DNA of 64,000 nt, from NCBI GenBank assembly GCA_022601195.1, contig JAHZIX010000023.1, positions 124,001-188,000 on the forward strand, in the 5' to 3' direction. The translations under genes were made by a program, and so were the position numbers. The notes under the pieces were generated by a model. That model saw nothing but the letters and a program-made list of their open reading frames with translations, ran no database searches and was not told the origin of the DNA. This document shows positions 1 through 64,000 of the stretch, in pieces (the stretch's first letter is position 1; the number at the start of each line of letters is the position of its first letter). This DNA comes from Deltaproteobacteria bacterium. Its GTDB lineage: Bacteria > Acidobacteriota > Thermoanaerobaculia > Multivoradales > JAHZIX01.

Positions 1-756
1 GCCCTGGGCTCCTCCAGCGATATCTACTGCACCGGCTTCATCGGAGGTCTCGAAGAGGAGTTTGGCTACCGAATCGTCGGAAGTGAGTACGACGCCCTAG
101 CGCCAAACCTTTGGGTTGGCCTGCAGGGAGGTGGTGAAGGAATTTTCGGCAATGTCGATTCCCTACGCTTTGGTGTAGCGCCAGGAGACATCGTCTACAT
201 TGACGGCGGTCGGGCGGCTGGGTTGGTTCCTGGGCAGATATTTACGGCGGTTCAGGCCGGAGAAAAAATCACCCACCCAGAGACGCGGGATGTGGTTGGT
301 CGGCACTATGAGCAGCTAGGACGAATCCGTATCCTCACCGTCCAAGAAGAGATGGCCATCGCCGAAGTGACTCAAGATGCTTGTGCTCGAATTGTCGTCG
401 GTGCCTACCTTCGCCCTTTCGAGGAGATCCCAGTTCCTTTGGGGTGTCTCGGCAATCGGCGCCCGGCAAATTTTCCCTCGACCTGGGAGTCTCTGATCGA
501 TGCCCCGATGATTGTCTATGGGGACGACGGAGCCTTCAGCCTAGGCGCAGATCACGTGGTCTTTATTGACCGCGGCGAAGACAATGAGGTGGTTCCTGGT
601 GATCTCTTTACGATCTACCGGAAGAACCAAAGGGGCTTGCCACCAGTCATCCTCGGTGAGCTGGCAGTCTTGTCGGTTCAAAGGAACACCGCTGTGGCGA
701 GAATCGTCGAATCTCGATATCCGATCTATGTTGGAGATCGGCTCGAACTGAAATAA
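1..756 (+). CDS. FlgT-like repeat protein, 3' end only
   Basis: The frame is open from base 1, so the listed start in the ORF track (a TTG) is not the true one; the gene begins upstream of the window. The visible 251 residues hold two copies of a beta-rich unit: GDIVYIDGG..GLVPGQIFTA and, later, VVFIDRGED..VVPGDLFTIY, each followed by a G-L-V-type strand and an A-R-I-V ending. This unit resembles the C-terminal domain of flagellar FlgT and of LysM-bearing envelope proteins, where it probably makes periplasmic contacts. No LysM motif is in the visible part. The role is unknown; a periplasmic or envelope protein is the likely class. It may be LysM-containing upstream. Confidence 0.7.
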   Translation, partial: ALGSSSDIYCTGFIGGLEEEFGYRIVGSEYDALAPNLWVGLQGGGEGIFGNVDSLRFGVAPGDIVYIDGGRAAGLVPGQIFTAVQAGEKITHPETRDVVGRHYEQLGRIRILTVQEEMAIAEVTQDACARIVVGAYLRPFEEIPVPLGCLGNRRPANFPSTWESLIDAPMIVYGDDGAFSLGADHVVFIDRGEDNEVVPGDLFTIYRKNQRGLPPVILGELAVLSVQRNTAVARIVESRYPIYVGDRLELK

Positions 757-895
757 GGGGCTCTGCGTCCCCATATCCACCAGCGCTGTTCCGCGAAAGC
801 GCTTCGACCTTCCTATTACCTCTGAGGAACTCTGGCTCATCTGGGCGAAGCCTTGAGTTTCAACTGAACAACCGGTCTGGGCTCGATGCCACGCA

Positions 896-924
896 TTGGG
901 ATCGTCGCATTGCTGTGATATTGT
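896..924 (+). promoter_or_regulatory. Candidate sigma70 promoter for the Fis-like gene
   Basis: TTGGGA and TATTGT are separated by 17 bases, four of six matches in each box. The predicted start lies about 25 bases before the GTG of the next gene, leaving room for its GGGGAGG ribosome site. Confidence 0.4.
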
Positions 925-954
925 AAAAGATCACCCGGGGAGGCGATTCGTAGC

Positions 955-1185
955 GTGACTCAAGAGAGCTTGAACGGCCGTTTGTGCCAAATTGTTAGCG
1001 AGCTCGTAAGCCAAGGGCTGACCTTGGAACAAGCAAGGAAAGAATTCGAACGGCAGTTCATTCTTGCCTCTCTCGCATCCCATCAAGGAAGTATTGGTCG
1101 GTCGGCTAAGTCCCTCGGTATTCACCGAAACACTTTGCGGAACAAGGTCTCCAGCCTGGGGATCGGCACTAAGGACTACTCTTAG
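955..1185 (+). CDS. Fis-type helix-turn-helix protein
   Basis: A 76-residue protein with a C-terminal Fis-family HTH (GSIGRSAKSLGIHRNTLRNKV), the same DNA-binding unit that ends NtrC-type activators. The N-terminal half (LVSQGLTLEQARKEFERQFI) looks helical, as in Fis dimers. The GTG start is chosen because GGGGAGG lies 12 bases upstream. It could be a nucleoid-associated or local regulator. Targets cannot be read from the sequence. It stands alone between two intergenic stretches, behind its own candidate promoter. Confidence 0.85.
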   Translation: MTQESLNGRLCQIVSELVSQGLTLEQARKEFERQFILASLASHQGSIGRSAKSLGIHRNTLRNKVSSLGIGTKDYS

Positions 1186-1582
1186 CCAGCGCTCCTATGA
1201 GAGCAAGGCTTGGCCCCAATACCTAGCTTCAAATCCAAGCTTCCCCTGCTCTGAACCCCTTCTGCAGGTTGGGAATCAGAAACTACATCTTCCCTCCAGC
1301 TGTCGCTTCTTGACTGGGTTCGCTTTTCTCCCGATGGACCTCTTCGTCCAATAAGCGCCGGGCTTTTCCTACCTTTTCTCTCAGCAGGGCCGGCTCTTTT
1401 CGAGGCAGAGCAGGCCGATCCTGGGTAGACCTTGTGAGCCAATAGGGAGTCCATACCTGATCGAGACCGGATCAGGCATGGGATTGGCATACAACCAGGG
1501 AGAACGGCACGAATTCCCCCTCTCGTGGGGGCCATGGAGTGCCAAAGAGGCCTTTTTCGCAACCGAAGGAGTCAGAATTGCC
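1186..1582. other. Intergenic stretch, one small hairpin
   Basis: No convincing gene. ORFs on both strands here lack ribosome sites and family features. A perfect 7-base stem with a 7-base loop (CCTGATC..GATCAGG) lies at 1456-1476, ahead of the transglycosylase. It has no T run. Confidence 0.5.
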
Positions 1583-2332
1583 ATGCAAACACGAATTGGA
1601 AGGATCTCAGCGGTCTTCTTGGTCGCCGTATTGTCCTTGCTGCCGTATGGCGAGGCGATTCCGGGCGAGGAACGCGCAAGCTGGAGGCCATCGCCTCCGG
1701 AGGCCTCTGAGCTGGCATCTCTAAAGGGACTCGCTCAGTGGGTTGGATCAACCCCGAACCAGAAAGTCAAACTTCCCAAGAACCTCCGCTCGGCGATCGC
1801 CGACCAGAGTGAAGGCTTCGACCTGTTTCGGCGCTTTGGCAATCCGGAGGACCAGCGCTCTCGCCTAGCGAGCCTACCTTTCGGAGATGAGATCTATCGA
1901 GTGGCGCGGCAGTATGACCTAGATGGCCTCCTCCTAGCTGCACTCGTCGAAGCGGAGTCCAACTTCTCGCCCACCGCCGTGTCCCCGGTTGGCGCCGTGG
2001 GACTGACCCAAGTCATGCCTGCTACCGCGGGGACCGACGATTTGGCCGAGCTCGAAAACCCGCATACGAACCTGAGGATCGGAGCTCGATATTTGCGAGA
2101 TCTTCTGAGGCGCTTCGAAGGCAACGTAGAATTCGCCCTCGCTGCTTACAACGCTGGCCCGAGCCGCGTGGAGCGCTTCGAGGGGATACCTCCCTACCGA
2201 GAGACTCGGCGTTATGTAGAGAAGGTCCTAGCGATCTACGTAGGCCATCACCAGAGCCTCTGGGAGGGGAGAGCTACCGCCAGCGAGTTGCTGCTGCACG
2301 GCGCTTCTAGAAATGCTGGGAGTGAGGGGTAG
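1583..2332 (+). CDS. Lytic transglycosylase (SLT domain), exported
   Basis: Cleaves the MurNAc-GlcNAc bond of peptidoglycan in the periplasm with formation of 1,6-anhydroMurNAc (family knowledge). I place the start at the ATG at 1583 rather than the upstream in-frame 1478, because a GAAGGAG site precedes it and the protein then opens with a signal peptide (MQTRIGRISAVFLVAVLSLL). The SLT fold spans roughly residues 105-230: EAESNFSP carries the catalytic Glu, followed by GAVGLTQVMP and the AYNAGP and Y-V motifs typical of the Slt/MltE group. About 70 residues before the domain are without recognisable motif. It stands convergent with tatA. Confidence 0.92.
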   Translation: MQTRIGRISAVFLVAVLSLLPYGEAIPGEERASWRPSPPEASELASLKGLAQWVGSTPNQKVKLPKNLRSAIADQSEGFDLFRRFGNPEDQRSRLASLPFGDEIYRVARQYDLDGLLLAALVEAESNFSPTAVSPVGAVGLTQVMPATAGTDDLAELENPHTNLRIGARYLRDLLRRFEGNVEFALAAYNAGPSRVERFEGIPPYRETRRYVEKVLAIYVGHHQSLWEGRATASELLLHGASRNAGSEG

Positions 2333-2359
2333 CGGTGTCCGGAGGCAGGTTCACTGCTT

Positions 2360-2548
2360 TCAGGAAGCCGACCTACCAGAGCCTTCCGGTTCCTTGAGGC
2401 TTTCCTGCGAGTCATCTCCCTTGACACCCGTCTTGAAATTTCGGATGCCTTCACCGAGGCCGCGGCCGATTTGGGGTAGCCGCCGAGCCCCGAATAGGAC
2501 CACCACGATCAGAAAAATGATGAAGAGTTCCATTGGGCCTATTGGCAT
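2360..2548 (-). CDS. tatA: Sec-independent translocase subunit TatA/E
   Basis: Sixty-two residues: one N-terminal membrane helix (MELFIIFLIVVVLFG), the FG-x-x-x-LP hinge (FGARRLPQIG), an amphipathic helix (RGLGEGIRNFKTG) and a short polar tail. This is the TatA/TatE pattern, the pore-forming part of the twin-arginine export system for folded proteins. No tatB or tatC is nearby. The gene lies 29 bases after the AmgK-like kinase on the same strand and may be cotranscribed with it. Confidence 0.93.
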   Translation of the reverse strand: MPIGPMELFIIFLIVVVLFGARRLPQIGRGLGEGIRNFKTGVKGDDSQESLKEPEGSGRSAS

Positions 2549-2577
2549 AGTCGTACCTCCTTGAGTCTTCAGCCAGT

Positions 2578-3543
2578 CTAGCAGAACTCGTTCAGGGTCG
2601 CTCGCCAGAGCGGTTCTAGGAGCTCAGCGAAGGGACTTCCCTCCGATGAAGCAGCTAGATGGTAGAGAGCTCTTCGTAGGGTGGGAGCGATGAGAGGCAA
2701 ATGGGCATCCGATCCCCGGTTAGCAAACGCTGCAAACGTCCCCACCGCCTTCAAGGTCCGCTGTACGGCCGCCTTGTGGTACAACTCGACGTCCTCCTCG
2801 TGGACCCCCGCCAAGTCCAGAAGCCTTTGTCTTGTTCCCTCCTCCGGGAAAAAGCTGTCGTTTAGAAGGGAAGCCAGGTCGTAATGGCAAGGTCCCAGGC
2901 GTAGGTCCTGATAGTCGATAACTGCCACGGAAACTTCCTTCCCTGGAAGAGGAATTAGATTTCTTGCCATGAAATCTCGGTGGCAGGGCACCAGGAGGCG
3001 GGCTCCGAGGTCACTGCAAAGATCGTGGAGAAAGCTATTGAATAGCTGCTCGTCGCGGCCGGCAGGAAGCAAACCCTTTGGCTTTAGAAAAACATCCCAG
3101 GTCTTGTCCAATTCTGAAATCAGGGCGTTCGAGTCGAGAGGTGGGTTCCCAGTAGCGACAATCTCTCTCGGAAGGGCCTGGATAGCCTTGATATAGCCGA
3201 CGGCTATTCGAAAATAGGGCTCTCGATCGGGTAGGGTCTCTTGCGCTTCGAAGAGATTTTTCTCTCCGAGGTCTTCGAGAAGCATCCAGGTTTTCTTGGG
3301 GTCGACGGCCAGAATCGTCGGGACTCGAATTCCCGCCTGTTGCAACAAGGTAGTCATGGAGACGAAGTGGCCGTAGGACTCAGAGAGTTGGCGAGGATAG
3401 TGAGACAAAATCGCTGGATGGCCCTGTTTTCCAATGATGCGGAAGTACCGTCGCGCGGAAACATCACCGGAAAGAGGCACGACCTGTTCCGCGAAGAAGC
3501 CTTGACTAGCGAGCCATTTTTCTGGGGTTGCTTCTGTTTTCAT
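2578..3543 (-). CDS. AmgK-like sugar phosphotransferase (APH fold)
   Basis: A predicted kinase of the aminoglycoside phosphotransferase fold (COG3178 group). The closest characterised relatives, AmgK, phosphorylate the anomeric hydroxyl of MurNAc/GlcNAc in peptidoglycan recycling. Visible motifs are the glycine-poor ATP region GDVSARRYFRI, catalytic HRDFMARN and metal-binding VIDYQDLRLGPCHYDLA. The start is the ATG at 3543 (MKTEATPEKW), 56 residues inside the ORF-track entry; it removes an arginine-rich, low-likelihood N terminus and leaves AGAGG upstream. A cell-wall role fits the neighbouring transglycosylase, but there is no MurU (nucleotidyltransferase) in the window, so the substrate remains open. 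Confidence 0.85.
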   Translation of the reverse strand: MKTEATPEKWLASQGFFAEQVVPLSGDVSARRYFRIIGKQGHPAILSHYPRQLSESYGHFVSMTTLLQQAGIRVPTILAVDPKKTWMLLEDLGEKNLFEAQETLPDREPYFRIAVGYIKAIQALPREIVATGNPPLDSNALISELDKTWDVFLKPKGLLPAGRDEQLFNSFLHDLCSDLGARLLVPCHRDFMARNLIPLPGKEVSVAVIDYQDLRLGPCHYDLASLLNDSFFPEEGTRQRLLDLAGVHEEDVELYHKAAVQRTLKAVGTFAAFANRGSDAHLPLIAPTLRRALYHLAASSEGSPFAELLEPLWRATLNEFC

Positions 3544-3747
3544 TTTTGGAACCTCTAGAGATTCGCCGGGCAGGCTACCACAGGGTAGGCCGTTGGTTGT
3601 CTCGCTACCCCTTGCTATCCTCAGGGGCTTTTTTCTCGGTGGTCGGGAAGCGACAGTGACGATTCTCGCGCGGTCTCTCTGGTGCACATGGGGAATCACC
3701 GTTCCCGCCATCGAGAGTCAGCCTACCTAGCCGACTCCCGGCAGAGT

Positions 3748-3777
3748 TTGACACTCTTGGAAATCGCGGGGGATAAT
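3748..3777 (+). promoter_or_regulatory. Near-consensus sigma70 promoter
   Basis: TTGACA, 18 bases, GATAAT: six of six and five of six matches. This is the best housekeeping-type promoter I noticed in the window. It points at the small gene at 3822 and at rlmN. Confidence 0.65.
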
Positions 3778-3821
3778 TCTCGAAGCCGCCCCGTGGCCTG
3801 GAAAGGACGAGGAGTAGGACT

Positions 3822-4112
3822 CTGGACGAAAAAGTAAGATCTCTGCTCGATCATTTTGGTAAGGCGCTGTCCGCCGCTATGGCAGATTCGTCTGAGGTAG
3901 GCGATTCCCTGCGGGATCTTCAGGATGCAGGATGTTCCCTGTATCTTCTCGTTGATTGTCAGCGGGACGGCAGCCCAAGAGAACAGTTGACTCTACCGAC
4001 ACGCCGCCGAACTCCTGAACCCACTTTCCAGATCAATGGCACCGACTTGACCTTCTTCAAGTCCATTGGGATCGATCCCACACGCCGACTGCGACGTCGC
4101 CGTTCCACCTGA
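3822..4112 (+). CDS. Small conserved-looking protein, possible CTG start
   Basis: The ORF track starts at the ATG at 3879, but the frame continues upstream with protein-like sequence (DEKVRSLLDHFGKALSAA) to a CTG at 3822. That CTG sits seven bases after GAGGAG and downstream of the 3748-3777 promoter; no ATG, GTG or TTG in this frame sits as well. Read this way the product is 96 residues, with an acidic helical N terminus, SLYLLVDC in the middle and a C-terminal segment INGTDLTFFKSIGIDPTR, then an arginine-rich tail. I do not recognise the family and assign no function. It ends 20 bases before rlmN and is probably cotranscribed with it. The choice of start is uncertain; existence of the gene is fairly likely. 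Confidence 0.6.
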   Translation: MDEKVRSLLDHFGKALSAAMADSSEVGDSLRDLQDAGCSLYLLVDCQRDGSPREQLTLPTRRRTPEPTFQINGTDLTFFKSIGIDPTRRLRRRRST

Positions 4113-4132
4113 TTCGAAGCCGAGCTTTCGCC

Positions 4133-5275
4133 ATGCCACACCGCACCGACCTCCTCGGGCTCTCCGTAGGGCAGCTTCATGAAACTCTGGAGCCGGTCAT
4201 AGACCGCCCCTTCCGAGTTAAGCAGATTTTCGCCGCTCTACACCATCGAAGGGTAGTGGATTTCTCCCAGATAACAGAACTGAGCCTAGATCTACGAAGC
4301 CGCCTCGATCAAGACTTCCGTATTGGGCTACCGGCTGTCACGGAGGCCCGAACCAGTTCTGATGGAACGGTGAAGGTGCTTTTCGAGATGACCGATGGAG
4401 CGAGTATCGAAGCGGTGGATATCCCGGATGGCCGCCGTCGAACTTTCTGTATATCGAGCCAAGCCGGCTGTCCTCTGGCGTGTCAATTTTGTGTCACCGG
4501 GTATTGGGGAGCTGGCCGAGATCTCACTGTCGGTGAGATTGTTGGCCAAGTCTATCGTCTCCGGGGGCACCGAGATTCGCGCCTCTTAGAAGGCAATCAG
4601 GGGGCTGAGTCCCTCGCCGATGAGACCAACCCTGATGGACCGAAGGAGGGGAAGGAAAAGGATCTAGGTGGCATCAACCTGGTATTCATGGGGATGGGCG
4701 AGCCTCTGCTCAATGCGTCTTCGGTCCGGCAAGCTATCGAGCTGCTCTCCGAAACGATCTCTCTTCGTCGGATGACTCTGTCTACAGTTGGGATCTTGCC
4801 GGCGCTCGAAGAAATGATGGACTGGCCGAGTCGGCCCAACTTAGCGATCTCTCTTCATGCTCCGGACGATGAACGCCGGTCGAAGATCATGCCCGTCAAC
4901 CGTTCTAATCCCTTGCGGGATCTGATGGCTCTCTTGAGAAAATATCCCCAGGACAAGAGCCGCAAGATCACCTTCGAATACGTCATGATTCGGGACTTCA
5001 ATGACCAACTGGAGGCCGCTGATGCTACCGCTCAACTGCTTCGCGGCTTGCATGCCAAGGTGAATCTGATACCCATCAATCCGGACCCGGTTTTGGGGTC
5101 TCGAATGGTGCCACCTCCTCTGCAGACTGTCCAAGCGTTCAAAGATAGGCTGCGGAACCGAGGGGTGTTTGCGACGGTTAGAAAACAGCGAGGAGATGCT
5201 GTCAGCGGAGCTTGTGGCCAACTACGAGCATTCGCGCGAGCACCGAGAGGATTTCGGACTCCCGTGAACCTCTAA
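4133..5275 (+). CDS. rlmN: Dual-specificity rRNA/tRNA methyltransferase RlmN
   Basis: Radical SAM enzyme that methylates C2 of A2503 in 23S rRNA and A37 in some tRNAs. The iron-sulphur motif is CPLACQFC at residues 113-120, followed by VFMGMGEPLLN and the C-terminal SGACGQL that holds the methyl-accepting cysteine. The length, 380 residues, is normal for the family. Between the cluster motif and GINLVFMGMGEP is a roughly 30-residue polar stretch (about residues 148-178, rich in E, G and K) that looks like a lineage insertion in a surface loop. It converges on dut. Confidence 0.96.
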   Translation: MPHRTDLLGLSVGQLHETLEPVIDRPFRVKQIFAALHHRRVVDFSQITELSLDLRSRLDQDFRIGLPAVTEARTSSDGTVKVLFEMTDGASIEAVDIPDGRRRTFCISSQAGCPLACQFCVTGYWGAGRDLTVGEIVGQVYRLRGHRDSRLLEGNQGAESLADETNPDGPKEGKEKDLGGINLVFMGMGEPLLNASSVRQAIELLSETISLRRMTLSTVGILPALEEMMDWPSRPNLAISLHAPDDERRSKIMPVNRSNPLRDLMALLRKYPQDKSRKITFEYVMIRDFNDQLEAADATAQLLRGLHAKVNLIPINPDPVLGSRMVPPPLQTVQAFKDRLRNRGVFATVRKQRGDAVSGACGQLRAFARAPRGFRTPVNL

Positions 5276-5301
5276 GGGTCGGCTGAAAAAGTCGAGAGAG
5301 G

Positions 5302-5745
5302 TCATTCGGTTCCCGTCGAGCCGAAACCACCTGCTCCTCTCTCGCTGCCTTCTAGAGCTTCGACCTCCTTCCACTCGATCTCAGGGACTGCTGCTACGAC
5401 CAGTTGAGCGATGCGGTCTCCTCGTTCTACCGAGAAGGCCTCCAGTCCGTGATTGATCAGAATCACTCCTACCTCTCCTCTGTAGTCGCTATCGATAGTG
5501 CCAGGAGCATTCACCACCGTGACGCCGTGGTGCAATGCCAAGCCGCTTCGGGGCCGGACCTGGCCCTCCCAGCCAGGGGGTAGCTCGAGAACCAGCCCCG
5601 TAGGGATCAGGCGCCTCTGGCCTGGAGCCAGGGTCTCCGTGGCCTGGACGGCGGCTCGCAGGTCGAATCCAGCGCTGCCGCTCGTAGCCGTTTCTGGTGA
5701 GGGCAAGCCGTTGGCTTGAGGGAGGCGGCGAAAGCGGATTTTCAT
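5302..5745 (-). CDS. dut: dUTP diphosphatase
   Basis: Hydrolyses dUTP to dUMP, keeping uracil out of DNA and feeding dTMP synthesis. All five trimeric-dUTPase motifs are present: GFDLRA, PRSGLALHHGV, NAPGTIDSDYRGEV, RIAQLVV and RGAGGFGSTG. The length, 147 residues, is standard. Its ATG overlaps the stop of the upstream pseudopilin in an ATGA arrangement, so it is likely translated from the end of the pilus operon, an odd place for a housekeeping gene. Confidence 0.97.
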   Translation of the reverse strand: MKIRFRRLPQANGLPSPETATSGSAGFDLRAAVQATETLAPGQRRLIPTGLVLELPPGWEGQVRPRSGLALHHGVTVVNAPGTIDSDYRGEVGVILINHGLEAFSVERGDRIAQLVVAAVPEIEWKEVEALEGSERGAGGFGSTGTE

Positions 5746-6662
5746 TCCTGCTTTTCCTGCCCTAGGTTGTCGGAAACACCAAAAGGTCCAAAGTCACTGC
5801 CTTGGTTACCTCCAGACCCTCCGCCAGATCCTCCACCGCCTCTACCGCCATTGCTTCCACCGCCTCTACCTCCACCGCGTCCTCCGCCAATACCTCCACC
5901 GTTACCGGTTCCCGGGTTCTGGTTGGGGTTCGTCGAGACCGGAGGACGTCCACGATTCCCTCCACCTCCACCTTGGCGATTGTTCGCTTGGGTGAAGCTG
6001 ATCAGGGGAGTGACACCTTCCTTAAAGGGTCTACCAAGGGTTCTGGCTGAAGGTATCTGCGGTGGCCGATCGGGGGTGTTGGAAACCCCGGAGACGAGGT
6101 CTACAGTAAAGGCCCACTGCTCATATTGTTCCTGATCCATGAAGACTTTGTAGGTGACTTCGGCGGACGCCTTGCTATGAACTCCTGAGATTGGGCCCAC
6201 GGCCTGTTTCTTTTTGGCAAACAGGTTGCTGCTCTCTTTCAGGCTACTCTGGGGAAGAGTACCGCCACTATCCTCGGGTTTGCTCTCGGCTTCGGCTCGC
6301 TGCTGTTGCGGGCGACCGTTTCGCCGGTTGTTGCCGGTTGCGAAGATCAAGCCCCAATCGCCGTCTTCGTTCATTGGGTCCGGATAAAGCTGGCGAATAC
6401 ACCGGGGCTTTACCTTGATCAATTCCTCGAGCCGTACCGGATAGCGTCCGAAGCGCCGCTGGAAGACTCGAATGGCCTCGGCGTACTGCAGCCCGCGGAA
6501 AATCAGCTCTTCCTCACGCTCCCGCTGAGCAATAGAGGTCCATGTTTGGAGGGCCAACGCTGTCATGGCGGTCAAGGCAGTGACGGCCATGATCAATACC
6601 ACCATGCTGTAGCCGCGCTCCAGCCGCCGCGATTCGGACGAGATACTCTTCTTTCGTCGCAT
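5742..6662 (-). CDS. Pseudopilin-like protein with Gly-rich tail
   Basis: The N terminus RLERG/YSMVVLIMAVTALTAM resembles a prepilin cleavage site followed by a hydrophobic helix, but position +5 is Leu, not the usual Glu. After the helix comes a GspG-like segment (EEELIFRGLQYAEAIRVFQRRFGRYP). The middle is polar, and the last 80 or so residues are an extreme glycine run (GGGIGGGRGGGRGGG type) encoded by GGN-rich tandem DNA. The third pseudopilin of the operon, 7 bases after the previous one. It may be a minor subunit with an exposed flexible tail; this is inference. Confidence 0.75.
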   Translation of the reverse strand: MRRKKSISSESRRLERGYSMVVLIMAVTALTAMTALALQTWTSIAQREREEELIFRGLQYAEAIRVFQRRFGRYPVRLEELIKVKPRCIRQLYPDPMNEDGDWGLIFATGNNRRNGRPQQQRAEAESKPEDSGGTLPQSSLKESSNLFAKKKQAVGPISGVHSKASAEVTYKVFMDQEQYEQWAFTVDLVSGVSNTPDRPPQIPSARTLGRPFKEGVTPLISFTQANNRQGGGGGNRGRPPVSTNPNQNPGTGNGGGIGGGRGGGRGGGSNGGRGGGGSGGGSGGNQGSDFGPFGVSDNLGQEKQE

Positions 6663-6669
6663 CAGGCGC

Positions 6670-7119
6670 CTACCATTCGTTATAGGGCTCTCCGTCGAGG
6701 CTCAGCTCTTCGGATCCGGAATAGACATCCATGATTCCGGGCTGACCGTCTTCTGGAAGATCCGTCTCTGCAGGCTCGAATTCCTCGGTGAACTCTTCGT
6801 AGATCAGCTCCCAGGTTTCGCTGCTCTTGGTGATGGGGTCGATAGGGACATCGCGCACGTAGCCGCCATCCACTAGCGACTCGAGACTACCGGGATAGTG
6901 ACCCTTATCGCCATAGTGCTGGTTGATGACATCCCGCAGGGTTCGCAGGTTGGTCTTGAGCACGGCTTCTTGAGCGCGTCGCGGATTATCTTTGAGCATG
7001 GGCATTGCGAGGGCTGCCAGAATCCCGATCATGGCAATAACGATAATCAACTCGAGCAGGGTGAACCCTCGGTCTTTTCGGTGACGCTGCTGTACCAGCC
7101 TACTCATTCGTCTTTTCAT
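6670..7119 (-). CDS. GspG-type pseudopilin
   Basis: Prepilin leader MKRRMSRLVQQRHRKDRG/FTLLELIIVIAMIGILAALAMP with Glu at +5, then a GspG-style core: QEAVLKTNLRTLRDVINQHYGDKGHYP, GGYVRDVPIDPIT, W-E-L, and an acidic C-terminal part with DVYSGSEELSLDGEPYNEW. I use the ATG at 7119 because the longer ORF runs back into the upstream gene. The product is about 149 residues. GspG-like proteins form the shaft of type II secretion pseudopili; here the setting is a PilMNOP-type operon, so minor pilin is equally possible. Confidence 0.85.
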   Translation of the reverse strand: MKRRMSRLVQQRHRKDRGFTLLELIIVIAMIGILAALAMPMLKDNPRRAQEAVLKTNLRTLRDVINQHYGDKGHYPGSLESLVDGGYVRDVPIDPITKSSETWELIYEEFTEEFEPAETDLPEDGQPGIMDVYSGSEELSLDGEPYNEW

Positions 7120-7150
7120 GGCATTGTTCTCTTCATGGCCAATCTCCGTT

Positions 7151-7717
7151 TCACCATTCCGCATAAGGGATGCCGTTGAGACCCGTTCCGGCACTACTGG
7201 AGCGAATATCAAAGACATTCTCGCCGCCCCATGACCCGGAGTCCGGCTCGTCTTGATAACTCAGTAGGAGCCAGTCTTCATCCGTACCCACCATTGGGTC
7301 GATGGGAATCCGTCGAAGAAAACGAGCCCTCTTGTCGATTTGTCCGACCAGGTCGACCCCTTCGACCAAGATCTCCAACTCTTTGGGGTAGCCGTCGGTA
7401 CCCAGATCTACCGGGATCAGGCCGGCATCGCTGTACCGCTTGTATTCGTCAACAGCGTTGCGCATCTCCCGAAGAGCCAAGCGCAGGTCTGCTTCTTTAT
7501 GGCGCTTGATGGCATATTTCGCTACCGGTAGGGTAACTCCAGCCAGAATCAGCATCAGGATGGCAACAATAATCAGCTCGACGAGGGTAAAGCCCCTCTG
7601 CGCCTGTCGCCTCAGGGCGGGCTGCCCTTTGGGCTTTCTTATTCCGTTGACTCGCTCCGTTCCAGGCCGGGACCCGGTGGTGGAAGCGAGGATCGAAGTC
7701 CGTTGGTGTTCCTTCAC
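7151..7717 (-). CDS. GspG-type pseudopilin with long leader
   Basis: Paralogue of the next gene downstream: QAQRG/FTLVELIIVAILMLILAGVTLP, then ADLRLALREMRNAVDEYKRYSDAG, PKELEILVEGV, RRIPIDPM, GGENVFDIRSSSAGTGLNGIPYAEW. The shared ending (FDIRS/VYSGS..G.PY.EW) marks the two as a pair. I choose the GTG at 7717 because GGAGG lies seven bases upstream and it sits after the secretin stop; the track start at 7825 would overlap the secretin by about 90 bases. The leader before the cleavage site is still long, roughly 40 residues. Confidence 0.82.
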   Translation of the reverse strand: MKEHQRTSILASTTGSRPGTERVNGIRKPKGQPALRRQAQRGFTLVELIIVAILMLILAGVTLPVAKYAIKRHKEADLRLALREMRNAVDEYKRYSDAGLIPVDLGTDGYPKELEILVEGVDLVGQIDKRARFLRRIPIDPMVGTDEDWLLLSYQDEPDSGSWGGENVFDIRSSSAGTGLNGIPYAEW

Positions 7718-7736
7718 CGCCACAGCCTCCGTCGAG

Positions 7737-10322
7737 CTACGGTTCTCCGATTTGAGGGTCATCCTCGGGGAAGGGGCGTTCGTCGGGCAGCTCGTCTTCC
7801 GGATCGCCCTGAGTCGGGGGCGCATCGGCCAGGACGGCTATGCGAACGGGAGCTGCTGTGATCGAAGTGAGGGCCTCCAGTTGGCTATCCATCGCTTTCA
7901 GATTCCCGAGAGCGATCTCGGATTCCCCTGGTGCGATGGCCCTGAAGGTGACCCGGGCGAGAACTCCGTTTCCCCGCACGCCGTCAATCCTGCCAAGCCG
8001 GCTTGCCCCTACAGCCAAGGTGCCCTCTTCCGGCGAGTCGGTCAGCAGGGTGGCCTCACCGCTGCCGCCCAGGAAGTCTCCCTGCCGGACGTTTTCGACC
8101 GCTAGGATCGCTGGGTCGAAGACCAGATCCAAGGGCAGGTGGGACACCGGCGATTCGGCCTCGACTCTCACGAGCACCTGCACGGTATCCCCTGGAGCAA
8201 GTTCCGACTGGGTCGGGCTCAGCTCCACGCGAACACCGCGACCTGGGGGCTCGCCGGTAGCAGGAGCACTGTGACTGTCTGTGGCAGAGGTCAATAGAGT
8301 GGCCCCGGACTCCATCGCTGGCACTGGCATTTGAGGGATGGAGCTATCGTCGAGGAGGCTTTCCTCAATGTTATTCAGCCTATTCTTCTGTTCTTCTTCT
8401 TGCTGCTGACGGTTGTCTTGGAAGAAGCTGCCGGGAGTGGAAGTCGGAGCCAGATCGGTGCCTGGGATCTCTTCACCTTCCTTATCCTCGTCGTCGGCCC
8501 CTCCCTCTTGTAGTCCACGGGGTAGGCGTTGGAGGCGCCGGCGCAGCAGATCCTGAACCCGTTCTCGGTCGTCACTGCCGTCGAAAGGGCCTTCCACTTC
8601 AGATTCGACTCGAGGGCTGCCCCCCCGGAAGGTGATCTTTGACTCGGTGCCCACCCAGATCGGTAAGAGATCATCATCCGTAATGTTGGGAGTGCGAATG
8701 ATGTGAGGGGTCATGGTCAGAATCACATCCGTGCGACCGTTGGAGGTGTTGGAATTGCTGAATAGGCGGCCGAGAAGGGGGATATCAGAAAGACCCGGAA
8801 TGCCGCTTTCCGTCAGGATATCTTCCGAACGGATCAAGCCGGCCAGGAAGTTGGTCTCCCCATCCTTGAGGCGAATCACGGATTCGATGGTCCGCGTGCC
8901 GATGACCGGCTGCCTTTGTCCACCAGAGGCTTCCACGAAGCGGGCAATGTTGCTGACCTCGATGGTGACCTTGAGAGTGATTTCTTTGTTGTGGTGTACC
9001 CGCGGTTCGACCTCGATCTTGATGCCGACGTCGGTGTACTGAAAGGTGGTCAAGGGGACGATATTTCCGCCTTGGTTGTTGCCCGTATTGAACGTGGTCG
9101 TGGGGATCGGAACCCGTTCACCGATCAACAGTCGAGCCTTCTCGCCTTCGGTGATCCTCAGCTGGGGCTTGGCAAGGATTTCAGCCTGGGAATTGGATTT
9201 CATGAAGTTGTACATGAAATCGGGGATGGTGAAGGCCCAATTGTTACCGTTCAGGTCATCGAAATCCGACAGGCGCAGGGGAACGTTCTCACCGCCCAAG
9301 TCGAGGCTTTGGGAAATGGAATTACTGGAAAGCGTGAGGCCTAGATCCCGCAGTTTGGTGGTGTTTACCTGAAGGAGCTCAACGTTGACCACGACTTCGG
9401 ATTTCGCCTTGTCGTTGGATTCGATGATCTTCTCCGCCACCTTCACCTTGTCTGCGGTGTCCCGCAGGATGATCGCGTTGAGTTGTTCGTTAGTCGCGAT
9501 CTTCTTGGCATCCACCAGGCTCCGCAACATGGTCATCACCTGTTTGATGTCGGCGTTGGAGAGGAAAAACGTCTGGATGACCAGATCCTCGTAGTTGCGC
9601 CGATTCTGCGGGGTGTCCGCCACCACGATAATGGTGTGCTCGTCCTGTACCTTGTAGAAATGACCCGCGGCCCGCATGACAACTTCCAGGGCACCCTGGG
9701 CGGTGACCTCTTTCAGGGTGATAGAAAGTTCCTGGTCCTTGAGGTTTGGGTCGAAGAGGACATTGATGCCGAAGGCTTTGCCGAGGGCCCGATAGATGTC
9801 CTTGATGGAGGTTGGTGGTCCAAAGTCCAGATCGATGGGCTCGGTGGAACGGGGATTGAGGACGGGTGGTTGTGGCCTCGTTCCGCTGTTCCGTCTCTTC
9901 ATCTCCTCGAGGGTCTCTCCGGGCTCGCGTTGTTCCTCTTCGGCCTTGATTTCCTCGCGTACCCGCTCGAGTTCCGCCTGAGCGTATTGGTTGGTCGGAT
10001 CCAACTGGACAGCTTGCTGGTATTCCACCATCGCGCGGCGCCGGACGCCTGCTTCGTGATACTGCTTGCCCTTCTTGAAGTGTTCCTGGGAAGCATTGAT
10101 CTTGCTGCGCAAAAGAGCAGACCGGTAAGCCAGATTTTCTGGCTCGCTGGCAACGGCGTCCATGTAGTGCAATACAGCCTCATCCCAATCCTGCTTGCTC
10201 GAGGCAATCTCTGCCTTGCGAAAGCTCTGGTAACTGGAACAGCCGGCGAGGGTGCCTACGAGAAGCAGTAGAGCCAGCAATTGGCCCCCGGTTTGATTCT
10301 GTGTCCTTGATGTTCTTCTCAC
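7737..10322 (-). CDS. Secretin (PilQ/GspD type), TPR lipoprotein with cohesin domain
   Basis: An outer-membrane secretin of 861 residues. Order: lipoprotein signal with lipobox LAGC (Cys about 28); TPR-like helices to about residue 130 (AVLHYMDAVASEPENLAY, AMVEYQQAVQLDPTNQYA); secretin N domains about 160-315 (DIYRALGKAFGINVLFDPNL, LNAIILRDTADKVKVAEKII); secretin core about 330-560 (GERVPIPTTTF, VGIKIEVEPRVH, IPLLGRLFSNS); a charged linker; and a cohesin-like domain about 705-835 (VELSPTQSELAPGDTVQVLVRVE, LDLVFDPAILAVENV). The start is a GTG one base after the pilP stop. It forms the channel for the pilus or pseudopilus. The terminal cohesin-like module is not part of classical PilQ or GspD. 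Confidence 0.93.
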   Translation of the reverse strand: MRRTSRTQNQTGGQLLALLLLVGTLAGCSSYQSFRKAEIASSKQDWDEAVLHYMDAVASEPENLAYRSALLRSKINASQEHFKKGKQYHEAGVRRRAMVEYQQAVQLDPTNQYAQAELERVREEIKAEEEQREPGETLEEMKRRNSGTRPQPPVLNPRSTEPIDLDFGPPTSIKDIYRALGKAFGINVLFDPNLKDQELSITLKEVTAQGALEVVMRAAGHFYKVQDEHTIIVVADTPQNRRNYEDLVIQTFFLSNADIKQVMTMLRSLVDAKKIATNEQLNAIILRDTADKVKVAEKIIESNDKAKSEVVVNVELLQVNTTKLRDLGLTLSSNSISQSLDLGGENVPLRLSDFDDLNGNNWAFTIPDFMYNFMKSNSQAEILAKPQLRITEGEKARLLIGERVPIPTTTFNTGNNQGGNIVPLTTFQYTDVGIKIEVEPRVHHNKEITLKVTIEVSNIARFVEASGGQRQPVIGTRTIESVIRLKDGETNFLAGLIRSEDILTESGIPGLSDIPLLGRLFSNSNTSNGRTDVILTMTPHIIRTPNITDDDLLPIWVGTESKITFRGGSPRVESEVEGPFDGSDDRERVQDLLRRRLQRLPRGLQEGGADDEDKEGEEIPGTDLAPTSTPGSFFQDNRQQQEEEQKNRLNNIEESLLDDSSIPQMPVPAMESGATLLTSATDSHSAPATGEPPGRGVRVELSPTQSELAPGDTVQVLVRVEAESPVSHLPLDLVFDPAILAVENVRQGDFLGGSGEATLLTDSPEEGTLAVGASRLGRIDGVRGNGVLARVTFRAIAPGESEIALGNLKAMDSQLEALTSITAAPVRIAVLADAPPTQGDPEDELPDERPFPEDDPQIGEP

Positions 10323-10323
10323 T

Positions 10324-10923
10324 TCAGCCCCCGGCCTTGAGTTGTTTTGCTTCGACCTCAGGAAAGTCGACGTACTCGATATATACGGATTCGAAGCCGA
10401 TTTTGGCTACTCGAAATTTACTGTCGATGACGGTGCCCTCTAGGGCGTTGAGGATTCCATTGCGATCCGAGAAAACGGCAATGCGCCGCCGCTTGGGCCC
10501 GAAGCTGCCCAGATACTCGAAGGAGATCGTTGGGACCCTCACTGGAGGCGGCCCGGTATCTACAGGTGCAGTTCTGCGTTGTTGTTGACGTGGCTGCACT
10601 TGCCGAACGGGCGGTGGCGGTGGTGGTGGCGGTGGAGGGACATAGAAGTCCCAGAGGTTCCTACCCGTCTCAAAGCTCGCTGCCTGAGGCTCTAGGGCTT
10701 CTAAATGAAGAATACGCGCCTCAGTGGCTTCCGCTTTGGGTTGACCTCCCCTGGAGCCACGCCCTCTTCGCCGAGAGCTCCGGCTCTGGGAACTGGATGG
10801 ACCGTCCAAGGTGGTCGAAGATGAAACAGACCTTCCCTGCGGTGCGAAGTTTTTCCACAGGATGACAGCGAAGACGGCTGCCAGGACCGTCAAGATGATC
10901 TTCTGGCGTCGAGCTTGGCTCAT
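10324..10923 (-). CDS. pilP: PilP-like pilus assembly protein
   Basis: In type IVa pili PilP links the PilN/PilO inner-membrane complex to the secretin. This 199-residue protein has one N-terminal membrane helix (IILTVLAAVFAVILWKNF) rather than the lipoprotein signal of classical PilP, then a basic Ser/Arg/Gly stretch, a run of ten prolines near residue 100, and a C-terminal beta-domain (ISFEYLGSFGPKRRRIAVFSDRNGILNALEGTVIDSKFRVAKIGFESVYIEY) that matches the HR/PilP fold. It overlaps pilO by four bases and abuts the secretin. Naming rests on the C-terminal domain and position. Confidence 0.8.
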   Translation of the reverse strand: MSQARRQKIILTVLAAVFAVILWKNFAPQGRSVSSSTTLDGPSSSQSRSSRRRGRGSRGGQPKAEATEARILHLEALEPQAASFETGRNLWDFYVPPPPPPPPPPVRQVQPRQQQRRTAPVDTGPPPVRVPTISFEYLGSFGPKRRRIAVFSDRNGILNALEGTVIDSKFRVAKIGFESVYIEYVDFPEVEAKQLKAGG

Positions 10924-11552
10924 GTAGTGGTCTCCCCAGCGCCAACCTCGATGATCTCGACGTCCGGAGCTTCGATTTCGTCGATGGAGAACAGGGTGGA
11001 AATGCGCAGGCTGATTCTCAAGCTACCGCGAGATCCTCCCCCCTGCTCGTTGAGACTGATCTCATCGAGAATCAGAAAGGAAGGAGTCAGCTCGAGAGCG
11101 TTGATCAACCTCCTTAGGTCCTCATATCGACCCGCGACGGAGAAAACGAAACTCTTCTGTTGGAGCCCAAAATCCTGGAAGCTCTGCTCCGGATAGGAAA
11201 CGGAATTGGGTTCCAGGCCGCTCTCCCGAGCCAGTTCCCGGACCTCGCTGACGATGGCGGTGAGTCGCTGTTGCTGAGTCGCCAGACGGAGGCTGTACAT
11301 CTCCTGAATCCGCTGCTGACTCTCGCTTGCCTGGTTCTCGAAAGCCTGCAAATTCGCCGTTTCCTGGGCCAGAGAATTTTCTCGTTCGAGCTGGCCGGAA
11401 AGGCGATCCCGGAGAAGGCTGACCTGATCTCCAAGGCCGGCTCCATGGTAGTAGGCCCAAGCACCCAGATTGAGGAAGAAAAAGACCAATGGTGGGATCC
11501 AAAGCCAAGCTTTGGTCCTCCAAATCTGCGATTTTCCTCGAGGACTACTCAT
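10920..11552 (-). CDS. pilO: PilO-like pilus assembly protein
   Basis: Inner-membrane protein of 210 residues: one membrane helix (WLWIPPLVFFFLNLGAWAYY), a coiled coil (about 45-95, LRDRLSGQLERENSLAQETANLQAFENQ), and a ferredoxin-like periplasmic domain (FGLQQKSFVFSVAGRYEDLRRLINALELTPSFLILDEISL). This is the PilO/GspM architecture; it pairs with PilN to form the alignment complex between ATPase and secretin. Start and stop overlap those of pilN and pilP by four bases each, so translation is coupled. Confidence 0.87.
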   Translation of the reverse strand: MSSPRGKSQIWRTKAWLWIPPLVFFFLNLGAWAYYHGAGLGDQVSLLRDRLSGQLERENSLAQETANLQAFENQASESQQRIQEMYSLRLATQQQRLTAIVSEVRELARESGLEPNSVSYPEQSFQDFGLQQKSFVFSVAGRYEDLRRLINALELTPSFLILDEISLNEQGGGSRGSLRISLRISTLFSIDEIEAPDVEIIEVGAGETTT

Positions 11553-12793
11553 TGGATCTCCAGGGGAGCTGAGGCCGAAGGCCGGCGGGGAGTGGGTTGC
11601 TCGGCAGGCCTGTCGTCTTCCCGATCCGGTAGGGACGGTTCTGTCCGATCTGGGCCTTGGGGAGGCTCCGGAGGCCTGCGAGGACGTCTGCGGTCGGTGC
11701 CTCTGGTTCCTCGGGTGAGGGGATTCGAGTCGGTTTGGGCTCCCGGGTTGGATGCCCCTCCGGAGGTGCCTCCGATGGGAAGTCCCACCGTGAGCCCCTG
11801 CTGGGGAACTCCCCCACTCCTAGGATTGGTCAATTGTCGTCGGTTGGAACTCCCAGTTCTAGGTCTCGAAGAGCCGGGCCGCGAACGGCTCGAAGTGCGG
11901 TTGTCTCGCCCTCCGGACCGGTCTCTTCCCGCGACCGCTTCGCCGAGCTCCCGAGGTAAAACCCCGTCCGAAACGTCTCCGCTGGACGGGGTCGTACTAC
12001 TAGCTCCCAATCGAACCGGGCCAGCTTCTGCCCGCTGGGGCGATCCGGCCGCCAAGGGGCTGGAAGAGCTCGGCAGCCCGGTTCTGGTCTGGCTCGGCTC
12101 CCTGGAAGGACCTCCTCCAGCCTCGCGACCGGTGTTCTCTCCCTCTCCTGAGCTGGCGACAATAATCTTTTCCGAACTGGCCTGCCTGTCCGGAAAATAC
12201 AACACCGAAATTTGAAACCGTAGAAGTCCCTGCTGGTTCGCATCGCTGAGCAGGCGAGGCCGTTCGAAAGAGGGGTGCTCGAAAAGACGGTCGATGAATT
12301 CGAGCTCAGCTTCCACGGTCTTGGCTTCTCCCACGATACCTAGGACAGCTCGGTCGCCGAGGGGCTCACCCGCCTCAACCTCTTCCACTTCTCCAAATTC
12401 CGATCCGAGGCCTTCCGGTCTGGGGGACAGCGTGTTCAGCCGAACGTCGGCCGGCAAAACCTCTGCCAGGCGATCGAAGAGGTGACTCCAGGAGAAGGTG
12501 CGTTCAGCGATCTTGCGGTTCAGAAAGTCGACTTGGTCATTTTGTTGAAAGAGATCGAAGCTGTTGAGGGAAGCCTTGAGCCTGGCGACTTCCTTCTCCT
12601 GGTCGGCGACTCGAAGCTCGGCTTCGGTGAGCTCAGCCCGTCGCTCCTCGGAGCCGGAGAAGAATCTCCAATACTGAGCCAGATTGGCGACCAGCAATAG
12701 ACAGCCCAGGATCCCCAACGCGATGGCCAGCCGTGTGACCGGTCTGGTGTTGAGGAAGGGTCGCTGGGAAAGATTGAGGTCAGGGGTTCTCAC
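11549..12793 (-). CDS. pilN: PilN-like protein with long disordered tail
   Basis: The start is the GTG at 12793, whose GTGA overlaps the pilM stop and follows AGGAGG; the ORF-track start would run far into pilM. The first residues (DLNLSQRPFLNTRPV) are the conserved PilN cytoplasmic motif that binds PilM, followed by a membrane helix (LAIALGILGCLLLVANLAQYW), coiled coil and periplasmic fold (LAEVLPADVRLNTLSPRPEG..ELEFIDRLFEHPSF). The usual PilN ends near 200 residues. Here about 190 further residues are low-complexity Ser/Arg/Gly/Pro sequence, probably disordered in the periplasm. Confidence 0.87.
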   Translation of the reverse strand: MRTPDLNLSQRPFLNTRPVTRLAIALGILGCLLLVANLAQYWRFFSGSEERRAELTEAELRVADQEKEVARLKASLNSFDLFQQNDQVDFLNRKIAERTFSWSHLFDRLAEVLPADVRLNTLSPRPEGLGSEFGEVEEVEAGEPLGDRAVLGIVGEAKTVEAELEFIDRLFEHPSFERPRLLSDANQQGLLRFQISVLYFPDRQASSEKIIVASSGEGENTGREAGGGPSREPSQTRTGLPSSSSPLAAGSPQRAEAGPVRLGASSTTPSSGDVSDGVLPRELGEAVAGRDRSGGRDNRTSSRSRPGSSRPRTGSSNRRQLTNPRSGGVPQQGLTVGLPIGGTSGGASNPGAQTDSNPLTRGTRGTDRRRPRRPPEPPQGPDRTEPSLPDREDDRPAEQPTPRRPSASAPLEIQ

Positions 12794-13749
12794 GCGACCT
12801 CCTGGCGACTGGCTCCCAGCATGGGGGCGATCTCGAGAAAGCTCTCCGCAGAATCCGCTTCTTGCTTCGAGATCTGTACCGACAAAGCCGGCAGATGAGC
12901 TTCGCTCAGGGCTTCCGTTCGGCTCTCGAGACCGTTTTCCACCCATTCCTGCCAGGGATCTTCCACCGCCGGAGACTTAACAAGGAGGTTCAGGTCCAAT
13001 GTCGTGCCCGGGAACCGCTCAGCGAGAAAGCTGCGAGTGAGTCTCAAGTCGTGAATCGCTCTTTGCTGTCGCAACTCGTAGGGTAGTTCCGGGTCTGCAG
13101 ATTTGAAACGGTGCAGGATCGGTTCGCCTCGCCGAGAAAAAAGCAGAGTGTAGCCAGCTGGCTCGACCACAACAAGGCCGAGGAGGGGGCGATCGACGAC
13201 TTCGGTAGAAAGGGAGGCGAGCAGCGACAGACTGAGGTTGGCGATTCTTCCAAGGCGGATTCCAGCTTCCTGAAACAACCTTTCCTGCTGAGCCAACAAG
13301 GTCTCCAAGGCAAAACCCAGCAAGGCTCTATTGGGTTCTTCCTGGTTCGCCAGAGGAGAAACCTCGGTACCTCGAAGCCGGAGCTCATCGACCCGGAAGG
13401 GAACCAGTCGCTTGAGTTTCCAGCGCAGCACGGCATCCAGGTCCTGTGGGTCTGCCGGCAACTCGCCGACTTCCGTAAAGGCGAGCCTCAGCCAGGCATC
13501 GGGGAGAACCAGCGAGGCCTCTGCGATGGGAACTTCCACCCTTGAGATCAAGCCCTTGAGGAGCTCTCCAAACCCAGCCTCGTCTCGCAAGGGGCCGCCG
13601 AGCAGGCCTGGGAGGAAAGCTTCCCCAGGTAGGTCGACGGAGTTGTAGGTTTCGAAAGCGTAGGTTCCAGCCTTGACCCGAAAGCGGCCATAGGCGAGTC
13701 GCTCGGCATCCAGGCTGAAGACATGGGGGGGCGCCGCGATGGGCGTCAT
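12790..13749 (-). CDS. pilM: PilM-like actin-fold pilus protein
   Basis: Cytoplasmic PilM-type protein of about 319 residues, predicted to bind the PilN N terminus and connect to the ATPase. Family signs are VFSLDAERLAYGRFRV near the N terminus, LPDAWLRLAFTEVGELPADPQDLDAVLRWKLKRLVPFRVDELRL, and the split second half with GLVVVEPAGYTLLFSRRGEPILHRF. I place the start at 13749, after the pilB stop; the track start at 13794 would overlap pilB by about 30 bases. The ATP-binding motifs are weak, as in many PilM/GspL relatives, so a GspL-like reading is also possible. Confidence 0.82.
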   Translation of the reverse strand: MTPIAAPPHVFSLDAERLAYGRFRVKAGTYAFETYNSVDLPGEAFLPGLLGGPLRDEAGFGELLKGLISRVEVPIAEASLVLPDAWLRLAFTEVGELPADPQDLDAVLRWKLKRLVPFRVDELRLRGTEVSPLANQEEPNRALLGFALETLLAQQERLFQEAGIRLGRIANLSLSLLASLSTEVVDRPLLGLVVVEPAGYTLLFSRRGEPILHRFKSADPELPYELRQQRAIHDLRLTRSFLAERFPGTTLDLNLLVKSPAVEDPWQEWVENGLESRTEALSEAHLPALSVQISKQEADSAESFLEIAPMLGASRQEVA

Positions 13750-13762
13750 CCCTGCTAGCCGC

Positions 13763-15400
13763 TTAATCCACGAAGGTAACTTTGTTGACTTCACGTAGAG
13801 TCGTCACTCCCTGAAAAACTTTGTCGAGGGCAGTTTCCCTCAGGAATCGCATTCCCTCTGCTCGGGCGGTCCGCTTGATTTCGGAGCCGGGCCGGCGAGC
13901 CAGAATCAGCTCGCGAATATGATCGGATAGGTCGAGAAGCTCGGAGACCGCCAAACGGCCATAGAACCCTGTGCCATTGCATTCGATACAGCCGGCACCC
14001 TCATAGAAGGTGTAGTCGGCGTAGATCTCCGGGTCAAGGCCGCTTTCATCGAGGAGTTGCGGAGAAGCCTTGGCCGGACGTTTGCAGTGCTGGCAAATCT
14101 GACGAACCAGCCTCTGGGCTAGAACGCAATTGAGAGCCGAGACGAAATTGTACAGGTCGACCTTCATGTTGAGAAAGCGCCCGAGAACGTCGATGACGTT
14201 GTTGGCGTGAACCGTGGTGAAGACCAAGTGGCCGGTCAGCGCCGATTGAATGGCGATCTGGGCGGTCTCTTCGTCTCGAATCTCACCGACCATGATCTTG
14301 TCCGGATCGTGGCGCAGAATCGATCTCAGGCCGCGAGCGAAGGTCAAGCCTTTCTTCTCGTTGACGGGGATTTGGGTGATTCCCTTGAGCTGGTACTCGA
14401 CGGGGTCTTCGATGGTGATGATCTTGTCTTCGGCGCTTTGAATCTCCGAGAGGCAGGCATAGAGGCTGGTCGTTTTTCCGGAGCCCGTGGGACCGGTGAC
14501 CAATACCATGCCGTAGGGCTCGCGAGTGAACTTCCTCAGCTTCTTCAGAGTCTCGTCGTCGAATCCGAGGATGTCCAGCCGGAGACTCTTGAATTCCTTG
14601 TTCATCGACTCTTTGTCGAGAATACGGATGACCGAGTCCTCGCCGTGAACGGAAGGCATGATGGAGACGCGAAAGTCGATGGTTCGGCCACCCATGCGCA
14701 GCTTGAAGCGGCCATCTTGGGGAATACGCTTTTCTGCGATATCCAGCTCCGCCATGACTTTGATACGGCTGATGATGGTCTGGTGGTGCCGTTTGTCGAT
14801 GGGTTCCATCGCCTGGTAGAGAACGCCATCAATACGGTATTTGATGATGACTTCGGTGTCTCGGGTCTCGATGTGGATGTCGCTAGCCCGGCGCTGAATC
14901 GCATTGAAAAGGGTGGAGTCGACCAGCTTGATGATCGGGCTGGTATCGGCGCTGATGCGGTCGATGGACAGCACCTCTTCGCCATCCTCGTCCTCTTGAA
15001 CCAGTTGCAGACGAAAATCTTCACTGGCTTCGTCGAGGACCCGCTGGGCGCTCTCCGATTTCTGCAAGATCTCGTCAATATCCGAGGGGACGCCTACTTT
15101 TGCTTCCACTGGGGTGGATAGAAGCAATTCCAACTCGTCGATCTTGACGACATTAGAGGGGTCTGCCATCACCACCGACAGACGCCCCGGAAGTTGTGCT
15201 TCCGGGATGAACTGGTACCTCAGCATGAGGTCGAAGGGAACCCGTCGGAGAAGATCGTTGTCGATGCGCAGTTGGTGAACGTCCACAAACTCGAGGCCAT
15301 AACGGCGCGCCAGGGCTTGGGCATCTTGCCGCTCGGCATGGAGGCGAGCTTCGGCCTCCTCGAGGGTTTCTGCCAGTGGGGTCTGTGTTTCCGTAACCAT
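13763..15400 (-). CDS. pilB: Pilus assembly ATPase PilB/GspE
   Basis: Hexameric ATPase that powers subunit assembly. The 545 residues hold an MshEN/GspE N-terminal domain (about 25-120), the N2 domain, Walker A GPTGSGKT at 303-310, Asp-box region IITIEDPVEYQL, Walker B ILRHDPDKIMVGEIRD (361-376), His box TGHLVFTTVHANN, and a zinc tetracysteine (CQHC at 436-439, CIEC at 471-474). The Cys motif marks the assembly ATPases rather than the retraction ATPase PilT. No pilT is in the window. It follows a 208-base leader with repeats and a hairpin. Confidence 0.96.
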   Translation of the reverse strand: MVTETQTPLAETLEEAEARLHAERQDAQALARRYGLEFVDVHQLRIDNDLLRRVPFDLMLRYQFIPEAQLPGRLSVVMADPSNVVKIDELELLLSTPVEAKVGVPSDIDEILQKSESAQRVLDEASEDFRLQLVQEDEDGEEVLSIDRISADTSPIIKLVDSTLFNAIQRRASDIHIETRDTEVIIKYRIDGVLYQAMEPIDKRHHQTIISRIKVMAELDIAEKRIPQDGRFKLRMGGRTIDFRVSIMPSVHGEDSVIRILDKESMNKEFKSLRLDILGFDDETLKKLRKFTREPYGMVLVTGPTGSGKTTSLYACLSEIQSAEDKIITIEDPVEYQLKGITQIPVNEKKGLTFARGLRSILRHDPDKIMVGEIRDEETAQIAIQSALTGHLVFTTVHANNVIDVLGRFLNMKVDLYNFVSALNCVLAQRLVRQICQHCKRPAKASPQLLDESGLDPEIYADYTFYEGAGCIECNGTGFYGRLAVSELLDLSDHIRELILARRPGSEIKRTARAEGMRFLRETALDKVFQGVTTLREVNKVTFVD

Positions 15401-15430
15401 GACTGCTATTCGCTCCCCAAAACCAAAACA

Positions 15431-15451
15431 CTACGCCAAAAAACGGCGTAG
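15431..15451 (-). repeat. Hairpin in the pilB leader
   Basis: CTACGCC and GGCGTAG form a perfect 7-base stem around a 7-base loop, 31 bases before the pilB ATG. On the coding strand it is followed by TGTTTTGGTTTTGG, a T-rich stretch broken by G. It could be a weak attenuator or an mRNA 5' structure. Confidence 0.5.
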
Positions 15452-15553
15452 GAAGCGGTCGGGAGGGCCTCCCCCTCAGCCGTTTCCAGCCGGAGAGGCT
15501 CTCTCTTTCTAACGGTTCTCACCGCAGTTTCGTCTAGTGACCACGCTCTTTAG

Positions 15554-15604
15554 TCTCTCGTCTCGACCTGTCTCTCGTCTCGATCTATCTCTGGTCTCGA
15601 TCTA
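15554..15604. repeat. Three tandem 17-base repeats between pilC and pilB
   Basis: Units TCTCTCGTCTCGACCTG, TCTCTCGTCTCGATCTA and TCTCTGGTCTCGATCTA follow one another without spacer and differ at one to three positions. They fill the space just after the pilC stop. Confidence 0.85.
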
Positions 15605-15608
15605 TCGT

Positions 15609-16823
15609 CTACTGAACCTGCGTGATAACGCTGAACATGGGCAGGTAGATGGAGATCAACAACAACCCGATGATCCCCCCCATGAAGACCAGCAGAACCG
15701 GCTCCACCAAGGAGAGTAATCGTTGGGTTTGGGTTTCCACCTGCTCGTCCAGAAAATCGGCTACGGAATTGAGCATCTCATCCAGTGCGCCGGTTGCCTC
15801 ACCGACTTTGATCATGTCGATGGCCATGTCGGTGACGCTGTTGGTTTCTTCTAGAGCACTGTGGAAAGACTGTCCCTGGCGAACTTTCTCGACGGTCGGA
15901 TGCATCCTGTCTCGCAAGAAGGCATTGCCGATCCCCGCGACAGCGATCTCCATGGCAGACACCAACGGAATACCTCCGGAGAGCAAGGTCGCCAGAGCCC
16001 GGCCGAATTCCGCCAAACCAAAGCGATGAAGAATCGGCCCAACCACCGGGATCTTCAACCTTAACCGATCGAATGTAATGGCTCCACTCGGGGTTTTCCT
16101 CCACTGTTGAAAGAAGAAGAAACCCACCGCTGAGGAGATAAGAATCAACAGAGCATTCTCCCGCAGACCACTCGCGACACCGAGGGTGATTTTGGTAATC
16201 AGGGGCAACTCGGCATTCATATCCTGGTAGAAGGAGGTGAATTTGGGAATCACGAAGAGTGCCATGATCAATAGCATGGCCAAGGATAGAAGAATGAGTA
16301 CCGACGGATAGGCCAGGGCGGAGACAATTTTCCGACGGGCCGAGCTCACCAGCTGTAGGTAGCGAGTGAAGCGTCGGATGACATTTTCCATTTCTCCGCT
16401 GCGTTCCCCGGCTTTTAGGGAGGAAGCATAGAGGCGGGGAAAGACGTCGCCGTAGGAGGCAAAGGCATCGGAGAGGTTCTCACCGGACTTGACTCGGTCG
16501 CGAATATCTCGCATCACTGGGCCCATGTGCGGATCGCTCATCCGTTCCAGCATCATGTCCAGAGCTTGGAGCAAGGGAAGGCCAGCGCGCAGCAAGGCTG
16601 CTAGTTCCTGGTTGAAAATCAGGAATTTCTCTGTTGGAACCTTCTTCAGCCCTCGGCCAAACGAGGGCAAGGAAAGCTTGCCGAGCAGTCCGGACCTCTG
16701 GATAGCGAATACGTGGTAGCCGCGGCGCTCCAGCTCCGACTGCAATGAACGCTCGTCCCGGCCCTGGTGGCGTTCCTCGATGATCTGCCCCTCCGGGGTG
16801 CCCAGGCGACAAACGAATTGCAT
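15609..16823 (-). CDS. pilC: Inner-membrane platform protein PilC/GspF
   Basis: Polytopic platform protein through which PilB/GspE drives pilin extrusion. The 404 residues hold two GspF repeats. The first begins near residue 65 (FNQELAALLRAGLPLLQALDMML) and the second near 270 (FGRALATLLSGGIPLVSAMEIAV). Three membrane helices lie at ALAYPSVLILLSLAMLLIMALFVIP, NALLILISSAVGFFFF and PVLLVFMGGIIGLLLISIYLPMF. The N-terminal FVCRLGTPEGQIIEERHQG is the usual GspF opening. The gene precedes pilB with a 208-base gap. Confidence 0.95.
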   Translation of the reverse strand: MQFVCRLGTPEGQIIEERHQGRDERSLQSELERRGYHVFAIQRSGLLGKLSLPSFGRGLKKVPTEKFLIFNQELAALLRAGLPLLQALDMMLERMSDPHMGPVMRDIRDRVKSGENLSDAFASYGDVFPRLYASSLKAGERSGEMENVIRRFTRYLQLVSSARRKIVSALAYPSVLILLSLAMLLIMALFVIPKFTSFYQDMNAELPLITKITLGVASGLRENALLILISSAVGFFFFQQWRKTPSGAITFDRLRLKIPVVGPILHRFGLAEFGRALATLLSGGIPLVSAMEIAVAGIGNAFLRDRMHPTVEKVRQGQSFHSALEETNSVTDMAIDMIKVGEATGALDEMLNSVADFLDEQVETQTQRLLSLVEPVLLVFMGGIIGLLLISIYLPMFSVITQVQ

Positions 16824-16843
16824 AGGTGTTCCCTTTCTCGACC

Positions 16844-17659
16844 CTAGTTCGGAGGTTGCGCAAGCCTAGGCTTGGAAGGGGTGGTTGCGGAATTAGGCCT
16901 TGGCAAGTCTTGGGAGTGCGTGTTTCTGGTCGAGGTCGTCACCACCACCATCAGAGCCTCTTTACTGGACTTGCTGGAGGCGAGGGCCAAGGAGAGAGGT
17001 TGGTCCAGGTGGAGGAACAAGTTCGTGGCAATGAGGGAGCTGGCACCCAGGGGTCCAGGGGAGCCCGTTCGAGGGGGGTGTCCGCGAAAGACCTGGAATC
17101 CGTGAAGTTTTACTCGCTGCTCCTCGATCAGGGTTCCAATACGGAATCGGACGCTAAACCGAGCCCCCAGCTGATAGCTAACCTGCTCTCCCTCGCGAGT
17201 ATTCAAGCGGGTTCCGGCCAAGACCTCATAGGTGTGGTACGGCAACAGATCCTGAAGCCTCTCGAGCAGTTTGCGGGGGACTTTCGAGGACGACGGGGGA
17301 GAGAATTTCTCTGCGGTCGCACGGATGATCAGCACTTCTACTGCCAGAGAGCTACGCGGATGATCGAACCGGCTCAGCACCGGAACGATTCGGTAGATGG
17401 ACGCCGAGCTATCTCGAATGACCAGGGTGTTGTCTTGCGCCTGCAGCTCTACGGTTCCTCGCCTAGACAGTAGAGGCGTAACGAGGGCGAGTGCTTCCGA
17501 CGCCGGCTGGTGCTCCAACTTGTAAGCGTGCAAGGTGAGGGCCGATTCGGCGGAGCCGATCCTACTAGGGGGGCTCTGAGCCTGCACAGAAAATGCACCG
17601 GAGAACCCTGTGCACAGCAGGAGGGTCAAGGCTGCCGTGGAGATTTCTAGCGCTTTCAT
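16844..17659 (-). CDS. Exported secretin-N-like domain protein
   Basis: A signal peptide (MKALEISTAALTLLLCTGFSGAFSVQAQ) is followed by a domain resembling the N1/NolW domain of secretins: LHAYKLEHQPASEALALVTPLLSRRGTVELQAQDNTLVIRDSSASIYRIVPVLSRFD. A second beta-rich half (YHTYEVLAGTRLNTREGEQVSYQLGARFSVRF, ATNLFLHLDQPLSLALASSKSSKEALMVVVTT) resembles secretin-associated material but there is no full secretin gate. The C terminus is Ser/Thr/Pro-rich. It sits between the anti-sigma gene and pilC, 20 bases from the latter, so a periplasmic role around the secretin is plausible. No specific function can be assigned. Confidence 0.7.
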   Translation of the reverse strand: MKALEISTAALTLLLCTGFSGAFSVQAQSPPSRIGSAESALTLHAYKLEHQPASEALALVTPLLSRRGTVELQAQDNTLVIRDSSASIYRIVPVLSRFDHPRSSLAVEVLIIRATAEKFSPPSSSKVPRKLLERLQDLLPYHTYEVLAGTRLNTREGEQVSYQLGARFSVRFRIGTLIEEQRVKLHGFQVFRGHPPRTGSPGPLGASSLIATNLFLHLDQPLSLALASSKSSKEALMVVVTTSTRNTHSQDLPRPNSATTPSKPRLAQPPN

Positions 17660-17716
17660 AGCGAAACATCGACTTCAGTCAAGGGGATGCACTTAGAGAA
17701 AGGGACTCGAGGGAGA

Positions 17717-18376
17717 TCACACGTCTAGGTTCGGGTCAATGACCATCACCACAGCGAGTTTCTCTTCCGGAGCTGTCAAGAAGCTGACCCGGGCAGCGGG
17801 GCTGCTGACGCCTTCGATGACCGGCGCCTCTCTCCAATTCGCTGGAAGAATCGGCGCCTCCGAGTCTTCATTCGGCCCGAACGTCGTCGCCTCACCGTTC
17901 CAGGAACCCAATTCTGCACCAGGAGTAGGAACCATCGAGGTAGCTATTCCGGTCGTCCCATCCGCTACCAGTTCCGCGGTCAGCATCGCAGGGTTGCTGT
18001 CGGCCTTGTACAACAGGCTAGCAGTGCCGTAGCCCAGTCCCGTAGCTAGGGCTGCTGCTGCGGCGGCGGTTTGCCAGATCTTTCTGCTGCGTCGTGGGCG
18101 TGACCCATTGACCGAATCTCTGGCCGCTAGCTCCATGCCTTGGCGCAAGGTGGACACCGCACGCTTCATGTCCTGGAGCTCGTGGTCACCGACTTCGATC
18201 TCGGGCATCGAGAGGCTAAACAGTAGGCTGGGGTCAATGCTGAGAGCTTCGATACGACAGGTCTCGCACCCCTCTAGATGCTCAACGTCCTGCGGCCAGC
18301 TCGAGGGTTCCTCGAGCTGTTCCTGTTCCTCGAATCTGTGGGCGAGGAGAGTTTGCCAATTTGGGCAAGCGGTCAT
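17717..18376 (-). CDS. Anti-sigma factor, zinc-finger type
   Basis: Overlaps the sigma gene by four bases (ATGA), the standard pairing of an ECF sigma factor with its inhibitor. The N terminus has the HLEGCETC motif (H-x3-C-x2-C) of zinc-binding anti-sigma domains. One membrane helix follows (TAAAAAALATGLGYGTASLLY, about residues 102-122), then a periplasmic part of about 95 residues without recognised sensor domain. It probably holds the sigma factor at the membrane until a signal releases it. Confidence 0.82.
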   Translation of the reverse strand: MTACPNWQTLLAHRFEEQEQLEEPSSWPQDVEHLEGCETCRIEALSIDPSLLFSLSMPEIEVGDHELQDMKRAVSTLRQGMELAARDSVNGSRPRRSRKIWQTAAAAAALATGLGYGTASLLYKADSNPAMLTAELVADGTTGIATSMVPTPGAELGSWNGEATTFGPNEDSEAPILPANWREAPVIEGVSSPAARVSFLTAPEEKLAVVMVIDPNLDV

Positions 18377-19032
18377 CGTGTTTCCCCCACAGCTGTTTCG
18401 GTATCAGGGCTTTTCTGGCTGTATTCCGGAAAGCGAAGCCTCACCTCGCGGCGAAGGACTTTGCGGGCGTTGAAGAGGTGGTTGCGCACCGTCGATTCGC
18501 GGCATCCAACGATCTGGGCGACTTCTTGAGAGGAAAGACCTTCGACCTCTCTCAATAGAAAGACGGTTCGCTGCCGCTCGGAGAGATCCTTGGCTAGCTC
18601 GTGGAAGATGTCGGAGACCTCTTGGCGCTGTAGTTTTGAGAACTCTCGTTCGCTCCGCCGATCAGCGACCTGCCGTAGATGATTCCGCACCGGCTCTTGA
18701 ATTCGCTCGCGGGTTTTTCGGGATCGAAGTTGATCGATGGCGAGATTGGTGGTGATGCGGAAGATCCAGGTATTCGGGCTCCATTTGGGGTCAAATTGAT
18801 CGCGCTTTTCCCACACCCGAACGAAAGTCATTTGCACCACGTCGCGGGATTCCTCGTAATCTCCGAGGATTCTGTAGGCGGCTTGAATCAGTGGCTTCGT
18901 TTTTCGCTCGATGAGCTGGTCGAGGGCGATTTCGTCACCCTGTCGCAATCCCTCAAGGAGATCTCGATCGGAAGCTTCTTTCCAACTCTGGAGCTGTTGG
19001 CGCTGTGAATACACAAGTTTTGGCATAACCAT
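18373..19032 (-). CDS. ECF sigma-70 family factor (RpoE type)
   Basis: A 219-residue sigma factor with region 2 (LDQLIERKTKPLIQAAYRILGDYEESRDVVQMTFVRVWEKRDQF, NTWIFRITTNLAIDQLR) and region 4 (LSERQRTVFLLREVEGLSSQEVAQIVGCRESTVRNHLFNARKVLRREV). The start is uncertain between 19032 and the ATG at 19026; ribosome sites are weak for both. It heads the minus-strand run that continues through the anti-sigma gene into the pilus genes with short gaps, so it may govern that operon or simply share its transcript. Confidence 0.92.
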   Translation of the reverse strand: MVMPKLVYSQRQQLQSWKEASDRDLLEGLRQGDEIALDQLIERKTKPLIQAAYRILGDYEESRDVVQMTFVRVWEKRDQFDPKWSPNTWIFRITTNLAIDQLRSRKTRERIQEPVRNHLRQVADRRSEREFSKLQRQEVSDIFHELAKDLSERQRTVFLLREVEGLSSQEVAQIVGCRESTVRNHLFNARKVLRREVRLRFPEYSQKSPDTETAVGETR

Positions 19033-19262
19033 CTCAAGGATAAGTACGGCTCGACACCGTCAAGCGTCTAGGACACCGAGAAAAATTTGGGCCCTGGCCA
19101 GCGTCGAAAAAACCTCTGGAACTGTTTGCAGCAGAGGCGATGTAGCTGTCCTCGCAGTGCTGCTGGTGGGCCGTGCTGCAGGCCCCATCGCGGCCTGGGT
19201 AGTGAATCGCCCTATATTACCTCCCTCGCCGAGGCTCTGGAGAGATTATACTCCCGCCCGAG

Positions 19263-20630
19263 ATGAGGCAAATAAGCCCAGGTTCCAAGGTTGTTTCGGC
19301 ATTCGGCTGGTGGAGCTATCAACTAATTTTCGGAGCCGCTCTAGCGATCTCTGCTCCCTGGATTCTTGCGCGCCGTGGGCGCCATTATTTGCAGACTCTC
19401 CTGCCGCGTTTGGGGTTTCCTGGGGGTAGAGAGCCAGGGGTGCCTTCATCCTCGGCGGGAACTTTGTGGATTCACGCGGTTTCTGTGGGCGAGGTTTCGG
19501 TGGCCGGGACGTTGGCCAAAGGGCTCCCCGTGGAGATTCCACTGGTCGTGTCGACCATTACACCTACCGGCCAACAAAGAGCACGGGAGGTGTTTCGTGG
19601 CCGTGCCGAGGTCGGCTATCTCCCCTTCGAGTTGGGTTTTGCGGTACGTCGGTGGTTCCGCCGTTTCCACCCCAAAGCTCTCGTCCTGGTAGAGGGAGAC
19701 TTGTGGCCCCTCGTCCTGCGAACGGCTCGTGGGCGGGGTGTTCCCACGGTCGTGATCAATGGCCGTATTAGTGATCGCAGCTTTCCTCGCTTGCTGCGCT
19801 TTCGACGCTGGCTCGCTCCCCTATTCGGACCGGTGGATTTTTTCGCTATGCAAACGGAGGTCGACCGAGACCGCTTGCTGGCCCTGGGGGTGGAGCCGGA
19901 GCGAGTTGCGGTAACCGGAAATCTAAAATTTGAAACAGCTCTACCGGACAGATTGCCCACTCTCGAGGCTACCTTTGAAGCCCTGGCCGGGGACCGGCCG
20001 ATCCTCATAGCCGGCTCCACCATGGCCGGGGAGGACGAGCTCGTGCTCGAAGCGTTTCGCCGACTCCTCGAGGAAGGAAAGAAGGCTCTGTTGCTGCTGG
20101 TGCCACGGCATCCGGAACGGTGGGGCGACGTCTATCGCTTGGCGGTGGATCGAGGTTTCGCTGTGGCTCGGAGAAGTGGATTTGACCAAGAAGAGGCGGA
20201 GAAAGAGACGGAAGTTGTTCTCCTCGATACTCTAGGCGAGTTGGCAGCCCTGTACCGTCTAGCCGCCTCGGCCTTCATTGGCGGAACATTGGTGGCAAAA
20301 GGGGGACACAATCCCCTCGAGTCGGCCCGTTTCGGTGTGCCAACGGTCGTGGGACCTTCCATGGAGAATTTTCGGGAGATGGCAGGTCACTTTGACGTTG
20401 CTTCCGCCTGGCGCAGGGTGGACTCGGCGGAAAAATTGGCTGCCACGTGGCAGCACTGGTTGGATCACCCGGAGGAGGCCGAGGAAGTTGGCCACCGTGG
20501 TGCTCGCCTCATCGAGTCCCACCGGGGGGCCCTGGAGGCAACTCTAGAAGTCTTGCAGCCGATATTTCACTCCCTGGCCGTTCCAAGGCCCATGGGGAGT
20601 AGAAGTGAGCCAGACCATGACGACCGTTGA
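19263..20630 (+). CDS. waaA: 3-deoxy-D-manno-octulosonic acid transferase
   Basis: Transfers Kdo from CMP-Kdo to the lipid A precursor at the inner membrane. The N terminus has a membrane anchor (YQLIFGAALAISAPWIL). Family motifs are IHAVSVGEVSVA, LVVSTITPTGQQRA, LVEGDLWPLVLR, RISDRSF, VTGNLKFE, ILIAGSTMAGEDELVLEAF and GGTLVAKGGHNPLESA. At 455 residues it is slightly longer than E. coli WaaA because of a C-terminal extension. Its end overlaps lpxK by 26 bases. Confidence 0.95.
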   Translation: MRQISPGSKVVSAFGWWSYQLIFGAALAISAPWILARRGRHYLQTLLPRLGFPGGREPGVPSSSAGTLWIHAVSVGEVSVAGTLAKGLPVEIPLVVSTITPTGQQRAREVFRGRAEVGYLPFELGFAVRRWFRRFHPKALVLVEGDLWPLVLRTARGRGVPTVVINGRISDRSFPRLLRFRRWLAPLFGPVDFFAMQTEVDRDRLLALGVEPERVAVTGNLKFETALPDRLPTLEATFEALAGDRPILIAGSTMAGEDELVLEAFRRLLEEGKKALLLLVPRHPERWGDVYRLAVDRGFAVARRSGFDQEEAEKETEVVLLDTLGELAALYRLAASAFIGGTLVAKGGHNPLESARFGVPTVVGPSMENFREMAGHFDVASAWRRVDSAEKLAATWQHWLDHPEEAEEVGHRGARLIESHRGALEATLEVLQPIFHSLAVPRPMGSRSEPDHDDR

Positions 20631-21657
20631 GCAAACCCCAAAGCCTTCGAGGTCTCCGTGGCAGCTTTTCTATGGAGCTGGACACCGTCTCCGCTATGCC
20701 TACTACCAGCGCCGAGGGCGGCGCTTGCCCCGTCCGGTGATCAGCGTCGGCAACCTTCATTGGGGAGGAGGTGGGAAGACTCCCTTGGTGGCAAGCTTGG
20801 CAGCTCATCTGCGCGACATGGATCTTGCGGTGGCGGTGCTTTCGAGAGGCTATAAGCGCAAGGGACGGGGAGTTCAGGTCGTCAGCCATGGTGATGGGCC
20901 TCTGCTCGGGCCAAGCCTGGCTGGAGATGAGCCGGTGTTGCTGGCCGGTGAGGTGCGAGGGGTCAGCCTGTTGGTGGGGGAGGATCGCTACGAAGCGGGT
21001 ATTCATGCTCTCGAGCGCCTCGACCCGGAGCCGCAGATTTTTCTCCTCGACGACGGCTTTTCTCATTTGCGCCTGCGTCGTGATCTCGACCTTTTGGCTT
21101 TTCCTAGCTCCGACCCTTTTGCCGGGGGGCGCCTTTTTCCTGGTGGGAGACTCAGGGAGCCTCTCAGTAGTGCCTCGAGAGCCCATGGAGTCCTCTTGAC
21201 GGGAAGCTCTGGTGATCCTCAGGCCGGGAAGAGACTGGCGGAGGCTCTGAACCCCTTTGGTTTTCGTGGGCAAGGGTTTTCCAGCGCGGTAGAGGTGGAT
21301 CGGGCCGAGCTCTCTCCCGGTCGGGATCTACCCTCGGGTGCCCGAGTGGTGCTGGTTTCCGCGATCGCTCGGCCGGAGCTGTTTTTGGCCAGCGCTCAGG
21401 AAGCGGGTTTCGAAGTTGTCGATGAGTTGAGGTTTCCGGATCACCATGATTATCCGGAACGCAGCCGGGAGCGCATTCGAGAGGTCTGGAGTCAGAGCGG
21501 TGCGGATGCGGTTCTGACCACTTCCAAAGACCGAGTCAAGCTGCTCGGTAAACTCTCTTTGCCCATGGCCCAACTGCCTATCCGAGCGGTGCCGGAGACT
21601 GCTTTTTGGAGTTGGTTCGAAGGCGAAGTGGCTCGGCTGTTGGCCATGGACTTCTAG
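20605..21657 (+). CDS. lpxK: Tetraacyldisaccharide 4'-kinase
   Basis: Phosphorylates the 4' position of the lipid A disaccharide. The P-loop is SVGNLHWGGGGKTPLV; further LpxK signs are AVLSRGYKRKG, GDEPVLLA, IFLLDDGFSHLRLRRDLDLL, FPGGRLREPLS and a final TTSKDRVKL. The GTG start at 20605 has GGGAG seven bases upstream and overlaps waaA. It lies 3 bases before the acyltransferase, so the three form one lipid A operon. Confidence 0.95.
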   Translation: MSQTMTTVEQTPKPSRSPWQLFYGAGHRLRYAYYQRRGRRLPRPVISVGNLHWGGGGKTPLVASLAAHLRDMDLAVAVLSRGYKRKGRGVQVVSHGDGPLLGPSLAGDEPVLLAGEVRGVSLLVGEDRYEAGIHALERLDPEPQIFLLDDGFSHLRLRRDLDLLAFPSSDPFAGGRLFPGGRLREPLSSASRAHGVLLTGSSGDPQAGKRLAEALNPFGFRGQGFSSAVEVDRAELSPGRDLPSGARVVLVSAIARPELFLASAQEAGFEVVDELRFPDHHDYPERSRERIREVWSQSGADAVLTTSKDRVKLLGKLSLPMAQLPIRAVPETAFWSWFEGEVARLLAMDF

Positions 21658-21660
21658 GAC

Positions 21661-22575
21661 ATGAAAAATGCACCAATCCGCCATCGCCTCGAGTATGCGG
21701 CCTTCATGGGCTTTCGTGGTCTCTTGCGAAGTTTGCCCCACGCGGCTGCCTGGAGGGTAGCCGAAAGTCTGGGGACGATCGGCCACTTCGCCTTGCCGAG
21801 TCGTCGCAAAATTGCCCTCGAAAATCTCCGCTTGGCTTTTCCGCAAGACAGCGAACAGCAACATCGCGAAACGGTGCGGAAGATGTTTCGGCACTTAGGT
21901 CTGGCCTTCTGCGACCCTCTCAGTGCTGAACGATTCGATGCAGTGGAATTCTGCCATCGGCTGACCTTGGAGGGTTGGCGCCACTTTCAGGAAGCGCAGG
22001 CCCTCGGCAAGGGAGTGTTCGTGATGAGTGCTCATCTGGGCTGTTGGGAAGCTGCTGCACAGCCGATTGGGCTCTACGGTGGAAGTATGGATGTGGTCGG
22101 CCGCCCCATGGACAATCCCTTTCTCGATCGGGCTCTCACTCGCTTGAGGACCCGTTTTGGCAACCGGGTCCTGGACAAACGGGGGGCGGCTCGAGGAATG
22201 ATGAAGGCCCTTCGGAAGGGGGGCGCTGTCGGCATTCTGATCGACCAGCGAAGCCCGGACCACCAAGACGCAGTCGAGGTTCCCTTTTTCGGTCAACCTT
22301 CTCGAACATCTTCGGTATTGGCGCGACTCTCGTTGAGAACCGGGGCGCCCGTGGTTCCTATCTTTGGGTATCCGGAGCCTGGAGGTCGTTACCGGGTGGT
22401 CCTGCGTCCAGCCATCGGGCCGCAAGCAAAGAAGGCGCAGAGCGAGGTTTCCCTCGACGATCAGATCCTTGATCTGACCGGGCGATATATGGAGTGTGTG
22501 GAGAAAGAGATCCGCGACCGCCCAGAATTGTGGATGTGGCTCCACAGGCGGTGGCGGTCGGCCCCTAAGAAATAG
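21661..22575 (+). CDS. LpxL/HtrB-type lysophospholipid acyltransferase
   Basis: Family of lauroyl/myristoyl transferases that add secondary acyl chains to Kdo-lipid A. The H-x4-E/D catalytic motif is SAHLGCWE, with a G-R-P-M-D-N (block II), GILIDQRSPDHQDAVEVPFFGQPSRTSS (block III) and LRTGAPVVPIFG (block IV). The 304-residue length fits. Its place after waaA and lpxK supports a lipid A role; which acyl chain it uses cannot be read. Confidence 0.92.
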   Translation: MKNAPIRHRLEYAAFMGFRGLLRSLPHAAAWRVAESLGTIGHFALPSRRKIALENLRLAFPQDSEQQHRETVRKMFRHLGLAFCDPLSAERFDAVEFCHRLTLEGWRHFQEAQALGKGVFVMSAHLGCWEAAAQPIGLYGGSMDVVGRPMDNPFLDRALTRLRTRFGNRVLDKRGAARGMMKALRKGGAVGILIDQRSPDHQDAVEVPFFGQPSRTSSVLARLSLRTGAPVVPIFGYPEPGGRYRVVLRPAIGPQAKKAQSEVSLDDQILDLTGRYMECVEKEIRDRPELWMWLHRRWRSAPKK

Positions 22576-22579
22576 TCCG

Positions 22580-22650
22580 CCGAAGGGCGCCGGAGGCGAG
22601 GGGATCGCTTCGCGTTCAGAAAACGCTGGCGAGTCATCGCCGCCCTTCGG
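22580..22650. repeat. Multi-branched inverted repeat between convergent genes
   Basis: Outer arms CCGAAGGGCG and CGCCCTTCGG pair perfectly over 10 bases, enclosing GCGTT-cagaa-AACGC and GGCGA-gtca-TCGCC hairpins and a weaker GCGA..TCGC one. It lies between the ends of the acyltransferase and dodecin genes, where a two-way terminator would sit, but no T run follows on either strand. Confidence 0.65.
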
Positions 22651-22671
22651 AGGCTAGAGAGGCTATCCGAC

Positions 22672-22875
22672 TCAGTCGTTGAGGATGAAGGTGACCTTCA
22701 TGTGGACGCGAAAGCTGTGGGCCTTGCCATCGCGGACTTGTACTTGCTGGCTTTCCACCCAAGCTCCGGTGATGTTGCTCAGGGTGCGGCTGGCGCGGGC
22801 GATACCCTCTTTGATGGCGTCTTCGAAGCTCACGGTCGATTCGGCGGAGATTTCAGTAATTTTAGCAACGGACAT
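22672..22875 (-). CDS. Dodecin, flavin-binding small protein
   Basis: A 67-residue protein with the whole dodecin pattern: MSVAKITEISAESTVSFEDAIKEGIARASRTLSNITGAWVESQQVQVRDGK. Dodecins form hollow dodecamers that bind FMN or riboflavin and act as flavin buffers. The Trp in GAWVES is the residue that stacks on flavin. It lies 157 bases downstream of the biotin carrier gene on the same strand and may form its own unit. Confidence 0.95.
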   Translation of the reverse strand: MSVAKITEISAESTVSFEDAIKEGIARASRTLSNITGAWVESQQVQVRDGKAHSFRVHMKVTFILND

Positions 22876-23032
22876 GACTATCCTCCAATTGTCGGGTTTA
22901 GGTTGTCAGGCTCCAGAGCCAGAGAAAAAGTTCACTTTGGGTGCTGAAGCCACGATGTTCAGAGACAGCCTCAGAGCTTATCATTGACCTCTCGTCATTG
23001 CCCAAGGGTCTTGCCGTGGAGGCTTCGTTTTT

Positions 23033-23575
23033 CTATTCGACCTCGAACAGGGGATCGCCGTTGTCCACGGCCTGGCCGCATTCCACCAACAACCGGCTAA
23101 CGACTCCAGAGCTCTCCGCAGGGATTTCATTCTCCATTTTCATGGCTTCCAGTACCAGAATGCCCTGCCCTTCCTCGACCTGATCCCCTTCGGAGACCAA
23201 TAGGGTGACCACCCGGCCCGGCATATAGGCGGTGACTTGGCGTCGCCCACTAGAGCCACTGCCACCGCGGCTCTCCTGAGCCAAGTGAGTCAAGGGGTCA
23301 GCCACCTGGCAGCGGTAGGGTAGGGGGCTATCGTCTACAACCTCGAACTGACCACCCCCCAGAGAGTGCACGGAGACCTGTGCTTGCTGTGCGACGGCTT
23401 GAGAGGATTCTCCGTTGGCTTCCAGGGGCCGGAGGATCAGGCTGTGTTGGCCGCCCTCGACCTCTTTGGCATCCACGGCATAGCGACGCTCCCCCAGCTC
23501 CACCTCATAACCGTAGGCGGTCTGCCGAAGCTGCAACGTTTCCTGTCTCTCCCCATGGGTAACGACTAACTCCAC
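23033..23575 (-). CDS. Biotin carboxyl carrier subunit (acyl-CoA carboxylase)
   Basis: The C-terminal 75 residues are a biotinyl domain with the attachment motif EAMKMENEI, preceded by YMPGRVVTLLVSEGDQVEEGQGILVL. The first 100 residues form a beta-rich region like the BT domain of propionyl/methylcrotonyl-CoA carboxylase alpha subunits. The GTG start overlaps the end of the biotin carboxylase gene by 10 bases. This looks like a split alpha subunit; the carboxyltransferase beta subunit is not in the window. Confidence 0.9.
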   Translation of the reverse strand: MELVVTHGERQETLQLRQTAYGYEVELGERRYAVDAKEVEGGQHSLILRPLEANGESSQAVAQQAQVSVHSLGGGQFEVVDDSPLPYRCQVADPLTHLAQESRGGSGSSGRRQVTAYMPGRVVTLLVSEGDQVEEGQGILVLEAMKMENEIPAESSGVVSRLLVECGQAVDNGDPLFEVE

Positions 23576-25140
23576 CGTGTGCTCCTCAAACTAGCCAAGC
23601 GGGCTGATTGACGCCAGCCGGAACGATGGCTGCCCGAAGGCAGCGGATTTGCCGCCTGTCGTTCCGTTTCCTGAAGATGGGCGATAGAGGCGGCGATCAA
23701 GGCTAAATCTTCCTGCCTGCCTTCGTCGCTGGGCCTCAGCTCACCGGCTGCTAGTTTGCGGTCCAGCATGCCGATATCGAGGCGACCCTGGCAGAAATCG
23801 TCATCTTCGAGCAGGGCGATATATAAGGGTGTGGTGGTTCGAATGCCCTCGATGCGGAGCTCTTGGAGAGCTCTTCCCATGCGAGCTAGAGCTTGTTTAC
23901 GGTTCGCCCCGTAGATGATGAGCTTCGCGAGCATGGGGTCGTAGTAAATGGACACTTCGCTGCCTTCGTAGACGCCCGCGTCAGTGCGAATTCCTGGCCC
24001 CTCGGGCCACCGGAGGCGTTGGATACGGCCGGGAGAGGGGGCGAAGCCTTTGTACGGGTCCTCAGCGTAGAGACGAAGCTCGAAGGCATGCCCTCGCGGC
24101 TCGACGCCAAAGCACTCCTGGCCCAAGGGTTTGCCTTCGGCAATGGCTAGCTGAGCTGCCACCAGATCGATACCGGTGACCAGCTCGGTGATGGGGTGTT
24201 CTACCTGAAGGCGGGTGTTGACCTCTAGAAAATAGAAGTCGCCACTCTTGTCGAGTAGGAATTCGACGGTGCCGGCGTTGGTGTAGCCGACGGCTCGAGC
24301 CGCTTGAACGGCTGCTTCTCCCAAGCGGCGCCGCAGATCTGAATCGACCACTGGAGAAGGAGCTTCCTCAACCACCTTTTGGTGGCGGCGCTGCAGGGAG
24401 CACTCCCGTTCCCCCAGGGAGACAATATTTCCCTGGTGATCCCCGAGAATCTGAATCTCGATATGGCGGGGGTCGACGATGAATTTTTCGACATAGACCG
24501 CATCGTCGCCGAAACTCGCCAAGGCTTCCGAACGAGCCGCTCGAAAGGCGCTGGCCAAGTCTTCCGGAGAAGACACCTCGCGCATCCCCTTGCCGCCACC
24601 GCCGGCTGCTGCTTTGAGCATGATCGGGTAGCCGATTTCGGTCGCCGCTCGCTGAGCCGCTTCGAGGTCCGGAAGCGGATCGCGGCCGCCTGGAACCACC
24701 GGTACCCCGGCGTCCATCATGAGCCTTCGGCTTTCCACCTTGGAGCCCAATACCGCAATGGCTTCAGGGGAGGGGCCGATGAAGATAACTCCCGCGTCTT
24801 GGCAGGCCTGGGCAAAGTGGGCATTCTCGGCCAGGAAACCATAGCCGGGGTGAATGGCGTCGGCACCGATCTCTCGGGCCAGTTGGATGATGGCGTCTCC
24901 CCGCAAGTAGCTGTCCCGGGACGGGGCTGGTCCGATGCCGTAAGCCTCATCCGCCAGCAGGACCGGCAGGCTCTGGCGATCCGCGTCGGAATAAACTACC
25001 GCTCCGCGAATGCCTAGATCCTTGAGGCCGCGAAGAATCCGCACAGCGATCTCGCCGCGATTGGCGATCAACACTTTCTTGATGGCAATGGTCTGGTCTG
25101 CAGCCGACGCCGCATCCGAAGCTAGCTTTGAAGATGTCAT
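23566..25140 (-). CDS. Biotin carboxylase subunit
   Basis: ATP-dependent carboxylation of biotin on the carrier encoded next. Order: pre-ATP-grasp IKKVLIANRGEIAVRILRGLKDLG, HPGYGFLAENAHFA, ATP-grasp glycine loop KAAAGGGGKGMR, RHIEIQILGD, ERECSLQRRHQKVVEEAPSP, and catalytic EVNTRLQVEHPITE. At 524 residues it is about 70 longer than AccC, mainly at the C terminus. The gene may serve propionyl- or other acyl-CoA carboxylation rather than fatty-acid synthesis, given the carrier type. Its ATG overlaps the stop of the upstream membrane-protein gene. Confidence 0.93.
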   Translation of the reverse strand: MTSSKLASDAASAADQTIAIKKVLIANRGEIAVRILRGLKDLGIRGAVVYSDADRQSLPVLLADEAYGIGPAPSRDSYLRGDAIIQLAREIGADAIHPGYGFLAENAHFAQACQDAGVIFIGPSPEAIAVLGSKVESRRLMMDAGVPVVPGGRDPLPDLEAAQRAATEIGYPIMLKAAAGGGGKGMREVSSPEDLASAFRAARSEALASFGDDAVYVEKFIVDPRHIEIQILGDHQGNIVSLGERECSLQRRHQKVVEEAPSPVVDSDLRRRLGEAAVQAARAVGYTNAGTVEFLLDKSGDFYFLEVNTRLQVEHPITELVTGIDLVAAQLAIAEGKPLGQECFGVEPRGHAFELRLYAEDPYKGFAPSPGRIQRLRWPEGPGIRTDAGVYEGSEVSIYYDPMLAKLIIYGANRKQALARMGRALQELRIEGIRTTTPLYIALLEDDDFCQGRLDIGMLDRKLAAGELRPSDEGRQEDLALIAASIAHLQETERQAANPLPSGSHRSGWRQSARLASLRSTRWS

Positions 25141-27569
25141 GGGGCTCCGATACTAGCAGTCTCGTAGCGACCGAGGGCGACGATGCCCACTAGACCCAAA
25201 AGAGCTACGAGGACGGCGATGCGAAACGGTCTTCGGTCGACCCAAATGCGAATTCGATGTTCCCCTTCCGGTATCGGTACAGCGATACGGTGCAGGTTGG
25301 CGACGGCTATGGGCACGGGTGAATCGTCTATGGTGGCACGGTAGATCGAGAGATGGGAGCGCTGCCAGACGATGGCTCCGGGGCTGTTCGCGGTCACTTC
25401 GACCTCGAGTATCTCCTGCTCCAGGCGAATCCTGTGCAGTTCGCCGCCGGAGCTGCTCAGGGTAGGCTGGGAGCCTGGGAGAACAACGTCGCGCTGAGGA
25501 GAGAAAGAGGGGTCCGTAAGAGTCGTGAGGGCTCCGTTGAGGTTCGGGGCATAGTGGATGCGAGAGGCAAGAAAGACTTCCGGTGAGGCATCGGGTAACC
25601 CATAGAGCCTCAGTTCGTTGCCAAAAACGGAGGTATGGGTCAAGAGATCTGCCTCGGCCGCCGCCGCCGGAATCAGAGGGCGAGACAGGAGAAGGCGGCC
25701 CACCCCCCAGGCTTTGAGAAGCTTCACTCGAGAGACGTCATCTAGCTGGAGTATGGCGTCCCTTGCAGCTCGGCTCAGAAACGAGCTCAAGCCTTCAGGG
25801 GTGAGATTGAGCTCGTAACGACGCCCCTGAAAAATTCCAGAACTTGGATAGAGCTCCAGAAAGGTCCGTCGATGTACCCAATTTGAGGTCGGTTTGGGAA
25901 AGTTGGCCTGACGAGCATCGACCCTGCCGAACAAGTCATCCGCCGAACCGTGGACGATGGGAGTCTGCTCGGGAAGGTCTTCGAGGAGAGAAGACGGTCG
26001 AAGGAAGGCGGAGGATTCTTCCGTAGCCAGCAGCGGTTGAAGCAGGAAGAGCTGGGATCCTCCATGGAGCAGTAGGAGGAGGGCTCCTCCTACCCCGGCT
26101 CGCCGCCGGGCGAAGATTCGGGTGATCAGGCTCATAGAGAAGGCCAGGAGCATACAAAGGAGAGCCAAACCCATCCATCGGCTGCGCTCCTGAGCGATGA
26201 ATTCGGATCCGAAGGAATCGGGAATCAGGTGCTTGAGAAACCCATTGGAGCTCGTCGGTAAGAAGCGGAGCCAGGCCCATAGGACTAGGTAGGCTGCCGC
26301 AAAGGCGGAGAGTAGCCGGGATAGGCCCCGGCCCCTACTTTGCCCGGCTGTGGTCTTGTCGGGTGGAAGGTTTCCTTGAAGCTTCTCCTGGCGAGAAGCC
26401 AGCTGGCTCCATCGTTCAAACCCCAGGCCCGCCAGGATCGCCAACGCCATGGCTGCAGGGAGCCACATCTTGATGGGGTATCGCAGCAGGCTTCCTCCTG
26501 GCAGCTGAAGCAGGAGCGCCAGAAGTGGGTTGGAGCGACCGAGTGCCAGAAACAAGCTTCCTGCCAGGCTCAGCCAGGCCCAGAGACGCACAGGGTTTCG
26601 CTGTAGCCCCGAGAAAGGCAGTAAGGCCAATACCAGCAGACCCGGGTAAAGAGAGAAATAGAGTGGGGGGAACCCTCCGTAGAGTGAATAGGCCCAGAAA
26701 CTTCCTAGATCGAGCTGATCTGGGCGACCGAAGCAGAGGGGCAGAAACCACTCGAGGGCTTGGCCCGGGTGAAAACTCGCCGCTGTGCGGGTGGCCAGAG
26801 AGAAGCCCTGGTGGCCTCGAACCGAGAGGGGCAATATTCGCAGTAGCTCGACCCATTGAGGTGCCGCCAAAAGAGTGCCGCAGGCGAGGGCTCCAGCAGT
26901 AGGGCCGAAGCGGCTGGCGAAGGGCCGAAAGGGGCGCAGCTCGAGCCCCTGTTGGCAGTGGCGCAACAGTACAGCAGTGGCTGCGAGAGCCAACACCAGG
27001 GCCGCGATCAGGGGCTCACCAGCTAGCAATACCAAGGCCCAGAGTAGGGCTAGAGCTACTCGGTCGCGTTTTGCTCCTCGGGTGGTGGCATAGAGGGCAG
27101 CGGCTACCAAAGCAGGGGCGAGGGCAGCCCCTGCCACCAGATTGTAGAGATTGAGATTGGAGAGAAAAAATCCACTCAGGCCATAACTGAACCCAGCCAC
27201 CCAGGAAGCTTGGCGTTGAATTCCCCAAGCTCTCGCCAGGGCATACATGGCTATGGGGGCAAGCAATAGGTGGATCCAGAAGTGGGCATTGAACGCCCAC
27301 AGGAAAGGGGTCAGCAAATAGAAGAGATTGTCCGGGTAGAGAGGCACTACGTTGGGGTTACCGATCAGGGGTTGTCCACCGGCGATCTGTGGTGCCACTA
27401 GCGGTAGGGATCCCTCTTCCATGGCTTGCGCCTGGGCGCTTTTGAGCCCTAGATGCTCATGAAAAGCATCACGGAGAAAGAGGGTTCTCTCGCCGCTGAT
27501 GATGGGGGCGAGAACAAAAATGAGGAGTACTAAGAGCGGAACTCCATAGAGCAGAAGTGGGCGTTTCAT
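25137..27569 (-). CDS. YfhO-family multi-spanning membrane protein
   Basis: An 810-residue protein with an N-terminal helix (LLLYGVPLLVLLIFVLAPI), a lumenal loop with LFLRDAFHEH and NPNVVPLYPDNLFYLLTPF, many further helices, and a C-terminal beta-sandwich-like extracytoplasmic part. This is the YfhO/GT-C-like pattern; YfhO of Gram-positives takes part in lipoteichoic acid glycosylation. It is a paralogue of the upstream gene and overlaps both neighbours by four bases (ATGA). A glycosyltransferase acting on lipid-linked sugar at the outer face is likely; donor and acceptor are unknown. Confidence 0.8.
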   Translation of the reverse strand: MKRPLLLYGVPLLVLLIFVLAPIISGERTLFLRDAFHEHLGLKSAQAQAMEEGSLPLVAPQIAGGQPLIGNPNVVPLYPDNLFYLLTPFLWAFNAHFWIHLLLAPIAMYALARAWGIQRQASWVAGFSYGLSGFFLSNLNLYNLVAGAALAPALVAAALYATTRGAKRDRVALALLWALVLLAGEPLIAALVLALAATAVLLRHCQQGLELRPFRPFASRFGPTAGALACGTLLAAPQWVELLRILPLSVRGHQGFSLATRTAASFHPGQALEWFLPLCFGRPDQLDLGSFWAYSLYGGFPPLYFSLYPGLLVLALLPFSGLQRNPVRLWAWLSLAGSLFLALGRSNPLLALLLQLPGGSLLRYPIKMWLPAAMALAILAGLGFERWSQLASRQEKLQGNLPPDKTTAGQSRGRGLSRLLSAFAAAYLVLWAWLRFLPTSSNGFLKHLIPDSFGSEFIAQERSRWMGLALLCMLLAFSMSLITRIFARRRAGVGGALLLLLHGGSQLFLLQPLLATEESSAFLRPSSLLEDLPEQTPIVHGSADDLFGRVDARQANFPKPTSNWVHRRTFLELYPSSGIFQGRRYELNLTPEGLSSFLSRAARDAILQLDDVSRVKLLKAWGVGRLLLSRPLIPAAAAEADLLTHTSVFGNELRLYGLPDASPEVFLASRIHYAPNLNGALTTLTDPSFSPQRDVVLPGSQPTLSSSGGELHRIRLEQEILEVEVTANSPGAIVWQRSHLSIYRATIDDSPVPIAVANLHRIAVPIPEGEHRIRIWVDRRPFRIAVLVALLGLVGIVALGRYETASIGAP

Positions 27570-29878
27570 GGGGATCTAAGAAAGCCCACCTTCAACGACC
27601 AGACGAGCGCGAGGAGAGCCAGCAGCCCAGCCAGAATCTCGGGCCAGTGGGAGACTTGGAGAATAACCCGATGCCGGCCTGCTGGCACCGCAACTCCGGT
27701 AAGAATCAGGTTGACGGGAGTCGTAGCCAGACGCTCACCGCTCGCGAGTCGAGCCTTGAAAAGGGGCTGGAAGGCTCTTTGGATAACCGCAAGTCCTCCT
27801 GAGCTTTCGACCTCTATCTCGATCCGATCCGGTTCGTTTAGCAGTAGCTGGACGGAGCCGCCAGGCTGGTGATCCACGGGCAGGGCCGCCACGACTTGGC
27901 CAATTGGGTCTACCGCTTCGCTCACCGAAACGAGCGCTTCGATGGGATTGGAGGCGGCTCCGACGGCTTGGGGCCACCAGACTTCTGGTGCCGAGTCCTG
28001 GACTCGATAGAGATGGCTCGCAACGCCAAAGCGATCTACCTTCTCGAGCAGCTCTAGGCGAGGTTCCACCGCGGGTTCGAGTACGGAAACCACGGCATCC
28101 AAGCCGGCCACCTGAAACCAGTTGACTCGGCTTTCCCAGCTCATTCGTTTTAGGTTGATCTCCAATAGAGTGCAGAAAGAAGAGTTTAATCCTTCCACGT
28201 TGACCGCGAACGGGTATGAGTTGCCATGGAGCACCCCAGGGGTGACGTAGAGGTCTTGCGCAACAATTCTCTGGATGACGGATCTCGCTCCTTGCGGGGC
28301 ATCCGGATAGTGAGGGGTTGGGTGCCACCGGGGAACCATCAAGGCTGTGTTGAGAATCGAGGCCCCTGTACCCACCCTCTGCTCCCAGGGGGTCGGGGCA
28401 CTGTAGGGCTGTGTCGAGTCGGTCTGGATCAGAGGAGTGAGTTGGACCAAGGCTGCCAGCTGGCAGGCAACTGCCATCGCGGGGCGTCGCTGACGAATCC
28501 CGCGAACCGTCCCCAATAGCAAGAGGCTGGCAAGGAGGAAGTAGATCGCCAGCAGGGCCATTTGGGTGGCGGCGATGGCACCGGGGTCGTAGCTGTAGCC
28601 GGCGCCGTTTTGGGTCGCTACTTGGACGGCGTGAATCATCCGAGGCCGAGCAAGCCAGGTCACAGCACACAAGACCACTGTGAGTCCGCTGGTGCCCAGG
28701 GCGACCGCATTCCACCAGCGCAGCCGGTGAGTGAGCAAGCGGTCGAGGCCCCAGCCGGCCAATAGCGGTGCTGCCAGAGCCAGCCAGAAAATGAACTTCT
28801 CCGGGTACCGGAACAAGCCGAGGCTGAGCTGACCCAAGAGGCCTGGAAGGGAACCGCCTATCCAAGCCAGGAGGAGACTACTGATCGCCAGGGTGATCCA
28901 AGGCCAACGGCGGGCTCCTGCCGCCAACATCAGTATCAAGGCCACTACGCCAAAGTAGATGGAAGGGAAAAAGGGCATCCAGCTGGCGATCTCGGTGTAC
29001 CAGATACCGAGATTGCCTCGAAAGTTCGGCCAGCCAAAAGGGAACGGGATGAGCAACTCGAGGAACCGCTCTGGTCGGAGAAAATAAAAGGAAACCACGC
29101 TCTCCAAGTTGCCGTGTCCGCCCCGAAAGCTAAACTCGAAAATGCGAGCTGTGGCAACGATCTGAGGCAGGGCCACCACTAGACCGATCGCTCCAACAGA
29201 AAAAGCCGTCAGGAGGCTCCGGCGCCAGCCCAATTTTGGTTTCAGAACCATCATCAAAGGAAGCAAGCCGAGGGCTGCTGTGATCGGCTCGCCGCCCAAG
29301 AGGGCCATGCCGCAGGCGGCTCCCCCGAGAGCGATTCCCCGGCGACCCCCCTTCATGGCGCCGGTCATGACAAGAGGCCACCAGGCCGCCACCACCGGCA
29401 CGTTGTAGAAGCTCAAGGAAGACAGGAAAAAGCCGCAGCCGGCATAGGTAATCCCTGCCAACAACGCCGCAGCCTCTCCCTGGTCGAGGGCTCGAGCGAG
29501 GGCACGCATAGCGAAGAGGGCGAGCAGCCAATGGAGGACAAAGTGAAGATTGAAGGCGCTCCAAAAGGGGAGCACTAGATAGAGGATGTTGCCGGGATAG
29601 AAGGGAAGGACCGCAGGATTTCCCTGGAAGGGCTGTCCGAGAGCCCACTCTGGGTTGAAGGTGGGGATCCGGCCTTGGCGGAGTTGCTCCGCGCCGAAGG
29701 CTTTTTGAGGCAAGTTGTTGGAAAAGACATCCCTGACGTAAAAGGTCTCCTGGCCAAGTGCGGCGGGTATGGCCACAGCCAGCCAAAGGAGGAGTGCAGC
29801 CGCGAGCACCCAACGGAGACCTCGAGAGGGGGGCGGTGTGAGCTGCGGGATGGGGGCTTCTTCTTCGTTCATCGACAT
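27566..29878 (-). CDS. YfhO-family multi-spanning membrane protein, paralogue
   Basis: Same layout as the next gene: first helix WVLAAALLLWLAVAIPAAL, loop TFYVRDVFSNNLPQK and NPAVLPFYPGNILYLVLPFWSAFNLHF, about ten more helices, and an extracytoplasmic C-terminal part ending in a final helix. I place the start at 29878 (MSMNEEEAP), eight bases after AGGGGAG, instead of the track ATG at 29908. The start lies 28 bases from that of the divergent UbiA gene. Pairing with a DPPR-synthase-like gene suggests use of polyprenyl-linked sugars. Confidence 0.78.
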   Translation of the reverse strand: MSMNEEEAPIPQLTPPPSRGLRWVLAAALLLWLAVAIPAALGQETFYVRDVFSNNLPQKAFGAEQLRQGRIPTFNPEWALGQPFQGNPAVLPFYPGNILYLVLPFWSAFNLHFVLHWLLALFAMRALARALDQGEAAALLAGITYAGCGFFLSSLSFYNVPVVAAWWPLVMTGAMKGGRRGIALGGAACGMALLGGEPITAALGLLPLMMVLKPKLGWRRSLLTAFSVGAIGLVVALPQIVATARIFEFSFRGGHGNLESVVSFYFLRPERFLELLIPFPFGWPNFRGNLGIWYTEIASWMPFFPSIYFGVVALILMLAAGARRWPWITLAISSLLLAWIGGSLPGLLGQLSLGLFRYPEKFIFWLALAAPLLAGWGLDRLLTHRLRWWNAVALGTSGLTVVLCAVTWLARPRMIHAVQVATQNGAGYSYDPGAIAATQMALLAIYFLLASLLLLGTVRGIRQRRPAMAVACQLAALVQLTPLIQTDSTQPYSAPTPWEQRVGTGASILNTALMVPRWHPTPHYPDAPQGARSVIQRIVAQDLYVTPGVLHGNSYPFAVNVEGLNSSFCTLLEINLKRMSWESRVNWFQVAGLDAVVSVLEPAVEPRLELLEKVDRFGVASHLYRVQDSAPEVWWPQAVGAASNPIEALVSVSEAVDPIGQVVAALPVDHQPGGSVQLLLNEPDRIEIEVESSGGLAVIQRAFQPLFKARLASGERLATTPVNLILTGVAVPAGRHRVILQVSHWPEILAGLLALLALVWSLKVGFLRSP

Positions 29879-29906
29879 TTCATCTGCTCCCCTTAGAATA
29901 GTGCCC

Positions 29907-30791
29907 ATGCGAAAGTCATCCTTCCCACCCTTGCTGCGAGCGATGCGGCCGACTCAATGGCCCAAGAATTTTTTTGTGCTGGCGCCGCTGGTGTTTGGCG
30001 GCGAGCTCTTTCAGCCGGATTCATTGCTACGCTCTCTTTTGGCTCTAGCGGTTTTTTGCTGTGCTGCCAGCGCCGTCTACTTGCTCAACGACCTGCGCGA
30101 CCGGGAGGCGGATCGGCAGCATCCTCTCAAACGTCATCGACCTTTGGCGGCAGGGACGCTGTCGGTCAAAGCGGCCCTGGCGGCTGTAGCGGTACTCGTT
30201 GCCATGGCAGCGGCGGGCAGTCTCCAGCTCGGTCCGATCTTCAGTTGGATCTTGGTGGCCTACCTGACGATCAACCTCCTCTACAGTTTCGGTCTCAAGA
30301 ACATTGTCATCCTGGACGTCATGATTGTCAGCTTGGGCTTTGTTCTACGAGTCGCGGCAGGGGGGGCGGCGATCGACGTAGAGATATCCCGCTGGCTGGC
30401 CCTCTGTACGATCTTCGTAGCTCTTTTTCTGGTGCTCTCTAAACGTCGCCATGAGATCGTCCTACTCGCCGACAAGGCTTCCGGTCAACGAAACGTCTTG
30501 GAACAGTACAGCGCATCTTTTCTCGACCAGATGATCAATGTGGTGACCGCTTCGGCAGTGGTCAGTTACGCTCTTTACGCGGTCTCCCCGGAGACTCTGG
30601 AGAAATTCGACACACAGAACCTCATCTATACCTTGCCGATGGTGCTGTTCGGGATCTTTCGCTATCTCTTTCTAATCTACCAGACCTCGGCAAAGCGCAA
30701 CCCCACCGAAGCCATGCTGACGGACCTGCCCTTCTTGCTCAACCTCGCCGTCTGGGGCTGTGCGGTGACCTGGATCGTCTACGGGGCTTGA
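29907..30791 (+). CDS. UbiA-family decaprenyl-phosphate phosphoribosyltransferase-like
   Basis: The start is the ATG at 29907 (MRKSSFPPLLRAMRPTQWPKN), not the track start 138 bases upstream, which lies in the divergent gene. The polyprenyl transferase signature NDLRDREADRQHPLKRHRPLAAG carries the Asp-rich motif; the second motif is GLKNIVILDVMIVSLGFVLRVAAGG. In the Rv3806c group this enzyme makes polyprenyl-phospho-ribose 5-phosphate, precursor of arabinofuranose donors; many non-mycobacterial homologues occur in glycan loci. About eight helices in 294 residues. The name reflects the family, not a proven product. Confidence 0.87.
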   Translation: MRKSSFPPLLRAMRPTQWPKNFFVLAPLVFGGELFQPDSLLRSLLALAVFCCAASAVYLLNDLRDREADRQHPLKRHRPLAAGTLSVKAALAAVAVLVAMAAAGSLQLGPIFSWILVAYLTINLLYSFGLKNIVILDVMIVSLGFVLRVAAGGAAIDVEISRWLALCTIFVALFLVLSKRRHEIVLLADKASGQRNVLEQYSASFLDQMINVVTASAVVSYALYAVSPETLEKFDTQNLIYTLPMVLFGIFRYLFLIYQTSAKRNPTEAMLTDLPFLLNLAVWGCAVTWIVYGA

Positions 30792-30818
30792 GTTGAGGTC
30801 TTCCCAAGCTCGTCCCGA

Positions 30819-32561
30819 TCAGAAATCGCGAAAGAGCCGTTGGGGAATGGGCCTGTGCTCGGGGCGGTAGATATGGTCGCCCCACCTTAGGGTGATCGCC
30901 GAGGCCTCGGTAGGAGGTTTCACCTGGTGGAGTCCAACATCGAGGTGTAGCACCCCGCCTGGATCGACGTTGTGGCCGTCTATCTCTACTGCTACAGGGG
31001 ATTCGAGGGTATAGGGTCCCGGGATGAGGATCTCGAATTGTTGCCAAGCAATGCCATCGAGTTGCAGCTGCTTTCCGGCCACGAATAGCCAGCCCCAATG
31101 CTGAATGAAATTGTTGCGCAGGACCTGGCGATCTTCCGGTAACAGTGAGTACCGCATCTGATCGGCCTGCTCGTCTGAAAGAAAGAACCAGAGGCTAGGA
31201 ACATTGGCGATCAGAAACAGGGGGCGTTCCTCTTCCACTACCTCTTGCAGAATGGGTTTGCCGGATTCTAGGTAGCTCTCCATCCCCCAGGAGCTCATGA
31301 AGAACCCCTTCTTGGGAAAGCTGGCCACCATGGAGCACCGGTCTATGTAGGGGACCGGCTCCGGGAACATTCGATGGATGGTGCTGTTCAGGACTTTCTG
31401 TTGCCCGTTTTGGTCCCAAGAATGGCGCAGGTATTGAGCGCCGACCTGGATGCCTACCGCAAAAACCAGCACGATGGCGGCGACCTTGAGCAGCCAGGAG
31501 CCCTTCGCTTTGGAAGCCTTCAGGAGGCTCTCTAGGCTGACGCCACAGAAGAGGACCGCTGGGGACAGGATGAATACGTAGTAGTAGGGAAAAGCGTTGC
31601 GGTATAGCAGGAGCGTAGTTAGAGGCAATGACAGAGCAAGTAGCGTCCATGCACGATACCGGCGCTCGCCGGATTCCGCCACGGCTTTTCTGAGGGTGAG
31701 CAGACCCCCGCAAAAGAGCAGTAGCCAGGGCACGAAGTCCCACCAGAGGCTGTTGAGAAAGTAAGGTAAGCGTGGAAAAAATCCATGAGACAAGAAGACT
31801 TTGGATGCAGATCTCTTGAGATAGCCACCGGAGGAACTGACTTCGGCTGGGACGAGACCGGATTGGTGCCAGGCCCAGAGAGCAGCAAGAGATACCAGGA
31901 AGGCCGCAGACCAAGCCAGCGATTGCCCTAGGAGGGGCCTCTTCTCCTTTTCTCGGGGCCAGCGTAGGAGAAATATCAATCCGACCAGACCCAAAAAAAG
32001 GACGCTCTTGATGGTGATCATGATGGAGAGGGCTAGCAACACTCCCGCCCCCATCCCAGCCGCCAGGGTGCTTCGGCTGAGAACGAGGTAAATCGCACCA
32101 AGGAACAGGGGGACGCTCAAGGTGTCCGGCCGAAAACTCGTGCTGTGCTCGACTAGGTAGGAGAAGGAGAGATAGGACAGGGCTCCGAAAAGAGCTCCCG
32201 ATCTGCTGAGGAACCTTCGGCCGATGGCGTAGGTGAGGGCCGTGCTCACTCCACCCAGGAACCACAGAATGAAGCGCGCCGTGAAGACCTGGCCGATCTC
32301 GTACCCGGGAACCGCAGGTAGCCAGCTAAACAGGCGGACGTGAAAAGTTTGCCATGGGCTGCTGAGCTCGCCCTGAAGGTATTGGTAGACGTAGGAGAGG
32401 TAGTGGTACTCGTCCCAGTTAATGCTGAGCAGAAAGACCAGGTGAAGTTTCAAGAGCAAGCCTATGGCAATAAAGCCACAGAGCAGACGGTCGATCCAAT
32501 TGACACCTTGGGCAGAGATCTTCGGAGTGGACGAGGGATCGTCTGAGAGAAGTTGTGACAT
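30819..32561 (-). CDS. GT-C (family 39-like) glycosyltransferase
   Basis: A 580-residue inner-membrane protein with about ten helices. The first outer loop has INWDEYHYLSYVYQYLQG, the Asp-Glu motif of ArnT/PMT-type glycosyltransferases that use polyprenyl-phosphate sugars. The last 150 residues (from about WGMESYLESGKP) form a soluble extracytoplasmic part. It lies convergent with the UbiA gene and diverges from the GT2 operon. Acceptor unknown; lipid A, protein or O-glycan are all possible. Confidence 0.83.
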   Translation of the reverse strand: MSQLLSDDPSSTPKISAQGVNWIDRLLCGFIAIGLLLKLHLVFLLSINWDEYHYLSYVYQYLQGELSSPWQTFHVRLFSWLPAVPGYEIGQVFTARFILWFLGGVSTALTYAIGRRFLSRSGALFGALSYLSFSYLVEHSTSFRPDTLSVPLFLGAIYLVLSRSTLAAGMGAGVLLALSIMITIKSVLFLGLVGLIFLLRWPREKEKRPLLGQSLAWSAAFLVSLAALWAWHQSGLVPAEVSSSGGYLKRSASKVFLSHGFFPRLPYFLNSLWWDFVPWLLLFCGGLLTLRKAVAESGERRYRAWTLLALSLPLTTLLLYRNAFPYYYVFILSPAVLFCGVSLESLLKASKAKGSWLLKVAAIVLVFAVGIQVGAQYLRHSWDQNGQQKVLNSTIHRMFPEPVPYIDRCSMVASFPKKGFFMSSWGMESYLESGKPILQEVVEEERPLFLIANVPSLWFFLSDEQADQMRYSLLPEDRQVLRNNFIQHWGWLFVAGKQLQLDGIAWQQFEILIPGPYTLESPVAVEIDGHNVDPGGVLHLDVGLHQVKPPTEASAITLRWGDHIYRPEHRPIPQRLFRDF

Positions 32562-32878
32562 GATTGAGACGCTGAAATCATAGCATGAGGGATGCCTGGT
32601 TCATCCGATCAACCGGCTTGGAGAAGGCTTTGTATCTCGGAGAAAGCTATGTGTCCGAGTCGATGGGATCCTAGGTCACGCTATGGGCTCGACTCTTGTC
32701 GGTTCAGCGCTTGTCGATTCAGTATTCGTTTAGGCCACCCGTTGGTCCGGCTAGCTTTGTCGGGTGGTTTCCACCGAATCCATAGAAGGATCTGGTGGTA
32801 TCTGTGGTCCGCATTCTTTCGTTTCCTTTGCTGCCGGCCCTAAAGAGGTCGTGAGGCAGAACTTTCGGCGGAATAATC
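32562..32878. promoter_or_regulatory. Divergent intergenic region with a 13-base direct repeat
   Basis: Separates the GT-C gene from the glycan operon and must hold promoters for both. CTTGTCGGTTCAG at 32695 and CTTGTCGATTCAG at 32710 form a direct repeat with 15-base offset, possibly an operator. I see no strong sigma70 or sigma54 boxes. Confidence 0.35.
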
Positions 32879-33949
32879 ATGATGCAGGAAGATTCGCTGG
32901 CTCCCCTGTCGGAGAAGGCTCTTTACGACCCCTCCGAGCTAGATGACGCCGAAGGGGTCCATCTATTGGTGTCACTCCCCGCCCTCAATGAAGAGATGAC
33001 GATCGATTCAGTGATCCGGGCGATTCCCCGAGCCATTCCCGGAGTGCGCCAGGTAGACGTCTTGGTGATCGACGATGGTAGTACCGACGGGACATCTCGG
33101 CTGGCTCGTGAGGCGGGAGCCAAAGTCATTCGTCACTCGGCCCCACGGGGTGTGGGGTTTGCTTTCCACCGAGCCTTGGCCCACGCCATTGAGATTGGCG
33201 CAGATCTCGTTGTGAGTATCGACGCCGATGGACAGTTCGACGCTCTCGACATTCCTAAGCTGGTTCGGCCCGTGCTCCAGGGAGAAGCCGACTTCGTCAC
33301 CGCTTCCCGGTTCAAAGATCCCAAATTGGTCCCGGTGATGCCTCGGGCCAAGCTTTGGGGTAACCGGATGATGAGCCGCCTCGTCTCCAAACTGACTGGA
33401 GAGCGGTTCTTTGATGTTTCCTGCGGCATGCGCTGCTACAGCCGAAAGGCGCTCCTGCAACTTCATCTGCTGGGGCGGTTTACCTACACCCAGGAAGTTT
33501 TTCTGAACCTTGCCTTCAAGAATCTGCGGATTGTAGAAGTGCCGGTGTCCGTGAAGGGAGAAAGAAGTTTCGGGGAGAGCCGGGTAGCTAGCAACCTCTT
33601 TCGCTATGCGTGGCAGACTTCGCAGATCATTTTTCGTTGCTACCGGGACTACCACCCGCTACGGTTCTTCGGTTCCATGGCGCTGGCGTTGCTTTTGCCC
33701 GCTATGGGTCTCGGGGGATTCCTGGTCTTTCACTATTTCCAGACGGGAGGGTTTTCTCCCTACAAGTGGACAGGGTTTGCCTCTGCCGCCCTGCTCCTGG
33801 TCGCGATGTTGATCGCTCACGTTGCCGTCATAGGGGACATGTTGAATCGCCACCGGGTCTACCTCGAAGAAGTACTCTATCGGCAACGACGACAGCCCCA
33901 GGATGGGGAGCATCGACGGATCTCAGCAAGAGCGTCCGGTCAGCAATGA
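32879..33949 (+). CDS. Family 2 glycosyltransferase, DPM1/GtrB-like
   Basis: GT-A fold with VSLPALNEEMTIDSVIRAI, VLVIDDGSTDGTSRLA and the metal-binding VVSIDADGQFD, SRFKD, then two C-terminal membrane helices (FGSMALALLLPAMGLGGFLVFHYF and FASAALLLVAMLIAHVAVIG). Such enzymes attach a hexose to polyprenyl phosphate. First of a seven-gene chain; its TGA overlaps the next ATG. Confidence 0.92.
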   Translation: MMQEDSLAPLSEKALYDPSELDDAEGVHLLVSLPALNEEMTIDSVIRAIPRAIPGVRQVDVLVIDDGSTDGTSRLAREAGAKVIRHSAPRGVGFAFHRALAHAIEIGADLVVSIDADGQFDALDIPKLVRPVLQGEADFVTASRFKDPKLVPVMPRAKLWGNRMMSRLVSKLTGERFFDVSCGMRCYSRKALLQLHLLGRFTYTQEVFLNLAFKNLRIVEVPVSVKGERSFGESRVASNLFRYAWQTSQIIFRCYRDYHPLRFFGSMALALLLPAMGLGGFLVFHYFQTGGFSPYKWTGFASAALLLVAMLIAHVAVIGDMLNRHRVYLEEVLYRQRRQPQDGEHRRISARASGQQ

Positions 33950-35214
33950 GAATTCTGGTCAGTACCAGCACGTTTCCGCTGCAACAGAACGATAGCCTGC
34001 CGAGATTCGTCTTCGACCTGGCCGTTGGTCTAAGTGCCGGCGGCGAAGTGACGGCGTTGGTGCCGGGGGCTGCCGGCTATCCTCAGCGGGAGCGCATGGG
34101 GGTTGTGGACGTAGAGCGGTTCACCTATTTTCTGCCTCGTCGCCTCCAGGCTCTCGCCTACGGGCACGGCATGAGGGACAATTTTCGAGGCTCCTGGGCG
34201 GCCAAGCTACAGCCGCTGCCGTTCCTTCTTGCTCAGGCTTTGGCAACCCGTTCGGTGGTGCGGTCCAAGGGGGTGACGGTCGTCAACTCCCACTGGTTGG
34301 TCCCGCAAGGCCTCAGTACGGCACTGGCGAGGGGGCGGCAGGAATCCTTCCACCACATTCTCAGTGTTCATGCGGCAGACGTCTACCTGCTGCGAAAACT
34401 TCCTTTTGGTCGTGCTCTGGCTCGGTTTGTATTGTCGCGAACGGACGTCGTCTTTGCCGACGGTAGCCATGTACGGGACAGCCTGGACGAGCTCATCGGC
34501 CGTCCCTCGGGAGCCCAGCTGCAGCCGAATGGAGTGTGGGTAGATGTCTTTCGGGGCCACCAGGACATGGAGCCGGTGGAGGTTCCCTTCAAGGAGGGAT
34601 ACCTTCTTTTCTTCGGCCGATTTGCCGAGAAGAAGGGGATTACCTATCTACTGAAGGCGCTTCCTCGGGTGCGCGAGAAATACCCTGGGCTCGGTTTGTT
34701 CTTGATCGGCTATGGAGCTTTGGAGAGCCAGATTCGGGAAGAAGTGGCAAGCCTTGGAGTTGCCGACCGAGTTCACTTTCTCGGTCGCCAGCCCCACAGT
34801 GAGATCGTTCGGTACCTGAAGGCCTGCCGGGCCGCCGTCATCCCTTCGATCATAGATCAGCATGGCGAGACGGAAGGTATGCCCACGGTGGTGCTAGAGG
34901 CGATGGCCTCGGGGACCCGGGTCATCGGTACGGCTGTGGACGGCATCCCCGACGTCCTACGGCACCAGGACAACGGTTGGCTGTGCCGCGAAAAAGACGC
35001 AGAAGACTTGGCCGAGAAAATCATCATGGCCCTAGAGGATCCCCGGGCAGACACCATCGTCGAGTCGGCTCTGGCCACCGCGGACCGATTCGACTGGAGC
35101 TGCGTCGCCGGTCGTTATGTCGAGACGATTCGAGGTCTCGAAGCAGGTCGATCTGCCGTTGCTAGAGACAATGCTAGAGACGAGCGGCGAAGCCAGATCG
35201 AAGCGGATGAGTAA
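33946..35214 (+). CDS. Family 4 glycosyltransferase
   Basis: The start is the ATG at 33946 (MRILVSTSTFPLQQNDSLPRFV), overlapping the GT2 stop; the upstream part of the ORF-track entry is a shadow of GT2. Of 422 residues the C-terminal half is the GT-B Glycos_transf_1 domain: LLFFGRFAEKKGITYLLKAL, LFLIGYGALESQI, VHFLGRQPHSEIVRYLK, and the nucleotide-sugar E-x7-E region GETEGMPTVVLEAMASGTRVIG. A retaining transferase that builds the cytoplasmic glycan repeat. Confidence 0.92.
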   Translation: MRILVSTSTFPLQQNDSLPRFVFDLAVGLSAGGEVTALVPGAAGYPQRERMGVVDVERFTYFLPRRLQALAYGHGMRDNFRGSWAAKLQPLPFLLAQALATRSVVRSKGVTVVNSHWLVPQGLSTALARGRQESFHHILSVHAADVYLLRKLPFGRALARFVLSRTDVVFADGSHVRDSLDELIGRPSGAQLQPNGVWVDVFRGHQDMEPVEVPFKEGYLLFFGRFAEKKGITYLLKALPRVREKYPGLGLFLIGYGALESQIREEVASLGVADRVHFLGRQPHSEIVRYLKACRAAVIPSIIDQHGETEGMPTVVLEAMASGTRVIGTAVDGIPDVLRHQDNGWLCREKDAEDLAEKIIMALEDPRADTIVESALATADRFDWSCVAGRYVETIRGLEAGRSAVARDNARDERRSQIEADE

Positions 35215-35969
35215 TGTCGGTTCTAGGTGTTCTCAGACGTAAGCGGCGATGGATCAATGACAGATTGACCCAGGCAGGCCAGGCTCATACTTTCTCTCTC
35301 CCCAACTTCTTACTCCACCGCCTCACTTTGCAGTTCATCGCGGAGTATTCCTCCGGCCGATGTCTGGATGCGGGGTCGGGTCGCTCGCCCTGGAAACAGG
35401 AGCTCGTCAAGCGAGGCTTCGAAGTCATCAGTATCGATGTCGAGGATAGAGCTGGAGAAGTCGACATCGTTACCGACATTCAGGATATGCCGGAGATCGA
35501 GGATAGCTCCATGGGAACCGTACTCTGCACACAGGTCCTGGAACATGTGCCTCGTCCATGGGAGGCAGCAGGAGAGGTTTCACGGGTATTACAGGTTGGC
35601 GGTGTCCTGATCGGCTCCGTGCCCCATCTCTCCATGCTTCACGAAGAGCCTCACGACTACTATCGCTACACCCGCTATGGCCTAACAGCGCTGTTCGAAG
35701 CCAAAGGGCTGAAGATTCTGCAGATGAGGGAGTGCGGAGGGCTGCTCAGTTTCCTGGGACACACACTGAGCTTCATCCTACTCTGTCCCTTCGCGGGGGT
35801 GCCGGGTTTGTGGCAACTGGCTCACGGTGCGAACTACTTGTTTCTGGTCCGAGCCCTAGCTTTCTTGGATCGCTTTCTAGGGGCATCTCGAGTGTTTCCC
35901 TGCAACTATGTTTTTGTTGCTGAGAAACAATCCCTGGAAACGTCACCGGATACGGGTGTCGAAACATGA
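35214..35969 (+). CDS. SAM-dependent methyltransferase, class I
   Basis: Rossmann-type motifs GRCLDAGSGRSPWKQEL (motif I), VISIDVED (post I), MGTVLCTQVLEHVPRPWEAAGEVSRVLQVGGVLIGSVPH (motifs IV to VI). The C-terminal 70 residues are hydrophobic (LLSFLGHTLSFILLCPFAG). Likely modifies a sugar or lipid-linked intermediate of this glycan locus. The start shares its A with the previous stop and the end overlaps the next start (ATGA). Confidence 0.87.
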   Translation: MSVLGVLRRKRRWINDRLTQAGQAHTFSLPNFLLHRLTLQFIAEYSSGRCLDAGSGRSPWKQELVKRGFEVISIDVEDRAGEVDIVTDIQDMPEIEDSSMGTVLCTQVLEHVPRPWEAAGEVSRVLQVGGVLIGSVPHLSMLHEEPHDYYRYTRYGLTALFEAKGLKILQMRECGGLLSFLGHTLSFILLCPFAGVPGLWQLAHGANYLFLVRALAFLDRFLGASRVFPCNYVFVAEKQSLETSPDTGVET

Positions 35970-37111
35970 AGGTGCTTCATGTCGTTTCCTATTTTCCTCC
36001 CGATCGAATCGGAGGGGTAGGAGAAGTCGTAGCCCACCTCCATAGGGGGCTACTTGCCGGAGGGCATGAATCCACCGTCATAACCAGCGGTACGAGTCGT
36101 GACGATGCCTCCGTACTGCGGGTAGCTCGAACTCCTCTGCGTTTTCTCCTCGCCTTGCCTCGTTATGTCAAGGAAGCTCGGAAAGCAGACCTGGTGCATT
36201 GTCATCATGGGGATGCTCTAGGCTTGCTGTGGGCATTGCGAATGACTGGTCATCGAATTCCCGTGCTCGCCACCTTCCATGTGGGCCATAGCGGTATGGC
36301 TCAGTCGTTTCGTCCCTATTGGGTAGGAGGTAGAAGGTTCGGTCGGGATTTCGCTAGTTGGAAGTATCGCAATCTGGTGGCTCGTCTCCTCGGTGTCATG
36401 GACCGTTTCATGCTTCGAGGTTCCACTGGAAACAGTTTCATCTCTCGAAGCTCAGCCGTGGATAACCTCGGGCAGAGGAAGGCCCGAGAAGCGACCGTTA
36501 TCTACAATGCCCTTCCGCCCCTGCCTTCACGGCTGCCGGATCCTCAAGACGAGTTTACGGAGTTACTCTTCGTTGGAACGAATAGCCACCGGAAACGAGT
36601 CAACTGCCTTCCGTTTGTCCTTCAGGAGGTTCGCAAGAAGATTCCCCAGGCTAGATTGAGAATCGTTGGGTTCGATTTAGCTGGGGCGCAGGAGCTGTCT
36701 AGCTTGTTTCGAGAGTTGAACCTAATGGAAGCCGTAGTCGCTGAGGGAAAGGTCCTCTCCAGTGAGCTGCATCGCTTTTACTGCAAGTCTGGAGTTCTAC
36801 TGGTACCGTCCGCCTACGAGGGGCTACCCATGGTGATTCTGGAGGCTTTTCAGTGCGGTCTTCCCTGCGTAGCGACCCGAGTTAGTGGTCACCCGGAGGT
36901 GATCGATGAAGGCGAAACAGGTTTTCTGGTAGGGCTTGACGACCCGGTAGAAATGGCGGAGAAGGCGTTGGCTATTTTGACGGAGCCCAGCCTCGGTGAG
37001 AGGTTTTCAGGGTTAGCTGGAGAGGTCATTGCGGAGCGATTCGGTTTGGATAGGCAGCTCAGCGAATACCTACGCCTCTATGAAGGGCTTTTGGAGAGGC
37101 AAGGGGGCTAG
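35966..37111 (+). CDS. Family 4 glycosyltransferase
   Basis: N-terminal MKVLHVVSYFPPDRIGGVGEVVAHLHRGLLAGGHE is the GT4 opening; the C-terminal half has FVGTNSHRKRVNCLPFVLQEV, RLRIVGFDLAGAQELSSLF and VLLVPSAYEGLPMVILEAFQCGLPCVATRVSGHPEVID with the conserved E-x7-E. Length 381 is normal. Cytoplasmic glycan assembly. One base separates it from the radical SAM start. Confidence 0.92.
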   Translation: MKVLHVVSYFPPDRIGGVGEVVAHLHRGLLAGGHESTVITSGTSRDDASVLRVARTPLRFLLALPRYVKEARKADLVHCHHGDALGLLWALRMTGHRIPVLATFHVGHSGMAQSFRPYWVGGRRFGRDFASWKYRNLVARLLGVMDRFMLRGSTGNSFISRSSAVDNLGQRKAREATVIYNALPPLPSRLPDPQDEFTELLFVGTNSHRKRVNCLPFVLQEVRKKIPQARLRIVGFDLAGAQELSSLFRELNLMEAVVAEGKVLSSELHRFYCKSGVLLVPSAYEGLPMVILEAFQCGLPCVATRVSGHPEVIDEGETGFLVGLDDPVEMAEKALAILTEPSLGERFSGLAGEVIAERFGLDRQLSEYLRLYEGLLERQGG

Positions 37112-37112
37112 G

Positions 37113-38168
37113 ATGAGAAACCTTGCGTTGACTGGCTTCAGGTATTGGCGTGCCGATCGCAAGCTGGGCTTACCCCTCCAAGTCGGGTTTGCAGTCAACA
37201 ATAGCTGCAATACTTTTTGCGAGATGTGCAATATCTGGAAGGTGAAGCCGAAGCGGAAGCTATCTATCGACCAGATGAGGCAAGTGTTTGGTCATCGCCT
37301 GTTTCGGCACTGCATCACGATCAGCCTGACCGGGGGGGAGCCGACCCTTCGGAATGACTTTTCTCAGATCCCCGTGGCGTTGGCGGATGTCATGCCGAGC
37401 CTGTCTCAGATCAATCTGACGAGCAATGGGTTTTCCACCGACAAGATCGTCGCAGATCTTGAGAGCTTCCTTCCTGAGTTGAGGTCTCGAGGAGTTGGTT
37501 TTTCGGTCAATCTATCCATGGATGGAGTCGGTGAAGTGCACAACTCGATTCGTGGCAATGATCGTGCCTTCGAGCGTTTGGAACAAACGGTAGAGAGGTT
37601 GCAGGACTTGCGACGTCGGCTTCCTTTTCATCTCGTTTTGGCAACCACGCTGACTCGCAATAACTTGTCGGATGCGATGAATGTTCTCGGTTGGGCCAAG
37701 GAGCGAGATCTTTACGTCATCTTTCGAAATGCTTCTGCGATCAATCGGACCCACAACTCTGACGACTTCGAGTCCTTCGCCCTTCAGCCCAAGGAGATGG
37801 AAGCAGCCCAGAGTTTCTATCAGCACTTGTTGGAGAAGTACGATCGGTCCCGGGCTCGCTCTACTTACTATCGAATGCTTCTCGAGATGATGCAGGGCGC
37901 TCGCCGTAGCATTCCATGTCTCTACCGAAAGGCCGGGTTGTTTGTCGATCACCGTGGCGACATGTACGTCTGTACAGTCCATAGTCGCAAGGTGGGGAAT
38001 GCTCTCGAGGAAGATCCAGAGGAAGTTTTTTTCGGCTCCGCGGACCACCGAACTGAGTTGGCGTGCGGAGATTGTCGAAAGTGCTCTCACGACGTCTCTC
38101 TCTTCCTCTCTCCTCTCTCTCAGGTTGTGGACCGAGCGCGTTCCATGCTGACCCAGATCCGGCGATGA
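37113..38168 (+). CDS. Radical SAM protein of the glycan locus
   Basis: The CNTFCEMC motif (Cys 32, 36, 39) binds the 4Fe-4S cluster, followed by SLTGGEPTLR, INLTSNGFST and LSMDGVGEVHNSIRG. The C-terminal part holds further cysteines (CLYRKAGLFVDHRGDMYVCTVH and ACGDCRKC), like the SPASM/Twitch extensions that bind auxiliary clusters. The start is the ATG at 37113, not the in-frame one inside the GT gene. Substrate unknown; the setting favours a sugar or lipid carrier, but a peptide cannot be excluded. Confidence 0.88.
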   Translation: MRNLALTGFRYWRADRKLGLPLQVGFAVNNSCNTFCEMCNIWKVKPKRKLSIDQMRQVFGHRLFRHCITISLTGGEPTLRNDFSQIPVALADVMPSLSQINLTSNGFSTDKIVADLESFLPELRSRGVGFSVNLSMDGVGEVHNSIRGNDRAFERLEQTVERLQDLRRRLPFHLVLATTLTRNNLSDAMNVLGWAKERDLYVIFRNASAINRTHNSDDFESFALQPKEMEAAQSFYQHLLEKYDRSRARSTYYRMLLEMMQGARRSIPCLYRKAGLFVDHRGDMYVCTVHSRKVGNALEEDPEEVFFGSADHRTELACGDCRKCSHDVSLFLSPLSQVVDRARSMLTQIRR

Positions 38169-39436
38169 GTCGATTTGCCTTCTTCTCGGAGCTGGTCTCC
38201 AGCTTTCTGTTAATGCCCCTCGCGTGGGTCTGTGCCGGGGTTTGGCGAAGGTTTGCTGTTCACCGTCGGCCGATCGTTTTTCAGGGCTGGCTCGGTTCGG
38301 AAACCGTGGGCGATGTCGCCATTCTTGGTCAGGTCTTGCGGGAGTGGAGTCTGATCTTCCCGAAGAGAAGACAAATTGTAGTGAGCTTCCGTCCGGAGAT
38401 TTCCAGACGCAGCCTCGAGGAACTGAATTGCCAAGATGTCTCCGTAGTAGCTGCCGGGCTCTTGGGATCCTGGTATCAGCTCGTTTCCGAGGTTCTGGTC
38501 TTTTCCGGAGGTCCACTCATGGAGAGCAAAGCGATGCCTCTGTGGGCTTGGCGAGCGGGCTTAGCCCGTTTGGCGGGTAGCAAAGTGGTGGTGCATGGTT
38601 GCGGGATCGGCCCGGTGCGGAGCCGGTGGGTTCGGAAGAGCATTCACACCTTGTTGGGTTCATGCCGGGAGATCATTCTTCGAGATGCCGAGTCGCTCCA
38701 AGAGGTTCCCCCCGGGCTCCGCCCATGGGTCAGCTTCGATCCAGCCTTTGACTACGTGCGTCGATGGAGGTCGCAATCTGAACAACGGCTCTCTAGTTCA
38801 CAGCGTCGAGTCGCACTTTTTCTGCGCTACCCGCCTCGGTCGTATCTAGACCTAGGCGTGCAGGAGTGGAAGAGTGCTTGCGAGCAGTTCGTGAGTCTGC
38901 TGGCCGCTACCCTTGATGAGCTTGGCGAAGAGATGGACTTGGAGTGGATCGGCCTGGTCATGCATGGAGATTTCCTAGAAAGCAACGACCATGAACTTTA
39001 CCAGGCGGTGAAAGGGCAGATGGGGTTTCCGGACCGCCTGAAGGTGAGGTCGGGACACCACGATCTACCTTATGTTCTCGAAGAGTTGGAAGCGTCCCGA
39101 GCCGCCCTGACCGTGCGCTTTCACGGGATGATTTTCAGTCTTGCTCGGGGGAAACCCCTCGTGGCCATTGACTACACGGTGCCTCGAGGCAAGGTTTCTG
39201 CTGCCGCCAAGGAATGTGGTGCTTTGCACCGGGTGGTTCCTTGGCAGGACCTGAATTCGAAGACCCTCCCGGAGAGGCTCAAGGCAGCCATTCAGGAAGG
39301 GGAGAGTCAGCCCCAGACAGCTGCGCTCCTAGGCGATCCAGAAAGCCTTCGTCTGGCTCGGTGTGCTCACCTCAGGGGGTCCGTGCCAGGCCAAGAGGAG
39401 GGAGGGGGAGCCTCGAATGACCGACCTACCTCGTAG
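38165..39436 (+). CDS. Polysaccharide pyruvyl transferase family protein
   Basis: The start is the ATG at 38165, overlapping the radical SAM stop. After a hydrophobic N terminus (FAFFSELVSSFLLMPLAWVCAGVW) it shows PST-family features: FQGWLGSETVGDVAILGQVL, VFSGGPLMESK, VVHGCGIGPVRS, REIILRDAESLQ, and near the end ALTVRFHGMIFSLARGKPLVAIDY. These enzymes (CsaB/WcaK group) add ketal pyruvate or related groups to sugars. It overlaps the flippase gene by 20 bases. Confidence 0.87.
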   Translation: MSRFAFFSELVSSFLLMPLAWVCAGVWRRFAVHRRPIVFQGWLGSETVGDVAILGQVLREWSLIFPKRRQIVVSFRPEISRRSLEELNCQDVSVVAAGLLGSWYQLVSEVLVFSGGPLMESKAMPLWAWRAGLARLAGSKVVVHGCGIGPVRSRWVRKSIHTLLGSCREIILRDAESLQEVPPGLRPWVSFDPAFDYVRRWRSQSEQRLSSSQRRVALFLRYPPRSYLDLGVQEWKSACEQFVSLLAATLDELGEEMDLEWIGLVMHGDFLESNDHELYQAVKGQMGFPDRLKVRSGHHDLPYVLEELEASRAALTVRFHGMIFSLARGKPLVAIDYTVPRGKVSAAAKECGALHRVVPWQDLNSKTLPERLKAAIQEGESQPQTAALLGDPESLRLARCAHLRGSVPGQEEGGGASNDRPTS

Positions 39437-40976
39437 TGATGGCAACGGGATTGCCGCTACGAGAGACAGTGCTACTAGGGAAAACGGTGCCACTGGAAGA
39501 GACAGTGCCGCTCAACGAGGCCTTCAAGATGTTCTGAGAATGGCTTCCGGTAGAGCTGCGACCCAGGGAGTACTGATCCTCAGCGCCCTGGTCATCCCTC
39601 GTACCCTTGGGGCCGCGGGCTATGGCCAGTTCCTGGCTGCCATGGCCGTGCTGGCCATTCTTCAGGAGGTCTCTTCTTTTGGCTTGCCACTGGTCGAGAT
39701 GCGTTTTCTCGCACCCCTGTACCGCGGAGCAGAGAACGCTACTCAGCGCCACAAAGCAACGGCCTTAGGATCGGCTATCTGGTCTCTTCGTGTCACCCTG
39801 GGATGGCTGGCCGCGGTTCTTGCGGTCTTTTGGTTCGCTCGTTCGGAGCAGCTTCGCCTAGCAGCCTGGGTCGTCGTGGCCCTGGGAGTGCTGGCAGTGT
39901 TGCGCTTTTCCTATGAGGCGACTCGGAGTCTGTTTCTTCCCTTGGGACTCATTGGGCACCTGGTGACCTTTGACTTCGTCCGCGCCGTTGGGACCCTTGT
40001 TGCTGTTCTTTGCGCCTTTCCCTTTTTCGGTATATCCGGGGTCTTCGTGACTTTGGTCGGTCTCTATGCCCTTTTATTCGTGGCCTGCGTTGCCTGGCTG
40101 TCGAAGAGAGCTCCCATGGCTAGGCCAACGGTTCGATGGTCGCCTTTGGCACCCTATCTTTCCTATGGAGCCTGGTCTTTCGTCGGGACTCTTTCGGAGA
40201 TGGTCCAAAACCAATTCTCTGTCTATGCACTTGCCGCTTGGGGGAGTTTGGAGCAAGCTGGGTATCTCGGCTTGTCGATCCAGGTGTTCGGTTTGTTTCG
40301 CTTGTTGGTGCTGTCGGCTCGGAACAGCCTCATGCCGATCCTTGCGGAGCTGGAGGAAAATGGTGAGGTCGCCAGGGTTAGGCAGTGGGGTGGGCTCATG
40401 TTGAGAGTCTCCGCTGCCCTTTCCTGCCTAGCGGTGGTCTCCTGGGCTCTCGTTGGGGAGGTCGTAGTCCAGGGTCTGCTGAAGGATTCGTTCTTACCGG
40501 TCTACCCTTTGATAGCGATCATTCTCTTGGGGGCGCTTTTCTACGCTGGCGGGACAGTGCTCAGTGGCCTGCTTTACATTTATCGTCGCCAGACTTCGGC
40601 TTCTCTGGTTTCGGTTGTCTACGCTTTGGCAACGATCGGTGGTCTTGTGATTGCGTTTCGGGGTCCTGCCTCCGAAGTCGCGCAGCAAATCGCTTGGGCG
40701 TATGCCGTCGCCGCGGTCATCTTTTTCGTCCTGAATTATTTGGCGCTGGGAATTCGCTGCCGCCTCTGGCTGCCTTTTCGCCGGTTCTTTTTTCTAACTC
40801 TTCCGGCCTTAGCAGTGTGGCCAGCATTGACCTGGCAAGGGACGGTAGGGGAGCGTTTTGCCGCTCTGGCGCTGTTTCTCGCCCTGTACTGCCTTGTGGC
40901 CGTCGTCGGTAAGTTGTTGCCGCTGGAGGAGCTGCGAAGAATCTTCCACCTCGTGCGCCGCAGGAATCCGGGCTAA
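39417..40976 (+). CDS. Polysaccharide flippase (Wzx/MATE-like)
   Basis: The start is the ATG at 39417 after GGAGGGGGAG. A short Thr/Asp/Ala-rich N terminus with near-repeats (RDSATRENGATGRDSA) precedes about twelve to fourteen helices. The opening VIPRTLGAAGYGQFLAAMAVLAILQEVSSFGLPL is typical of Wzx O-unit flippases. It would move the finished lipid-linked repeat unit to the periplasmic face. No Wzy polymerase is evident in the window. The stop codon interlocks with that of the convergent sulfatase. Confidence 0.88.
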   Translation: MTDLPRSDGNGIAATRDSATRENGATGRDSAAQRGLQDVLRMASGRAATQGVLILSALVIPRTLGAAGYGQFLAAMAVLAILQEVSSFGLPLVEMRFLAPLYRGAENATQRHKATALGSAIWSLRVTLGWLAAVLAVFWFARSEQLRLAAWVVVALGVLAVLRFSYEATRSLFLPLGLIGHLVTFDFVRAVGTLVAVLCAFPFFGISGVFVTLVGLYALLFVACVAWLSKRAPMARPTVRWSPLAPYLSYGAWSFVGTLSEMVQNQFSVYALAAWGSLEQAGYLGLSIQVFGLFRLLVLSARNSLMPILAELEENGEVARVRQWGGLMLRVSAALSCLAVVSWALVGEVVVQGLLKDSFLPVYPLIAIILLGALFYAGGTVLSGLLYIYRRQTSASLVSVVYALATIGGLVIAFRGPASEVAQQIAWAYAVAAVIFFVLNYLALGIRCRLWLPFRRFFFLTLPALAVWPALTWQGTVGERFAALALFLALYCLVAVVGKLLPLEELRRIFHLVRRRNPG

Positions 40977-42952
40977 GGAGCCTGTTGCCACCACCGCTCC
41001 GGGCCACTGTGCAAGGGGAGGTCCTGGTAGAAGCTGTCGAAGGAGAGTTTGAGGGCCAGACTCTCGGCTTCCCAGCGATGCAGCTCTTCCTCGGGGAGAG
41101 TCGGTGCCAAGTTGATGGCTTCCCTCGGGTCGGATTCCAAATCGAAGACCTCGGTCGGGCGGAGTCCATAGTGGTAGATCAACTTCCGGTTTCCCTGCCG
41201 TACCGCAAGGCAAGTATCGGTGAACCAGCAAGAGATCAGCACGCGGTCGTGGCCAGGGGAAGAGAGCAAGCTCTTGCCCGGTAGCTGGCCTCGCCAGGTC
41301 GTGTCCGTGAGCTCCAACACCGTAGGGACGATATCTAGGTGGTGGCGGAGCCCCCCCTTCCTCTGCGGCGGCCCCAGCAGCGAAGGTGCCCAGAGGATCA
41401 AAGGCACATGGGCGGACTCTTCGTAGGGAACGATGTCGTGCTGTCGCCGCCAATGTTCGCCAAAAGCTTCTCCGTGGTCCCCGAGAGCAATGACCACGGT
41501 GTTGTCTAGGACTTCTGCTTGTTGAAGGACCTCGAGAATTCTTCCGATGAAAAGGTCTTGGTGGTGCAGAGCGGCCCAGTAGTGTTCCTGGGAAGCATCT
41601 ACGAACTCGGTTGGAACTCCAGGGACCTGGTAAGGGTGGTGAGGAGACACGGTCAGCAGAGTCAGAAAAAAGGGCTCGGGTCCACCGCGAGTGATCCATT
41701 GCCGCGCTGGCTCGACCATTGCCATCTCATCCATGCCCAGGTAGCCCGTCGAGTCGAACCCCTGACTCGACAACGTTTCCTGAAATGCTGCCTGCTGGAA
41801 TCCCATATTTCGCACCAAGCCCGGACGGTTCTCGAATTTGCCGAGGGCGGTCTGGAGAAAAGCTGTCCGATACCCTCCTTGGGACAAGAGCTTCGGTAAG
41901 CAGGGTATCGGCAGGTTGCCTTCCAGAGTTTCGTGGATAGGCATGTCGAAGCGGGGGAACATGCCACACAGGATCGTTACCAGAGCTTTTGAGGTATGGG
42001 TCACGGATCCATAACTCTGGTCGAAAACCAGGCCCTGGGTCGCCAGAGTCGCGAGATTCGGAGTGTTCTTCCACGCTTCTTCCGGAGCCAGAGGGGGCAC
42101 GGAATCCGCTCGAGTTGACTCCAGGACGAGGAGCAGAATGTTTGGCCTATCCTCCTGTGGAGGGACTTCCGTTGCCACCACCGGGGCCTGGTAGAGATCC
42201 TCGTGGGGAACTTGAAAGGCGGCGGCTCGACGAATGGCCTCCTCCGGATCACCGAGTCGAAAAAAGAGCTGCGACAAGGTGCTGGTCCTCAGGTCGCTAT
42301 TGCGCACCTGCTCTGTCTGAGGCAGTGCCATCAGCAAGAAACCCAATGCAGCAGGTGCGATGGCGAAGGCGCCCAGAAAGAGGGGCTTTTTCTCCGTGAG
42401 CGCTACACCGATCTGCATTCTTTTCGCCAGGAGGGCACCTAGAAGGACGCACAGCACTCCGACAACTAGCCGAGATATCAAGCGGCCGTCGACTCCGAAA
42501 AAAATCAGGCTGACCAGCATTTCCAAGTTGTCGAAGGCGTAGCTGAGCAGCTGGAGACTGAGGCGGATGCCGGTAAAGTGAAAGAAGGTGTGTTCCACCA
42601 CAATCGCCAAGTAGGCCAGTAGGTGGGTGGAGTAAAAGAGGAACCACCAAGCTAGTCTTTTCCGGGCACCGGCGGCGAACAGAAGCAAGCCGAGGAGGCT
42701 GCCTTCGAGTACCAGAGCCGAGCCCAGTTCTGGCAGCAGCAAAGATAGGGTGTCAAAGGCCCCCGAAGCCAATCCTAAGGAAAAGGCCTTTGCTAGTCTG
42801 AAATAGAAAAGAACCAAGACGAGAAGAGTCCCCTGAATCAGGGCGGCCGTGACCGGTCGTTTCCAGGGGGACTCGGCATTCAGAGATTCCCTTGGAGGCG
42901 CTGATGCCAGATTCTGGGAGCCGTTGGCCTCCCGCGTCGTTGTGGTGCTCAC
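40973..42952 (-). CDS. Membrane sulfatase/LtaS-like transferase
   Basis: Five or so N-terminal helices (to about residue 210) are followed by an extracytoplasmic alkaline-phosphatase-fold domain. Motifs: NILLLVLESTRAD (metal ligand Glu), THTSKALVTILCG (nucleophile region), SPHHPYQVPG and IALGDHGEAFGEH. This is the architecture of lipoteichoic-acid synthase and phosphoethanolamine transferase relatives. It may decorate a surface glycan with a phospho-alcohol, or cleave sulfate esters. The start is a GTG. Faces M20 peptidase 1 across 170 bases. Confidence 0.87.
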   Translation of the reverse strand: MSTTTTREANGSQNLASAPPRESLNAESPWKRPVTAALIQGTLLVLVLFYFRLAKAFSLGLASGAFDTLSLLLPELGSALVLEGSLLGLLLFAAGARKRLAWWFLFYSTHLLAYLAIVVEHTFFHFTGIRLSLQLLSYAFDNLEMLVSLIFFGVDGRLISRLVVGVLCVLLGALLAKRMQIGVALTEKKPLFLGAFAIAPAALGFLLMALPQTEQVRNSDLRTSTLSQLFFRLGDPEEAIRRAAAFQVPHEDLYQAPVVATEVPPQEDRPNILLLVLESTRADSVPPLAPEEAWKNTPNLATLATQGLVFDQSYGSVTHTSKALVTILCGMFPRFDMPIHETLEGNLPIPCLPKLLSQGGYRTAFLQTALGKFENRPGLVRNMGFQQAAFQETLSSQGFDSTGYLGMDEMAMVEPARQWITRGGPEPFFLTLLTVSPHHPYQVPGVPTEFVDASQEHYWAALHHQDLFIGRILEVLQQAEVLDNTVVIALGDHGEAFGEHWRRQHDIVPYEESAHVPLILWAPSLLGPPQRKGGLRHHLDIVPTVLELTDTTWRGQLPGKSLLSSPGHDRVLISCWFTDTCLAVRQGNRKLIYHYGLRPTEVFDLESDPREAINLAPTLPEEELHRWEAESLALKLSFDSFYQDLPLHSGPERWWQQAP

Positions 42953-43122
42953 GATGGACAGAGCCTAGCATTCCTCGCAGAAAGGACGCTGTCGAAATCG
43001 CGCCCTTTGGGAGTGGCTCAGTCTCGCCTTCCCCGTTCCTATCTGGCATACTTCAGCGCTATCAGCAATAAGGGCAGCTATTTGGGGGTGCTGGAAGGTT
43101 TTCGTCGCCGAAACTAGAATCT

Positions 43123-44586
43123 ATGAAGAATCCATTCTCACCCGACGACCGCTTCACCGTGTTGGAGCGCCGCCAGCGTTTTAGCTCTCGCATCGCACTC
43201 TATGGCTCCCTGCTGGTCACCTTGGTGACCGCATTCGGGCTTTCCGTGCTGGCAGCGAAGGCTATATCTCTTGCGCGGTCGGCTACAGACGGCACTCAAG
43301 GCTGGTTCGATACGGATTGGCAGGAGCTGCCAGAGGTCCAACTCTTCCAAGGCTACCTCCGCATCGACACCAATGCCGACGATGGCAGTGAAGCCGCAGG
43401 AGCTGAGTTTCTCGCCGAGCAGCTGGCAGCTGCAGGAATTCCATCGGTGATCGAGCGATTCGCTGGCAACAAAGCCAATCTTTGGGCCATCCTCGAAGGG
43501 GAAGACCCCCAAGCTCTCGTTCTCCACAACCATATCGATGTGGAGCCGGTCATTCACCCCGATAAGTGGATACACGATCCCTTCTCCGGAAAGATTTCTC
43601 CTCCCTGGATCTACGGTCGGGGAGCTTTTGACATGAAGAGTGTGGCTGCGGCCCAACTTTATGCCTTCTTGCAACTCAAAGAGAAGGGCGTTCCCCTGAA
43701 ACGGAGCGTCATCTTTCTCGCTACGGGGAGTGAAGAGAGGGGGAGCGACCTAGGCACGCGTTGGATTCTTCGCCAGCACCCTGAGTTGGTGGACCGCTTT
43801 TGGGCTGTTCTTTCCGAGGGAGGCGTGGTCGAGGCGATCGACCAAGGTCAGGTGAAATATTGGGGCACCGAGATCGGTCAGAAGCAATTCGTTGATCTAG
43901 TGATCTGTAGCCCATCTCGCAGCAGAATTGTAGGAATGAGGGCGGAGCTTCGCACTGTAGGGGAGGTCGCCAAGCCTCAGCGACGGTTGCCTCCAGAAGT
44001 CGCGACGATGTTCGAAGCCTACGCTGCCACGAGGGACCGACCGGAGCTCGTCGAGCTATTGAGTGCCCCGCAGCTCATGGTAGATACGGAGGAGGCTTTT
44101 ACTCGTGCCCCTCAATATGTCCGGGCGATGCTCCGTAACGAGGTTCGGCTCTCCCCCGTCTATAAGACGGAAGGCGGGGGGTACCATCGGATCATCCGGC
44201 TTCATCTGCTTCCAGGGGAGGATCCTCACGAGGCTCGCAAGGTCCTGGTGCCGGATTGGATGCTGTTCGGTGTCGACTGGGTCTTAAACCAGCGGCAGAG
44301 TGCTGCCAAGGGGAGCTCTCCTGAACATCCCGTCTTCCAAGGAATCAGCCAAACCCTGGAGGAACACTATCCGGGGGCCGCAACCGGACCTTACTTCCTG
44401 CCCTGGACCGCCACGGATTCCAGGTTCTTCCGCCGAGCGGGTATCCCCTCTTTTGGGTTCTCACCCTTCCTTATCCTGACTCCGGATACTCTTACCGGCA
44501 ATCATCCCAATGAGAGAGTCTCGCTGCCCGGATATGTCGGTGGTGTCAAGATCTACCAGGATCTTCTGGAGCGTCTGGTTCTCTAG
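43123..44586 (+). CDS. Membrane-anchored M20 family peptidase
   Basis: N-terminal cytoplasmic segment then one helix (IALYGSLLVTLVTAFGLSVLAAKAI), so the enzyme domain faces the periplasm. Metal-site motifs are present: LVLHNHIDVEPV (His, Asp), GRGAFDMKS, ATGSEERGSD, and a distal His in TGNHPNERV. Compared with the second M20 gene in the window, the central dimerisation domain has diverged: the GRAGHAS-like motif is absent and replaced by FVDLVICSPSRSRIVGM. Possible substrates are peptides or N-acyl amino acids. It forms the first half of an M20-pilin unit. Confidence 0.88.
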   Translation: MKNPFSPDDRFTVLERRQRFSSRIALYGSLLVTLVTAFGLSVLAAKAISLARSATDGTQGWFDTDWQELPEVQLFQGYLRIDTNADDGSEAAGAEFLAEQLAAAGIPSVIERFAGNKANLWAILEGEDPQALVLHNHIDVEPVIHPDKWIHDPFSGKISPPWIYGRGAFDMKSVAAAQLYAFLQLKEKGVPLKRSVIFLATGSEERGSDLGTRWILRQHPELVDRFWAVLSEGGVVEAIDQGQVKYWGTEIGQKQFVDLVICSPSRSRIVGMRAELRTVGEVAKPQRRLPPEVATMFEAYAATRDRPELVELLSAPQLMVDTEEAFTRAPQYVRAMLRNEVRLSPVYKTEGGGYHRIIRLHLLPGEDPHEARKVLVPDWMLFGVDWVLNQRQSAAKGSSPEHPVFQGISQTLEEHYPGAATGPYFLPWTATDSRFFRRAGIPSFGFSPFLILTPDTLTGNHPNERVSLPGYVGGVKIYQDLLERLVL

Positions 44587-45071
44587 CAGATTCCTGGAAG
44601 GGCTGGCTCAGCCCTCGTGGAGTGAAAAGGGCCTTCTTTCTCTCCATCCATTTCTACCAGAGCGATCTTGCTTCTCGAATGGCTGGTGCAAGCATCGCTA
44701 GTGCGAGCCGAAGAAGTTCTTCAGCACAATTCCCGGAGTCTGTTGTCAATTCCCCTCTGGCTCCGCGCCGGTCTCTTCCTGGGGTTCGGCCTCGTGAAGC
44801 CCGTGACTTTCCTCTGGCGGGTCTCCGGTCCGCTGCTTGCCGTTAAGAGCCCCTAAGAGTTCAGGCCGTGGTGAAACTCCCTGACATTCTTCCGTGGGTC
44901 GACTGTCAATTTTTGTCTGAAAGATGGCCGGAAGGCCGTAAAAAAGCGGGTTTAGAGGCTTTTTCCAGGCTGGCACGGGTCCTGCAATAGTTTGTTTCGC
45001 CGGCAGCGGCACCAAAAGAGTTTAATAATCATTCTCTCGGGAATGAGGGAACATAAGGAGGGTAGAGTCCA
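44587..45071 (+). promoter_or_regulatory. Upstream region of pilin 1
   Basis: A 485-base region between M20 peptidase 1 and pilin 1. It carries the sigma54 promoter at 44971 and a TGACA-N17-TGTCA dyad at 44882-44908. An ORF at 44668-44856 (TTG start, hydrophobic, ending at TAA) has a coding-like third position but no clear ribosome site; I do not call it a gene. Confidence 0.5.
44971..44986 (+). promoter_or_regulatory. Sigma54 promoter of pilin 1
   Basis: TGGCACGGGTCCTGCA: GG and GC separated by exactly ten bases, with the full TGGCACG -24 element. The predicted start is about base 44997, 75 bases before the pilin ATG. Confidence 0.8.
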
Positions 45072-45620
45072 ATGCTACAGAAACTAAAGAATCGCCAACG
45101 GGGTTTCACTTTGATCGAGCTTCTCATCGTGGTGGCCATCATCGGCATCATCGCCGCGCTGCTGATCCCGAACTTCCTCGACGCTCTGCAAAAAGCCAAG
45201 CAGAAGAGAACGGTCGCTGATGCCCGTAACGTGGGTACTGCCATGATGTCCTGGTTGACCGACGCAGCCAGTGCCGCCGCTGCCGGTCAGAGCGACTTCG
45301 ACTTCTCCAGCTACAGCAGTTTTGAATCGGATGTCACTCAGATCGAAGCGGAGCTGAGCCCCGCTAGCGGCGTCAAGTACCTACAGAAGCTGGCTGTCAA
45401 CGATGGCTGGACGCATTCCTTCGACTACCGCCTGAACATCGCTCTGCCCCTGTCCGAGCGGGTGATGGCGATTCGCAGTCGGGGACGTGACGGCCTGGAA
45501 GATAACGGCGGCACCTACACCGGCGGTCCTTTCGATTCCACCGAGTACGACAGCGACATCGTCTGGGCTGACGGGTTCTTCGTGCAGTGGCCTGGTAGCC
45601 TCGGCACCACCACCCCGTAA
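45072..45620 (+). CDS. Major type IV pilin, copy 1
   Basis: Prepilin leader MLQKLKNRQRG with cleavage before FTLIELLIVVAIIGIIAALLIPN; Glu +5 is present. The globular part is GspG-like, without the C-terminal disulphide loop of PilA: KAKQKRTVADARNVGTAMMSWL, DGWTHSFDYRLNI, RVMAIRSRGRDG and YDSDIVWADGFFVQWP. AAGGAGGG lies nine bases before the ATG. It is 182 residues and followed by a good terminator, so it is a single-gene unit under sigma54 control. The short leader and sigma54 promoter suggest this is a main shaft subunit. Confidence 0.93.
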   Translation: MLQKLKNRQRGFTLIELLIVVAIIGIIAALLIPNFLDALQKAKQKRTVADARNVGTAMMSWLTDAASAAAAGQSDFDFSSYSSFESDVTQIEAELSPASGVKYLQKLAVNDGWTHSFDYRLNIALPLSERVMAIRSRGRDGLEDNGGTYTGGPFDSTEYDSDIVWADGFFVQWPGSLGTTTP

Positions 45621-45666
45621 GGTAACCCCCACAGCGCGTGATCGCGCGCTAAGAAAAGTTATCGAA

Positions 45667-45696
45667 AAGGCGCTGCTACGGCAGCGCCTTTTTTCT
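45667..45696 (+). terminator. Rho-independent terminator after pilin 1
   Basis: AAGGCGCTGC-tacg-GCAGCGCCTT, a perfect 10-base stem with a 4-base loop, followed by TTTTTTC. A second hairpin (AGCGCG..CGCGCT) lies at 45633-45650. Confidence 0.9.
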
Positions 45697-45722
45697 TAGA
45701 TCTCCTAGATGAGGCTTCCCCC

Positions 45723-47123
45723 ATGCGCCGATCTTTGCTCTCTCCAATCTCGATCTTCATCCTCACCGTTTTCTTGGCCCTGCCCGAGAGGGGGGAGGCT
45801 GAGTCTCGCGAGACCCTGTCGGAGGCCGCTGGCTGGCTACAGAGCTATCTTCGTATAGATACGACCAATCCACCCGGCAACGAATACCGTGGGGCAGCTT
45901 TCCTGGCGGATGTTCTCCATCAGGAGGGAATTCAAACTCAGTTGTTGGTGACTCCGGAGGGGCGGACGAGTCTCTATGCCCGTCTCGAGGCAAAGGAGGC
46001 AGAGCGGACCGGTAAGGCGCTGCTGCTCATGCACCACATCGATGTCGTTCCTGCAGGCCCCGGTTGGAAGCACCCTCCATTTGACGGTGTGGTGGAAGAC
46101 GGCACTCTCTGGGGGCGGGGGGCGATCGATGTCAAAAGCCTAGGGGTCGCCCAGCTGACGGCCTTCATCGAGCTCAAGCGGAGCGGCCTGCCGTTGCGCA
46201 GAGATGTGATCTACCTGGCGGCGGCAGACGAGGAGAGCGGCGGTGGTCGGGGAACGAGATGGCTTTTGGAGCACCACGGAGAGCTGTTCGACCAAGTCGG
46301 GGTTGTGCTCAACGAGGGGGGGCTCAATTTCACCGCAGCAGGAAACTTGCTGTGGTGGGGACTCGAAGTGGGGCAGAAGAGGCCACTGTGGTTGCGAGTC
46401 TCAGCAAAGGGCCGCGCCGGACATGCTTCAAGCCTCAATCCCCACAGTGCTTCCCATAAGCTGATTCTCGCGCTGGACCGGCTCCTGGCTATGGAGCCGA
46501 TCTATCACGTCTCCGACGGTGCTCGGATCTATATGGAGGCTCTGGCTCCCCTTCACGGAGGAAAGTTAGGGGCCAACATGGCTCAGATAGACGAAGTTAT
46601 TCAGCCGGATGGGCCGACCAAGATGCTCATGCCCGGTATGTCGAGTCTTTTCCTCGATACCGTTCAGGTGACTCGACTCGAGGCGAGCGATCGCATCAAT
46701 ACCATTGCGAAGGCGGCAACGGCGGAGATCGACATTCGTTTGTTGCCGGATACGGATACAGAGGTGTTTCTAGGGCGCATCCGAGAGGCGTTGGGGGCTG
46801 GAGTTCAGGTAGAAGTACTCTTGGATGCTCCTCCCGGCTCTCCCTCTCCATTCGATACGCCACTGTTCGAGCTGATCAAATCCCAGCTCTCGCCCGAAGC
46901 GCCAGTGGTGCCGGCGTTTATCTCTGGCTTCACAGACTCCCGTTATTTCCGTCAACGGGGTATCCCTGCCTATGGCTTTTCCCCCTTCGTCTTACCGTCC
47001 ACGCAATTGAAAGGGATTCATGCTTCCGACGAGCACATCTCACTTCTAGAGTTCGACCGAGGGGTCCAGCGCCTGAAGAAGATTGTTCAAACATATGCCG
47101 TATTAACTCTAGATGGGCTTTGA
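45723..47123 (+). CDS. Exported M20 family peptidase
   Basis: Paralogue of the gene at 43123, but with a signal peptide (ISIFILTVFLALPERGEA) instead of an anchor, so it is periplasmic or secreted. Metal-site motifs are complete: LLLMHHIDVVPAG, LWGRGAIDVKS, AAADEESGGGRG, VLNEGG and a distal His in GIHASDEHIS. The dimerisation domain is typical (WLRVSAKGRAGHASSLNPHSASHK). M20 enzymes include carboxypeptidases, aminoacylases and dipeptidases. The gene starts 27 bases after the pilin 1 terminator and ends before the pilin 2 promoter. Confidence 0.92.
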   Translation: MRRSLLSPISIFILTVFLALPERGEAESRETLSEAAGWLQSYLRIDTTNPPGNEYRGAAFLADVLHQEGIQTQLLVTPEGRTSLYARLEAKEAERTGKALLLMHHIDVVPAGPGWKHPPFDGVVEDGTLWGRGAIDVKSLGVAQLTAFIELKRSGLPLRRDVIYLAAADEESGGGRGTRWLLEHHGELFDQVGVVLNEGGLNFTAAGNLLWWGLEVGQKRPLWLRVSAKGRAGHASSLNPHSASHKLILALDRLLAMEPIYHVSDGARIYMEALAPLHGGKLGANMAQIDEVIQPDGPTKMLMPGMSSLFLDTVQVTRLEASDRINTIAKAATAEIDIRLLPDTDTEVFLGRIREALGAGVQVEVLLDAPPGSPSPFDTPLFELIKSQLSPEAPVVPAFISGFTDSRYFRQRGIPAYGFSPFVLPSTQLKGIHASDEHISLLEFDRGVQRLKKIVQTYAVLTLDGL

Positions 47124-47134
47124 TTGTCCAGTCG

Positions 47135-47151
47135 GTGACTAGATTTGTCAC
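47135..47151 (+). promoter_or_regulatory. GTGAC-N7-GTCAC dyad upstream of pilin 2
   Basis: Perfect 5-base arms about 50-60 bases before the -24 element of the pilin 2 promoter. It may be an activator site; the other two sigma54 promoters also have TGTCA upstream. Confidence 0.4.
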
Positions 47152-47200
47152 TTTCCACTAGAAAAGCTGCTGAGAACCCCAATTTTGACCGGTTTTTGGT

Positions 47201-47216
47201 TGGCATTCTCTTTGCT
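47201..47216 (+). promoter_or_regulatory. Sigma54 promoter of pilin 2
   Basis: TGGCATTCTCTTTGCT: GG-N10-GC spacing exact, and TTGCT matches the -12 consensus. The predicted start is near 47227, leaving an 18-base leader with AAGGAGG before the ATG. Confidence 0.8.
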
Positions 47217-47244
47217 ACTCTCAAAACCAGTTCAAGGAGGGTCT

Positions 47245-47772
47245 ATGTTTAAGCGCACATATGTTCGAGAGCAGGGGTTTACGCTCATCGAGCTACTGAT
47301 CGTTGTGGCGATCATCGGACTCTTGGCAGCTATGTTGGTGCCCAACATGTTGGATGCACTACAAAAGGCCAAGCAAAAGAGAACAATGGCGGATCAACGA
47401 ATGGTGGGAACCGGCATGATGGCCTGGTTGACCGACCATTCCAGCTCGGCTGCAGCGGGACAAAGCGGTAACTTTTCCATGGACAACTACACCATGGTAG
47501 AGCTTTCCGAAGTCGTGACGGAATTAGTGCCGCAGTACATGCAGAGCATTCCTGAGAAGGACGGTTGGAACTACACCTTCGAATACCATCTCAACATCAA
47601 CCAAGCGGACGCACCACAGGTCATGGCGGTTCGTAGCTTCGGTCGAGATGGTGTTGCTGACGGAGATGTCTATACGGCTGGTGGCTACCTTTCCAGCGAG
47701 TACGACAAAGACATTGTTTGGGCGGACGGGTTCTTTGTACGGTGGCCATCTGGTCTCGACGTAGCCAACTAG
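47245..47772 (+). CDS. Major type IV pilin, copy 2
   Basis: The start is the ATG at 47245, five bases after AAGGAGG; the track start at 47185 is upstream of the predicted transcript. Leader MFKRTYVREQG then FTLIELLIVVAIIGLLAAMLVPN. The body matches pilin 1 throughout (KAKQKRTMADQRMVGTGMMAWLTD, DGWNYTFEYHLNI, QVMAVRSFGRDG, YDKDIVWADGFFVRWP), with differences mainly in the variable loop. 175 residues. Both pilins seem functional; they may be alternative or mixed subunits. Confidence 0.93.
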   Translation: MFKRTYVREQGFTLIELLIVVAIIGLLAAMLVPNMLDALQKAKQKRTMADQRMVGTGMMAWLTDHSSSAAAGQSGNFSMDNYTMVELSEVVTELVPQYMQSIPEKDGWNYTFEYHLNINQADAPQVMAVRSFGRDGVADGDVYTAGGYLSSEYDKDIVWADGFFVRWPSGLDVAN

Positions 47773-47818
47773 AAGTCGCCATATCCGAGGTCCTGTGCCT
47801 GGTGGTCGTTGAGGAGGG

Positions 47819-47850
47819 CTTCGCAGAGCGCTCAGCGAGCCTCTGCGAAG
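47819..47850 (+). repeat. Long hairpin after pilin 2
   Basis: CTTCGCAGAG..CTCTGCGAAG pairs over 10 bases, with an inner GCTC-agc-GAGC stem, so only one base is bulged. It lies 47 bases after the pilin stop, but is followed by AAACCG, not T. It may be a 3' mRNA stabiliser or a factor-dependent terminator. Confidence 0.6.
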
Positions 47851-48177
47851 AAACCGAGAGCTAGCCGTTCCTTCTCCCCAACTCTCTGCTGCGCCGCCGG
47901 ATCTGCCTATATTAGCTTTAGCTGCGTCGTTCGCTCCGAGTCCTACTCGCCGTACGGATGGTACGTCTGCGTCGGCCTCGAAGCGAACTCCTTGCATCTA
48001 CCGCCAGCTACACTGGCTCGCTACGAATTCGGTGAGCAGCAACGGCTCTAGTTCCTTTCCTGGGAATCTTTGGGGGTAAGCCTGCATTCTTTGTTTGGCT
48101 AAGAGGGTGGGGAGGCACGATTCTCAGTTGGCAGTTTTTCGCCACCAGCTGTTAGTCCAGGTACACTCCACAACGCT
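47851..48177. other. Intergenic stretch before pilD
   Basis: No gene supported. The ORF at 47809-48051 begins inside the hairpin and shows no family signs. A TTGGCAG..CGCC string near 48127 has N9, not N10, spacing and is not accepted as a sigma54 promoter. Confidence 0.4.
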
Positions 48178-48963
48178 GTGACAGGTCTAGCACTCATCTT
48201 GGTATTTGTGGCAGCTGCCGGATTGATCGTCGGAAGCTACTCGAACGTCGTCATTCATCGTCTGCCTCGCGGGCTCTCCACGGTGTGGTCTCCTTCGGGC
48301 TGCCCAGCTTGCGGATCACGTATTCCGTGGTGGTGCAACTTCCCCATCCTAAGCTTCCTTCTGCTGCGTGGTCGGTGTGCCGAATGCCGCAGCTCGATCT
48401 CCTGGCGTTATCCAATGGTGGAGGCTTTCGTCGGCCTGCTCTTCGTACTTTCCTTTCTTCGTTTCGGCCCCTTCTGGTCTTGGTTGTGGGCAGCCTTCTT
48501 TGCCTGCCTACTGGTCATCCTAGCGATGATCGATCTAGAGCATCTCCTGCTACCGGATCGCATCACTTACCCTGGCGCCCTTTTGGGTTGGGTCGTCCAC
48601 CCTTTCCTGCCTTGGGCTGACTCTTGGTTCGGTGGGCTCCTGGGCTCCGTGGTGGGGGCAGGAATTCTGCTTCTCCTTTACGGTTTGTGGTTTCTTCTTA
48701 GAAAGGTGGAAGGCCTAGGGTTGGGAGATGTGAAGATGATGGCCTTGGTGGGTGCCTTTCTGGGAGTTGGCGGCGCTTTGACAACTCTCTTCATCGGCAC
48801 TGTCCTGGCAGCTTGCTTCGCTGTACCGAGCCTTCTTTCTGGCCGTCTCAGTCTCCAACACCGTTTGCCTTTCGGCCCCTTCTTGGCGCTCGGAGCGCTC
48901 ATTTCGATGTTGGGGCCTGAAGGGCGCTGGTTCGAGGCTCTGGCGCCTCTTTTTTCTGGCTAG
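48178..48963 (+). CDS. pilD: Prepilin peptidase/N-methyltransferase PilD
   Basis: Cleaves prepilin leaders at the Gly/Phe site and methylates the new N terminus, in the inner membrane. The zinc cysteines CPAC and CAEC flank the first cytoplasmic loop, so the methyltransferase part is present. The catalytic aspartates are in AMIDLEHLLLPD and GLGLGDVKMM. About eight helices in 261 residues. GTG start, weak ribosome site. It is the only prepilin peptidase seen, so presumably serves both the pilins here and the pseudopilins of the minus-strand operon. Confidence 0.95.
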   Translation: MTGLALILVFVAAAGLIVGSYSNVVIHRLPRGLSTVWSPSGCPACGSRIPWWCNFPILSFLLLRGRCAECRSSISWRYPMVEAFVGLLFVLSFLRFGPFWSWLWAAFFACLLVILAMIDLEHLLLPDRITYPGALLGWVVHPFLPWADSWFGGLLGSVVGAGILLLLYGLWFLLRKVEGLGLGDVKMMALVGAFLGVGGALTTLFIGTVLAACFAVPSLLSGRLSLQHRLPFGPFLALGALISMLGPEGRWFEALAPLFSG

Positions 48964-48991
48964 GAGCCAGTGGTGATGCAGATCTCCCCAG

Positions 48992-49052
48992 AGAGTGGAA
49001 ATTCGACCACTCTTGTCCACGTTCGAACGTTTCTCCCTCGGCGACGAGGGAG
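48992..49052. repeat. Three dyads between pilD and the sensor kinase
   Basis: AGAGTGG-aaattcga-CCACTCT (48992-49013), the 12-base palindrome ACGTTCGAACGT (49019-49030), and CTCCCTCG-GCGA-CGAGGGAG (49033-49052), the last with a GNRA-type tetraloop. Confidence 0.7.
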
Positions 49053-49077
49053 CTCCGTGGTGGGGTCCTAGGGCGGC

Positions 49078-50847
49078 ATGCGCTGGGGCCGCCTAGGTCT
49101 TCGCCGGGAAGTTCTCGTGCTGCTACCAGCAGCGATCTTGTTGTTGGCCCTGGTCTCGACTTTTACCCTATTGTCGTATCGGAGTGCGGTCCAAGTCAGC
49201 ATTGAGGAGCGTCGCGAGGAGGCAGCTCGTCTGGCGGTCAATCTAGCTCGTTTTGTTGGGCCTGGACGTTCGACCTCGAGTCTCGAGTTGTTGGCGATGG
49301 TTCCTCAGGCCCGTGGTGTCGCGATCTTGGATGGGGCCGGTGGTCCGGTAATGGCTAGTGGTGACTTGGCTCCCGGAGAGCTCCTGCCTAGGGGCCTCGG
49401 CCAGCTGGATCACCTACCGGTGAGTTTTGGCCCGGGAAAGGAAACGGCAGAGGCGGTGGTAGCGATTGCCTCTCTCAAGGGCGTAAAAGCAAAATTTCTT
49501 CGTCTAGAGCTACCCGCGACCCATCTGGGTGCACACCAGAAGAGTATTCGCCTCCTCGGACTCGTCGTCGTCGGAGTGAATAGTGCGGTTCTCCTGCTCG
49601 TGCTGTTTTTTCTCCGCCACCTGTTGTCCCCTTGGGAGGAGCTCATCGAGAGAGCCCGGAGAGCCGCGCCGGGGGAACAAGGGGAGCCTGTCGAGCAAGA
49701 GAATGTAGATGATGTGTCCTTTCTCCTTTCGGCGTTCGAGCGTGCGCTGGCTGCGGAGGCCAAGGCGGTCGCAGGGAGTGCTGAGGAAGACATCGCTGCA
49801 CTACAGCGCACTCTGACCCAAAGTTTGGAGAGTGGTCTGCTGTTGCTTGACCGAGACGGTAGAGTCCTGACGATCAACGAGGCCGGGAAAGAAGTTCTCG
49901 GGAGAGCAGCTGCGCCCGCTAGCGGGTCGACCCTGGAAGCCGTCTTAGGGAGCAGCAGCAAGCTCGTTCCACTCTTGCGCCAGGCAGTGAGAGATGGGCA
50001 AGGGTTCAAGCGTCGGGAAGTGACCGTTGCTGTCGCGGAGCAGCAGCGAACCTTGGGCCTTTCGCTCCACCCCCTGCGCCGAGACGACCGAGAGGTCCGG
50101 GGCTATTTGGTGCTCTTTGCGGATCTCACCGAAGCCCAACGCCAAGCGAAAGAAGTTCGCTTACAAGAAGGCTTGACGCAATTGGGAGAAATGGCCGCAG
50201 GGGTGGCCCACGAACTTCGAAACAGCCTAGCGACCTTGAAGGGATACCTAACCCTGATCGAGCGCCGACCCGGAGAGGAGGAGATCTCTGACTACTTGCA
50301 GGAGATCCGCCATGAAACCGATCAGCTACAGAGGGTGCTCGAGGACTTTCTTCTCTTCACCCGGCCGGGCAGCGCGAGGCCGGAATCGGTGGCCTTGGAT
50401 GTCATCGTCCGCCGTTCCGCCGCGGACCCTTCGATAGCTCCGGCGACGGTACAGCTGGAATTCGGTGCCAATCTCGAGGCGCGCCTCCTCGGAGATGAGC
50501 AGCTTTTGGAGCGAGCGGTACGAAACCTCATCTCCAATGCGGCTCGCTCACATCGAGAGGCGGGAGTCAGTGTTCCCATCGAAGTTTCTCTGACCCGGGG
50601 GGCAGATGGCCTAAAGCTGGTGGTCGAAGATCATGGTCCCGGCTTTCCGGAGGCGGTTCGGGAAAGGCTATTCCAGCCTTTCGTGTCCGAGTTTCGGGGA
50701 GGCGTAGGTCTGGGATTGGCCTTGACCCACCGAATCGTCTCCCTTCATGGGGGTCGGATCTACCTAGATTCTCCTGCGGGAAGCGGGGCACGGATTGTAA
50801 TGGAGTTCCCTTTTGGCGATGTTGATACCAAAGGTAACCAAGTCTAG
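49078..50847 (+). CDS. PilS/NtrB-type sensor histidine kinase
   Basis: Two membrane helices (about 12-33 and 157-180) bracket a 120-residue extracytoplasmic domain. A cytoplasmic linker, a PAS domain (about 245-350, SGLLLLDRDGRVLTINEAGKEVLG), HisKA with phospho-acceptor His 378 in GVAHELRNSLATLKGYLTL, and HATPase_c (NLISNAARSH, EDHGPGFPE, GGVGLGLALTHRIV) follow. The family phosphorylates NtrC-type regulators. The regulator at 59195 is the only such protein here and the likely partner. It lies between pilD and the minor-pilin operon. Confidence 0.92.
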   Translation: MRWGRLGLRREVLVLLPAAILLLALVSTFTLLSYRSAVQVSIEERREEAARLAVNLARFVGPGRSTSSLELLAMVPQARGVAILDGAGGPVMASGDLAPGELLPRGLGQLDHLPVSFGPGKETAEAVVAIASLKGVKAKFLRLELPATHLGAHQKSIRLLGLVVVGVNSAVLLLVLFFLRHLLSPWEELIERARRAAPGEQGEPVEQENVDDVSFLLSAFERALAAEAKAVAGSAEEDIAALQRTLTQSLESGLLLLDRDGRVLTINEAGKEVLGRAAAPASGSTLEAVLGSSSKLVPLLRQAVRDGQGFKRREVTVAVAEQQRTLGLSLHPLRRDDREVRGYLVLFADLTEAQRQAKEVRLQEGLTQLGEMAAGVAHELRNSLATLKGYLTLIERRPGEEEISDYLQEIRHETDQLQRVLEDFLLFTRPGSARPESVALDVIVRRSAADPSIAPATVQLEFGANLEARLLGDEQLLERAVRNLISNAARSHREAGVSVPIEVSLTRGADGLKLVVEDHGPGFPEAVRERLFQPFVSEFRGGVGLGLALTHRIVSLHGGRIYLDSPAGSGARIVMEFPFGDVDTKGNQV

Positions 50848-50874
50848 TTCCAGAGGATTTTGGTGAAGGAACTA
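50845..50874 (+). promoter_or_regulatory. TAGTTCC-N16-GGAACTA dyad upstream of the minor pilins
   Basis: Perfect 7-base arms, beginning at the stop of the kinase gene and ending about 65 bases before the sigma54 promoter. The position suits an activator site or the kinase gene's 3' hairpin. Confidence 0.4.
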
Positions 50875-50937
50875 TAGGTGTTGCCTAAGTTGTTATCTGT
50901 CAGTGATTTATGCTTTGAATGTGGTAGTGGCGCCGCT

Positions 50938-50954
50938 TTGGTACGAGACTTGCG
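50938..50954 (+). promoter_or_regulatory. Sigma54 promoter of the minor-pilin operon
   Basis: TTGGTACGAGACTTGCG: GG-N10-GC exact, TTGC at -12. The predicted transcript would start near 50965, only four to seven bases before the ATG, which is unusually short. Confidence 0.7.
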
Positions 50955-50971
50955 TTACATGGAGAGCAATG

Positions 50972-51667
50972 ATGAGAAAAAGAAACGAGTCTCCGCGCGG
51001 ATTTACGATGGTCGAGTTAGTGGTCGTGGCGGCCATCATGCTCATCATGATGGTTCTAGGCATGCCTCATCTACGAAAGCTGCTCTACCAATCGAAGATG
51101 GAGACCACCACGGCGGATATCAAAGCGAGCTTCAATCGAGCCCGTTTCGAGTCCATTAAGAGAAGCCGCGAAGTGGTGGTGCAGGCCCTTCCCGACACTG
51201 CCGAAGTGCGTGTCTACATCGACGAGCCGGAGTTCGATGCGGATGGCAACAGAACGGATACTCCACGGCTTTTCGAACCGAACCTTCTCTTGCCTGCCGA
51301 CCAACGGGATCGAGTCGTCGCCCAATCATTTCTAGCCAAAGGAATCGATTTCATCGCTCCAGCCGGTGAGGAAGCCGCAACGGGTCTGACCAATCTTTCT
51401 GGGGGTATTCCGGCAGATGCTGAGATTGAAGAGTTGGTTGCCGTCTACCAGCCCCCGAGTGGTTCTGTGGTCGATATTGGAGCCTTTCGGGTAGGTGACA
51501 TCCAAAAGAATTTCCTAGAGATCCGGGTAGATATCGCCGGCACTGGAAAAGTCATCAGCCGAAAATTCGACTGCGAAGATGCGGAATGGAAAATCCGCGA
51601 CGGCGAACGGGTCGATGCGAGCACCTCACCCTGGATTTGGTATTGGAACTATGACGATGATTGCTGA
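50972..51667 (+). CDS. GspH/FimT-like minor pilin
   Basis: The second of two adjacent ATGs is chosen (five bases from GGAGAG). Leader MRKRNESPRG, cleavage before FTMVELVVVAAIMLIMMVLGMP, Glu +5 present. Then ETTTADIKASFNRARFESIKRSREVVVQ, the hallmark GspH helix-strand entry. The C-terminal part is acidic, ending in Cys. The 231-residue product is the first gene of the minor pilin set, consistent with a priming-tip subunit. GspH-type proteins start the priming complex in other species. Confidence 0.88.
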   Translation: MRKRNESPRGFTMVELVVVAAIMLIMMVLGMPHLRKLLYQSKMETTTADIKASFNRARFESIKRSREVVVQALPDTAEVRVYIDEPEFDADGNRTDTPRLFEPNLLLPADQRDRVVAQSFLAKGIDFIAPAGEEAATGLTNLSGGIPADAEIEELVAVYQPPSGSVVDIGAFRVGDIQKNFLEIRVDIAGTGKVISRKFDCEDAEWKIRDGERVDASTSPWIWYWNYDDDC

Positions 51668-51715
51668 GATCGAGACATACCGGGCTTCGGGATCCTTCTA
51701 TGGAGTAAATGAGAG

Positions 51716-52393
51716 ATGAAGTTCAAGTCCACTCGCAGCCGGGCCACGATGCCTCGGCCGCTCCTTCGGCGCCGTCGCGGGATCTTGCCGCAGGCCGGTT
51801 TCTCCTTGGTGGAAGGGCTGGTGGCCATGGCCATTCTGCTCATCATCGTCCTCGGATTGATTCCCCTGTTTACCCAGTCCATGGTCAACAATGTCGCAGG
51901 TCGTCACCTGACCATGGCGAGTAATTTCGCCGCAGATTTCTTCGAAGATCGGGTTCAGAAACCCTTCAATAACGAAGATATAACGATGGATGTCGGATCC
52001 CGCGGGCTCTCCACCATCGAGCTGTTTGCCGGTAGAGCTCCCGAGGATGCTTCCGGTGACCCACTGCCGCATGTCGAGGGAAACGGGGTTCTTGGCAGTT
52101 TTTCCCAGAGCTACGACTCGGACGATCCCCCGGACTACGCGACTCTGCTAGCTGCCGCTGGCTTCAACAACGTACAGACTGACAATGCGGATTGGGCGCG
52201 CGTCACCAATGTGGAGCTCTTTCAGGTAACCGCTCTGGATGATGGCGTTCTAGAAGACGATGAGCGCCTTGTCGGCGGTACTTTCGAGGGCTTCGAGCAC
52301 CTCAAGAAGATTGAGGTCGCCATCATTCCTCGAGGCCGAGAGAGCCTGCTGGGGCGAGGCCGCATCACAGCTACTATTTTGAAGGCTTTCTAG
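51716..52393 (+). CDS. PilV-like minor pilin
   Basis: Leader rich in Arg (MKFKSTRSRATMPRPLLRRRRGILPQAG), cleavage before FSLVEGLVAMAILLIIVLGLIPLF with Glu +5. The following region (AGRHLTMASNFAADFFEDRVQKPF) resembles PilV. 225 residues. Lies 48 bases after gspH. Part of the initiating tip complex. Confidence 0.87.
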   Translation: MKFKSTRSRATMPRPLLRRRRGILPQAGFSLVEGLVAMAILLIIVLGLIPLFTQSMVNNVAGRHLTMASNFAADFFEDRVQKPFNNEDITMDVGSRGLSTIELFAGRAPEDASGDPLPHVEGNGVLGSFSQSYDSDDPPDYATLLAAAGFNNVQTDNADWARVTNVELFQVTALDDGVLEDDERLVGGTFEGFEHLKKIEVAIIPRGRESLLGRGRITATILKAF

Positions 52394-52403
52394 GAGCGGC
52401 TCG

Positions 52404-53723
52404 ATGATCAAGAAGAAATCTCTTGCCTCTCCCGGCAATCGTAGACAGCGGGGCTTCACTCTCATCGAAGTCCTCGTTTCAACCGTCGTGTTCGTGCAGA
52501 TCATTTTGGTAGCGCTGTTGATATTCGATTTCAATCGAAGGGTTACGCGGGTTCAGACGCGAGTCTCGGACATGCAGCAGTCTCTACGTGTTGGGCAGGA
52601 CGAGATCGTCCGAACGACTCGCATGGCAGGGCGGTCCGGAATTCCTGTGACTCGGCCTATCGGCGCTGTAGGGGCGGAGACTTTTCCGCCCTTTCGGCTG
52701 GCGGTTTCCGTTGCCAATAACGTCACTGGTGCCGCTCGGCAGATCGCTCCCACAGACGGTGACACTCCTACGGCTCTTGCCGGTACGGACATTCTGACCG
52801 TGAGGGGAAATTTTTCGACACCTCACTACCACATGACCTTGCTCAACTTGGACGATACTCAGGAAAACGCCAAGGAGGGGACCGTGACCATCGCCCGGAC
52901 CTCTGCCTCCCATCCGGAGCAGGATCTCACCGATCTGGCCAACGCCAACACAGATGGGGGCATCCCAGAGGCCATGATTCTGATTCCGTCGACCCCAGGA
53001 GAGTCCTATGTCGTTGTGGAGTTGGAGCCGGCTTCCGCCGGCAATACGGCAGATTTGATCACCATGAACTTTGTCATCAAGACCGATGGGGGCATGGAGC
53101 TAGCGGATCAGTACCGAGCTCTTTGGACAAATGACGATACGGCACCATTCCCCATGGCGCCGGGCACTGCGGGCTACCTCGCCATCCTGGAGGAGTACCG
53201 TTTTTATGTCCGCAATGACGGCGACCCGGTAGCGGAAAGTGCAAGAACTCGCCTTTCGCGGGCTCGCCTGCTGCCCGGCACGGGTGCGCCCTGGTCCGTT
53301 CCTGGGGTGGCGGTGGATCCCCTCGTGCTCTCGACAGATATCTCCGACAATATTCTCGATCTGCAAGTGAGTCTGGGGTTCGATACGACTTTTGGCACCG
53401 GAACCATTGGTGATACCGGTCTCGGAGAGATCACCGAAACCCTCGACGGGGACGAAGACGATTGGCTCTTCAACAACACCGCGGACGATATCGACCACGT
53501 CGCCTTTACAGCCCCCAATGCGGACGGAGTGCCACCCCTCTATTACGTGAGAATCACCACGCTGGCGCGCACTGGCGGTCCGGATACCAAGCATCAAGAA
53601 CCTGTGTTGACCAGTCTCGAGGATCGCAACTACGCGGTCGACGATGCCTTGGTCAATTCTGAGGAGGCGCGAATGTTTCGTCGCCGCTTTCTCAAGACCA
53701 CCATCGATTTGAGGAATTTGTGA
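52404..53723 (+). CDS. PilW-like minor pilin
   Basis: Leader MIKKKSLASPGNRRQRG, cleavage before FTLIEVLVSTVVFVQIILVALLIFD, Glu +5. The next part (NRRVTRVQTRVSDMQQSLRVGQDEIVRTTRMAGRSG) is the PilW-family helix. The 439-residue length is large for the family, with a big beta-rich C-terminal part. The TGA overlaps the next ATG (TGATG). Confidence 0.87.
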   Translation: MIKKKSLASPGNRRQRGFTLIEVLVSTVVFVQIILVALLIFDFNRRVTRVQTRVSDMQQSLRVGQDEIVRTTRMAGRSGIPVTRPIGAVGAETFPPFRLAVSVANNVTGAARQIAPTDGDTPTALAGTDILTVRGNFSTPHYHMTLLNLDDTQENAKEGTVTIARTSASHPEQDLTDLANANTDGGIPEAMILIPSTPGESYVVVELEPASAGNTADLITMNFVIKTDGGMELADQYRALWTNDDTAPFPMAPGTAGYLAILEEYRFYVRNDGDPVAESARTRLSRARLLPGTGAPWSVPGVAVDPLVLSTDISDNILDLQVSLGFDTTFGTGTIGDTGLGEITETLDGDEDDWLFNNTADDIDHVAFTAPNADGVPPLYYVRITTLARTGGPDTKHQEPVLTSLEDRNYAVDDALVNSEEARMFRRRFLKTTIDLRNL

Positions 53724-54265
53724 TGATCCGAGCTCACGGCCGTCCCCATGCCCAGCGAGGCAGCGCTTACATCGTTGTTTTGTTGGTGCTCCTGCTCCTG
53801 ACCATCTTTGGTCTCTCCCTGGTCTTGATCACGCAGACCGAGGCCGAAATTGGCAACAGTACTCGGGATATCAGTAGGACCTTCTATGCCTCGGATTCCG
53901 GAGTGGCAGCGGCGGTGTCCTTCATGCTGACTTCCAACAACTACGATGCTCACGAGTTCCGCCTAACGGAAAGAGCAGTAGGGGCCCTCTCGGTACGAGA
54001 CGAGGTCGCTACCACGCGAGTACGGCCGGTCGGCTCCCGGTTCTCAAACTTGGGAGACATCGCCTCGAACGCCGTCTTCCCGCCCTATGAGCGGATCAAT
54101 CACCAGTTTAGAAGTACCTCGACGCGTATGGCCGGCACCCGACAGGTGGCCCAGAAGCGAATCGAGTTGATGGTCGAAGTCGACCCCTGGCAGCCGACGG
54201 CGGAGGCTCTCTATGACGGCCCTCTGCAGTATGACCCACCGCCTGCCCCGCTTTCCGGACCTTAA
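53723..54265 (+). CDS. PilX-like minor pilin
   Basis: N terminus HAQRGSAYIVVLLVLLLLTIFGLSLVLITQTEAEIGNSTRDISRTFYASDSGVAAA is the PilX N-terminal domain. As in other PilX proteins there is no Glu +5 and the cleavage-site residue is Ser/Ala rather than Phe. 180 residues. I prefer the ATG at 53723 because it forms a TGATG with the pilW stop; the GTG at 53720 is possible. Confidence 0.85.
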   Translation: MIRAHGRPHAQRGSAYIVVLLVLLLLTIFGLSLVLITQTEAEIGNSTRDISRTFYASDSGVAAAVSFMLTSNNYDAHEFRLTERAVGALSVRDEVATTRVRPVGSRFSNLGDIASNAVFPPYERINHQFRSTSTRMAGTRQVAQKRIELMVEVDPWQPTAEALYDGPLQYDPPPAPLSGP

Positions 54266-54298
54266 TCGTCGGCAGCGCCTTTGGAGGAGATATTCCAG

Positions 54299-57200
54299 AT
54301 GAAAATTCGAACGAAAACCCGTAGTCGATTCACGGCTACTTTGCAGTGGGCGTTAGCCGTCGCAGTGCTGATCGGCTCGGGCTGGCCGGCGTCCGGCGAT
54401 GACAAGGGTCTGTTGAGCAGCGAAGCTGAACCCCCTTACGTCTTCATCCTTCTGGATACCACCGGTTCCATGACCTGGAATGTCGGAGAGGCGGAGTTAC
54501 CCTTCCTACGGTCAGACTCACCGGACTCCAAGATGTACCAGGCCAAAGACGCTCTGTACCAGGTGGTATCAAATCTGGACAACATCCAGTTCGGTTTTTC
54601 GACCTTCAATCAGGACAACCTTCGGGTGCGCCGGAAGCACTGGATGTACGAGACCATTGAAGATGGCATTGTCATTCTGGAAGATGAGAACGGTGATCCA
54701 CTATGGGTCTACCCGGCTTTAGGCGACCAACACACCTTTGGCCGTACCCAGGATTGTGATCTGAATCGAAGCCCCGATTTCGAACGGACCGGTTGTGAGG
54801 TGGCCCTTCCTGCCGACCTCGACGACGAGTGGGACGCTCGCCGCATGCAGATGTACTCTAAGCTGCACACGGATGGCACCAATCCCACCGCGTTTTACAT
54901 CCGCGCTGGAAATCACCTCAACACCGATTGGCGTTTCGAAGTGACCTTTGACGACGTGGATGTTGTCTATGGGCGCAACCAGATCGAAGTCGAGGTACAT
55001 ATTCGAGGGGTCAACAATAGCAATACCTTCGATGAGACCAAGACCATCACCTTCCAGTTGGTGGATGGGGGAGAGGATGGCTTTGTCAGCCTCGACTTTG
55101 GTAGCGCGAATATTTCGACTCCAAGTAACCCCAACGGCCGCCAACGTTTCTTCAGTTTCGCCGATCACTTTGCTACCGGAACCTGCAATGGCTGGGAAGG
55201 CAATGACGACGAGGACGCGGACTCCTACCAGGGTTCCTCGGAGTCCACTGCGATCAATCTGAAGGTTCTCACCGACACGGCCGCCTATCCCGCGGCGCAG
55301 GCTAGCCGAAGGTACGGCGATGTCATTCCTCTAAACTGGGAGGACGACAACAAGACCCAGATTCTCGATCGGTTGGCCCCCAACCGCCTCCTCCTGGCGG
55401 ACCCTGGCGATGCCGACTTGCCCAGTTTCGTCCCGGATTTCCGAGTCGCGCCCTTTTTGACGGACGTCGCTTCGGACAACAAGCTGGATCTGATTCCGGC
55501 CTTGCGCGCCGCTGCCGGCACCGTGATCATGCCTCGAGGGTCAACTCCCCTAGGGGACACACTCTCGTCTTTCGAGACCTGGTTCGACGAGTGGTCAGAA
55601 TTGGCATCCAATGGCGCTACCGGAGATTCTGCCTGGGGCTGTCGTAACGTCTACGTACTTCTCCTCACCGATGGTCTGGAAACCTGTGGTGGGGACGGTC
55701 CTTCCGTAGCGGAGACCCTCTTTGATAGTGGCGTACTCACCTACGTGGTCGGTTTCGGCGTAGCGGCTTCGGCTGGCGATGACGTGCTGGACGAGATCGC
55801 CGACGAGGGAGGCACCGGGGATCCATTCCGTCCCCAGAACGTTGATGAGCTCGTGACGACCTTGGAAGATATCTTCAGTGAGATCCGAGAGGAAGCCTCG
55901 ACTTTCGCCTCTGCAGCGGTTCCCTCGGTGCAGGCAAATGTTTCCGACAAGATCTTCCTTACCAGCTTCACTCCCATCGGGGATGCCTCGGTTTGGGATG
56001 GGCACATCGATGCTTACCTCAAACCCCTGCCGGTCAGAGACGACCTAACCCCGGATCGAGACCGCCGGTGCGGTGCCAATGACGAGAGTGCTTGCCTAGC
56101 TTGGGATGCCGGCGAGGAGTTGGTGGCTCAGAGCCTGACGGAAGGGGAGCTCGACGCCGCAGCTTTGCCTGGGGGTGATATCGATCCTATCGGCGGCGCC
56201 GTCGATCTGCGCCGGGTCCTCTTTTCTCCTGGAGTTCCTAGCTCCACGGTTCCGCAGCCGCGCCGTGAATTCTGGGTCGATGGGGACAGCTCCGATTCGG
56301 AGTGGAGCGATATGTTGTTCAGCCTAGGGTTCGCAGCTTCCACACCTCCCGATGCCGCCGATAAGGCAAAGGGACAAGAAGCTCTGATTGGGGCACTGAA
56401 AATCAAGAATGAAACGATCACCATCCAAGACTCCAACGGAGATGACGTCGATCAAGAGTTGACCTATGTGCTTGGAGATATTTTTCACTCCGATCCCTTG
56501 GTACTGAGCAATCCCAACGACTTTACTCTCTTCAATACGGACTTCAACAGCAATGCCAAGCCCTGTGATGATGCTACCGATCCCAATCCGGGGTATCGGT
56601 GCTACTTCGAAAAGCACATCTACCGGCGCAAGATGTTGTTCGTCGGGTCCAATGATGGCCAATTGCACGCCTTTGATGTAGGGATCTACGACGGCAATGA
56701 AGAGGAATTCGACAATGGCACCGGTCGAGAAATCTTCTCCTTCATTCCCCGGGGCACTCTAGGTCATGTCGCGGACCTCGCGGCGATGGGGGCAGAGCAC
56801 GACTACGGCCTGGATGGACCGCTGGTCCAGGCGGATGTCTTCATCGACCCAAGCCACAATGGAACTCCCACGGACACAGATCGCGAGTGGCGGAGTACTC
56901 TGGTGGGGACCCTCAGAGAGGGCGGTCGATCTGTCTTCGCCATCGACGTGACCCAGCCCGATGTTCTGGGCCCCAACAACGGCCCGAACGCTCCTGACAA
57001 TGCTCCTGACAATGTTCCGGTGCCGCTGACGGGAACGGACGGTCTGGTCTCGAACTACGTGCCATCTTGTTGGGAGGGTGGAGCCAACTGCGGCCCCAGC
57101 CCCTTTCCAGCTCTCCTTTGGGAGTTCATGGATACCGCAGATCTCGATGAAAACGGCCTTGCAGACCTAGGAGATACCTGGTCAACCCCAACCGTCGGGT

Positions 57201-58360
57201 TGATCAAGGTCGACAATGGGGGAGATATCGAAGACCGCTGGGTAGCTGTATTCGGAGGTGGAATCGATCCGGGAGCCCTGGAAGCGGATACCCCTGGTCA
57301 GAGCTATGGGCCCGAGGGCACCAACCCCGATGTCGCCGACCGCCCAGGGGTAGTTGGAAATTGGATCTACATGGTGGACATGGAGACGGGGCAGGCGATC
57401 TATAAGCGCCGTGTCGACGGTGCCGTGCCGAGTGCCCTTTCGGTGGTCGATACCAATCGGGATCTCTACCTGGATACGATCTATTTCGGCACTACCTCAG
57501 GATTTCTCTACAAGATCAATCTCGCCGGTGACCCACCGGACCTGGCCACGTTGGCGAACCCGTCCGATGAAGACGAGTACGACATTTGGCGCCCCTTTAA
57601 GGTCTTCGACACCGGTGGGCGACCGATCTTCTATCCGCCGGCCGTGATCAACGTGGCTGAAACGGGCCAATTCGCCCTCGCCTTTGGCACTGGTTACCGT
57701 GAGGATCTGTGGTTGGCCCCGGAAGGAGTCGAAGGCAAGTTCTATATGTTGCTCGACCAGGACTACTCAATCGGCAACCTCGCCGCTCCCTTGACGGAGT
57801 TGGCCCTAACGGAAGTGGCCCTCGACGACCCGCAAGATAGCTCCAATCTGCTTCAATCCGACGGCGGTTGGTACCTTACCCTGCGCAACGGAGAACGGCA
57901 GATCGCCACGGCCTTCGCCATCAGCGGGGTCACGATCTTCACTTCCTACAAACCGAACGTTCCTGCTCCTATTGGGGACGACGAAGGTTGCTCCAGGACG
58001 GGAGAGAGCCGCATCTACATTGTTTTGACGACGAATGCCAACTCGGTGAGAAAGGACCCCGTCACCGACGACTTTTCGAAGTTCCTTTCGATCTCAGAGT
58101 TCGTCACCAATTCCTATGTGGAGTTGAGTGTGACCAAGAACAAGCCTCCGGAGGCGGGAGATGATGGGCCGCCTCGAACGGACGACGAGATCGACGACGA
58201 TCTTCGTCAGGTGATGAACGAGCTCAAGGGACTCTTTCCTGACGTTTGTCGCTTCGCCAACTATACTCTGAACCTCAAGACCACCCGTGCGGGTACGGGA
58301 CAGGTGTTTGTGGCACCGATTCCGATCTGTGTCGTGCAGCACAATTGGAGGGAGTTATAG
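54299..58360 (+). CDS. pilY1: PilY1-like pilus tip adhesin
   Basis: The start is the ATG at 54299, downstream of TTGGAGGAG, not the TTG of the track. 1353 residues: signal peptide (LQWALAVAVLIGSGWPASG), von Willebrand A domain from about residue 48 (VFILLDTTGSM as MIDAS; NVYVLLLTDGLETCGGD as second part), and a C-terminal PilY1 beta-propeller (LFVGSNDGQLHAFDVG, FSFIPRGTLGHVADLA, VVDTNRDLYLDTIYFG). DLDENGLADLGD is a Ca-loop-like motif. Takes the tip position with PilV-X and GspH, is possibly involved in surface sensing and retraction control. Last pilus gene before the FxLYD gene, four bases apart. Confidence 0.93.
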   Translation: MKIRTKTRSRFTATLQWALAVAVLIGSGWPASGDDKGLLSSEAEPPYVFILLDTTGSMTWNVGEAELPFLRSDSPDSKMYQAKDALYQVVSNLDNIQFGFSTFNQDNLRVRRKHWMYETIEDGIVILEDENGDPLWVYPALGDQHTFGRTQDCDLNRSPDFERTGCEVALPADLDDEWDARRMQMYSKLHTDGTNPTAFYIRAGNHLNTDWRFEVTFDDVDVVYGRNQIEVEVHIRGVNNSNTFDETKTITFQLVDGGEDGFVSLDFGSANISTPSNPNGRQRFFSFADHFATGTCNGWEGNDDEDADSYQGSSESTAINLKVLTDTAAYPAAQASRRYGDVIPLNWEDDNKTQILDRLAPNRLLLADPGDADLPSFVPDFRVAPFLTDVASDNKLDLIPALRAAAGTVIMPRGSTPLGDTLSSFETWFDEWSELASNGATGDSAWGCRNVYVLLLTDGLETCGGDGPSVAETLFDSGVLTYVVGFGVAASAGDDVLDEIADEGGTGDPFRPQNVDELVTTLEDIFSEIREEASTFASAAVPSVQANVSDKIFLTSFTPIGDASVWDGHIDAYLKPLPVRDDLTPDRDRRCGANDESACLAWDAGEELVAQSLTEGELDAAALPGGDIDPIGGAVDLRRVLFSPGVPSSTVPQPRREFWVDGDSSDSEWSDMLFSLGFAASTPPDAADKAKGQEALIGALKIKNETITIQDSNGDDVDQELTYVLGDIFHSDPLVLSNPNDFTLFNTDFNSNAKPCDDATDPNPGYRCYFEKHIYRRKMLFVGSNDGQLHAFDVGIYDGNEEEFDNGTGREIFSFIPRGTLGHVADLAAMGAEHDYGLDGPLVQADVFIDPSHNGTPTDTDREWRSTLVGTLREGGRSVFAIDVTQPDVLGPNNGPNAPDNAPDNVPVPLTGTDGLVSNYVPSCWEGGANCGPSPFPALLWEFMDTADLDENGLADLGDTWSTPTVGLIKVDNGGDIEDRWVAVFGGGIDPGALEADTPGQSYGPEGTNPDVADRPGVVGNWIYMVDMETGQAIYKRRVDGAVPSALSVVDTNRDLYLDTIYFGTTSGFLYKINLAGDPPDLATLANPSDEDEYDIWRPFKVFDTGGRPIFYPPAVINVAETGQFALAFGTGYREDLWLAPEGVEGKFYMLLDQDYSIGNLAAPLTELALTEVALDDPQDSSNLLQSDGGWYLTLRNGERQIATAFAISGVTIFTSYKPNVPAPIGDDEGCSRTGESRIYIVLTTNANSVRKDPVTDDFSKFLSISEFVTNSYVELSVTKNKPPEAGDDGPPRTDDEIDDDLRQVMNELKGLFPDVCRFANYTLNLKTTRAGTGQVFVAPIPICVVQHNWREL

Positions 58361-58363
58361 GAG

Positions 58364-59110
58364 ATGACGAAGTTCTTGACCGTGGTTTCGACCGCAGCGC
58401 TGCTGGGACTAGGGAGCAGTGCTGCTGCCGACTGGCTGGTGATGCAGGATGGTTCTCGATTGGAGACGCAGGGGACTTGGGAAACGAGGGGGCGCCTGTT
58501 GGTGTTTACCAATGCTGCGGGAAAACTCGCCTCCGTTCGGGTCTCGGAGGTCAACCTCGATGCCAGTGACCAGGCGACCCGCGAGGCTCAGGAGGCAGCG
58601 GAGGCGGCTAGGTCCGAAGCAGAACCCGAAGCACCGAAGAAGAAAAGCCCTGTCTTAGTTCTCACCGACGCGGACGTAGCCCACGTGGAGGAAGAGGAAG
58701 CTGCAACGGTGGTGGAGGAGGGGGAGGACGCATCAGCTGCGGCGGCTTCTCCATTGACGGTCGTCAACTGGGAGCAAGAGGAGGTAGCCGACGGCCAAGG
58801 AGTCATCGTTCGAGGCACCTTACGCAATGATGGAACTAGCGTTGCCACACGCATCGAGGTCATCGTTCAGGTCCTCAATAGCGAAGGGGAAATCGTTGGA
58901 ACCCAAACAGCTCAGTTGACCTCCTCGAACCTTGGGGCCACGGAGATTCTGAACTTTCGGACTCAATTCCCTGATCTCAACGGCTTTGACACGGCTCGGT
59001 TCGACATCACCAGTCGTGGGTTCGAGGCGGCGCCTCGACCTTCTGCAGACGACGATGGTGCGCTGCCACCCTCTGCAGAAGGCTCTGAAGTTGCTGCAGA
59101 AGCAGGCTGA
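58364..59110 (+). CDS. Secreted FxLYD-domain protein
   Basis: Signal peptide MTKFLTVVSTAALLGLGSSAAA, then an N-terminal part with LVMQDGSRLETQGTWETRGRLLVFTNAAGKLASVRVSEVNLDAS (an SH3-like pattern seen in acidobacterial envelope proteins, as I recall it), an Ala/Glu-rich linker, and an immunoglobulin-like FxLYD domain (VIVRGTLRNDGTSVATRIEVIVQVLNSEGEIVGTQTAQL). It follows pilY1 by four bases, and GGAG comes just before the ATG. A role near the PilY1 tip is possible because of operon position; no function is known to me. Confidence 0.75.
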   Translation: MTKFLTVVSTAALLGLGSSAAADWLVMQDGSRLETQGTWETRGRLLVFTNAAGKLASVRVSEVNLDASDQATREAQEAAEAARSEAEPEAPKKKSPVLVLTDADVAHVEEEEAATVVEEGEDASAAAASPLTVVNWEQEEVADGQGVIVRGTLRNDGTSVATRIEVIVQVLNSEGEIVGTQTAQLTSSNLGATEILNFRTQFPDLNGFDTARFDITSRGFEAAPRPSADDDGALPPSAEGSEVAAEAG

Positions 59111-59194
59111 GCGAAGAGGTCACCTCATCCTCTGCCTAGATCCCGCCTCTGGACCCGATGATGTGTGGTCTCCTGGGGTGCGGTTCGCGCACCG

Positions 59195-60502
59195 CTAGTC
59201 CCGATAGGTTGGGAAACCTTCCAGATCAAACAGCCGCACTCTTCGCAGGAGGGTGCGGTAGCTGATTCCCAGGGCCTGGGCAGCGGCGCGCTTATTTCCG
59301 TTGGAATCGACCAAGGCCTGGCGCAGCTGGTGCTGTTGCAGGTCTTTGCTGCGAACCTTCATAAGGGGTTTCAGGTGAGGGGTATCGAGGCGATTGCCCT
59401 CGGTCAAGATCGAGGCTCGCTCTAGTAGATTTGCCAACTCACGAATGTTGCCAGGCCAGGGCTGCTCACTCAGGAGGGTTTCGGCCTCCGGGGTGAGGAC
59501 AAGGAGCGCCTTACCATTTCGTTCGCAGATTCTACTGAGCAGGTGGCGCGCCAGGAGGGGGATATCAGAGAGGCGTCTCCTCAAGGGAGGCAACTCCAGG
59601 GGAAACACCTCTAGACGATAGTAAAGATCGGCGCGGAAACTACCCTCGCTTACCATTTCTTGCAGGTCTCGGTTGGTGGCAGCGACGAGGCGAATATCTG
59701 CATGAAGCGTCGAGCTACCGCCAACTCTCTCAAAAGTCCTCTCTTCCAACACTCTCAAGATTTTGGCTTGCACTCCAAGGGCTAGCTCTCCGATCTCGTC
59801 CAAGAGAAGGGTACCCCCTTTTGCGACCTCGAACTTCCCTGCATGGCGACGGTTGGCACCAGTGAAAGCTCCCTTCTCATGGCCGAAGAGCTCGTTCTCC
59901 ATCAGGCTTTCCGGTAGAGCTGCGCAATTGACGCCGACAAAGGGGCCTGTAGAGCGTTTTGAAAGGGCGTGGAGAGCTCGGGCGAAAAGCTCTTTTCCAG
60001 TGCCACTTTCTCCGGTTAGAAGTACGGTGCTTTCCGTTCCGGCTACCCGCCGGAGCAACTGTACGGCGGTTCGGAGCTCCGGGTGGCGGCCAATGATGGG
60101 GGGAGCTCCGGGAGCCTCTAGGGCAGCGTCTTGCTCTTCATTGCCGAGAGCCATCCGGACCAAAGAAAGCAGGTCATCTACTTCGACGGGCTTCTCCAGG
60201 AAATCGAAGGCGCCGAGCTTCATGGCTTCTACTGCATTTGCCACAGTTCCATAGGCCGTCATCACCACTACGGGGGTCTTAGATTGTGCCTTCCGGCAGG
60301 CCCGAAGAACCTCCAGGCCGGAAGCGCCGGGCAATTTGAGGTCCGTGAGAACCAAGTCGTAGGTGCCTCTGTCGATTTTCTCGATACCGGCCAGACCGTC
60401 CTCGGCTTCCTCGATATGGCAGCCGTCGGCTTCGAGAGCGCGTCGCAGCAAGCGTCTTAGGGAGTCCCGATCTTCGACTAGGAGAATGGTAGGTTGCTTC
60501 AC
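59195..60502 (-). CDS. NtrC-family sigma54 response regulator (PilR-like)
   Basis: The GTG at 60502 (VKQPTILLVEDRDSL) is chosen over the track start; 435 residues. Receiver domain with phospho-acceptor Asp 54 (YDLVLTDLKLPG), AAA+ domain with Walker A GESGTGKE and the sigma54-contact GAFTGA, Walker B GGTLLLDEIGEL, and a Fis-type HTH (GNKRAAAQALGISYRTLLRRVRLF). It would be activated by the kinase at 49078 and act on the sigma54 promoters at 44971, 47201 and 50938. The gene faces the minor-pilin operon. Confidence 0.93.
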   Translation of the reverse strand: MKQPTILLVEDRDSLRRLLRRALEADGCHIEEAEDGLAGIEKIDRGTYDLVLTDLKLPGASGLEVLRACRKAQSKTPVVVMTAYGTVANAVEAMKLGAFDFLEKPVEVDDLLSLVRMALGNEEQDAALEAPGAPPIIGRHPELRTAVQLLRRVAGTESTVLLTGESGTGKELFARALHALSKRSTGPFVGVNCAALPESLMENELFGHEKGAFTGANRRHAGKFEVAKGGTLLLDEIGELALGVQAKILRVLEERTFERVGGSSTLHADIRLVAATNRDLQEMVSEGSFRADLYYRLEVFPLELPPLRRRLSDIPLLARHLLSRICERNGKALLVLTPEAETLLSEQPWPGNIRELANLLERASILTEGNRLDTPHLKPLMKVRSKDLQQHQLRQALVDSNGNKRAAAQALGISYRTLLRRVRLFDLEGFPTYRD

Positions 60503-61161
60503 TTTCCCTCTGTCTCCCTGGCCGCAATCGAATTCCAGGCCGAGTGAAAAGCCGTTCCCGGCCAAGAGGTCTTATGAACTGGCCTGACCGTAAGTTCGGG
60601 GTGCGAGACAAGAACAGCTCGGGTTCCGGTTCGAGCTTCCAACCCCTCGTTATCTCGGGGGCGGCGGCAGTCTCGGGGGGCTGAGGTTGGCTTGTTCATC
60701 AGATTCCGTGGGGCGGTGGATCCAGGAGCAAAGATTGTCATGGCTCGGCTAGGGAGTCGACGGAAAAAGCAGTGATCCTTTGGGCGGCTAGAGCGCGCCC
60801 GCCAAAGGATCTCTACCCTGGATTCCCTTTGGTAGTCTGGTTCCAGTCGCTGCCCTTTGTGCATCAACTTATCGCCACCTTGGACCCTCAACAGCTGCCG
60901 TCCGTATAATGCTACAAGGTCGGGGATCGGTCTATCGGAGGGTAGCCGCTTGACCCAGGGCATCCGATGCCTTTGTTCTGATGTCCTTGCTGGGAGCATG
61001 CCGGTAGAATTCTAGCCTGCATGAGTCGGCGCTAGGAACATTATCGGAATTGGAGGCTCGGCGAGCCCTCCGGTTCATCACAGGCCAGCCTCTTGGCCTC
61101 AAGGCTTTGCCGGGCTTCTCTGGCGCCCCGAGAGCCTGAGAACCTGAGAACATAGTGTGCA
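60503..61161. other. Long divergent intergenic region with leader candidate
   Basis: About 660 bases. On the plus strand TTGGAC-N19-TATAAT lies at 60880-60910, 250 bases upstream of the next gene. Between them are GGAGGCTC-ggc-GAGCCCTCC and AGGCCA..TGGCCT hairpins. No ORF here has family features. The region must also hold the promoter of the minus-strand regulator, which I cannot locate. Confidence 0.45.
60880..60910 (+). promoter_or_regulatory. Candidate sigma70 promoter with perfect -10
   Basis: TATAAT preceded by TTGGAC at 19 bases, slightly long spacing. It would give a leader of about 245 bases before the gene at 61162, or a short separate RNA. Confidence 0.45.
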
Positions 61162-61773
61162 ATGAGCTATTACGAGCCCTATCGATCCGTCAAGAAGCCG
61201 ACTCCGTCGGTGTCTCGTGACTTAGATCTCTTTGAGAGAGCTCTTCGGCAGCTTCAGGTGGAGTATGAGAAGTTCTTCAGCGGAGCTCTGCCCCTTCCCC
61301 CAGAAGACGACCAGCAAAGCCTGAGATTCGAATTGCGGCGGCTTCGTAGCCTGAGCCAATTGGGTTCCGCCGACTTGTTTCGCCTCGGTGGGTTAGAAGC
61401 ACGCTTCAATAGCTATTCGGAGCTCTTCAACCGACGGTTGAGGGACTTTGAAGAGGGGCGTTCACGGCGAGCAAGGGCGCAACTGGCGGAAAATGCTGCT
61501 CTCGACCCTCAGGCGGGAATTGTTGTCGGGGGTAGTTTGAAAGCAGGTGCCGTCGAGGCTCTCTATACTGGTCTGAGCCGAGGGGGCGCCGCTCCGAAGT
61601 TCGATCTGGGAACCTTCGAGAATTATTTGCAGCGCCAGTTGCAGGGAATTCGGCAGAAGACCGGCTGTTCGGAAGTACAATTTCGTCTCGAGAAACAAGA
61701 TGGCAAGATCAAGCTCAAGGCAAAACCAATGAAGACCAAGGGCGAAAAGGCCGATCAAAGGCAGGAGACATAA
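61162..61773 (+). CDS. MXAN_5187-like protein
   Basis: A 203-residue soluble protein, mostly helical: LDLFERALRQLQVEYEKFFSGALPLPPEDDQQSLRFELRRLRSL, RFNSYSELFNRRLRDFEEG, then a second part with FENYLQRQLQGIRQKTGCSEVQFRLEKQDGKIKLKAKP. The sequence recalls the C-terminal domain of Myxococcus MXAN_5187, whose role is unknown to me; the match is from memory. The ribosome site is weak. It is followed four bases later by the TPR gene. Confidence 0.65.
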   Translation: MSYYEPYRSVKKPTPSVSRDLDLFERALRQLQVEYEKFFSGALPLPPEDDQQSLRFELRRLRSLSQLGSADLFRLGGLEARFNSYSELFNRRLRDFEEGRSRRARAQLAENAALDPQAGIVVGGSLKAGAVEALYTGLSRGGAAPKFDLGTFENYLQRQLQGIRQKTGCSEVQFRLEKQDGKIKLKAKPMKTKGEKADQRQET

Positions 61774-61777
61774 CGAA

Positions 61778-62914
61778 GTGAGAAGATCATACTGGTGGAT
61801 TCTCAGCATTGTGCTGGCGAGTGTTACCGGCGCCCTGCTGGCCAAAGGAACTGCCCCTCCGAACCTGGAGAAAGCTCTTCGGGCACAAATGGAGCTGCAT
61901 CAGAAACAACCGACCAATCCCGATATCGCCAACGACCTGGGAAATCTTCTGGTATTGGCTGGTCTGCCGCAGGAGGCGGAAGCCGCCTATCGCACCGCTG
62001 TTGAGAATAGTGGTGACAACCCCACTCCTAGCTACAATCTGGGCCTTCTGTTGCAGCAGCAAGGCCGTAGCGGCGATGCACTGAAAGCCTTCGAGGCCGT
62101 GTTGTCGCAAGACTCAGAAAATGCATGGGCAAAATACCAGATCGGCTCGGTGTACGAGAGCCTGGGAGACAAGTCCCGTGCCGTCAAGGCCTACGCGGAT
62201 GCCTTTGTCATCGATCCGGACCTCGCCTCTGCCAATGTCAATCCACAGGTCATCGAGAGCAAGTTGACGGTAGAAGCAATGCTCATGGGCTTCCGGAGAG
62301 CTGCGCAGCAACCCTTGGCTCCCAAGTCTTATGACGACCCCCGACGAATCGCCAACCTTTTGATTTCGTCCTCATCGGTAATGAGTCAGAGAGCCGAAAG
62401 CGAAGATGAGCTCGGTGCGGAGATGGAAGCAGATGAATCCGCCCTGGAGAATGTCTCCAGCCGTCCAAGTCAGCAGGTTGCGGATGCAGAAGATTCACCT
62501 CCCGCTAGTGGTGGCAGTGCCAGCAGCCAAGAAAAAGAAACCCCCCGACAGGTTCTGACCTCAGACACCATCGAACGAGGGGGAAGTCTCGGGCAGGTGA
62601 CCTCGAGAGGTGGCTCTAACCGGCGTGGAAGCGCTCGGAGTACGCCGTCTCGAGGTACCTCGACTAGAAGCACCCCGTCCAGGGGGACCTCGAGTCGCTC
62701 GAGAGGTAGCTCGCCGAGGGGGAGAAGTACCGGGTCTGCAAACGACGCTGCAGCTCGAGGCTTCCGCACGCCGACCACGGGTTCGAGTAACACCGCAGGT
62801 GGCCGTGGCCGGCCTGGTCGAGTCCGATATGTGCCTCCAGGGCGTAGCACGAGCAGCCTGGAGTTGGATTGGAACGTGCCTTCGGCGCCCCTGTCAGTGG
62901 TTCCTGCCGGTTGA
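61778..62914 (+). CDS. TPR protein with Ser/Arg-rich tail
   Basis: A GTG start, four bases after the previous stop. Signal-like helix (YWWILSIVLASVTGALLA), then three TPR motifs (PDIANDLGNLLVLAGLPQEAEAAYRTAV, PSYNLGLLLQQQGRSGDALKAFEAVL, AWAKYQIGSVYESLGDKSRAVKAYADAF, about residues 45-150). From about 210 on the chain is acidic, then Ser/Arg/Gly/Thr-rich and presumably disordered, with ten-residue repeats. Periplasmic scaffold protein is a fair guess; it is not assigned. Confidence 0.75.
   Translation: MRRSYWWILSIVLASVTGALLAKGTAPPNLEKALRAQMELHQKQPTNPDIANDLGNLLVLAGLPQEAEAAYRTAVENSGDNPTPSYNLGLLLQQQGRSGDALKAFEAVLSQDSENAWAKYQIGSVYESLGDKSRAVKAYADAFVIDPDLASANVNPQVIESKLTVEAMLMGFRRAAQQPLAPKSYDDPRRIANLLISSSSVMSQRAESEDELGAEMEADESALENVSSRPSQQVADAEDSPPASGGSASSQEKETPRQVLTSDTIERGGSLGQVTSRGGSNRRGSARSTPSRGTSTRSTPSRGTSSRSRGSSPRGRSTGSANDAAARGFRTPTTGSSNTAGGRGRPGRVRYVPPGRSTSSLELDWNVPSAPLSVVPAG
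62636..62695 (+). repeat. In-frame 30-base tandem repeat in the TPR gene
   Basis: Two codon-aligned copies encode RSTPSRGTST and RSTPSRGTSS, followed by a partial copy (RSRGSSPRGR). The DNA differs at synonymous sites, so the repeat is selected or old rather than a recent slippage. Confidence 0.75.
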
Positions 62915-62941
62915 GTCGCGCGGCTCCGGCGGGGCAAGAAG

Positions 62942-64000
62942 TTAGCTGAGAGCGCGCAGCTCCAGACCGCTCACAACGGCGCTGGGGCTGCCGATCATGC
63001 CGCTGAAGGGGAGGAAAGACAGATCTCTTCCAACGGCCTGAATGCCCTGTAGCAGGGCCGAGATGGCGCCGCACAGATGACTACCGCTTACCGGGGCCGA
63101 AGCGCGGCCCTGGCGAACTTCGAAGCCACAAACCGGAAGATAGAAGCGGTTTCCAGGCCAATCAAATACCGCTGCGCCCGTGGTGTCTAGAAGATAGTAA
63201 CCACGAGCCAAGTTTTCCAGCAGCTCGGTTACGGCTACCGCCGGGCTGGGTTTTAGATAGAGGTGGGTCGGGCCCGCTTTCGGGATATCCCTCCAGCTAG
63301 CCCGCCGGCTACAGCCGGCGTATCGCTTCTGTCCGGCGGGTATTTGTTGCCAGGAGAGAAGCGGCTGGCGGAAGGAGCCGCGGTCGACCAAGATCATCTC
63401 TCGAGTAGGAACCCCTTCGCCATCTGCTGGCGCCTCCAGGGCCCCTCCCATCAACCTTCCATTGTCGAGAATCGTCAAAGCCTCGCTACCGAGCCGGCCA
63501 CGGGAGTCCTGGTGGTCTTGGGCGAGGTCTAGGCTTCCTGGGCCAACCCAAAGGGGGAGCAGGGACTCCAGGAGGCGAGCCATGACCGGAGGAGCTAGCA
63601 GGAACTCACCTCTGTCCCGTTGTCGTGGTGTCCCTTTGGTGAGCACCAACAGTCGATCCGCCAAGCGCCTGGCCAAGGCCAGAGGGCTGAAATGACGAGC
63701 TTCTCTTTCGGCAATGTACATGTCCGCCCTGGGGCTCTCCGCTCCCGGCCCCAAGGACTCGAGGTGAAGTGCCGCTAAGCGGCTGCGATACCGGACGCGG
63801 ATGCCTCGACTATTGATGATCTGGGTTTCGCTGGTGCCGTCGTCCAGGGTGCCCTGAAGCAGCTGAGCGCCTGGAATCTCATTCCGTAGAGCTCGTTCGA
63901 TTCCCTCTAGGAGGGATTGAGCCTCTCTCTCTCCCATGAGGGGAGCTTCGAAGTCAGCAGGGGTCTGCCAAGCGGGTGAGGTGATCGGTGAAGGCAACTT
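62942..64000 (-). CDS. TldD/PmbA family protein, 5' end outside window
   Basis: The frame stays open to the window edge; the TTG at 63997 is not a convincing start. The visible 350 or so residues include a domain with TRYRS-like strands (IINSRGIRVRYRSRLAALHL), a metal-site region, and the C-terminal domain ending in LPFSGMIGSPSAVVSGLELRALS. PmbA and TldD form a heterodimeric metalloprotease in other bacteria. This member is more divergent; the H-E-x3-H-x3-D motif is not visible in the part here, so it may be a non-catalytic PmbA-like subunit. Confidence 0.72.
   Translation of the reverse strand, partial: KLPSPITSPAWQTPADFEAPLMGEREAQSLLEGIERALRNEIPGAQLLQGTLDDGTSETQIINSRGIRVRYRSRLAALHLESLGPGAESPRADMYIAEREARHFSPLALARRLADRLLVLTKGTPRQRDRGEFLLAPPVMARLLESLLPLWVGPGSLDLAQDHQDSRGRLGSEALTILDNGRLMGGALEAPADGEGVPTREMILVDRGSFRQPLLSWQQIPAGQKRYAGCSRRASWRDIPKAGPTHLYLKPSPAVAVTELLENLARGYYLLDTTGAAVFDWPGNRFYLPVCGFEVRQGRASAPVSGSHLCGAISALLQGIQAVGRDLSFLPFSGMIGSPSAVVSGLELRALS

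Follow-up and report, generated by a model that had tools for sequence, protein, structure and literature searches.

A gene of the M20 peptidase family which precedes a type IV pilin gene in the window (the whole stretch of 64 kb that we analysed, part of a source genome of 8.0 Mb in 52 contigs) keeps this position in nearly all the relatives where it could be read. Among 40 loci mapped in 37 relatives of the same order (nine families), 35 of the 36 readable cases, window included, have a pilin gene next after this gene, M20-1, on its strand, with gaps of 87-505 bp; the genomes are kin, and such linkage counts do not number independent events. An earlier note had noticed the pairing in the window, and the relatives share it. 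The window holds a second gene of the family, M20-2, and our results suggest that the M20 proteins have been turned into helpers of the pilus system. We see an even chance that both proteins are exported and serve the pilin locus as accessory factors, with a presumably active M20-2 and M20-1 as its altered or inactive partner. What speaks for this is the presence of extracytoplasmic signals, the linkage to pilins and to the prepilin peptidase PilD across many families, and the loss of catalytic elements in M20-1.

Four open reading frames follow each other on the + strand between positions 43123 and 47772: M20-1 (43123..44586, 487 aa), pilin-1 (45072..45620, 182 aa), M20-2 (45723..47123, 466 aa) and pilin-2 (47245..47772, 175 aa). 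Both the order M20, pilin, M20, pilin and the coordinates had been correctly read. These genes are enclosed in a type IV pilus locus. Downstream on the same strand lie a PilD-like prepilin peptidase (48178..48963; PF06750 and PF01478), which is the next conserved gene in most relatives, a PilS-like sensor histidine kinase (49078..50847; HisKA and HATPase_c), found beside PilD in relatives too, and a group made of minor pilins and PilY1 (50903..58360). The minor pilins have N_methyl matches and are FimT-, PilV-, PilW- and PilX-like by position, while PilY1 matches the beta-propeller PF05567 (E 5e-11). A PilR-like sigma-54-dependent response regulator (59195..60565; PF00158 and PF00072) is encoded on the - strand. 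The genes for PilM and PilT are outside the locus, on contig C13 of the same genome; together with the PilD-like protein and PilY1 of the window, they mark a type IVa machinery.

The two small reading frames match N_methyl (PF07963) and TIGR02532, and each has a short basic leader, the GF[T]LIE cleavage/methylation motif (GFTLIE in pilin-1) and a hydrophobic helix. They are 56% identical over 178 residues, which bears out the paralogy claimed for them. The start of pilin-2 is most likely the ATG at 47245 (MFKRTYVREQGFTLIE, after AAGGAGGG) and not the TTG at 47185.

The two large reading frames match Peptidase_M20 (PF01546; E 4e-24 and 3e-28). M20-2 has everything which is expected of a complete enzyme of this family. 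Its metal ligands H105, D136, E170/E171, E198 and H433 are all present and invariant among 18 homologues, the dimerisation domain PF07687 is found by Pfam in 18/18 of them, and the histidine of the GHAS motif of that domain (H234) is likewise invariant; in a larger alignment the sequence of one order member, G005, is gapped at the GHxS motif. M20-2 is similar to PRK07906 and to the aminoacylase families. It is probably active, to judge from these residues. M20-2 proteins begin with a signal-peptide-like segment, and a few have lipobox-like cysteines (start codons are uncertain).

M20-1 is a different case. It is related to M20-2 (29% identity, E 3e-45 in a pairwise comparison; an end-to-end match of profile to profile with 100% probability), and the catalytic domain PF01546 is detected by Pfam in 23/23 of its homologues, but the dimerisation domain PF07687 (M20_dimer) is detected in 0/23. 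The alignment agrees with this: the GHxS histidine of that domain is present in 0/38 M20-1 proteins of the order. When the equivalent histidine of aminoacylase-1 is replaced, the activity is nearly abolished, and DapE deprived of its dimerisation domain is inactive (PMC4012986). The C-terminal metal-ligand histidine is also in register in 0/38 order members; in the protein of the window, the last metal ligand is expected at N460, and there is a histidine at 461 instead, which is absent from relatives. The active-site residues H137, D139, D170, E204, E205 and E232 are kept, and the HxD motif, the bridging Asp, the EE pair and the EGG glutamate are invariant across the 38 proteins. We take these residues to form one of the two metal sites together with the general base, and for this reason M20-1 may possibly work as a single-metal hydrolase. 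Hence, as far as sequence can tell, M20-1 is not an ordinary peptidase; the label "pseudoenzyme" is one that we infer. The view that the window encodes two paralogous peptidases is therefore right for the paralogy but not for the equivalence, as M20-1 lacks M20_dimer and residues which M20-2 has.

The N terminus of M20-1 is positively charged and is followed by one hydrophobic segment. A putative membrane segment of this kind is found at the N terminus of 33/38 M20-1 proteins, in most cases preceded by basic residues (with a simple hydrophobicity threshold and uncertain start codons). This segment in M20-1 and the signal-peptide-like start of M20-2 would place both proteins outside the cytoplasm, as had been predicted. 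The five AlphaFold models of M20-1, computed with M20-2 as sole partner, have a mean pLDDT of 32, too low for use.

We now turn to the surroundings of these genes in the relatives. The full order M20-1, pilin, M20-2, pilin-2, PilD is found in families f1, f2, f5, f7 and f8 (some contigs are incomplete). The shorter order M20-1, pilin, M20-2, PilD is found in f9, in part of f3 and in G036, and most of f6, as well as G038, G054 and G005, has M20-1, pilin, PilD with no adjoining M20-2, which in G005 lies about 6 kb away. In the relatives, the sequence M20-1, pilin, (M20-2), (pilin-2), PilD, kinase is kept. The sole exception to the pairing of M20-1 with a pilin is the genus g5: there M20-2 and PilD come after M20-1, and the pilin gene lies away from them. 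On the other side of M20-1, the sulfatase-type gene found upstream in the window adjoins it in no relatives but G002 and G003, and is near it in G023. This means that it is the pilus side which is conserved, and that the synteny does not merely reflect slow rearrangement.

The linkage is not confined to the order. Five further lineages of the class have it as well. In f10 and f17, an M20-1-type gene stands directly ahead of a single pilin or of two; in f11, two pilins are flanked by both M20 genes; in f15, an M20-1-like gene comes next before a pilin and an M20-2-like gene next after it; and in f12, M20-2 comes after a pilin, with M20-1 on another contig. In G067 (f10), M20-1-pilin and pilin-M20-2 even form two separate loci. 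Beyond the class, a pilin was found beside 0/20 M20 relatives taken from other classes of the phylum; the GH motif of the dimerisation domain is present in 19/20 of these proteins and the C-terminal histidine in 20/20. The source genome itself has 19 M20-family matches, and the 17 others are without a pilin within about 1.5 kb. Since none of these 17 lies near a pilin and since the order is kept in relatives, we do not retain the suggestion that the adjacency could be due to chance.

The M20-1-type proteins of f10, f11, f17 and f18 lack the GHxS motif and retain the C-terminal histidine, which suggests from the alignment that the loss in M20-1 was stepwise, the dimerisation-domain histidine going first and the metal ligand later. 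More tentatively than for the accessory role itself, and at somewhat less than an even chance, we consider that the whole class may possess an accessory system for its pili. The maturation or assembly of pilins would there be the task of an exported M20 enzyme and of M20-1, a membrane-anchored and catalytically rebuilt homologue, which would have lost the histidine and then the metal ligand while tied to pilins.

The alternating order of the window, with its two pairs of paralogues, had led the earlier note to propose a duplicated peptidase-pilin pair which evolved together, the peptidase for instance trimming the C terminus of the pilin or releasing amino acids from material that the pilus captures. 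The trees tell of separate histories. In a quick tree, M20-1 stands apart from the M20-2 proteins of the order, which group with their M20-2-like counterparts in f10 and f11; on this evidence the split between M20-1 and M20-2 is older than the order and common to other families of the class. The second pilin, according to the pilin tree and the gene maps, is confined to one part of the order, and some genomes of f3, f9 and f4 have both M20 genes with a single pilin between them. Pilin-1 and pilin-2 cluster by family in f5, f7 and f8 (G018, G024), and in G026 and G031 the two pilins group within each genome. When all second-position pilins are forced into one clade, the AU test does not reject the constraint (p = 0.077), so that one pilin duplication with later gene conversion is possible on these trees. 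Thus, judging from their differing age and distribution, the duplication of the M20 genes and that of the pilins are distinct events. As the small substrates that usually suit M20 active sites and the catalytic elements missing from M20-1 also tell against a trimming of pilins, we hold a co-evolved pair to be very improbable.

The pilins and the M20 genes differ in their putative promoters. Counting as sigma-54-like any site with at least 6 of the 8 consensus positions, we found one upstream of 47/52 pilins in the relatives and upstream of 0/66 M20 genes (0/38 M20-1 and 0/28 M20-2). In the window, pilin-1 is preceded at 101 bp by the -24/-12 site TGGCACGGGTCCTGCA (44971..44986, + strand, 7/8 consensus positions) and pilin-2 at 44 bp by the site TGGCATTCTCTTTGCT (47201..47216, + strand), and these two are among the only three sites at 7/8 in the whole 64 kb. 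The third one, at 50939, is too near the likely FimT-like start to argue from. Moreover, a hairpin with a T run resembling an intrinsic terminator lies 3' of pilin-1 (45664..45693, + strand), ahead of M20-2; the segment 45640-45705 folds at -27.7 kcal/mol (z -3.8), which none of 200 shuffles equalled. A scan with a terminator consensus gave no excess over shuffles, and this hairpin is not among its matches. Because the sigma-54-like sites are on the pilins only and because of the hairpin, the pilins are probably transcribed separately from the M20 genes, the promoters being consensus matches; this is compatible with the PilS/PilR-type pair of the locus. It is a counterpoint to an accessory role of the M20 proteins, whose genes do not have the sigma-54 sites of the pilins and, for M20-2, are separated from pilin-1 by the hairpin.

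M20-1 is not required for possessing a type IVa pilus machine. It was not matched, at the threshold used and with some assemblies fragmented, in G025, G035, G037, G050, G052 and G083, despite the PilM and PilT of these genomes, and the f14 pilin loci examined contain no M20 gene. Conversely, g5 retains M20-1, M20-2 and PilD, while PilM is missing in its members and PilT in the four tested. Across the genomes compared, the presence or absence of PilM is uncorrelated with M20-1. A strict dependence between the M20 genes and the pilus is therefore not matched. The case of g5 fits another explanation, in which the linkage would reflect a shared condition of use such as growth on surfaces or peptide scavenging, and the M20 proteins would free amino acids by cleaving N-acyl amino acids or peptides of external origin. 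Small substrates are the usual targets of M20 enzymes, and the families to which M20-2 is similar are in keeping with this. However, a membrane-anchored M20-1 without the normal catalytic parts would be odd for a nutrient enzyme, M20 genes and pilins are found linked again at separate loci, and the other M20 genes of the genome are unlinked to pilins. We consider this explanation rather unlikely, while keeping it in view.

The linkage could also be the sign of a locus for pilin modification, where modified pilins, or their glycans, would lose an acyl or amino-acyl group through the action of the M20 proteins, beside a membrane glycosyltransferase. In many relatives PilD is separated from the pilin or from M20-2 by a large multi-membrane gene which is weakly YfhO-like; a gene resembling a Wzy_C ligase occurs in an f14 pilin locus, and there are deacylases among the M20 members. 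But the scores to YfhO are partly under the cut-off, the gene is not at the locus of the window (weak homologues are at 25-30 kb), and no such modification is known in this group. This makes a modification locus distinctly improbable.

If the M20 proteins are accessory factors of the pilin locus, a mechanism can be sketched. M20-2 would be a two-metal exopeptidase or an aminoacylase-type amidohydrolase active in the periplasm. M20-1 would sit at the inner membrane, in the place where PilD works and from which prepilins emerge; catalytically altered or inactive, it would bind a peptide or amide ligand or else a protein (pilin, or M20-2), and this binding may aid the maturation, the assembly or the turnover of pilins. 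We had also thought of the cleaved prepilin leader peptides as substrates, and dropped them because the leaders remain on the cytoplasmic side while the M20 proteins are outside.

If the linkage is functional, an enzyme family would be added to pilus biology. It would also provide a natural series, going from complete M20 proteins to those without the dimerisation histidine and then to those which are also without the metal ligand, in which the change from a peptidase to a non-canonical protein can be studied. Type IV pilus loci have been catalogued in detail, and in the open-access full-text literature that we searched no account links M20 proteins to pilins.

When compared to the M20A peptidases and aminoacylases (aminoacylase-1, DapE, carboxypeptidase G2; PRK07906), M20-2 is alike in its full set of metal ligands, its dimerisation domain and its GHxS histidine. 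M20-1 is alike in its fold, predicted from sequence, and in its remaining active-site residues, and differs from them in having no detectable dimerisation domain, no GHxS histidine and no last metal histidine in register. What sets both proteins apart from M20A is that they are exported and lie beside pilins. Among pilin-linked genes, TfpY is an accessory protein needed for optimal assembly (PMC11841053). Like it and like the pilin glycosyltransferases of Pseudomonas (PMC11841053), the M20 genes are non-pilin genes tied to a major pilin, whose products would act on or with the pilin at the membrane; the sequences are unrelated, and here the fold is that of M20 and the pilus role is predicted from the genes. 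Within the M20 family, PepV of Staphylococcus aureus modulates the surface display of protein A (PMC12004944). It is a member reported to influence the export of a surface protein and not to serve nutrition only, but it is cytoplasmic and associated with SecA (PMC12004944), and it is unlinked to pilins. Neither of the precedents, TfpY or PepV, matches in role and family together. Finally, a text search of a review on metallopeptidase pseudoenzymes (PMC11266112) gave no mention of M20 pseudopeptidases. Such pseudoenzymes are in general, like M20-1, homologues that have lost catalytic residues and are kept by selection beside an active relative; M20-1, for its part, retains more of the metal site than one would expect to be needed in an enzyme that is simply dead.

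In genus g5 (loci L117 and L116), the genes for the membrane-anchored M20 homologue M20-1 and the exported enzyme M20-2 are retained together with PilD, the prepilin peptidase gene, and PilW/PilY-like genes. Of the type IVa pilus markers, PilM is absent from all g5 members listed and PilT from all four genomes tested. In two relatives without M20-1 (L219 in G035, about 7643-8338; L221 in G050, about 8477-8977), the pilin homologue has neighbours which resemble, as judged by eye, a respiratory iron-sulfur/membrane complex, and PilD is not beside it.

Many relatives carry, between PilD and the pilin or M20-2, a gene for a large membrane protein with weak similarity to YfhO (L086, 11625-14006; L090, 1557-3950; L083, 6520-8928; L235, 766-3129); its weak homologues in the window, at 25137-29908, are distant from the pilin locus. 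On the other side, M20-1 of the window adjoins a divergent gene for a membrane sulfatase-family (LTA-synthase-like) protein (40973-42952, minus strand), which borders a polysaccharide gene cluster (32879-40976) and adjoins M20-1 in G002 and G003 as well.

The window holds a second pilin-type secretion cluster (5742-16823, minus strand), which encodes two N_methyl proteins, an assembly ATPase, a T2SSF protein and a secretin containing a cohesin-domain match.

Finally, the pilins of G026 and G031 (L100 and L104) stand in tandem, flanked by M20-1 and M20-2, and are most similar to each other inside their own genome, as expected for recent duplication or gene conversion.
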